In this document: positions 1-31,065 of the stretch, one piece after another
Position numbering within the stretch: position 1 is the stretch's first letter
Layout: every line of letters begins with the position of its first letter
Virus record (IMG/VR): IMGVR_UViG_3300042988_001945
Location: 1-31,065 of that record
DNA from: a virus
DNA: 31,065 nucleotides
Reading direction: 5' to 3' (one strand)
The notes under the pieces: model-generated
Seen by the model: only the letters and a program-made list of their open reading frames with translations
The model's database searches: none
Told to the model about the DNA's origin: nothing
Position numbers and translations under genes: made by a program

Positions 1-1
1 T

Positions 2-217
2 AATGCTCAAGAACAGAAAATAACAATTAAAATAGACAAGGTTCTTGTTAGTCCAACAGGGGTGGAAATGAAAAATATAGAGTCTTTATATTATGATAGA
101 TTTAATTCTGAAAATAATAAAAAATACGACCAGCTTGATGCATCACCTTTAGGTCTTGGAATAAAACAGATGCTTAATAACGATTTATTATCTTATCCAA
201 ATTTACTACAATTATGA
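2..217 (+). CDS. Unknown protein, C-terminal 71 residues (5' end outside window)
   Basis: An open frame runs in from the left edge and ends at a TGA that overlaps the next ATG in an ATGA junction (214-217), a usual sign of translational coupling. The visible part is hydrophilic, begins with an alternating pattern suggestive of a beta strand (ITIKIDKVLVSP), and ends in PNLLQL. No signal peptide, membrane segment or catalytic motif can be seen in the fragment. The family is not recognised. Position just upstream of the terminase region is compatible with a virion or packaging role, but that is only inference. Confidence 0.7.
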   Translation, partial: NAQEQKITIKIDKVLVSPTGVEMKNIESLYYDRFNSENNKKYDQLDASPLGLGIKQMLNNDLLSYPNLLQL

Positions 218-705
218 AAGAATTATTCAAAGGGCTATGGGCTCTTATTTGGGCAACGGCAGTTAGTTGTTTAATGTTTACAATTGGAACTGTTTACTCT
301 TTAGGGTATTCGATTTGGCTTACAATAACTTTGAAGAGATGGTATGCATTTTTTCAGTTTTGGTGGAGAATGATTGATGGAGCTTGTGTTGTTGCTGGCC
401 ATATACTTTACGAAATCGCTTATGCACTTGATATGGGGTGGAATGTTAATGGTGAAATTCTTGAGGATATGTTCACTGCAGAGGAAAATACCACATTTAC
501 TCAGAGAGACCTTTCGGTTTCAGCGAGTGTTGGAAAGCTTGAAATAGAAGGTAAACTAAATAAGAGTGGTAAAAGATTTAGCAAGGTATTGAATTTTGCC
601 TTTAATCAGAAACAACATGCAATTGATGCATGGAATTATACAGTTGCTAAAAAGGAGTTGAAAGAAAAGTATTTTGAGAAGAGAAAAAAGAGTAAGCGTA
701 AGTAA
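214..705 (+). CDS. Small membrane protein of unknown function
   Basis: A 163-residue protein. The first 75 residues are strongly hydrophobic and Trp/Tyr-rich: one or two membrane segments at about residues 4-40 and a further one at about 43-72. The rest is soluble and ends in a very basic tail (KEKYFEKRKKSKRK). The start is fixed by the ATGA overlap with the preceding gene. A motif at 722-729 downstream begins a new promoter-like unit, so this gene probably ends the preceding operon. The family is not recognised. A membrane protein with a cytosolic basic tail could be a phage membrane-modifying protein or a holin-like protein, but nothing in the sequence decides this. Confidence 0.7.
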   Translation: MKELFKGLWALIWATAVSCLMFTIGTVYSLGYSIWLTITLKRWYAFFQFWWRMIDGACVVAGHILYEIAYALDMGWNVNGEILEDMFTAEENTTFTQRDLSVSASVGKLEIEGKLNKSGKRFSKVLNFAFNQKQHAIDAWNYTVAKKELKEKYFEKRKKSKRK

Positions 706-721
706 TAATCTTTTTCAGCTC

Positions 722-743
722 TATTTATAGTAAAAAATTCATT
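722..743 (+). promoter_or_regulatory. Candidate phage promoter, TATTTATA motif
   Basis: TATTTATA at 722-729 followed by GTAAAAAATT, 14 nt before the ATG at 744. It is one of seven close matches that sit 11-22 nt upstream of start codons in this window. A T-rich tract (CTTTTT) lies about 7 nt upstream of the box. If the box acts as a -10 element, the mRNA leader would be only a few nucleotides long. Confidence 0.5.
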
Positions 744-1052
744 ATGACAATAGGAACTGGAAAAACTGTATATGAGCAAATACTTTCTTTGGATGTTGAT
801 AACAACCCAGTTACTGGTGCCACTTTTGATAGTGTAATGTTTAAAGATGGTATTGAGGATACTGGTACAACCGTCAGTGTTTCACTCAATGACATATCAA
901 GAGGTTTGTTTTTAGCTGAGTGGTCAGCATCAACTGTTGGAACATATCAGTTTTATACAAAAAACAACTCAACATCTGTTATTTTCGTATCAGACCCAGT
1001 TTCTGTATTGTCTGATGAAGAGATTAATCCAAATATCTATATTGGTCTCTAA
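744..1052 (+). CDS. Small beta-rich (Ig-like) virion-type protein
   Basis: A 102-residue protein with alternating hydrophobic and polar residues throughout, typical of a single beta-sandwich. It contains a DVDNNPVTGATF segment and a GTYQFYT segment that resemble the first and last strands of bacterial Ig-like domains, and ends in IYIGL. I recall similar small proteins near the terminase and portal of other tailed phages, where they are taken to be capsid decoration or neck proteins; that is family impression rather than proof. It has its own candidate promoter and is followed by the terminase unit. No signal peptide or membrane segment. Confidence 0.65.
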   Translation: MTIGTGKTVYEQILSLDVDNNPVTGATFDSVMFKDGIEDTGTTVSVSLNDISRGLFLAEWSASTVGTYQFYTKNNSTSVIFVSDPVSVLSDEEINPNIYIGL

Positions 1053-1075
1053 ATTTCAATAAAGTGTTTTTTACC

Positions 1076-1096
1076 CCTATTTATTAAGAAAATAGG
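1076..1096 (+). promoter_or_regulatory. Promoter-like motif inside a 7-bp hairpin before terL
   Basis: CCTATTT (1076-1082) and AAATAGG (1090-1096) form a perfect 7-bp inverted repeat with a 7-nt loop, ending two bases before the terminase ATG at 1099. The left arm overlaps TATTTATT (1078-1085), the motif seen in front of other virion genes, 13 nt from the start codon. It could be a promoter whose symmetry is incidental, or a leader hairpin limiting translation of the terminase. Confidence 0.45.
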
Positions 1097-1098
1097 AT

Positions 1099-2832
1099 AT
1101 GCTAGACAAAAAAATGCTTGAATATGCGAAATGCGCAAAGGACCCAGTATATTTTCTAAATAATTACGGTTACGTATTTGATGCTAAAAAAAGAAAGGTA
1201 GACAAGATGTCTTGTTTCCCTTATCAGGAGACTTGTGTTAAAAAATTTCATAAAGAACAAAACAATATAATTCTTAAGTCAAGACAAACAGGTCTATCGG
1301 TTGTAACAGCTGGATACGTTGCCTGGAGGCTTATGTTCAGATATGATGAGAAGATATTGATTATTGCCAACGATGGTGCAGGGGCAGTTAGATTCTTGGA
1401 TACCGTTAAGCAATTTATCGAATATCTTCCAGATTGGATGAAGCCAGATAGTATAGACACAGAGAACCAAAAGAAAATAATGTTCTCGAATAACTCTTAT
1501 GCAGAAGCTAAGGCATCGAGTCCAAACGCTGGTCGTGGAGACTCCCTTACAATGCTTATTCTTGACGAGACTGCCTTCATCAAAGATGCTGAAGCTATTT
1601 GGATGGGTGCGGGTATGGCGCTTTCTGCTACTGGTGGTAAGTGTATCATGATTTCAACCCCTAATGGTACAGGTAACTTGTACTATAAGACATGGGTTGA
1701 CGCAATCAATAATGCAAATAAATTTGTAGGAACAACTGTTCACTGGACTGAAAATCCAAACAGTACCGTTGGTCTTGAGTGGAAAGTGAATCCAACTGGA
1801 GAACAGGTTCCTTGGTCTCCTTGGTACGAAGACCAATGTAAGAGACTTAACTGGGACTCTGTTAAGATTGCGCAGGAGCTTGACCTTTCATTCGAGGGTT
1901 CGAAGAGACTTGCTGTTGACCCTCAATTGGTCGAAAAGTATACTAAGAAAGTAAACGCTGATAATAAGGCTGAAGGTTATCTTAGATTTAACTACATGGA
2001 GAAGGATAATCCAGCACTTTTCTCAGAGCTTATATCTGATGTAACAAACACAATCATATTTAAGAGACCAGAAGATGGAAAACAGTATATAATTGGTGCA
2101 GACGTTGCGAGGGGTGATGGGCAAGACTTTTCAACCATCCAAATATTGGATGTTGACACTTTGGAGCAGGTTGCTGAATTTAGAGAGAAAATATCTCCAG
2201 ACCTTTTCCCGTTCGTGATTAGTCACTTAGCCAAGATGTATAACATGGCATATGTTGTAATTGAAGCCAACTCATTTGGTCTTGGGGTTTGTTTTGATAT
2301 GAGAGATAAGTTCAAGTATCCAAGAAACAGATTGTATTTTTCTAAAAATATAAAAGACATTCACGTTAGACACTATAAGTATAAGGTGAATGAGGGTACT
2401 GAAATTCCTGGATTCCAGACATCAAGAAAAAATAGGGTACTTCTTGTTAAGGCCATAATTGAACACATGAGGGAAGGTTCTCTTATTCTGCACTCAAAGA
2501 GGCTAATGGCAGAATTCCAAACATTTATTATGAATGGTGATAAGCCAGAACACGAGCCAGGATTTAATGATGACCTTATTTTAGCTCTTGGTCTTGCGCT
2601 TTATATCAGAGATACAGAATTTGAAAACGTTACAGCAAGCACAGAAATGTACAAGAGCATGCTTAATGCGATGATGCTAAGTACAAGTTCATCAGCGGGT
2701 ATGGTTCAACCAATTAACAATAAGAAAGTTGACCTGCCAAATGGGGGTGGTGGAATGTTTGTATTTAATGGAACAACCAACATAAATATTAACCCAGCTG
2801 ACCTAGATGATACCAGCTGGCTTTTAGGGTGA
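1099..2832 (+). CDS. terL: Terminase large subunit (T4 gp17-like)
   Basis: A 577-residue DNA-packaging motor: the N-terminal ATPase drives translocation into the prohead and the C-terminal RNase H-fold nuclease cuts the concatemer. Residues 60-67 are KSRQTGLS, the deviant Walker A in which the lysine comes first instead of in GK[ST]. MLILDE at 152-157 is Walker B with catalytic E157, and ISTPNGTG is the coupling motif. Nuclease acidic residues are D335 (GADVARGDGQD), E389 (VIEANSFG) and D491-D492 (NDDLILAL). Length is close to T4 gp17. No small terminase is recognisable beside it. The portal gene follows 51 nt downstream, the usual order. The ATG is chosen because it follows the promoter-like motif and is the first in frame. 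Confidence 0.95.
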   Translation: MLDKKMLEYAKCAKDPVYFLNNYGYVFDAKKRKVDKMSCFPYQETCVKKFHKEQNNIILKSRQTGLSVVTAGYVAWRLMFRYDEKILIIANDGAGAVRFLDTVKQFIEYLPDWMKPDSIDTENQKKIMFSNNSYAEAKASSPNAGRGDSLTMLILDETAFIKDAEAIWMGAGMALSATGGKCIMISTPNGTGNLYYKTWVDAINNANKFVGTTVHWTENPNSTVGLEWKVNPTGEQVPWSPWYEDQCKRLNWDSVKIAQELDLSFEGSKRLAVDPQLVEKYTKKVNADNKAEGYLRFNYMEKDNPALFSELISDVTNTIIFKRPEDGKQYIIGADVARGDGQDFSTIQILDVDTLEQVAEFREKISPDLFPFVISHLAKMYNMAYVVIEANSFGLGVCFDMRDKFKYPRNRLYFSKNIKDIHVRHYKYKVNEGTEIPGFQTSRKNRVLLVKAIIEHMREGSLILHSKRLMAEFQTFIMNGDKPEHEPGFNDDLILALGLALYIRDTEFENVTASTEMYKSMLNAMMLSTSSSAGMVQPINNKKVDLPNGGGGMFVFNGTTNININPADLDDTSWLLG

Positions 2833-2863
2833 TAACTATTTACTTTAGGCACCCAATAACATA

Positions 2864-2883
2864 TATTTTATAAAAAAAGAGTA
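2864..2883 (+). promoter_or_regulatory. Weak variant of the virion promoter motif before the portal gene
   Basis: TATTTTATAAAAAAAG (2864-2879) resembles the TATTTATW + A-rich motif with one extra T, and lies 12 nt from the portal ATG. A second partial match, TATTTACT (2837-2844), lies further upstream. Either could be used; the match is poorer than in front of other virion genes. Confidence 0.25.
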
Positions 2884-4950
2884 ATGGCAGGAGAGGAAAA
2901 CAATAATATCAGTATTTTTAGTGGCGTTAAGAGTGCTATTAACAAAAATAAGCGTTCAACACCATTGGTTCAAAACCCAGGTACAATTCAAAACGTAGGT
3001 GACGGATTGCGTCAACGCCAGGGTGGTAATAATATAGAGCATGTTCAGCAGCAGTTTCTTGATTGGCAAGTAAACAAGATTGCTCATGACCTATATACGA
3101 GGACTATTTATTACGATACAGATAGAACAAACGCATATCAAGACTTTAGAGCTATGGATATGTCTCCTGAGATTGCAGCAGCTCTTAATATCATTAGGGA
3201 TGAATGTTTAACCAGGGGTGAGAAAGGTAAGATTCTTGACATTTACTCTGAAAACTCAAGAGTTAAGACAGTTCTTGAGGACCTGTTTTACAACAGACTT
3301 GATGTTGACTTCTCTCTTAAACTTTGGATTAGAGACCTTCTTAAATATGGGGATTTCTTCCTTCACCTTCATATCGACAAAGACGAGGGAATTTATGACG
3401 TTATGTCAATTCCTCAGGAGGAGGTGCATAGAGAGGAAGGGTATGACGGTAAATCTCCAGACAGTATTAGATTTAGATGGGAAACAACTGGTGACTATTT
3501 TGAAGAGTGGCAAATTGCCCACTTCAGACTTCTTGAAGATACCAGAAAACTTCCTTATGGCCGTTCTATTCTTGACCCAGCTAGGAAGCTTTGGAAGCAA
3601 CTTCAGCTTGCAGAGGATTCAATGCTTGTATATCGTATTACAAGAGCTCCAGAAAGAAGAGTTTTCTATATTGATGTTGGAAACTTGGAGCATGCAGACG
3701 TTGCTCAATTTATTCAACAGTTCCAGATTCAGCTTAAGAAGCAGCCTATAGTTGACCAGAAAACTGGTAATATCAACTTGAAGTATAATCCAATGAACGT
3801 AACAGAGGACTACTTCATACCGATGAGAGCTGATAGGTCTTCAAGAATCGAGACATTACCAGGAGCATCTAACCTTGGTGATATTCAGGATATTGAATAC
3901 CTACAAAATAAACTATTTGCCTCTTTGCAAGTTCCAAAGAATTACTTAAACTATGGAGAATCACTCCCTGGGGGCTCAACTCTTTCTCAGCAAGATTTAA
4001 GATTTGCTAGAACGATTAATACAATCCAGCAAGCAGTTCTTGCGGAGCTTAAGAGAATCGCAAATATTCACTTGTACTTTAACGGGTTTAAGGATGATAT
4101 TGATAACTTCACATTAACACTTAACAACCCTTCTACACAGCAGGAATTACTTAAGCTTGAGACAATGAAAGCACGTCTTGAGGTGTTTAAGGAAATGTTC
4201 TCTGCTGAGGCAACGTCCCCAGTATCTTACGTCTGGGCCATGGAAAATATTCTCGGTTTCTCTAAGAGCGAGATTAAGCTTATCCTTAAGCAGAAGAAGG
4301 TTGAGAAGAAGATTTTTGCAGAGATTGATAGTGCTGTTGAAATGTATAAGAAGATTGGCTTATTCCGTGACCTTGATGATAAGTATGAAATTGAGGGTGC
4401 TGAAGAAATGATGATGCAGCAGCAACAAGCTGGAGGTGAAGAAGGAGGTGGAGATGAGTCTGGAGGAGGCGGTGGCCTTGGAGGAGGACTTGGAGGTGCC
4501 TTCGGAGCAGCTGAAGAATTACCACTTCCAGGAGCTGAAGCTGGTGGGGAAGAGGCTGGCGCAGAGGCTGGAGCAGAAGCTCCTGCTGGAGAGGCGGCAC
4601 CAATAGCTGAATCAAGATTTAGAAAAGTACAAAGAGCTTCTGATAATTATGTTGACAAGATGCTTAATGAGTTGCTTGGGTTTGATGAAACGAAGTCGAA
4701 GAAGAGAAGTATTGATGATAATGCGCTCATTAAGAGAAATGCGAGTATGAAGCTTGAGTCTAAAAAACTAATTGACAGCATTAATATTGGTTTAACAAAC
4801 AGAGGATTTAGCAGAGATGTCATCCAGGAAGAGGTGATAAGAATCCCCAATTCAAACCCCCTAATTGATGGCTCAAGCGAGCTTACTCAAAGTAATGAGG
4901 AGTTGATGAAAGGTATTGAGAATATTTTGAAGAATAGAAAAAAGCAATAA
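2884..4950 (+). CDS. Portal protein (T4 gp20-like)
   Basis: A 688-residue protein forming the dodecameric ring through which DNA enters and leaves the head, docking site of the terminase. The core (about residues 60-480) has the gp20-family landmarks: MDMSPEIAAALNIIRDE, LKYGDFFLHL, YRITRAPERRVFYIDVGNL, DYFIPMRADRSSRIETLPG and LGDIQDIEYLQNKLF. Odd feature: residues about 505-578 are a low-complexity stretch of Gln, then Gly/Glu, then Gly/Ala/Glu, followed by a charged helical C-terminal tail of about 110 residues. T4 gp20 is shorter (about 520 residues), so the tail is an extension. The gene is followed without a gap by the small gene at 4952. Confidence 0.93.
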   Translation: MAGEENNNISIFSGVKSAINKNKRSTPLVQNPGTIQNVGDGLRQRQGGNNIEHVQQQFLDWQVNKIAHDLYTRTIYYDTDRTNAYQDFRAMDMSPEIAAALNIIRDECLTRGEKGKILDIYSENSRVKTVLEDLFYNRLDVDFSLKLWIRDLLKYGDFFLHLHIDKDEGIYDVMSIPQEEVHREEGYDGKSPDSIRFRWETTGDYFEEWQIAHFRLLEDTRKLPYGRSILDPARKLWKQLQLAEDSMLVYRITRAPERRVFYIDVGNLEHADVAQFIQQFQIQLKKQPIVDQKTGNINLKYNPMNVTEDYFIPMRADRSSRIETLPGASNLGDIQDIEYLQNKLFASLQVPKNYLNYGESLPGGSTLSQQDLRFARTINTIQQAVLAELKRIANIHLYFNGFKDDIDNFTLTLNNPSTQQELLKLETMKARLEVFKEMFSAEATSPVSYVWAMENILGFSKSEIKLILKQKKVEKKIFAEIDSAVEMYKKIGLFRDLDDKYEIEGAEEMMMQQQQAGGEEGGGDESGGGGGLGGGLGGAFGAAEELPLPGAEAGGEEAGAEAGAEAPAGEAAPIAESRFRKVQRASDNYVDKMLNELLGFDETKSKKRSIDDNALIKRNASMKLESKKLIDSINIGLTNRGFSRDVIQEEVIRIPNSNPLIDGSSELTQSNEELMKGIENILKNRKKQ

Positions 4951-4951
4951 C

Positions 4952-5206
4952 ATGATTGAGAGGCGATATTACGAGGTCGGTAATGTGAATGACGCATACG
5001 GCATTAAAAAAGAGGTTCTTTCGCTTCTTGATGAACTTGAGTATTTCGATAGTAGAATAAGAAAATTTTTAGGCCCAAATAAGGTTAAGTCAGCTGGTGT
5101 TGATGCAAAGAGGAGTTGTAGAAATATTGAAAAGAAGCTTAATGAAATAAAGAAAAAGATTCAGATGACCAAGCAGGATTATGAGTCAAATTATGACGAC
5201 TATTAA
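4952..5206 (+). CDS. Small charged helical protein, unknown
   Basis: An 84-residue protein starting one base after the portal stop, so probably cotranslated with it. The composition is charged and helical (VLSLLDELEYFDSRIRKF, then IEKKLNEIKKKIQ), compatible with a short two-helix coiled coil, and the C-terminus is acidic and aromatic (ESNYDDY). No membrane segment, zinc site or catalytic motif is seen. The family is not recognised. Its place after the portal would suit a head-assembly or scaffold-associated factor, but that is inference from position only. Confidence 0.7.
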   Translation: MIERRYYEVGNVNDAYGIKKEVLSLLDELEYFDSRIRKFLGPNKVKSAGVDAKRSCRNIEKKLNEIKKKIQMTKQDYESNYDDY

Positions 5207-5211
5207 TTTTT

Positions 5212-5243
5212 TTTGCACTGAAAACTTTTTTGATATACATTTG
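5212..5243 (+). promoter_or_regulatory. Bacteroidota-type promoter for the dnaE operon
   Basis: TTTG (5212-5215), a 20-nt spacer and TACATTTG (5236-5243) match the Bacteroidota housekeeping sigma-factor consensus TTTG-N19-21-TAnnTTTG exactly. The expected transcription start is about 5247-5251, which places the whole tandem-hairpin leader inside the transcript. It is the clearest host indicator in the window and suggests expression by unmodified host polymerase, probably early. Confidence 0.75.
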
Positions 5244-5250
5244 CAATTGT

Positions 5251-5340
5251 GGGAGCGCCTAATCTTCCAAATAGAGATAAAAAACTTAGGGTAGAATTTT
5301 TAAGGCGGGAGCACTATCTTCCGAATAGAGACAAAAAACT
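5251..5340 (+). repeat. Tandem hairpin repeat in the dnaE leader
   Basis: Two direct copies, 5251-5286 (36 nt) and 5307-5340 (34 nt), differ at three aligned bases plus two single-base gaps. Each begins with GGGAG, which pairs with CTTCC 6-8 nt later (one G-U pair), and continues with AATAGAGA and AAAAAACT. In copy 1 the loop CCTAA (5258-5262) is also complementary to TTAGG (5286-5290) just after the unit, so an H-type pseudoknot can form; copy 2 does not keep this pairing. The second copy ends 9 nt before the dnaE ATG. It is probably a structured RNA leader, or a duplicated translation enhancer or protein-binding operator. No known RNA family is claimed. Confidence 0.7.
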
Positions 5341-5349
5341 GGACAACAT

Positions 5350-8300
5350 ATGTATATAGTTTTCGATACCGAGACAACTGGAAAAGCCAAGTCTTTTTCA
5401 GCGCCTGTAGACGACTTCAACAATTGGCCAAGATTGGTACAAATTGCATGGAAAGTCTTTGATAAAAATGGTGTAGAGATTGATTCTCAAAACTTAATTA
5501 TCAAACCGAGTGGCTTCATCATTCCAGATGATGCAATAGCTATTCATAGAATCACTAATGAAATTGCAAAGGAGAGAGGTATCCCCCTTAGGGATGCTCT
5601 TGAAAAATTCTCCAAGGTAATTAAGACTAGCAAGTATCTTATTGCTCACAACATATCTTTCGATGAAAATGTTGTTGGATGTGAATTCTTAAGAGAAGGA
5701 ATGCGCAATTGCGTTCCAGATATTCAGCATGTAGATACCATGAAATTGACCACAGAATTTGTGGCAATACCAGCTACCAGAGGTAGAAGTGGATTTAAGT
5801 TCCCAACACAGACAGAGTTACACCAAAAACTTTTTGGACACGCTTTTGAGGATGCTCACGATGCGCTTGCCGATGTAACAGCACTTTCTAAAATTTTCTT
5901 TGAATTACAGAGAAGGGGAATATTAGGATTTAAGGAGGGTGAGGATGAAGTATCTAATGATTCTCTTGAGGAGTTTGTAAGCGATTCAAGAGAGGAGAGT
6001 GTAGAAGTACAATCAGAATCTATACCATTTGTTCCACTTGGATTACACACGTTTCACTCTATTCTTGATGGTGCTGGCTCACCAGACGATTATGTAAAGA
6101 TTGCAAAATCACTCGGCCACACTTCAATGGCCATTACGGATAACTCAACCTTATCTGGAACATTTGACTTCTACAACAAGTGTAAATCTAAGGGAATCAA
6201 TCCAATATTTGGAATTGAAATTCTCTTGAATGACAATATCGGCAGGTTTGAAGATAAGTCGATAGAGGGTGATAACTTTAAGATGAAATTGTTCGTTAAG
6301 AATGAGCAAGGATATTACAACCTTAATCACTTATTGTATCTAGCAAACACAGAGGGTTATCACAACAAGGAGGGTAGAATTAGAACGGAATGGCTCCTTC
6401 AAAATAAAGAAGGTCTTATTGCATCAACATCTGGGCTAGAGAGTAAGCTTGCAAGCATGGTCCTTAGAGGTAAGGAGATAGATGCTGAGAATTATCTAAA
6501 CATGCTTAAGACTGAGTTCGGTGACGACTTAATTATTGAGTTAAAGCTTAATAAATTCTCCGCACAAAAGCAATACAACAATTTCCTACTCAAGATGATG
6601 CGTAAGTACAATATTATGCCTGTATTGAGTAATGATACATACTATCCAAAAAGAGAGGACTCAGTTCTTCAGGATGTTGTTACAGCTATTAAACAGCAAA
6701 GACCTCTTTCGCATTCATTTCTTAAGGAGAATAGAGAGCTTTGGTATTTCAATAGCAATGACTTCAAGGAGGTGAATGCAAAATACGGATTCAATTATCC
6801 AGAACAATTCATCGACCTATGCTTATCAAATACTTTTAAAGTCGCAGAGAAATGTAATTTTGAGTTTGAGACAGGTATTGAAAAATATCCAAGATACGAG
6901 CCAACACAGGATGTGATAGATTACTTCAAGACTGATAAACCAGATGAGATAATAAAGAAATTATCATTTGCAAAGCTTAAGCAGAAGATAAAGAAGTACC
7001 AAGAAAACGGCATCGTAAAGATGACTGAAGAAAAAATTCAGGAGTATGTTGACCGTCTTAACTATGAGCTACAAGTAATCGAGTCCAAGAAAATGCTTGA
7101 CTACTTCCTTGTAAACTGGGAGATAATCAACTTCTACAGAAAGCAAGGATATGATATTGGACCAGCCAGAGGTTCTGCAGCTGGCTCCTTACTTTCCTGG
7201 TGTCTTGATATTACAAAGATTGACCCAATTAGATTTAACCTTTACTTTGAACGATTCCTAAACCCAGAGAGAAACAGTCCACCAGATATTGATATTGACT
7301 TCATGACTGGTACGGATGATGTGACAAACAATTTCCTATACGATAAGTACGGAAGAGAGCGTGTGATTTCTGTAGGAACATTTGGAACCTTCTCAGAAAA
7401 GAATACAATCAAGGATGTTGTTAGAGCTTATAGAGGAAAAGAGGCTACTGGATTTGGTTCAGATGTCTTCGCATTAACAGAAGAAATGCCAGACTTCCTT
7501 AAGTACAATGACACACTTGAGCACTGGTTTGAAACTTGGCCAGATAAGCCAGAGTGTAGTCCAAGAGTTAGGGATTGGATTAGAGACCCAAAGAATAAGG
7601 AGATTATTGATGTTGCTCTAAAACTGCAAGGTAACATTAGAGGTATTGGTCAGCACGCAGCTGGTGTAGTTATTACTCCAGATGTTTCTTGGAAGTACAT
7701 ACCAACAAACATCATTGCTTCAAACGAAAACATAGTAACAGCCTTCCAGGAGGCAGATAAGTCAGGTAAGGACCTTTCTGCGCTTGGTATATTGAAGCTT
7801 GACCGTCTTAAGCTTGAAACACTTAATGTAATCAAAGACACCATTGCTCTTGTTAAGAAGCATAAGGGAATTGATATTACAGAGAAGGTTGATTACGTAG
7901 ACCTTGAAGACCAAAATCTTTTTATAGAACTAAGGCTCGGTCTTAACCATGGTATATTTCAGTTTGAAAGTAGTGGTATGAACAACTTGATACGAGGTAT
8001 GCAGGTTGATAGGTTTGAAGAGCTTGTAGCGTGTAACGCACTTTACAGACCAGGGCCAATGGGTATTGGAGCTCACGAAGAGTTTATCAGAAACAAGTTT
8101 AATCCAGAAAAAATTCAGCTTGTTCACCCAGCTCTTGAGCCAATTCTTAGAGAAACAAATGGGGTATTGGTATTCCAGGAGCAGCTAATGTTTATCGCTG
8201 ATAGAATTGGTGGTATGGGTCTTGGAAAAGGTGACAACCTTAGACGATACATGGACAAGGCTAGTAAGATTATCGCCAGAAGTTCTGCGGGCGAAGTTCT

Positions 8301-9450
8301 AACGGAAGATGAGAAGAATAATAAGAACTGGCAAGGATTCCAACAATATTGGAATATGTTCCTTGATGGTGCGGTAGCTCAGGGATATAATAAAGACGAG
8401 GTAGATAAGATAAAAGACTGGGTAATCCAATACTTGGGATATTCATTCAACAAGTCTCACTCGCTTTCATATTCTTACTTGGCGATGCAAACGCTTTACT
8501 TAAAGCACTATTATCCTACTGAGTTCTATACAGCGCTTTTGAATCATCCTAAGTCTGGTCCAAAAGAGAAGCAGCAACAATGGATTGCATCAGCAATTGC
8601 ATCAGCAATGTCTAAAGGTATAGTCATAAAAAGACCTTCAAGAAAATCTGGATGGGAGTGGACAATGACAGGAGACCATGAAATATCAATGGGGTTCTCT
8701 GGAATCAACGGATTGGGTACTATAGCCTATGAGGAAATGCTTCAACTCATAGATGAAATACAAGTGAAAAAGGGTGAGCCAAAGAAAACTTTGGAAACAG
8801 TCAGCATGAGTACATTCATGAGACTTCCGTTTAGCAAGTTTACAAAGGCTGCATTCATGGCCTGTCTTAAGGCGGGGGTTTTTGATGATTGGGGAGATTC
8901 AAGAGAACAGCTTCTAGCTATGAAGCAGAAGAAGAAAAAGACAAAGGTAGCAGCAAACCAGGGAGTTCTTTTTGATATGAATGACCCTGTTTTCGACATT
9001 CCATTACAAAGAGAGGAAAACAAGTATCCAGTCACCACAGACGTTCAAAAGAGACTTGAGTTTATCGAGGTATGTAACTTTGACCTTGAGAAGATTAAAT
9101 TCATTCTTGATGTTAAGGCAGATATAAATAAAAAGTCAAAGAGAGAAAAGCCAGTTGATACAATCATTAACTTTGATGATAATGATTATTACATATTTGT
9201 GGTTGAGAGCTTCCAGCTTGGTCAAGGAAAGACTGGTAAGAGATTTCTAAAATTAGAAGTTGGAGATGGAATAAGTACAACAGTTCTTAGAGCCTTTGAG
9301 CCAACTGTTGATGACTTACTTCCAGTTTTAGTTGCAAACGGGATATATATAGCTGAGTTCATTAAAAATGAAAAAGGATATATCAATTTCAAGAGAGGTA
9401 CAAGAATATTAAGAGTGGATAAAATGTTGAGTAATGCGACTAACAATTGA
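5350..9450 (+). CDS. dnaE: DNA polymerase III alpha (family C) with N-terminal DEDDh proofreading exonuclease
   Basis: A 1366-residue replicative polymerase. Residues 1-190 are a DnaQ-type 3'-5' exonuclease with D6 and E8 (FDTETTG), D105 (HNISFDEN), H170 and D175 (AHDALADV). After an acidic linker, a PHP domain begins at about 228 (LHTFHSILDG, MAITDNSTLSG); its metal site looks incomplete, as in E. coli DnaE. The catalytic palm has GPARGSAAGS (about 604-613), PDIDIDF (645-651; D646, D648, D650) and D818 (LKLDRLKLETL). An OB-like domain lies at about 1270-1360. Ordinary DnaE lacks the exonuclease, and PolC carries it inserted inside the PHP domain, so this N-terminal arrangement differs from both. 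The gene heads an operon with an HNH nuclease and RNase H, and has its own Bacteroidota promoter and repeat leader. Confidence 0.95.
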   Translation: MYIVFDTETTGKAKSFSAPVDDFNNWPRLVQIAWKVFDKNGVEIDSQNLIIKPSGFIIPDDAIAIHRITNEIAKERGIPLRDALEKFSKVIKTSKYLIAHNISFDENVVGCEFLREGMRNCVPDIQHVDTMKLTTEFVAIPATRGRSGFKFPTQTELHQKLFGHAFEDAHDALADVTALSKIFFELQRRGILGFKEGEDEVSNDSLEEFVSDSREESVEVQSESIPFVPLGLHTFHSILDGAGSPDDYVKIAKSLGHTSMAITDNSTLSGTFDFYNKCKSKGINPIFGIEILLNDNIGRFEDKSIEGDNFKMKLFVKNEQGYYNLNHLLYLANTEGYHNKEGRIRTEWLLQNKEGLIASTSGLESKLASMVLRGKEIDAENYLNMLKTEFGDDLIIELKLNKFSAQKQYNNFLLKMMRKYNIMPVLSNDTYYPKREDSVLQDVVTAIKQQRPLSHSFLKENRELWYFNSNDFKEVNAKYGFNYPEQFIDLCLSNTFKVAEKCNFEFETGIEKYPRYEPTQDVIDYFKTDKPDEIIKKLSFAKLKQKIKKYQENGIVKMTEEKIQEYVDRLNYELQVIESKKMLDYFLVNWEIINFYRKQGYDIGPARGSAAGSLLSWCLDITKIDPIRFNLYFERFLNPERNSPPDIDIDFMTGTDDVTNNFLYDKYGRERVISVGTFGTFSEKNTIKDVVRAYRGKEATGFGSDVFALTEEMPDFLKYNDTLEHWFETWPDKPECSPRVRDWIRDPKNKEIIDVALKLQGNIRGIGQHAAGVVITPDVSWKYIPTNIIASNENIVTAFQEADKSGKDLSALGILKLDRLKLETLNVIKDTIALVKKHKGIDITEKVDYVDLEDQNLFIELRLGLNHGIFQFESSGMNNLIRGMQVDRFEELVACNALYRPGPMGIGAHEEFIRNKFNPEKIQLVHPALEPILRETNGVLVFQEQLMFIADRIGGMGLGKGDNLRRYMDKASKIIARSSAGEVLTEDEKNNKNWQGFQQYWNMFLDGAVAQGYNKDEVDKIKDWVIQYLGYSFNKSHSLSYSYLAMQTLYLKHYYPTEFYTALLNHPKSGPKEKQQQWIASAIASAMSKGIVIKRPSRKSGWEWTMTGDHEISMGFSGINGLGTIAYEEMLQLIDEIQVKKGEPKKTLETVSMSTFMRLPFSKFTKAAFMACLKAGVFDDWGDSREQLLAMKQKKKKTKVAANQGVLFDMNDPVFDIPLQREENKYPVTTDVQKRLEFIEVCNFDLEKIKFILDVKADINKKSKREKPVDTIINFDDNDYYIFVVESFQLGQGKTGKRFLKLEVGDGISTTVLRAFEPTVDDLLPVLVANGIYIAEFIKNEKGYINFKRGTRILRVDKMLSNATNN

Positions 9451-9865
9451 ATTAGTTCCAAGCACAGCTTGGTATAGTAATGTGCGTTCAAATGTAACAC
9501 AGCAAGAATGGGATGTTCTAAGAAAGGAATGCTATAAGAAGGCTGGATATAAGTGTGAAATTTGCGGAGGAGTTGGCCCAAAGCATCCAGTAGAATGTCA
9601 TGAGATATGGAACTATAATGACGAAGACTGTACTCAGACACTAGATGGGCTTATAGCACTTTGCCCAAGTTGTCACGAGGTTAAGCACATCGGTCTTGCT
9701 CAGATAAATGGAAAATTTAACGAAGCTGTTGAACACTTATCTAAGGTTAATGGAATTAGTGTTGATGATGCCAAACTCTACATTGAAGCCTGCTTTGAAA
9801 TATGGAGCCAGAGAAGTCAAAAGGAGTGGAAATTGGATATAACGATTTTAGAGAACAAAGAATGA
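9434..9865 (+). CDS. HNH endonuclease
   Basis: A 143-residue protein with a zinc-containing HNH fold: CEIC (C41, C44) and CPSC (C77, C80) form the zinc knuckles, and ECHEIW (H56) with H81 and H85 supplies the catalytic and metal residues. An LDGLIALCPSCHEVKH segment is typical of the family. The ATG lies 17 nt inside the end of dnaE and its stop overlaps the RNase H start (ATGA), so all three are one translationally linked unit. It could be a free-standing homing nuclease or a DNA-processing enzyme of replication; tight coupling on both sides argues for a settled role rather than recent insertion. Confidence 0.88.
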   Translation: MRLTIELVPSTAWYSNVRSNVTQQEWDVLRKECYKKAGYKCEICGGVGPKHPVECHEIWNYNDEDCTQTLDGLIALCPSCHEVKHIGLAQINGKFNEAVEHLSKVNGISVDDAKLYIEACFEIWSQRSQKEWKLDITILENKE

Positions 9866-10353
9866 TTACGATTTATACTGACGGAGCCTGTAAGGAAAAT
9901 AAGAGACAAGATGGAAATGCAGTTGGAACTGGTGGTTGGGCTTTTGTTATTCTGGATGAGATAGACCAATCAGATGATATGGGAATCGTTATGAGCGGTT
10001 CTAGTGGTGTCATAGGCACAACCAATCAGGAGATGGAAATTCTGGCAGTTGCAGAGGCTATAGAGTCACTTAAGTCTTATGATTATCTGGGTAAGAAAAT
10101 TAATCTATATTCAGATAGTGCATATGTCATCAATTGCCTTAATGACAAGTGGTACATAAAGTGGAACTCAAATGGCTGGAAGAATAGTAAGGGAAATCCA
10201 GTAGAAAACAGGGATGCCTGGGAAAGGGTTCTTAAGGCTATAGAAGGTATTCCAATTACGTTTTACCACGTAAGGAGAAATACCACTAAGTATAACAAAG
10301 TGGTTGATGAAATGGCAAAGGAAGCTTCTAAGATAGATACCAGCCAAGAATAG
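9862..10353 (+). CDS. rnhA: Ribonuclease HI
   Basis: A 163-residue enzyme that cleaves the RNA strand of RNA-DNA hybrids, for example lagging-strand primers. The four metal-binding acidic residues are present: D7 (YTDGAC), E59 (TTNQEMEIL), D85 (YSDSAYV) and D150 (VVDEMAKEA). Substrate-binding segments GGWAFVI and WNSNGWKNSKGNPVENRDAW are recognisable. The flexible-loop histidine equivalent to E. coli H124 is not present; the region reads HVRRNTTKYNK. The start at 9862 is preferred over an upstream in-frame ATG at 9802 because it forms an ATGA overlap with the HNH gene and gives a standard length. The 3' end overlaps the convergent minus-strand gene by 26 bp. Confidence 0.93.
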   Translation: MITIYTDGACKENKRQDGNAVGTGGWAFVILDEIDQSDDMGIVMSGSSGVIGTTNQEMEILAVAEAIESLKSYDYLGKKINLYSDSAYVINCLNDKWYIKWNSNGWKNSKGNPVENRDAWERVLKAIEGIPITFYHVRRNTTKYNKVVDEMAKEASKIDTSQE

Positions 10354-10732
10354 TAAGTGCAGTTGCAAATAGAGTAGATAAAACTGCAACAACAGTCTTT
10401 GCCTTTGCCTTGAAGACCTTAAGGTCCTCTATTTCCACTCTATCCTTTTCTTTATCACTCTTGAGTGATTGAATTTCTTTTTGGAATCTTTCAAGCTCTT
10501 CATTAGAAAGTTTAACTTCTTGAAGGGCTTTTTTCATTTCACGGAGGTCATCTGCGTTAACAATGCTTTCAACATTTTCTTTCCAGACCTTAATATCTTG
10601 TAGAGCATGCTTCATTCCAGCTATTCTTGTCATTTCAAGATTTGTGTTATGTAACTCCTTAGCTAAATTATCAATTTTGCTTTCCATCTTTTGGAGCTGT
10701 TGTAGGATTAGATTTTCCTGGTTAGTAGACAT
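10328..10732 (-). CDS. Coiled-coil protein with C-terminal membrane anchor
   Basis: A 134-residue protein read from 10732 to 10328. Residues 1 to about 110 are almost continuous amphipathic helix rich in Lys, Glu and Leu (coiled coil), followed by one hydrophobic segment (TVVAVLSTLFATALTILGWYLS) at the very C-terminus. This tail-anchored coiled-coil layout resembles XhlA-type phage haemolysin/holin accessory proteins; that is an analogy of layout, not a family assignment. The ATG at 10732 is preferred over an in-frame TTG four codons upstream because it directly follows the stop of the upstream minus-strand gene. It forms a two-gene minus-strand unit inside an otherwise + strand region, and its last codons overlap the 3' end of RNase H. 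A lysis or membrane-tethering role is possible. Confidence 0.75.
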   Translation of the reverse strand: MSTNQENLILQQLQKMESKIDNLAKELHNTNLEMTRIAGMKHALQDIKVWKENVESIVNADDLREMKKALQEVKLSNEELERFQKEIQSLKSDKEKDRVEIEDLKVFKAKAKTVVAVLSTLFATALTILGWYLS

Positions 10733-10733
10733 A

Positions 10734-10904
10734 TTATCTCTCAATTTGTTGGTTTATAATTCTGCTCGTTTCTGCTTGATTATTCACTTTGTCTTTTGCT
10801 CGCTGAAGTTTTTGAATTAATGTGCTTATCTTTTTGTTTTCCTTAACCAACTCAGAAATAATTACTTTTGAATCATCATCGAATTTTTCAAAAACTTTTT
10901 TCAT
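10734..10904 (-). CDS. Small helical protein, partner of the coiled-coil membrane protein
   Basis: A 56-residue minus-strand frame, ATG at 10904, TAA at 10734, with one base before the ATG of the next minus-strand gene (TAATATG junction). It reads MKKVFEKFDDDSKVIISELV and onward with Lys, Glu, Gln and Asn in a helical, coiled-coil-like pattern, without membrane segment or cysteines. Tight coupling and similar composition suggest that it works with the membrane-anchored coiled-coil protein. Upstream (10905-11001) no TAnnTTTG box is visible on the minus strand, so the promoter is unknown. The family is not recognised. Confidence 0.6.
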   Translation of the reverse strand: MKKVFEKFDDDSKVIISELVKENKKISTLIQKLQRAKDKVNNQAETSRIINQQIER

Positions 10905-11001
10905 ACTTTAGGCTTAATTTTAAGTGAATCTTCTTTTAAGTATATATTTCATTTTTTTGTAAAAAACGAAATTTTAGGAAAATAAAACCCTTTTTATTTC
11001 A

Positions 11002-11024
11002 TATTTATTATAAAGGTATTCTGC
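11002..11024 (+). promoter_or_regulatory. Candidate phage promoter, TATTTATT motif
   Basis: TATTTATT (11002-11009) followed by ATAAAGG, preceded by a CTTTTT tract, 15 nt before an ATG at 11025 but 67 nt before the nuclease ATG at 11077. It lies in the divergent gap between the minus-strand pair and the next + strand operon. Confidence 0.5.
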
Positions 11025-11084
11025 ATGAATAGCGATAGTAGATTGAAGGAAAAGATGTTTAATAGTATTTTGTATAATGGCTAA
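11025..11084 (+). CDS. Putative 19-residue leader peptide
   Basis: A 20-codon frame (begins MNSDSRLKEKM, ends YNG) starts at the position where other genes of this promoter class start, 15 nt after the TATTTATT motif. It ends in an 8-nt ATGGCTAA overlap with the nuclease start at 11077, the same kind of overlap (ATGGATAA) that joins the nuclease to the gene at 11540. This suggests a translated short ORF that couples translation of the nuclease. It is too short for codon statistics, so it may instead be an untranslated leader. Confidence 0.4.
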   Translation: MNSDSRLKEKMFNSILYNG

Positions 11085-11547
11085 GAAGAGTTTATACAGC
11101 AAGCTTGTTAAGAAAGCTGTCTCTAAGGCTAAGTTTACGGCAAATCCGCAAGCCGCAAAAGCAAAGAAGAAAAAGAAATTGGAGAAGGCGGCAAACAAGA
11201 TGTCAAATAAGATGACAGCACCAGAAAGACTCTTTGCTGGGATGCTTGAAGAGCTTGGGGTTGAATTTGAAACACAGAAGATTATAGATAACAAGATTTT
11301 CGACTTCTATATTCCTTCTAAAAATATAATTGTAGAGGTGGATGGTGATTATTTTCACGCAAATCCACTAATATATGAAGCTGAGGACCTTAATAAGATT
11401 CAGATTAGAAATCAGAGGAATGATGTGTTTAAGGATGTTTTAGCAAGAGGGAGAGGTTTTATACTGGAGCGAGTTTGGGAATATGACCTAAACAACAATT
11501 ACTCTGAGCAAAGGGAGAGATTTAAAAAAATGTTGAAAGATGGATAA
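11077..11547 (+). CDS. Vsr/DUF559-like PD-(D/E)XK nuclease
   Basis: A 156-residue protein. Residues 1-45 form a very basic Lys/Ala-rich tail, probably DNA-binding. From about 47 the sequence follows the Vsr/DUF559 pattern of restriction-fold nucleases: TAPERLFAGMLEELGVEFETQ, DFYIPSKN (D76) and VEVDGDYFHANP (E87, D89, H94), with E50 as a further candidate active-site residue. Such proteins nick or cut DNA; related phage proteins occur as homing nucleases or processing enzymes. The gene opens a short unit leading towards the baseplate genes and overlaps the following gene by 8 nt. Substrate and target are unknown. Confidence 0.8.
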   Translation: MAKKSLYSKLVKKAVSKAKFTANPQAAKAKKKKKLEKAANKMSNKMTAPERLFAGMLEELGVEFETQKIIDNKIFDFYIPSKNIIVEVDGDYFHANPLIYEAEDLNKIQIRNQRNDVFKDVLARGRGFILERVWEYDLNNNYSEQRERFKKMLKDG

Positions 11548-11899
11548 TTTGAGAAAAATAATTAGAGAAGAGATTAGCTATGTATTTCATGAAGCTATGA
11601 TGAACCAAGACCCTGTTCAGCTTAGCAAAGATATGATTAAGGCTAATGAAGAGCAAATTAAGAGAATCCAGGATGAACTTAAGTTCAGAGAAAATGATGC
11701 AAGAGTTTCTGGTCTACCGCCTGAAGAAAAGAAGGCAAGAATAGAAAGGGTTAAGATGAAGAAGAAAGAGCTTGAAATTGCAAAGCAAGAGCTTGAGCTT
11801 GCTAAGCAGTCTCAGATTAACGCTGTTCAGATGCAACAACAGTCTCAAGATTCTGTAGAACAAAATCAAACTCAATCACAAATTAATCCTCAAACATAA
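11540..11899 (+). CDS. Coiled-coil protein with N-terminal VFHEA motif, unknown
   Basis: A 119-residue, almost entirely helical protein. It starts MDNLRKIIREEISYVFHEAM, continues with a long charged coiled coil (about residues 25-95, rich in KKKELEIAKQELELAKQ-type heptads), and ends in a Gln/Ser/Asn-rich disordered tail. VFHEA (residues 15-19) recurs near the N-terminus of the virion-type protein at 14063. Translation is coupled to the nuclease gene through an 8-nt overlap. The family is not recognised; an assembly chaperone or scaffold-like role is plausible from composition and position. Confidence 0.65.
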   Translation: MDNLRKIIREEISYVFHEAMMNQDPVQLSKDMIKANEEQIKRIQDELKFRENDARVSGLPPEEKKARIERVKMKKKELEIAKQELELAKQSQINAVQMQQQSQDSVEQNQTQSQINPQT

Positions 11900-11900
11900 G

Positions 11901-11930
11901 GAAAACAAAAAAAGTTTTTCTATTTAGTTT
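11901..11930 (+). terminator. Weak AT-rich terminator candidate
   Basis: GAAAAC (11901-11906) can pair with GTTTTTC (11914-11920, one bulged T) across an A7 loop directly after the stop at 11899, and T-rich sequence follows. The stem is almost only A-T pairs, so termination would be weak. Confidence 0.25.
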
Positions 11931-11948
11931 CATTTTTTTATTGCTTAT

Positions 11949-11978
11949 TATTTATGAGAAATTAAAAGGCAATAAATT
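11949..11978 (+). promoter_or_regulatory. Candidate phage promoter, TATTTATG motif
   Basis: TATTTATG (11949-11956) followed by AGAAATTAAAAGG, 22 nt before the ATG at 11979, with a T7 tract just upstream. It is the most distant and slightly divergent member of the set. Confidence 0.4.
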
Positions 11979-12920
11979 ATGAATAATGAATCAATTGTAT
12001 TAGGTGGAAGTTCGGATAAGAATAGACCTGCACCTATGAGCACGGGGACAAACATTCCACTAAACAACGAACATCAAGCCCCAATTTCAGAACAAAAGGA
12101 TTACAAAGAAAAATCAGCTGAAGATATAGCTAGAGAGCACAATATTCCAGCGGAGTATTTGGAGACCCAGTTCCAAGTTCCAACTGAAACAGTAGAGCTT
12201 CCTTCTAAGGGGGTATTTTATCCAGGAGGAAAATCAACAGTAAAAATTAAATACCTAACAGCGGAGGAAGATGATATTCTTTATTCTCCAGAGCTTATTA
12301 AGTCTGGTAGAGTATTGGATGTTCTTCTTGATAAGGCTGTTATGGATAAGGACCTAAGACCAGAAGATATGCTTTCTGGTGACAGAAACTTCTTATTGAT
12401 TGAAATGAGAAAGACTGGTCTTGGAAGTGATTACGTTCCAGGTGAGATTATGTGTCCATCTTGTGGTCAGGTTCACACACCAACTATCGACCTTGATAAG
12501 TTAAATGCAAAGCCGATTGAAATCATGCCAGATGGAAATGGTGAATATGATGTAATGCTTCCAATAATCAAGGCTAACTTAAAATTCAGATTACTTACGG
12601 GTAGAGATGAGAAGAGGCTTGCCAAGCTTTCTGAGGGAAGTGCAGCCAAGGGTTCTGGAGGAATTAAGGTTCCTAAGCTAATTACTGAGAAGTATGTTAT
12701 GCAAATCATGGAGGTGAATGGAAATAGAGACAAGCTCCACATCAAGAAGTTCATTAGCATCATGCCTATGAAGGATTCAATGTTCTTCAGAGAATACTTA
12801 AGAAGAATTGAACCAGGTCTTGACTTGTCTTATGAGTTTGATTGTCCAAGTTGTGGTCACATCGACTCAAGAGATATTCCAATTACACCTAAGCTGTTCT
12901 ACCCTGACCTTGAATCTTAA
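11979..12920 (+). CDS. Baseplate protein, T4 gp26-like, zinc-binding
   Basis: A 313-residue protein of the T4 baseplate assembly type. After a polar N-terminal tail (about 65 residues) come the family hallmarks VELPSKGVFYPGG, IKYLTAEEDDILYSPELIKSG and LRPEDMLSGDRNFLLIEMR. Two CPSC knuckles, C159/C162 and C289/C292, probably form one zinc site that frames the middle of the protein. It ends with FYPDLES. The adjacent gene at 12926 is a paralogue with the same order of motifs. In T4 this family comprises hub-assembly proteins (gp26, possibly gp51), so a role in building the hub next to the tape measure is likely. Six nucleotides of separation, with the A-rich leader, suggest co-expression with its neighbour. 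Confidence 0.85.
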   Translation: MNNESIVLGGSSDKNRPAPMSTGTNIPLNNEHQAPISEQKDYKEKSAEDIAREHNIPAEYLETQFQVPTETVELPSKGVFYPGGKSTVKIKYLTAEEDDILYSPELIKSGRVLDVLLDKAVMDKDLRPEDMLSGDRNFLLIEMRKTGLGSDYVPGEIMCPSCGQVHTPTIDLDKLNAKPIEIMPDGNGEYDVMLPIIKANLKFRLLTGRDEKRLAKLSEGSAAKGSGGIKVPKLITEKYVMQIMEVNGNRDKLHIKKFISIMPMKDSMFFREYLRRIEPGLDLSYEFDCPSCGHIDSRDIPITPKLFYPDLES

Positions 12921-12925
12921 TAGCT

Positions 12926-14014
12926 ATGTTTGAAAATCATCAAGAAGATAGAATTGTTAAGTCTATTGATGATTTAAAGAAGGTGGTTGAGCAGGATAAG
13001 AATCTTGATACTTTGATTGACTCTGTATCTGAGCTAAGTAGAAAGTTTAGTGAGAACACAGAAGAAGTAAGGAGGCTTTCCTCTTTAATTCAGCAAGAGA
13101 AGAAAGATAAAAATATAGAAAGGCCTTTTGAAATGTTATTTATACCTTCAAGAGGCCTTTTTTATCCTAGCAAGGAGAACTATCTTCTATTAAATCAGCT
13201 AACTTACATAGAAGAAAATCTTTTGACCAGCGAGTTTCTTGTTGAGTCTGGAAAGGCTATGCAGTTTGTTCTTAAGAATATTCTAGTTGAGCAAAACGTT
13301 AGGCCAGAAGAGTTATTAACTGGGGATGTTCAGGCTATAAGCTTATTTCTCCGCTCATTTGCCTATGGAGATAATATAGACCTTGAGCTTGATTGTCATC
13401 ACTGTAAATTCAAGGAAGAGGTTGGAATCAGGCTTTCATCATTCCAGATGAAGGATTTAATTGTTGCTCCAGAAGATGGGTTAATTCCGATGCTTCTCGA
13501 TGGTTCTGACCTAATCTTTATGTTCAAGCCGCTTACTTACTTCGAAGAGGTAGGGATGACAAAGGCTAAGCTTAGTGGCTTAGACAAAATCATTTACATG
13601 ACACACTCAATAAATGGCTGTGAGGATAAAGAGATTATATCGAGAATATACAGAAACATGAAAATCCCAGAAATACATAGAATTAAGAAATTTCTTGCTA
13701 AGGCAATTCCTGGGGTTGATGCGAATATAAAGCATCAATGTAGCTCCTGTGGAAAGAGTAATACATACAACTTCGGTGGCGTTCATGGGTTTTTATCTTT
13801 TCCTCCATCATTTAGAAAAAACATAGAGGAGGAGTGTTTTCTTGTATCATATTATGGAAAAGGCATAACTCTTGAGCATGCCAAGAAAATGTCTGTTACA
13901 GAGAGACGATGGCTGTTAAACAGAATTAACGAAGAGCTAACAAAGAAAAGGGAAGCAGAAGAAAAAGCCCACAAGCAAGCAAAGGCAAAATCTAAGATGA
14001 AAGGTGGAAGATAG
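12926..14014 (+). CDS. Second gp26-like baseplate protein with zinc site
   Basis: A 362-residue paralogue of the preceding protein. An N-terminal coiled coil (about 1-70) replaces the disordered tail. The shared core has MLFIPSRGLFYPS, LNQLTYIEENLLTSEFLVESG and VRPEELLTGDVQAISLFLRS, with cysteine pairs CHHC (C157, C160) and CSSC (C272, C275). A C-terminal extension not seen in the neighbour (about 290-362: SYYGKGITLEHAKKMSVTERRWLL, then a Lys/Glu/Ala helix) probably contacts another assembly partner. The two paralogues may form a heteromer in the baseplate hub, as T4 uses several small hub-assembly proteins. The gene starts 5 nt after the previous stop. Confidence 0.82.
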   Translation: MFENHQEDRIVKSIDDLKKVVEQDKNLDTLIDSVSELSRKFSENTEEVRRLSSLIQQEKKDKNIERPFEMLFIPSRGLFYPSKENYLLLNQLTYIEENLLTSEFLVESGKAMQFVLKNILVEQNVRPEELLTGDVQAISLFLRSFAYGDNIDLELDCHHCKFKEEVGIRLSSFQMKDLIVAPEDGLIPMLLDGSDLIFMFKPLTYFEEVGMTKAKLSGLDKIIYMTHSINGCEDKEIISRIYRNMKIPEIHRIKKFLAKAIPGVDANIKHQCSSCGKSNTYNFGGVHGFLSFPPSFRKNIEEECFLVSYYGKGITLEHAKKMSVTERRWLLNRINEELTKKREAEEKAHKQAKAKSKMKGGR

Positions 14015-14039
14015 TGGGTTATATTTAAAAAAATTGACC

Positions 14040-14062
14040 TATTTATTATAAAAGACTTTGTA
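14040..14062 (+). promoter_or_regulatory. Candidate phage promoter, TATTTATT motif
   Basis: TATTTATT (14040-14047) followed by ATAAAAGAC, 15 nt before the ATG at 14063. The 11 bases TATTTATTATA and the spacing match the copy at 11002 exactly. Confidence 0.5.
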
Positions 14063-15556
14063 ATGCAAGAACAATCTAAAAAACTTAGTGAATTGAAAGA
14101 ACAGGCTAATAATGTTTTTCATGAAGCTTTGTTCAGTAATCCTTTTGCAAAAAAGAAAGAGCCAACTGGTCCTGTTTTTGAGGATGAGGTAATTGTTGTC
14201 AATAGAAGTCATAGTATATTATTTAAGCAAACAGGTAGCATTATTGTCAACCCCCTGCCAAATTATGGTGTTTGGGTTGAAGTAGACTGGTCAAGTCCAG
14301 AATTTAGCTGGCTATCAAATGCTGAGTTTAAAGCCTCTTCTGCAGAGATTCTTGGTAAAGGCAGCTCAAGAAAAATATCAAAAATAAAAGAATGTGACTG
14401 GGTTTCTGGAGATTTTAGAGGCGGAAAATTTATTAGAGGAGTCTTTAATGGAGGAACCTTCTTAGGCGAGTTTGGACCAGGCTCAACATGGTCTACAAAT
14501 CAAGCTAACTTTATTGATGGCAGAACTTATGAAACAGAAACAATACTTGGATTGCCAAATTTAACTAACCTAAGAAAAGATAAGTTCTCATTTAATTTTA
14601 TATCAGTTCCCCCTGCTCATAATATAACTATAGAGCTGGAGAGTGGATTAGTTCACGTAATATCTGTAATTAAGAGATTAGATTCAAAGAGTAGTACTTT
14701 TTCTTATAATGTAACAAATGGTGTTACTAATGAAACAAAATCTGTAAACTTAAGGTGGGGACAACTTAGGGGTCAAAACCAAAGTGAATTTAAGAGTAAT
14801 ACAGTATTTACTACGACATCAATTCCAAATATTTTCACTGATATTTTTGGGTTGACATTTGACAGCCCAATAAAAATGTTGACAGTTGATGTTAATACTA
14901 ATTTTGAAGCTCCAAAGTGGTCGGAGAAAGAGGAAACTCCAAAGGAATTGGCTACAAAGCAATTTGTATATGAATTGGATAAGATGCCGTTTCTTAAGAT
15001 TAAACAAATTCCAAGGTCAGCAAAGTCATCAGATAGCCAAAATCAATTATTCTTTAACTTCCCAGCTTCAGAGGACAAAAAGGGATTTGAAAGTGTGGTT
15101 AATTTCATAAATAAGGGATGGCTTGATTCTTATGTGAAAAGCATTAGAAAGGCTATGGATAATGGAATAGTAAGTGGCGCACCTTCTAATATGCCATATC
15201 TTGCAAATCTTATTGGAAAGCAAGAAAACATAAGCTCCGAGAATATAGATAAAAATATCTACAATTCATTATTGGGATTGGATATGTTCTTAAAGTATTT
15301 TGTGAATAACATGGTTTTGAGGGCTAAGCAATCTGGCCCAAATAGAGCTATTTATGATATTGATGACGAGGTTGGTAAAAAATTCATAAAGGATACAATT
15401 CTTTCTATGTTAGGTAAGGGTGAGGCTGAAAAGGTTTCGCAAAGCCCTGGTAAAAAACAACCCGTAAAGAAAGTTAAAAAAATTAGCATACCAGAATCAA
15501 AAGTCATAGTAGATAATATTTACAATATTTTATCTGAAAGGTTGAAACATTTATAA
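14063..15556 (+). CDS. Probable virion protein with Gly-Phe repeat segment, unknown
   Basis: A 497-residue protein. Residues 18-22 are VFHEA, shared with the protein at 11540. Residues about 105-140 carry a regular glycine/aromatic pattern (WVSGDFRGGKFIRGVFNGG, then TFLGEF) of the pentapeptide/MORN-like sort, which I recall from structural proteins of marine T4-like phages. Around these is beta-rich sequence up to about 290, then a more helical C-terminal half and a basic stretch (GKKQPVKKVKKISIP) near residue 470. No enzyme motif is visible. It lies between the baseplate pair and the tape measure region, so a baseplate or tail-tip component is the likely role. The family is not recognised. 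Confidence 0.7.
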   Translation: MQEQSKKLSELKEQANNVFHEALFSNPFAKKKEPTGPVFEDEVIVVNRSHSILFKQTGSIIVNPLPNYGVWVEVDWSSPEFSWLSNAEFKASSAEILGKGSSRKISKIKECDWVSGDFRGGKFIRGVFNGGTFLGEFGPGSTWSTNQANFIDGRTYETETILGLPNLTNLRKDKFSFNFISVPPAHNITIELESGLVHVISVIKRLDSKSSTFSYNVTNGVTNETKSVNLRWGQLRGQNQSEFKSNTVFTTTSIPNIFTDIFGLTFDSPIKMLTVDVNTNFEAPKWSEKEETPKELATKQFVYELDKMPFLKIKQIPRSAKSSDSQNQLFFNFPASEDKKGFESVVNFINKGWLDSYVKSIRKAMDNGIVSGAPSNMPYLANLIGKQENISSENIDKNIYNSLLGLDMFLKYFVNNMVLRAKQSGPNRAIYDIDDEVGKKFIKDTILSMLGKGEAEKVSQSPGKKQPVKKVKKISIPESKVIVDNIYNILSERLKHL

Positions 15557-15583
15557 GGTTCTTACGTATAACAAGATAGAACC
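15557..15583 (+). repeat. 6-bp inverted repeat between genes
   Basis: GGTTCT (15557-15562) and AGAACC (15578-15583) are perfectly complementary with a 15-nt loop, in the 43-nt gap before the ATG at 15600. It is not followed by a T-run, so it is not a standard terminator; it could be an operator or leader hairpin. An A-rich leader (AATAAAAAAAATTGTT) lies between it and the ATG. No TATTTATW box occurs here. Confidence 0.3.
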
Positions 15584-15599
15584 AATAAAAAAAATTGTT

Positions 15600-16088
15600 A
15601 TGAACCAGTTGTTTAATCTTATCATGATGTCACTAAAAGTAATCAACTACTGGTTGCTTGTGATTCCAACAAAATTTTCTTTCTTTGCTTTTGCTGGATA
15701 CAATATTTTGATTTACTTGTACTTTGGAGAGATTGACATGAATGTTGTTAGAGATACTCTCGGTGGTAGAGGTAGTTTTATGTATTTTATTTTCATCTTG
15801 TTCATCGGTATTCCATACTTGTTGTCATTCTTCTCTATGCTTTCTATGCATATGTCAACTCCAGGTGCAGCTGTAAATTCAGCACTTGATAGAGCTATTG
15901 CATACAGAAATGGGCAAATGAGCATCAAGACACCTAATGAGGCATACAAAATTTATAAGCAAACATCTCACCTTGACTTGATGAAGTCAAATTCAAATAG
16001 TGAATTGGGAGCAAAAGTTGCTAGAGGTTTTACAGCTGAAATGAGAAATGCTTCACCTCAAGATATTTACAAAAAATTTGTAGAATAA
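15600..16088 (+). CDS. Membrane protein of unknown function
   Basis: A 162-residue protein. The N-terminal half is hydrophobic, with segments at about residues 4-25, 26-43 and 58-84 (GSFMYFIFILFIGIPYLLSF), giving two or three membrane passes; the C-terminal half (about 90-162) is soluble and helical. It is the last gene before a strong terminator and just upstream of the tape measure. A holin is conceivable from size and topology, but the long soluble tail and the virion neighbourhood leave this open. The family is not recognised. Confidence 0.7.
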   Translation: MNQLFNLIMMSLKVINYWLLVIPTKFSFFAFAGYNILIYLYFGEIDMNVVRDTLGGRGSFMYFIFILFIGIPYLLSFFSMLSMHMSTPGAAVNSALDRAIAYRNGQMSIKTPNEAYKIYKQTSHLDLMKSNSNSELGAKVARGFTAEMRNASPQDIYKKFVE

Positions 16089-16115
16089 ACATAAAAATTT
16101 CTTTTTAGAATTGTC

Positions 16116-16147
16116 AGCCGCCCTTTAATTTGGGCGGCTTTTTTTTT
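16116..16147 (+). terminator. Strong intrinsic terminator
   Basis: A perfect 8-bp GC-rich stem, AGCCGCCC (16116-16123) with GGGCGGCT (16132-16139), loop TTTAATTT, followed by eight T (16140-16147). It is the only canonical rho-independent terminator seen in the window and ends the unit before the tape measure gene. Confidence 0.92.
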
Positions 16148-16154
16148 ATTATTT

Positions 16155-16174
16155 TATTTATAAGAAAAAAGCGT
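16155..16174 (+). promoter_or_regulatory. Candidate phage promoter, TATTTATA motif
   Basis: TATTTATA (16155-16162) followed by AGAAAAAAG, 12 nt before the tape measure ATG and only 7 nt after the T-run of the terminator. A terminator followed immediately by this box is good circumstantial evidence that the box starts transcription. Confidence 0.6.
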
Positions 16175-19100
16175 ATGGCTGACAACATGGATGATAATAT
16201 AAAAAAAGCAAAAGCCTATAAGGATAGCTTAGATGCAATTAATAAGACCATTGAGAGTCAGAACAAATTAATTGGAAGTCTAGCTAATGAAATGGGTATT
16301 GCCTATACTTCATTCCAGACTCAGACGAAGAAAACGCAGGAAGATAGACTTAAGGAAATAAAACTTTTAAATGATGCCAAGAAATCTATAGAAGGCCAAA
16401 AAGCTGCTCTATCAGAAACATTCAATCAGGTTCTAAATTTAGATGGTGCATTTAAAACAGTTAGTTCTTCTTCATCCCTATTTGCTTCTTCTTTAGCCTC
16501 TATTGACGCTTCAAAAATAAGCCAGGACATTTCTAGCATAGAAGATGTTCAAACTAGAATAAACGAATTGCTAAAAGAGCAGGGAGAGTTGTCTAAAGAC
16601 CAATCAAAAGAATTTGAAGAGCTTAAGAAACTTCGTGATAAATACATGAAGGAAACAAGAGAGTTCCATAAAGATAGTGAAATTCATTTTGATAAGTGGT
16701 TGGATAATAATAAAGAGATTAGTGATATTCTTGATTCTTTACCACTCGATTCCATTTCTGATAAAATGGAATTCATTAAAAAGTTGCGAGAGGGTGATTT
16801 AGATGCGGCTGAACAGGTTCTTTCTACAGATTTACTTGATGCTAAGGCTAAAATAAAATTGCTTGGGCTAACTCAGAATATAGTAGATTCTCAGCAACAA
16901 TTTAATGAGTTGCAATCAGAAGCATCGAATGAGATGAAAACTCAGACAAGCTTGGCTAAAAATCTATGGAATCTTGTTAAGAATAATTCAGGAGACGCTT
17001 TTAATAGTATATGGTCTAGTATGAAAGAGACCAACCAGGCATTTAAAGATGCTCAAAAAGACTTCGGTCTAATGTTTGGTGGAGATGGCGCAAGTTATAA
17101 GGATATGGCTATGCTTACGAGTGAGGCGGCTAAATTCAATATGTCAACCAAGGATACCCTTGAGATGATGGGTCAACTTGGTGAGGAGCTAAGAACTACT
17201 GATACCAAGTACTTAGCAAGCGCAACAGAACATTTCATAGCAATTCAGAAAGCGACTGGAATTTCTTCAGAGGAAGTTAGTACTATAGCTGGTGAGATGA
17301 TGAGAGCTGGGCAGTCTGCTGGAGATGTTGAAAATTATATGGAAGGCGCAAATAAGATGGCGAAGCTGTTTGGGGTTAATTCTAAGAAAGTTCTCCAAGG
17401 TGTTGCTAAGAACATGGAAAAAATGCGTCAGATGGGTTTTACTGGTGGTGAGGAATCATTAACAAGAATGGTTGCTACCGCAGAAAGACTTAGAATGAAT
17501 GTTGATGAGATTTTTGATGTTGCACAAAGAGCTAGAAGTATAGAGGGGGCTATGGATATGGCATCTGAACTTCAACTCGCTGGTGGTTCATTTGCAAATA
17601 TAAATCCAATGGACCTTTTATCTGCTGCTCGTAAGGGTCCAGAAGAACTTCAAAAAATATTAACCCAAATGGGTGGTGATATTGGCTCTTGGAATAAGGA
17701 AACTGGAGAATTTCAGTTTGACCCAGTAGATGTAGACAGACTTCAGATGGTTGCCGATGCAACTGGACAATCTCTTGATAGTATTCAGAAGATGATTCAA
17801 AAGAATGCTGAAGATACTAGAAAGGAACAGTTTATGCCAGACCTTGAGATGGGAGAAATAATGGGTCCAGACGGAAAACCACTTGACCAAGGTATGATGA
17901 CAAATATGCTTAAGGATAGTCTTGACGTTGATGGTAAAATCATTGAAGGTAGCTTATTGGATAAGGCTGGTGTTAAAGATATTAAGGACTTGACCAGCGA
18001 GCAAGCTAAAAGTATAATGGAGGAATATGCGAATGACCAGAAGAGTCTTGAAGAGCAGGCAAAAAATAACCAATCATTCCAAGATAGTATAACAGCGTTT
18101 AAGGATTCTGTTATGAACTTATTTACTGTATTTCAACCGATACTTGAAGTATTCACATCAATTATTCAAAGTTTAAATGAGTTTGGTCCAGTTGGTAAAA
18201 TGCTTGGAGCAGCTCTTGTTGGATTTATAGCTTTTGGTCCTAAAATTATTGCTGGAATAGATGCTATGAAATCTGCATTTGGAGGTATCAAGGATATGTT
18301 TGGTAAGGGTAAGGATTTTGTTGACAAGATTAGAGGAAAAGAAATATCTAAGGAAGCTATTCCTGGCTCTGATGCTAAAGACCAAGCGCCAGGAGGTTCT
18401 GGTGGTGGTCTTAAGTCACTTGCTGATGGACTCAAGGAAATGGGCGGAAAGGGTGTTCTCCAAGGAATTGCTAATACAGCTCTTGCGGCTCCAGCGTTAT
18501 TATTGATGCTCCCAGCTATGCCTACATTATTACTTATGGCAGGTATAGGCGCTCTTGGTAAATTGGTTGAATTCGGATTCCAATCTGTTGCCAGAGGTAT
18601 TTCTGCAATGGGAGAGGCTAAGGGATTATTAAAAGGCGCTCTTGCTATGGTTATAATTGGCGCAGCATTAATTCCGTTTGCATTTGCTCTTCAGATGATG
18701 GCAGAAGTTGAATGGGGCACAATAGGAATGATGGTTGTAGGTATACTTGCGCTTGCTGCTATTACAGCGCTACTTGGATTTATAGCACCGCTTATGCTTG
18801 CTGGCTCAGTTGCTCTTGCTGCAGCTAGTGTTGGGCTACTTATTTTTGGTGCGGCAATAATGGTGTTTGCCTCTGCTTCTCAAATGATGCAGGGTATGAG
18901 TTTTGATTGGCTAGGAAGTCTTGGTTGGAACTTGTTAATTGCAGCCCCTGGATTACTACTTGGTGCAATGGCTTTATTAATGGCTGCTCCAGCCCTTATG
19001 CTTGGTTCACTTGCAATGATTCCTATGATGGGTGTCTTAGAAAAGGCATCAACAATTAACTGGACTTCATTTGCAGCTATGTCTTCAGCTCTTTACACAA

Positions 19101-19549
19101 TATCAGGCGCACTATTAGCATTTGGTGCCGCAAGTCTTGCTGGAGGTCTTATGGGCGCTCTTGGTGGTCTTCTTGGTGGCGGAGGTCCTCTTGCTACTCT
19201 TGAGACACTCGCTACACTAGCTATTGAAGCTGCAGCACCTCTTATGATGATGTCTGAAGCTATTGATGGACTTGCAGATGGCCTTGAGAAGCTTTCTGCT
19301 GCCTCTGCCTCACTTGATATGGAGAAGCTTGATATGCTTAGAGAGCTTGCCTGGTCTATGGCAATTGGTGCCGTTGGTGGTGGAATCATGGGAGACTCAA
19401 TAGATAAGATTGCAGAGGCTCTTATGAAGCTAACGAAGTCTGGAGAAGGCGGAGGTGGTGGAGGAACCAAGCAAATAGAAATAAATCTCAAGCTTAACGG
19501 TAGAGACCTTCAAAAAATTATAGTAGACGACACTTCGATTGTTTCTTAA
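16175..19549 (+). CDS. Tail tape measure protein
   Basis: A 1124-residue protein that sets tail length and is later ejected with the DNA. Residues 1 to about 260 are coiled coil (begins MADNMDDNIKKAK); the middle (about 290-680) is helical with many Met/Gln/Lys and repeated DxxxxAxxA patterns. Residues about 690-1060 are strongly hydrophobic, with several stretches of Ala, Leu, Met and Gly typical of tape measure membrane-inserting regions. A polyglycine segment (GEGGGGGGTKQ) precedes a short beta-like C-terminus (IEINLKLNGRDLQKIIV). The ATG at 16175 is chosen over an in-frame TTG at 16130, which lies inside the terminator hairpin. The gene has its own terminator-promoter boundary and precedes the other tube and baseplate genes. 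Confidence 0.88.
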   Translation: MADNMDDNIKKAKAYKDSLDAINKTIESQNKLIGSLANEMGIAYTSFQTQTKKTQEDRLKEIKLLNDAKKSIEGQKAALSETFNQVLNLDGAFKTVSSSSSLFASSLASIDASKISQDISSIEDVQTRINELLKEQGELSKDQSKEFEELKKLRDKYMKETREFHKDSEIHFDKWLDNNKEISDILDSLPLDSISDKMEFIKKLREGDLDAAEQVLSTDLLDAKAKIKLLGLTQNIVDSQQQFNELQSEASNEMKTQTSLAKNLWNLVKNNSGDAFNSIWSSMKETNQAFKDAQKDFGLMFGGDGASYKDMAMLTSEAAKFNMSTKDTLEMMGQLGEELRTTDTKYLASATEHFIAIQKATGISSEEVSTIAGEMMRAGQSAGDVENYMEGANKMAKLFGVNSKKVLQGVAKNMEKMRQMGFTGGEESLTRMVATAERLRMNVDEIFDVAQRARSIEGAMDMASELQLAGGSFANINPMDLLSAARKGPEELQKILTQMGGDIGSWNKETGEFQFDPVDVDRLQMVADATGQSLDSIQKMIQKNAEDTRKEQFMPDLEMGEIMGPDGKPLDQGMMTNMLKDSLDVDGKIIEGSLLDKAGVKDIKDLTSEQAKSIMEEYANDQKSLEEQAKNNQSFQDSITAFKDSVMNLFTVFQPILEVFTSIIQSLNEFGPVGKMLGAALVGFIAFGPKIIAGIDAMKSAFGGIKDMFGKGKDFVDKIRGKEISKEAIPGSDAKDQAPGGSGGGLKSLADGLKEMGGKGVLQGIANTALAAPALLLMLPAMPTLLLMAGIGALGKLVEFGFQSVARGISAMGEAKGLLKGALAMVIIGAALIPFAFALQMMAEVEWGTIGMMVVGILALAAITALLGFIAPLMLAGSVALAAASVGLLIFGAAIMVFASASQMMQGMSFDWLGSLGWNLLIAAPGLLLGAMALLMAAPALMLGSLAMIPMMGVLEKASTINWTSFAAMSSALYTISGALLAFGAASLAGGLMGALGGLLGGGGPLATLETLATLAIEAAAPLMMMSEAIDGLADGLEKLSAASASLDMEKLDMLRELAWSMAIGAVGGGIMGDSIDKIAEALMKLTKSGEGGGGGGTKQIEINLKLNGRDLQKIIVDDTSIVS

Positions 19550-19576
19550 TTTCTGTCTTTCTTTTTTTTGTGGGAT

Positions 19577-19595
19577 TATTTATAATAAAAACTAA
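19577..19595 (+). promoter_or_regulatory. Candidate phage promoter, TATTTATA motif
   Basis: TATTTATA (19577-19584) followed by ATAAAAACTAA, 11 nt before the ATG at 19596, with a T8 tract (CTTTTTTTTG) 7 nt upstream of the box. Confidence 0.5.
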
Positions 19596-22500
19596 ATGAT
19601 GGAAGACGGTTTCCCTTTATTTGACCCAAATGATGAGGCCTCAAGGCAAGAGGAGAGACTCAGAGAATACTATGAGGAATTCTCTGCGAATGCCAGGAGA
19701 AAGTTGTTATCAAAAACGATAACAAGGCCTACAACGGTTTATGATGTTCTGTATCCACAGACAAGGGAGGCTTTATTGTCTAAAAATGTTCCATTTAATA
19801 CAGACCTTGAAGAATCTTCAAAGGAAATAAGGGATAGGCTTGTTGCCAAATTAGTAGTTGATGAGACTGATTTGGATAAGATTTCTGAAAACTTCAGAAA
19901 ATCACTTCTTGCAAGAGCAAAGATTCAAGATGATAATAAGAATTTATCACAGCAAAGTGATATTTTCAGAAAAGATATGATTTCTAAAAATGTGTCAGGC
20001 TCTATGAGTATTGATGATTATTCAGAGCAAGCAAGAATAGAGAATAAGTCAAAAAATAGACCAAACCTATCACTAAATAAGAAGTTTGACGATATTTCTG
20101 ATGCAAGTAGAACATCTTCTACATCAAAGAATGTTCCTAAGGGTCAGGATTTGTTGAGAGATTCTGAATTTTATAGAAATCAATTCAGAAAGAATGACAT
20201 TAACAAGAATGTTCCTTCTAATTATGATTTTGACAAAAATTCAGCTGCATTCAGAAGAAATAATCTTAGTAAAAACGCAGAAAAAGAAGTTTCAGACTTG
20301 CTTTCTGATTCAAAATTACTAAGAGATGCCAATATTTCTAAGAATGCAAAGGAGACAGCAGACCTTGAATCATTATCTGAAGGCTATAGAGATAATTCTG
20401 TGTCAAAGAATGTTCCTAAGAGTCAAGATTTACTAAAGTTTTCTGATGAAATAAGAAATCAGTTCAGGAAGAATGACATCAACAAAAATGTTCCTTCTGA
20501 TTTTGATATAGAAAGAGACAGTTCTAAATTTAGAAGAGATAATTTAGCTAAAAATGTTAAAAACAGAAAGGGAGACCTTCAGGATGATTCTGATATTTAT
20601 AGAAAAAGTAATCTAAATAAGAATTCTGAAGGACAAACTACTGCAGATATAGACTTGTTATCTGAAGAAGCTAGACTAAACAATACATCAAAAAACCTAT
20701 CTAGGACAACTGACCTTGAAAAGGATTCTATAGAATTTAGAAAGGGTGATTTGTCATTAAATGTTAAGTCGGATTCTGACCTGGAAAGTGAATCAAACAT
20801 CTACAGAAAAGATGACCTGTCAAACAACAGACCTAAGACAACAGACCTTGAATCTGAGTCATCAAAATACAGGGCTGATGACTTATCATTGAATGTTACA
20901 AAGGTAACTGATATTCAGATAGACTCAGTTCCATTTAGGGATGGTAATCTCTCTCTTAATAAGCCTGTTGAAACAAACATTCAGAGAGATTCTGTTGAAT
21001 TTAGATTCAATAACCTATCTAATAATGAGCCAAAGACCTCAAATCTTGAAACTGATTCAGTTCCATTCAGATTAGAGGATTTGTCTAATAATAACCCAAG
21101 GGTTACTGACCTTGAAACTGACTCAGTTCCATTTAGGAAAAATGTTCAGTCATTTAATAAACCAAGATTTACTGACTTGGAGGTAGACTCAGTTCCATTT
21201 AGGGAAAGTGACTTGTCATTCAACGCCCCTAAGTTTACGAATCTTGAAACCGATTCTGTTCCATATAGGCTGAGTGACCTATCATACAACGTTCCTATAA
21301 TAACAGACTTGGAAGATGATTCAATTCCATTTAGGGAAGATGACTTATCATTTAATGTTCCTATAGTTACAAATTTGATTGTCGATTCTACGCCTTATTT
21401 GTACAACAACCTGTCTTCAAATATTCCGATTGATAGCGACCTGGAAGTTGACTCAATTCCATTTAGAGATAATTTGTTGTCTAATAACGTTCCATCATTT
21501 AGTAATCTCTTGACGGATTCTCAACCATTTAGAGATGACAACTTGTCTTCTAATGTATCTAATACAGGTGACCTAGCCACGGATTCAATTCCTTTTAGAA
21601 ATGACAACTTGTCTTCAAATATTCCTATCGGTTCAAATTTGCTTGCAGATTCGATTCAATTTAGGGAAGATAACCTGTCATCAAATATTTCTGTAACATC
21701 TGATTTGCTTACAGATTCTGCTGATATTAGGGATAGCAATATTGCCAAAAACGCTGGTTTTGGATTGCTTGGCGTAAACATTGATGGTGCTGGAACAAGC
21801 GCTTTCCTCGGAATATCAAGAGTATTTACTCAAGGTATACTTGTGAGGACTTTGTTATTATCTAAGAATAAACCAAAAAACTCTAATTTGCTGGATGATT
21901 CTGATGCTTTTAGAGAAAATAACAAGCTACCAAATAGATGGCAGGTTAATAATAATGAATATGCGAACAATGGTCAGAATGCTACTCTAGCATCTCTTAT
22001 GCAGGGTGACTACAACAATGACCAATATCATGATTATAATTCGATATTTGCTCCAGTTGGAGGAAATCCAGTTAGCTATGGCGTTTTCTCTACTGATACA
22101 TATAGAAGAAATGTATCTACAAAGCTTCAGCAGATGTATGGAACCTCTGTTGGAGATGAGTTTCCTAGTTCAAGAGTTGATGTAAGGTTGAATACTGCAT
22201 ACTATTCTGTGGATACAGTTAGCCCTAATGGTGGTGGATTCATAAATTCAAGCTATAATCAAGATAGCTATATCCCATATGTGAGTGGTTATATTACATA
22301 CACAATTAAGAACTATAACATTGAAAGGAATGCATTTAATCTTGAGCAAAGACAGACTGGAGACCCATCTACTCTTGCGACACTCCAAGAATATGATGCA
22401 CAAGGATTCCAGGATTTGATTAGTAAGACAATCGGTTCATTCAAAGGTGTATTCCAGACTAGAACTTTAACTACTCCCGCTGATATAATTCAGAAAAATG

Positions 22501-23795
22501 GTGGAACTTACTATAATGGAGGAAACAGGGATACTGATATAATGAGGCCTGGTGCTGAAGGGACAGAGCTTGGCTCTGCAGAATCTATGATGGGTAAGAC
22601 AGCTATTGGAAATCCATTTGAGGATTCAGATTTCTTAGCAGGAAGAAGGGGTGTTAGACACGTTGTAAATACAATTAAGTCTAGTAGCTCTCCATTAGCT
22701 GCAAACTTTGACCCTCAGAATAATAGAGTTTACATAACTGGTAAGAATGAAGATGGTACTGAAAGAAAGAGTAGACAAAAGTTTACCATAGCAAATCCTT
22801 ATGCTCCAAGCGGAGCTAAGCAACTTGTATTCTACCTAAGAAATTATGCAAATAAGAATCCAAATCAGGACTTACAGGAAATATATTTGCCACCATATAT
22901 CAAGAGTATACAGAATACTGAAACAGCAAATTGGAATACTGTAGATTTCCTTGGTAGACCAGAATCGGTATATACATACAATACTTCAAACAGAAGTGCA
23001 TCTATTTCTTTTTACATATTGACAGATTACACTCAGAGGGTTGTTGTTGGAACTAATTGGGGACAAGATAATACTCCAGAATTGGAAGCATTTATTGATA
23101 GACATATAACAAACCCAGTTATAGATGTGAATCTTGGTGAAAAAAACAAAACCGACAAAGAGCTTCAAGAAAGGAATCAAAAAAATGAAGAGAATGTAGC
23201 GGCTAATTCTCCAGAAACATCTGAGAACCAAAGTAAGATTATATCAATTCAAACTGAGGCTAATAAATTCCAAAAAAAGGTGATTGACAACAAGGCTCAA
23301 GAATTTGTTAAGGCGAATTATAAATATTCAGAAACTAATTCAAAAAATACGAATACATATGCTGATGTTGTGAATGGGAGCAGTCAGGATACACTTGAAA
23401 GGATTAGACAAATGAATGAAAACTTCATATTCCAACCAGCATATTTCTCTGGAGATAAAGTTGATTTTATTACGAGGATGGAATTCCTTTCTAAGATGAC
23501 GAGGCCAGCAAATGCATTTGCTGATAATACTGGTTTCTCATTTACCAGCCCCCCTGTTTGTCACATTAAGCTTGGAACTTTTTGGGACCATGACATCATA
23601 GTTAATAGTGTTAGCTTTGACTACACAGATGCTCCATGGACTCTTGATGATGGTACAGACGGCATGGTACAACCTATGTGGGCCCTTGTAACTATAGACT
23701 TTAATATTATAGGACCTTATGGTGGCGGAGCAGGAAGACCTCCATTGGCTGGAGATATTGGTGGTATGTATAGCAAAAGAACAATGGAGGGTTGA
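19596..23795 (+). CDS. Giant repeat protein with C-terminal baseplate/tube-junction domain
   Basis: A 1399-residue protein in two parts. Residues about 37-714 are some thirty tandem units of about 22 residues, consensus near DLSxNxPxxTDLExDSxPFRxx; early units use SKNVP, later ones SxNIP and DSVPFR. One more unit follows at about 754-775. Residues about 780-1399 are non-repetitive. The last 130 residues (ITRMEFLSKMTRPANAFAD, SPPVCHIKLGTFWDHDIIV, SFDYTDAPW, PMWALVTIDFNIIGPYGG) fit the tube-like fold of T4 gp48/gp54-type proteins, which join tail tube to baseplate, and the position after the tape measure agrees. A coiled segment (about 1185-1250) interrupts that domain. The repeats are unlike gp48/gp54 and may form an extended rod. 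A second ATG follows at 19599; either start is possible. The domain call is by pattern only. Confidence 0.8.
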   Translation: MMEDGFPLFDPNDEASRQEERLREYYEEFSANARRKLLSKTITRPTTVYDVLYPQTREALLSKNVPFNTDLEESSKEIRDRLVAKLVVDETDLDKISENFRKSLLARAKIQDDNKNLSQQSDIFRKDMISKNVSGSMSIDDYSEQARIENKSKNRPNLSLNKKFDDISDASRTSSTSKNVPKGQDLLRDSEFYRNQFRKNDINKNVPSNYDFDKNSAAFRRNNLSKNAEKEVSDLLSDSKLLRDANISKNAKETADLESLSEGYRDNSVSKNVPKSQDLLKFSDEIRNQFRKNDINKNVPSDFDIERDSSKFRRDNLAKNVKNRKGDLQDDSDIYRKSNLNKNSEGQTTADIDLLSEEARLNNTSKNLSRTTDLEKDSIEFRKGDLSLNVKSDSDLESESNIYRKDDLSNNRPKTTDLESESSKYRADDLSLNVTKVTDIQIDSVPFRDGNLSLNKPVETNIQRDSVEFRFNNLSNNEPKTSNLETDSVPFRLEDLSNNNPRVTDLETDSVPFRKNVQSFNKPRFTDLEVDSVPFRESDLSFNAPKFTNLETDSVPYRLSDLSYNVPIITDLEDDSIPFREDDLSFNVPIVTNLIVDSTPYLYNNLSSNIPIDSDLEVDSIPFRDNLLSNNVPSFSNLLTDSQPFRDDNLSSNVSNTGDLATDSIPFRNDNLSSNIPIGSNLLADSIQFREDNLSSNISVTSDLLTDSADIRDSNIAKNAGFGLLGVNIDGAGTSAFLGISRVFTQGILVRTLLLSKNKPKNSNLLDDSDAFRENNKLPNRWQVNNNEYANNGQNATLASLMQGDYNNDQYHDYNSIFAPVGGNPVSYGVFSTDTYRRNVSTKLQQMYGTSVGDEFPSSRVDVRLNTAYYSVDTVSPNGGGFINSSYNQDSYIPYVSGYITYTIKNYNIERNAFNLEQRQTGDPSTLATLQEYDAQGFQDLISKTIGSFKGVFQTRTLTTPADIIQKNGGTYYNGGNRDTDIMRPGAEGTELGSAESMMGKTAIGNPFEDSDFLAGRRGVRHVVNTIKSSSSPLAANFDPQNNRVYITGKNEDGTERKSRQKFTIANPYAPSGAKQLVFYLRNYANKNPNQDLQEIYLPPYIKSIQNTETANWNTVDFLGRPESVYTYNTSNRSASISFYILTDYTQRVVVGTNWGQDNTPELEAFIDRHITNPVIDVNLGEKNKTDKELQERNQKNEENVAANSPETSENQSKIISIQTEANKFQKKVIDNKAQEFVKANYKYSETNSKNTNTYADVVNGSSQDTLERIRQMNENFIFQPAYFSGDKVDFITRMEFLSKMTRPANAFADNTGFSFTSPPVCHIKLGTFWDHDIIVNSVSFDYTDAPWTLDDGTDGMVQPMWALVTIDFNIIGPYGGGAGRPPLAGDIGGMYSKRTMEG
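19704..21920 (+). repeat. About 30 coding tandem repeats of 66 bp (22 residues)
   Basis: Core array 19704-21737 with an isolated final unit at 21855-21920. Unit length is mostly 22 codons, sometimes 23-26. There is a higher-order duplication: the four-unit block from about residue 177 (begins STSKNVPKGQDLL) is repeated from about residue 270 (begins SVSKNVPKSQDLL), including the shared NQFRKNDINKNVPS. Units 20-24 are the most alike (ETDSVPFR, TDLE), suggesting later local expansion. At DNA level the units have diverged, so the array is under protein-level constraint rather than being a fresh satellite. Confidence 0.88.
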
Positions 23796-23834
23796 TAATT
23801 TGTTTATTTTTTTTTATTATTATAATTATATAAG

Positions 23835-24140
23835 ATGGGATTCAATTTTTATAAGTATTTGATTCAAGATGGTAAGATGAGTAACATGCCACCTATAAGT
23901 ATTGAAAAAAGGAGTACTGACAAGTATGTTTTATACAATTCTCAAAATAACAGACTTGATAATATTGCTGGAGATATTTATACAGATGAAACCCTTTGGA
24001 GGTTAATCTTATGGGCCAATGAGCAGTATTTTATAGAATTTGACATTCCAGATAACACCGTAATAAGAGTCCCGTTTCCAATGCAAGATGTGTTGAATGA
24101 AGTAAACTCAAAAATTATTGCACTAAAAAATAAAGGATAA
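23835..24140 (+). CDS. Baseplate wedge protein, gp53/LysM-like
   Basis: A 101-residue protein. The pattern GDIYTDETLWRLILWANEQY, then FDIPDNTVIRVPFP resembles the LysM-like core of T4 gp53-type baseplate proteins (a Trp-containing helix followed by a strand ending in IP). It starts with GFNFYKYLIQ. The gene lies between the tube-junction protein and the hub, which suits a small wedge or hub-connector protein, and its stop overlaps the hub start (TAATG). An AT-only upstream region (TATTATTATAATTATATAAG) is a poor match to the virion promoter motif. The assignment is by short pattern and position. Confidence 0.65.
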   Translation: MGFNFYKYLIQDGKMSNMPPISIEKRSTDKYVLYNSQNNRLDNIAGDIYTDETLWRLILWANEQYFIEFDIPDNTVIRVPFPMQDVLNEVNSKIIALKNKG

Positions 24141-27100
24141 TGCCTAGAGTAGAACCTGCTGAATTTCATATGAAAGACCTTTTTATTGACGCAGAACTTA
24201 TCGTCAGTAAGGATGGTACTATATACGATTTTCTTGGAAGGAAGCTTTTTAGTACGTCTTTCTTTAGGAATGATACTGGTTTTGGTATCACTAATATTGA
24301 AATTGAAGTAAACACATCTTTACAACCTATAGTATCAATAACTTTTAAAGATTTATATGGTAAGACAATTTTTGGAGGGCAAAAAAGAATAGAAAGTGAG
24401 TTAGATGGAGTTCAATCTCTTGATTACTCTGTTTTATTTGACTGGCCACCTCCAAAGTTTATTTTTGCATTCAAGGGTTATCTTGGAAAATCTGTTACTT
24501 GGCTTTTAAATCTTAAAAAAACATCTACATCATTTAACTCTAGTGATGGTAGTTATGAGATTAAGTGTGAATTCGTTCCTAATCAGTGGGGTTTTTTTGC
24601 TGATATACCTATGTTATTTCTTTTGGCAGCCAAACCACTAAGAAGAGAGAGGCTTGGCAAAAATGCTTCTGCAGAACAAAAGAGGTCAATAACAAGTGTT
24701 TTTGACTTGATAAAAATAGGAAAGCAAGTGGAGGTGAAGACTCAGGAAACGACTAAGGATTTTGATAAGCTTGTAAAAAAGCTAGGAGCTTTAAAGTCAA
24801 ACATAACGACTTCAATTGTAGGTTCGAGACTTAATTCTTTTGGGGAGACTATTGACGGAATTGTAAACAACATACAGGTTCAGGGTTTTAAGTCAATAAC
24901 TATTCCTAATATTGGGGATTTGGAAGGCTCTGTAAATACCGAAGAGAAGATAAATAAGAAATCATTAACACCATCTTCTTTAAGTAAGCTTAATACATAT
25001 TTACTTTTTTCATTGAAGTATCCAGGTTCTGAAAATATTTCTACAAACTCAAATCTTGATGGTCTAAGCGATGAGGCTATTGCACAGGCTAAGAGTAAGG
25101 TAATAAATGTTATAAATGAAAATCTTAGAAACGTTGAAAAAGAGATACAGAGAAGAGTTTATAATAGTTCTAAAACAAAACTGCAGAAAATAACTATTGG
25201 AGAGATTTTTAAGCAATTAGCAAAAGATGCTGCTTTTATAATGGGTAGTATATTGGACTATGGATTAGAAGGTTCAAATGTTCCTGAAAGGAGTGGTGCT
25301 GATATTGATGATAAAATAATTGGTAAAGCTTTCCCCCTTTATATCAATAAAGATGGGGAAGAAGTTCCTGCAACTAGCGAGGCTTCTGGATTGTCTATTG
25401 GGGTGGACTCAATAGAAATGGATTTTGTAAGAAAATTTATAAATGCTATTAGTGAGGGTATTGCAAAAGACTTACCAACTTCTGATTTATCTGGATTGGC
25501 TCAGAGTGACACTCTTAAGACAAGGATAAATAATGCAGAGATGGCTCAATCTAATCCGTATAAGCCAAATTATCAAAATATTGCTTCAAATATATTGGTT
25601 AGAAGTGGTATTGTAGCTTACACCACAACGAGTTATGACCCTAATTATCCAGGAGACTGGGGGAATGAATGGTTTAGAATTGACAATGATGGTTCTGAAG
25701 GAATATCTGAGCTTGCAAATTTAGATTCTGAAAACATAACTGATGATATTTTAAACTCACTTTCAGATGTTGACCTTTTGTTGCTTAAAAGGTTTTGTAG
25801 ATTTTTCTTGAAATTTTATGATAGGTCTGGAGAGTTTTTATTAGATTCAGAAGGAAATGAGGGTAGTGCTATATCTTCAGATGCAGCAAGTTCGTATGAA
25901 TACCCAGTATCTATAGATGATAATCAGACATTAACTTTTTCTCAAGTTTTTTCAACTTTAAATAAACCATTTGTGGTAGAAGAGGGGGTGTCTGAGCTTG
26001 AGCCTCAAGAATTTGGGGCAATGTCACAAGGTTCTGTTACAAATAATGTTGAACACCCTTTGTCATTTGTAGATACATCTAATTATACGGCAAAAAGAAT
26101 AGTTAACAACGGTATTGCATATATGATTCCAAACATTAATAATGATGAAAATTATGTTATTGTTTTTGAGGGAAATATGAATCAAACCGCTCAGGGTGTC
26201 AATAGTAGTAAGAGTGATTCTGAATTAAAGAATTCAGAGAATAAGGACTCTGGAGATGTACTAGGATATGTACCGCTTGAGGCGTTTAAAGATTCCGAGG
26301 GAGAAGACCTCGGTAGATTTGAGGTTTTATTAGAATATGTTCAAGAGGGAAAAGCTTTGTTTGGAAATAAAATGAGAGACCCAAATAGAACATTCTACAC
26401 AAATTCGGATGATAGTCAAGAGTTTCAAGGTTTTCTTTGGAATAAATTGCAGCCTAATGGAGAATTGGCTATTTTTGAAAGTGTAGAGCAAGCTGTTGAT
26501 AAGGGTTTTAATGATAGAAATGATTTTGCTTTATTAGGGGATATTGGATTTACAGCGTATGCTGGATTTGAAGATAATTCATATGTTTTTGCTCCTTTTG
26601 GAGATGGAAGCTCTGTGTCTGTTGATGATGATAGAGCAATAAATCAAAGGGTTTATATAAGAAGGATTTGTGAATCAGTATTAAAAAGAATAAACAAGAT
26701 TGAGGATGAAAAAAATCAAGTAATTGGTTCTGTATTAGGTAAGGCTGGGGAACAGGAAAATGCTCTATACAAACAAATGCACAATTTATACCACCAATGG
26801 CAAGCGATTGCCTACAAGGGCTCATCTAATATGGATAGCATAAGGAATGGAAAAGGCGGACAAGCTTTAGATGTAAGTAAGAATTTAGCAACCGAGTTAG
26901 AAAAAAGATATGGAGGAAGTCATGTTGATTTGAATATTAATGAGACTGAGACAGACGGACTTCCAGATGGCTCTTTTATTTATGAATTCCCTCTACAGAG
27001 GATAACTGGAAAAAATCTTGGAAAGGATAATAAGCCAATAAATACAAGAAACTCCATTATCAACATAGAGCCAATGTATAAATTAAATGCTGACACAAGT

Positions 27101-28420
27101 GTGCTTAACATAATTCAGCAGGTGTGCACAAAAAACAACTTTTTGTTTGTTCCAATTCCTGGTAATGCTTCGTATCTTAATGTTCAGGATATATACACCC
27201 CTAATCCTCAGAGTATAGAAATTGAGCCGATGAATTATTTTCATGTATTGTTTACGCCTACACCAGAATCAAGGTCTAAGATAGGTTCGAACGAACCTTT
27301 ATCTTTAGCTGAAAACCATACAGCCTATATGGCTAATTCGTTTTCTATAAAATATGGAAGCCCAGATAACCAAATTGTAAGCGATGTTCAAGTGGGTACA
27401 GATGAGAATAAGACAACTGCTGAGAGTATTGTAAACCTCCAGAGGTTGGTTGATAATGAAAACCAGAATAAGAAGGTTACAACAGACTGCTCTGTATTAC
27501 CCGTTATGGAAGGTCGCTCATACACCGCTTCAATAGAAATGCTTGGTAATGCTCAGGTATATCCTATGCAATTTTTCTACCTAGAAAACTCTCCACTTTT
27601 TGGGGGTCTTTATCAGGTGATGAAGGTAAAACATTCAATAAATCCTAATAACATGAAAACAAATGTTGAAGGAATTAGGATGAGATTTAGTCCAGGTAAT
27701 GGTTATGGGTCTATTAAGCCAATTACGCTTGAAACATTTGAAGACTTAGGGCCAGTTGGTTCAGCTGTTCCACTTTCTCAAGAAGAAATAGATAGATTGA
27801 AGAACTTCAGCACATCTACAACAAGTGGAGGAGGGGGGTCAACTACATCTACTGGTGGCTCAGCTGTTAAAGCTTCTAAGACAATGGTGGAAGTTTTGCT
27901 TTCAGCTGGGTATAAGAGAGGAACTATTGAATATGAGTTGGCATTGATTATAGGGACAAAAGAAGGATATAGAAAAGGTTCTAAGAATAGGCCTTCAAGA
28001 AATAATAATCCAGGAAACCTGGCGTGGAGTAGTTCGTTTAAATCTATTGATAAAGACTCTGTATTAGAGCCACCGAATTCAAAAGGTGAAAGAAGGTTTG
28101 CGCATTTTTCTACTCCAGAGTTAGGGACAGTAGCTTTAGTTGGTAAAATAAAAGGCTGGGCAAAAGGAAGTTACCCAGCTACAATAGTAACTGGAACAAG
28201 TAAAAAAGCAAAGGATTATAGGTCGAAATATTCCGTTCCTAGTTCTTTGGATGGTATTGCAAATAAAGGTGTAAAGCTGAGTATAGAGCAATTCTTTTAT
28301 ATTTATGCTCCACCAAGTGAAAATAACACAGAAAGCTATATTAATAGCGTGGTAAGGTCTTTATCTGTAAACTTTCCAGGTATTACAAGAAAATCATTAA
28401 TATATAATTATTTGTCATAA
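24140..28420 (+). CDS. Baseplate hub protein with C-terminal peptidoglycan hydrolase domain
   Basis: A 1426-residue protein. The N-terminal region (ITNIEIEVNTSLQPIVSITF, DLYGKTIFGG, FDWPPPKFIFAFKGYLGKS) and the later PMQFFYLENSPLFGGLYQVMKVKHSI segment fit tail-hub proteins of the gp27/gpD type, separated by a long region with many acidic loops. A Gly/Ser/Thr linker (about 1225-1247) leads to a lysozyme-like domain, about 1250-1420: ALIIGTKEGY with the presumed catalytic Glu, RNNNPGNLAW, FAHFSTPELGTVALVGKI and FFYIYAPPSENNTESYI, the pattern of virion-associated muramidase/transglycosylase domains. Such a protein would form the puncturing hub and cut peptidoglycan during entry. T4 also has a lysozyme in its hub, but in a separate gp5 chain. 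Overlaps the preceding gene by one base. Confidence 0.83.
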   Translation: MPRVEPAEFHMKDLFIDAELIVSKDGTIYDFLGRKLFSTSFFRNDTGFGITNIEIEVNTSLQPIVSITFKDLYGKTIFGGQKRIESELDGVQSLDYSVLFDWPPPKFIFAFKGYLGKSVTWLLNLKKTSTSFNSSDGSYEIKCEFVPNQWGFFADIPMLFLLAAKPLRRERLGKNASAEQKRSITSVFDLIKIGKQVEVKTQETTKDFDKLVKKLGALKSNITTSIVGSRLNSFGETIDGIVNNIQVQGFKSITIPNIGDLEGSVNTEEKINKKSLTPSSLSKLNTYLLFSLKYPGSENISTNSNLDGLSDEAIAQAKSKVINVINENLRNVEKEIQRRVYNSSKTKLQKITIGEIFKQLAKDAAFIMGSILDYGLEGSNVPERSGADIDDKIIGKAFPLYINKDGEEVPATSEASGLSIGVDSIEMDFVRKFINAISEGIAKDLPTSDLSGLAQSDTLKTRINNAEMAQSNPYKPNYQNIASNILVRSGIVAYTTTSYDPNYPGDWGNEWFRIDNDGSEGISELANLDSENITDDILNSLSDVDLLLLKRFCRFFLKFYDRSGEFLLDSEGNEGSAISSDAASSYEYPVSIDDNQTLTFSQVFSTLNKPFVVEEGVSELEPQEFGAMSQGSVTNNVEHPLSFVDTSNYTAKRIVNNGIAYMIPNINNDENYVIVFEGNMNQTAQGVNSSKSDSELKNSENKDSGDVLGYVPLEAFKDSEGEDLGRFEVLLEYVQEGKALFGNKMRDPNRTFYTNSDDSQEFQGFLWNKLQPNGELAIFESVEQAVDKGFNDRNDFALLGDIGFTAYAGFEDNSYVFAPFGDGSSVSVDDDRAINQRVYIRRICESVLKRINKIEDEKNQVIGSVLGKAGEQENALYKQMHNLYHQWQAIAYKGSSNMDSIRNGKGGQALDVSKNLATELEKRYGGSHVDLNINETETDGLPDGSFIYEFPLQRITGKNLGKDNKPINTRNSIINIEPMYKLNADTSVLNIIQQVCTKNNFLFVPIPGNASYLNVQDIYTPNPQSIEIEPMNYFHVLFTPTPESRSKIGSNEPLSLAENHTAYMANSFSIKYGSPDNQIVSDVQVGTDENKTTAESIVNLQRLVDNENQNKKVTTDCSVLPVMEGRSYTASIEMLGNAQVYPMQFFYLENSPLFGGLYQVMKVKHSINPNNMKTNVEGIRMRFSPGNGYGSIKPITLETFEDLGPVGSAVPLSQEEIDRLKNFSTSTTSGGGGSTTSTGGSAVKASKTMVEVLLSAGYKRGTIEYELALIIGTKEGYRKGSKNRPSRNNNPGNLAWSSSFKSIDKDSVLEPPNSKGERRFAHFSTPELGTVALVGKIKGWAKGSYPATIVTGTSKKAKDYRSKYSVPSSLDGIANKGVKLSIEQFFYIYAPPSENNTESYINSVVRSLSVNFPGITRKSLIYNYLS

Positions 28421-28428
28421 TTTTTTGT

Positions 28429-28436
28429 TACCTTTG
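28429..28436 (+). promoter_or_regulatory. TAnnTTTG box in front of the family A polymerase
   Basis: TACCTTTG matches the Bacteroidota -7 element and ends 4 nt before the ATG at 28441. The nearest TTTG upstream (28411-28414) is only 14 nt away, short of the usual 19-21. If active, the transcript would be leaderless or nearly so. Confidence 0.4.
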
Positions 28437-28440
28437 CGCT

Positions 28441-30102
28441 ATGTTCAGGATTTGCAGAATAATAGTCGAAACAGAGGAACAAGGAAATTTTCTAAAGGAG
28501 TATCTTGGAGGATACCCTGTTGAGATTACTCAACGGCTTGACCTTGATGGTGTCGTATCTCAAGAAATTGGCAAAGGTATTCCAACCCTATTTATAGGAT
28601 GGAATTCTGTTAAGCATAGATTCCCAGAACAAAAGATAAGTGAAAATAAGGTCATGAACAATTTGTTCTGGACATATAATGAATCTGAGTGTAATCAGAT
28701 TGATGGTCAGAGTTATCATAGGAATATTGAGGAGTTTGTAAATGAAAATCTTAAGAAATGGCTTCCAAGTGACTTCACCATCTATGATTCTATTTTGCAT
28801 GGTGACTTTTATAAATTTATAAACAAGAACATAACTTTATCACCAGGATTTATAACCTATGCGCACTTTAGCAAAGGTGCTATGTACATGAGAAATGGTG
28901 ATAAGAATTTTATTGCAAACATTAAGAGTCTGTGGTTAACTGAGGGTAATTATAAGGAGCTTGTTACAGATGTTCTCAATAGCATGAATTGCATGGTTTA
29001 TTCATATGATGGGATTGAAGAGTATGTAAACCTTGACAGGCTTGAAAATGTATTAGCGCTTGATATTATACGCTGGGTTAAGTTTGGCGTAGAAACTCCG
29101 ATTAAGTATTTCCAGATAGTTCCTCACATGGATGTGAATAAGTACATTCCATTCTTGATGAGTAAGATACCATTCGATTCTCTTGAGATGGATGAGGAAG
29201 AAGAGGTGTACTTCAATAGAATGTGTGAGAGGGATAAGATAAATAGATGGATGTCCACTAGGTATATTTCATTTTCTTATGATTTTAAGAAGAAGCTTGA
29301 CTTCTTGAATCGTGACTACGCAAAACTAGCTAAGATAAATTACTCAACAAAGAGAACGATTACTGGAAGGATAACATCTGTAGATAGATATAACCCACAA
29401 AACCTATCAAAGTCAAACGATGAGAGGGCTATGATAGTTTCAAGATTTAGAGGTGGTCAGATTTATCAATTTGATTTTACGTCTTTCGAGATAAGAATTG
29501 CACTTTATCTTTGTGAGGATAGTGATTTCATTGAACAGTATTACGACAAAGATATTCATGCTGAAACAGCAATGATTATCTTCGAATCAATGGACTTCAC
29601 AGAGGAACAGAGGAATATTGCAAAGGATGTTAACCACACTGTGCTATATGGTGCTGGTGAAGCTACTATTTTGAAGAAACTTGAAGGATTGCCTTATCCT
29701 CATGAGAAGATGCTTAGAGTTAAGGAGTTTATGGCCCCAATATTTAAAAAGTCAAAGGAGCTTGCCGATTTGGCAGAAAACCAGGGCTACATAATAAATA
29801 AGTGGGGTTCCATTATTAAGCCAGAAAAGTCATATGCAGGATTTAATAACTATATACAGTCAACAGCAGCAGAAATAATTGTTGATAAGGTGATAGAAAT
29901 AAAACAAATCCTTAAGGGCAAGAAAAGCCAGTTCATGTTTCAAGTGCATGACTCACTTGTGCTTGACATACATCCAGATGAACTATACGTAGCTGATGAA
30001 ATCGCTAAGGCCATGTCCTATCATAGAGGTATGGCATTCTCTGTTAACTTTAAGCACGGCCCTAATTACAAGGATTTATCATCCGAGTCTGTTTACTTCT
30101 AA
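28441..30102 (+). CDS. Family A DNA polymerase without exonuclease domain
   Basis: A 553-residue polymerase. The C-terminal half has TGR (308-310), motif A DFTSFEIR (D345, E350), motif B RNIAKDVNHTVLYG (R391, K395, H399, Y403) and motif C QVHD (501-504, catalytic D504). The usual phenylalanine of motif B (E. coli F762 position) is histidine here. The N-terminal 250 residues show none of the DEDD exonuclease motifs and are not recognised. It is the second polymerase in the window, next to a zinc protein and a RecA-like recombinase, so gap filling, repair or recombination-linked synthesis is likely, with the family C enzyme as replicase; that split is inference. It begins just after a TAnnTTTG box. 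Confidence 0.93.
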   Translation: MFRICRIIVETEEQGNFLKEYLGGYPVEITQRLDLDGVVSQEIGKGIPTLFIGWNSVKHRFPEQKISENKVMNNLFWTYNESECNQIDGQSYHRNIEEFVNENLKKWLPSDFTIYDSILHGDFYKFINKNITLSPGFITYAHFSKGAMYMRNGDKNFIANIKSLWLTEGNYKELVTDVLNSMNCMVYSYDGIEEYVNLDRLENVLALDIIRWVKFGVETPIKYFQIVPHMDVNKYIPFLMSKIPFDSLEMDEEEEVYFNRMCERDKINRWMSTRYISFSYDFKKKLDFLNRDYAKLAKINYSTKRTITGRITSVDRYNPQNLSKSNDERAMIVSRFRGGQIYQFDFTSFEIRIALYLCEDSDFIEQYYDKDIHAETAMIIFESMDFTEEQRNIAKDVNHTVLYGAGEATILKKLEGLPYPHEKMLRVKEFMAPIFKKSKELADLAENQGYIINKWGSIIKPEKSYAGFNNYIQSTAAEIIVDKVIEIKQILKGKKSQFMFQVHDSLVLDIHPDELYVADEIAKAMSYHRGMAFSVNFKHGPNYKDLSSESVYF

Positions 30103-30207
30103 AATTTTTTCAAAAAAATTCATTTTTTTTCATTTTTCACTTGATTTTTCATGTCCAGATTCTTATTATTAATTATAATAATTTGAATAAAATATAAAAC
30201 AGGAATC

Positions 30208-30714
30208 ATGGGAAATTTCAAGATGAAAATCGAGAGAAAAGTAGGTAAGAGAACCTACGAGTTCACTGTTGAGGGAGAAAACCTTCATGAGGCAGTGATG
30301 GAATCAAAAAAACTTTCTTTTTATGACGTGCACAAGTGCGGTTGTTGTGGCAGCGATGACTTAGTACTTGATGCTCACGTAGCAAAGGGAAAATTTAAGT
30401 ATACAACTGTTAAGTGTAACAAGTGTAAGGCTTCTGTAAACTTTGGTCAGCAACAAGAGGATTCAAACATCTTCTATCTTAGAACAAGAGATAAGTCTGA
30501 CGGTTCAGGTAAGGAAATTGACTGGCAGCCATTCAATTCAAATGATGTTCATGGGTTCGCTCCTCAAGCACAGGCTCCACAGGCACAATTCCCAAACCAG
30601 CAAATGGCTCAACAGCAAGTTAACAACTATGCTCAGCCAATGCAGCAACAACCAATGCAACAACCAATGCAACAGCCTTATGGCAACAACGGTTACAACC
30701 AACAAGGACAGTAA
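30208..30714 (+). CDS. Zinc-binding protein with Gln/Pro-rich tail, possible ssDNA-binding protein
   Basis: A 168-residue protein. Residues 1-85 form a small domain with a zinc ribbon: HKCGCC (C44, C46, C47) and CNKC (C70, C73). Residues about 86-112 contain YLRTRDK and an acidic/Trp segment, and 115-168 are a low-complexity tail of Gln, Pro, Asn and Ala with a repeated QQPMQ motif. A compact DNA-binding domain plus a disordered Gln-rich tail, placed between a DNA polymerase and a RecA/UvsX-like gene, suggests a single-stranded DNA-binding or recombination-mediator protein. The tail lacks the acidic DDDIPF-like tip of bacterial SSB. Function is inferred from layout and neighbours. Confidence 0.7.
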   Translation: MGNFKMKIERKVGKRTYEFTVEGENLHEAVMESKKLSFYDVHKCGCCGSDDLVLDAHVAKGKFKYTTVKCNKCKASVNFGQQQEDSNIFYLRTRDKSDGSGKEIDWQPFNSNDVHGFAPQAQAPQAQFPNQQMAQQQVNNYAQPMQQQPMQQPMQQPYGNNGYNQQGQ

Positions 30715-30743
30715 ATTGAGTAATACTTAAATTTTTTATAAGC

Positions 30744-31065
30744 ATGGCAAAAAAGAAAATTACTCTTCCTGAAGGATTCGAAGAAGTGGATGGTAAAATC
30801 ATCCACTCAGAATCTGGGGAAGAATACATAAAGAATGGAGACGATTTAGTCAAAGTTTCAACTGGTGAAGTGTTCGTTGAACAACCTAAACTGAAGAAAA
30901 AATTCACAAAACTTAAGGACTATAAAGAGAAAATCAACTTTAAGGATGTGAAATATAAGCCTCAAGAGTGGATTGAAATGTCACAGGCTTATAAGGAAGT
31001 TACAAGACTTCCAGGAATTCCAGCTGGTCACGTAATCATGAATTACGGTAAGTCAGATACAGGTA
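30744..31065 (+). CDS. RecA/UvsX-like recombinase, N-terminal part (3' end outside window)
   Basis: The first 107 residues are visible. After a polar N-terminal region with a DGKIIHSESGEEYIKNGDDL segment, the sequence LPGIPAGHVIMNYGKSDTG is the lead-in and start of a Walker A loop, matching the RecA/UvsX pattern GhPxGxhhxhxGxxxxGKT; the window ends within the loop, before the GKT lysine. A strand-exchange ATPase would fit next to the zinc protein and the family A polymerase. A DnaB-type helicase or another RecA-fold ATPase cannot be excluded from this fragment. An A/T leader with TTTTTTATAAGC lies just before the ATG. Confidence 0.75.
   Translation, partial: MAKKKITLPEGFEEVDGKIIHSESGEEYIKNGDDLVKVSTGEVFVEQPKLKKKFTKLKDYKEKINFKDVKYKPQEWIEMSQAYKEVTRLPGIPAGHVIMNYGKSDTG

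Follow-up and report, generated by a model that had tools for sequence, protein, structure and literature searches.

Organization of the locus

The stretch of DNA analysed here (the window; 31,065 nucleotides) is a genomic fragment from an uncultured virus, recorded as 31 kb of sequence. Its terminase and portal group the phage with T4-like myoviruses; among cultured phages, Flavobacterium phage immuto and Microcystis phage Mel-JY01 are the closest. The genes and features relevant to this study are as follows.

16175..19549, plus strand: tape measure protein (TMP), about 1124 aa (PHROG 167 tape measure, E = 8.9e-10), which co-scales with the array; the start at 16175 is probable, and the reading frame opens at 16130
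19596..23795, plus strand: array-bearing tube-initiator-like protein, 1399 aa; open reading frame with homologs in the slot between the TMP and the gp53-like/hub genes in more than 25 viral contigs
19596..19694, plus strand: N-terminal cap, residues 1-33, strongly conserved, as is the first unit (EEFSANARRKLLSK..VYDVLYP; alignment A1)
19695..21803, plus strand: array of 32 22-residue units, residues 34-736 (profile scan and shuffles; length/22 = 31.95; AlphaFold2)
20115..20393, plus strand: four-unit (93-residue) duplication, copy 1, residues ~174-266 (46% identity at offset 93)
20394..20672, plus strand: four-unit (93-residue) duplication, copy 2, residues ~267-359 (46% identity at offset 93)
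21753..21920, plus strand: conserved junction at the array end, GFGLLGVNxxGAGTSxFLGxSRVFTQGILxRxLLLSKN (near-invariant in alignments A1 and A6)
22830..23717, plus strand: beta core like that of tube initiators, residues ~1079-1153 and 1288-1374, interrupted by a helical segment at ~1180-1276 (AlphaFold2; Foldseek; alignment A3)
23835..24140, plus strand: gp53-like baseplate wedge protein, 101 aa (PHROG 7145, E = 3.2e-8)
24140..28420, plus strand: large hub-position protein with a C-terminal lysozyme/transglycosylase-like domain (PHROG 7182 and 873)

The array-bearing gene thus lies between the tape measure and the wedge and hub genes, the slot of a tube initiator. A contractile sheath (PF04984) is encoded in the records of six of nine relatives, above the cut-off in five, by reading frames of steady size (786-879 aa); no sheath was seen in the window, a 31-kb fragment.

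A 22-residue repeat array

An initial annotation of this DNA described about thirty 22-residue repeats over some 680 residues. We count 32 units by length (31.95 x 22) over approximately 700 residues, with the consensus (D/N)DLSxNxPxxSDLExDSxxFR. A position-specific unit profile trained on the array-bearing family identifies 27 units above 12 bits between residues 59 and 774, mostly with exact 22-residue spacing. Most real units score 25-55 bits, whereas the best scores in 200 shuffles of the protein average -1.3 bits and reach at most 15.9 bits. Unit counts (N) are given throughout as array length over 22, and thereby include degenerate units. At the DNA level, Tandem Repeats Finder (TRF) detects part of the array with a period of 66.

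The four-unit higher-order duplication reported in the same annotation is confirmed: in a self-comparison, residues ~160-260 are 46% identical at an offset of 93, versus 14% at the next best offset, and 26-residue variant units at residues 174 and 267 mark the two copies. A gradient along the array is equally clear. Averaged per 22 residues, net charge is +0.8 in the first third and -2.4 in the last third, and five relatives change in the same direction. The proposal that this marks at least two functional zones is borne out only as a gradient of charge and sequence. The axial arm discussed below leaves the charge gradient without explanation.

AlphaFold2 modelling of residues 1-600 with a 25-sequence alignment gives each unit a helix of ~13-16 residues followed by a linker of 6-8 residues, and the units do not pack on each other (pLDDT 59, pTM 0.17). 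The array unit is therefore predicted to be without a fold of its own. By our own estimate one unit could span up to ~48 Å (14 x 1.5 + 8 x 3.4). Hydrophobic residues are scarce in the units (29-39%).

The repeat, unfamiliar to the initial annotation, has no profile match among known fibre or adhesin repeats in Pfam, PHROGs or the PDB; a match of this kind, which the annotation had named as grounds for rejecting its reading, thus failed to appear. Its DLSxN segment resembles a leucine-rich repeat; however, the residue five positions before the conserved N is D or N, though that at -3 is hydrophobic, and the predicted helices and the absence of a Pfam leucine-rich repeat match also rule this class out. 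Searches of PHROGs and Pfam gave no match of the array protein to TMP families; the TMP is the product of the neighbouring gene.

A C-terminal domain resembling tube initiators

The window protein was previously proposed to carry a gp48/gp54-like tube-junction domain at its C-terminal end. The AlphaFold2 model of residues 557-1399 is weak (pLDDT 56, pTM 0.35). Foldseek matches its C-terminal beta core best to PDB baseplate chains from contractile injection systems and to the 'baseplate-initiators' of cyanophage A-1(L) (Anabaena 7b5h_AK, E = 5.4e-5; 6j0n_b, 6rao_G, 8kea_P/R and 9qgl), with TM-scores by target of only 0.34-0.49 for a model of this pLDDT. Several matches in the viral library carry the annotation contractile injection system tube protein. 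Profiles run against PDB sequences returned nothing convincing, and sequence similarity to PDB chains is undetectable. The tube-type beta fold expected of a contractile-tail tube initiator is thus present in the model, at these low TM-scores, and assignment of the C-terminal part as a tube-junction (gp48/gp54-like) domain is supported at the level of predicted fold.

In T4, gp48 and gp54 are hexameric rings that serve as the starting point of tube growth (PMC8718954). Together with the Afp7/Pvc7-type adaptors of extracellular contractile injection systems (eCIS) and the A-1(L) initiators, they share with the window protein the C-terminal tube-type beta fold and the gene slot between the TMP and the wedge and hub genes. 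These known initiators are compact, the PDB chains matched here having mostly 138-285 residues, whereas the window protein adds an N-terminal array of ~700 residues and a variable region of ~300 residues.

Distribution of the family

Searches with the whole protein found no match in cultured phages, Pfam or the PDB, and only six short peptides in viral contigs. We reached relatives first through the hub gene and later with family profiles, with the cap and first unit as a search pattern, and collected approximately 25 full-length array-bearing proteins. These share the cap (..EEFSxxxRxxLLSKN..VYDVLYP), the array, the junction (GVNxxGxGTSxFLGxS) and the C-terminal domain. In one (L029) the repeats are near-identical and possibly collapsed in assembly, and in another (L040) the motif at the array end is atypical. 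Nine relatives, including the window, have TMPs of 1124-1148 residues and N = 31.7-32.0, with array identities of just 35-78%. That the count is unchanged while the sequence diverges points to selection on repeat number.

The C-terminal domain is also encoded outside the array clade, in several hundred stretches of uncultured T4-like phage DNA. None of those examined has a 22-residue array, and many of the proteins start with a single N-terminal copy of the motif (MPSPLSFDSTENFRKKLLVKNLQPY; MSNLNFTNTEILRNSLLSRNL), so that the array looks like an amplified N-terminal docking motif. With these outgroup proteins, tblastn found no match in cultured phages. The sole match in a genome collection is one short contig of a metagenome-assembled genome (L030), probably a piece of phage DNA placed in a deltaproteobacterial bin.

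Repeat number scales with TMP length

Repeat counts in related phages had been suggested for comparison with tail length; we made the comparison with TMP length. Across 25 relatives, TMP length = 312.8 + 25.35 (s.e. 0.39) x N, with r = 0.997 and a Spearman coefficient of 0.78. When independent contrasts are taken on a C-terminal domain tree, the slope is 25.7 (r = 0.994), and clade means (n = 11) give r = 0.998. As a control, the C-terminal part of the array protein does not scale (contrasts r = 0.05; Pearson -0.08). TMP start codons are partly rule-assigned, with differences of up to ~15 residues. Genome size does not account for the array: a 388-kb relative (L040) has ~35 units and the 135-kb record containing L056 has 101.

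In two sister genomes, L113 (from L059) and L114 (from L056), the TMPs (2505 and 2900 aa) are very hydrophobic and consist largely of 56-residue repeats. The arrays comprise 87.0 and 101.0 units, a difference of 14.0, and the TMPs differ by 395 residues, or 7.05 x 56. Seven extra TMP repeats thus accompany 14.0 extra array units, which corresponds to 28 TMP residues per unit. Periodicity in the short TMPs is too weak for comparison with the array.

These two genomes also supply the strongest leverage, and the lengths of two adjacent genes could drift jointly in related genomes with the giant pair driving the fit and no structural coupling involved. Without the pair (n = 23) the correlation is r = 0.81 and the slope falls to 13-16, so the figure of 25-28 residues per unit derives mainly from one two-genome lineage. 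However, contrasts correct for descent (r = 0.994 overall; r = 0.80, p = 6e-6, among the 23 short-TMP members), the sister genomes are seven TMP repeats and 14.0 array units apart, the remainder of the protein does not scale, and similar ratios occur in two unrelated arrays described below. Among the short-TMP members the array correlates with C-terminal part length at 0.52, and the partial correlation of N with TMP length given that part is 0.77. We regard an absence of coupling as very improbable.

Unrelated arrays and arrayless relatives

The same slot is occupied by other repeats. In Mel-JY01 and six uncultured records it encodes an unrelated array; the Mel-JY01 protein (WWT39329.1, hypothetical protein) shares the slot, the C-terminal domain and a long N-terminal array with the window protein, but its units are 44 residues long (SSxFDWDGxxxxAPxVxYFD..GFHxFAQxYDTKYI) and unrelated in sequence to the 22-residue unit. 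This clade has 24-25 TMP residues per 44-residue unit (regression on n = 4). An uncultured 484-kb megaphage (LR756508) likewise shares the slot, the C-terminal domain and an array (~53 units), in this case of unrelated, acidic 16-17-residue units (VPxEDExFxHEExNE). Its TMP has 1602 residues, for which the 22-residue regression expects ~51 units against the 53 present. A viral scan for relatives of this protein found none. Alignment A3 joins the C-terminal domains of the LR756508, Mel-JY01 and immuto proteins with that of the family.

The immuto protein (YP_010114648.1, 716 aa) has the same slot and C-terminal domain without the 22-residue array, next to a TMP of 1006 aa, and three further relatives (L125-L127) have arrayless proteins of 446-479 aa and TMPs of 1166-1186 aa. 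Long tails therefore do not require arrays, and an arm built from one would be dispensable.

A candidate axial arm with one unit per tail ring

A TMP is extended by 0.145-0.15 nm per residue (PMC5099701), and tube rings repeat every 40.6 Å in T5 (PMC5717097) and every 42.8 Å in lambda (PMC8718954). These values give 27-29 TMP residues per ring. With 25-28 per array unit observed, units and rings would match almost one to one, for unit lengths of 17, 22 and 44 residues alike. The regression intercept of 313 aa means that a length of TMP equal to ~12 rings would be left without array units, unless these residues lie outside the tube.

The best explanation, which we consider probable, is that the array forms an axial arm that rises from the tube base with one unit per tail ring. 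On this view the protein would initiate the tube where it meets the baseplate of a contractile, T4-like phage, and its N terminus would have been drawn out into an arm up the tail. Six arms may rise from the initiator ring, each 22-residue unit (short helix and linker) docking on one tail ring. If one unit docks per ring, unit number has to equal ring number, which the TMP would set. The arm could lie on the tube surface beneath the sheath or in the lumen; we favour the surface because a lumen-anchored arm would obstruct DNA. Such an arm may guide assembly, check tail length or lend the tail stiffness. The array itself may have been born by tandem amplification of the N-terminal motif that is still single in relatives.

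The main rival to the arm predicts identical scaling. Here the array would be a covalently linked, polyvalent chaperone sleeving the TMP, with one unit per ~28 TMP residues, keeping it soluble and stretched out until tube subunits take the place of the array; in siphophages, separate tail assembly chaperones fill this role and coat the TMP (PMC9022992). Such a sleeve explains the co-scaling equally well, and the two array units per repeat of the very hydrophobic L113 and L114 TMPs suit it. On the other hand, the units are low in hydrophobic residues, relatives with similar TMPs have no array, three unrelated unit types would all need to bind the TMP, and the array, being fused to the tube initiator, would stay fixed in the virion. 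We therefore judge the sleeve unlikely.

The initial annotation had offered a whisker or arm, a structure wrapped round the baseplate, and a length-setting element. An external whisker, arm, fibre or encircling belt for host contact or sensing would agree with a baseplate protein bearing tandem repeats, and nothing else that we found speaks directly for it. An external arm would not be expected to co-scale with TMP length, fibre and adhesin families give no match, and the repeat number is frozen rather than variable in nine genomes; we consider this reading very improbable. The length-setting element came nearest, as N tracks TMP length, yet relatives with equally long TMPs and no array make a primary ruler unlikely. 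An elaboration of the axial arm, whose chances we put somewhat below even, is that of a second ring-matched ruler or rib: six full-tail arms with one repeat per hexameric ring, which would fix or check tail length together with the TMP and would have arisen at least three times from unrelated repeats.

Repeat-bearing TMPs, such as that of TP901-1 (11/18-residue repeats), resemble the array in that their length is in register with the tail and tandem repeats permit length change. Unlike them, the array belongs to a separate gene product fused to the tube base, with an ordinary TMP encoded next door. A literature search that covered few subscription journals, and not the older genetic work on T4 tail length, found no precedent for co-scaling of such an array with the TMP.

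Implications

The TMP is regarded as the sole ruler of tail length, and its arrangement in the tube is poorly resolved. A repeat count that follows TMP length at about one per ring would make ring number countable from sequence, and the array would point to an axial element of the tail that has so far not been described. Adding or removing units in the array or the TMP gene would offer a genetic handle on the coupling of tube, TMP and tail length. The presence of unrelated repeats in one slot suggests a recurrent need in some T4-like lineages.

Hub-position genes and neighbouring genes

The protein encoded after the gp53-like wedge gene, in the hub position, carries in the window a C-terminal domain that resembles tail injection transglycosylases; the C-terminal ends of this protein differ in other relatives. 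Some relatives have two or three tandem paralogs of the gene.

Window 24140-28420, residues ~1281-1410: lysozyme/transglycosylase-like domain at the C-terminal end of the hub-position protein
L004 5527-18622 and L003 3569-12191 (stretches from relatives): tandem hub-position paralogs
Window 14063-15556: protein upstream of the tape measure protein (TMP), with a short pentapeptide-like stretch, SGDFRGGKFIRGVFNGGTFLGEFG

Two further genes (5350-9450 and 28441-30102) lie beside the tail genes in the window fragment. One appears to encode the alpha subunit of a DnaE-type polymerase III, including an exonuclease domain; the product of the other is a DNA polymerase matching PHROG 17.

Giant tape measures and tail sheath genes

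Two sister genomes, L059 and L056, encode giant, hydrophobic TMPs, found in the stretches L113 and L114, respectively.

L113 3869-11386, reverse complement: 2505 aa, roughly 25 tandem 56-residue repeats
L114 1380-10103, reverse complement: about 2900 aa, roughly 32 tandem 56-residue repeats

The records behind these genomes each have two tail-sheath matches, side by side (209930-213114 for L059; 125291-128213 for L056), and the remaining relatives with a tail-sheath hit have one match each. The tail-sheath open frames are 786-879 aa.

Extent and variety of the arrays

The contigs L022, L023, L028, and L030 stop within the array, where near-identical repeats probably broke the assembly. Short-read data may under-represent phages that have long arrays.

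In two outgroup phages, which are T4-like, the single N-terminal motif is followed by about 5-8 copies of a ~50-residue unit (consensus INQYGP..NEGEYxxxDxIGSxLE).

L175 5170-11265 and L191 7211-13312: outgroup loci with ~50-residue units

The TMPs of these phages are short (617-636 aa). The ~50-residue units are an additional array type within the same tube-initiator-like protein.
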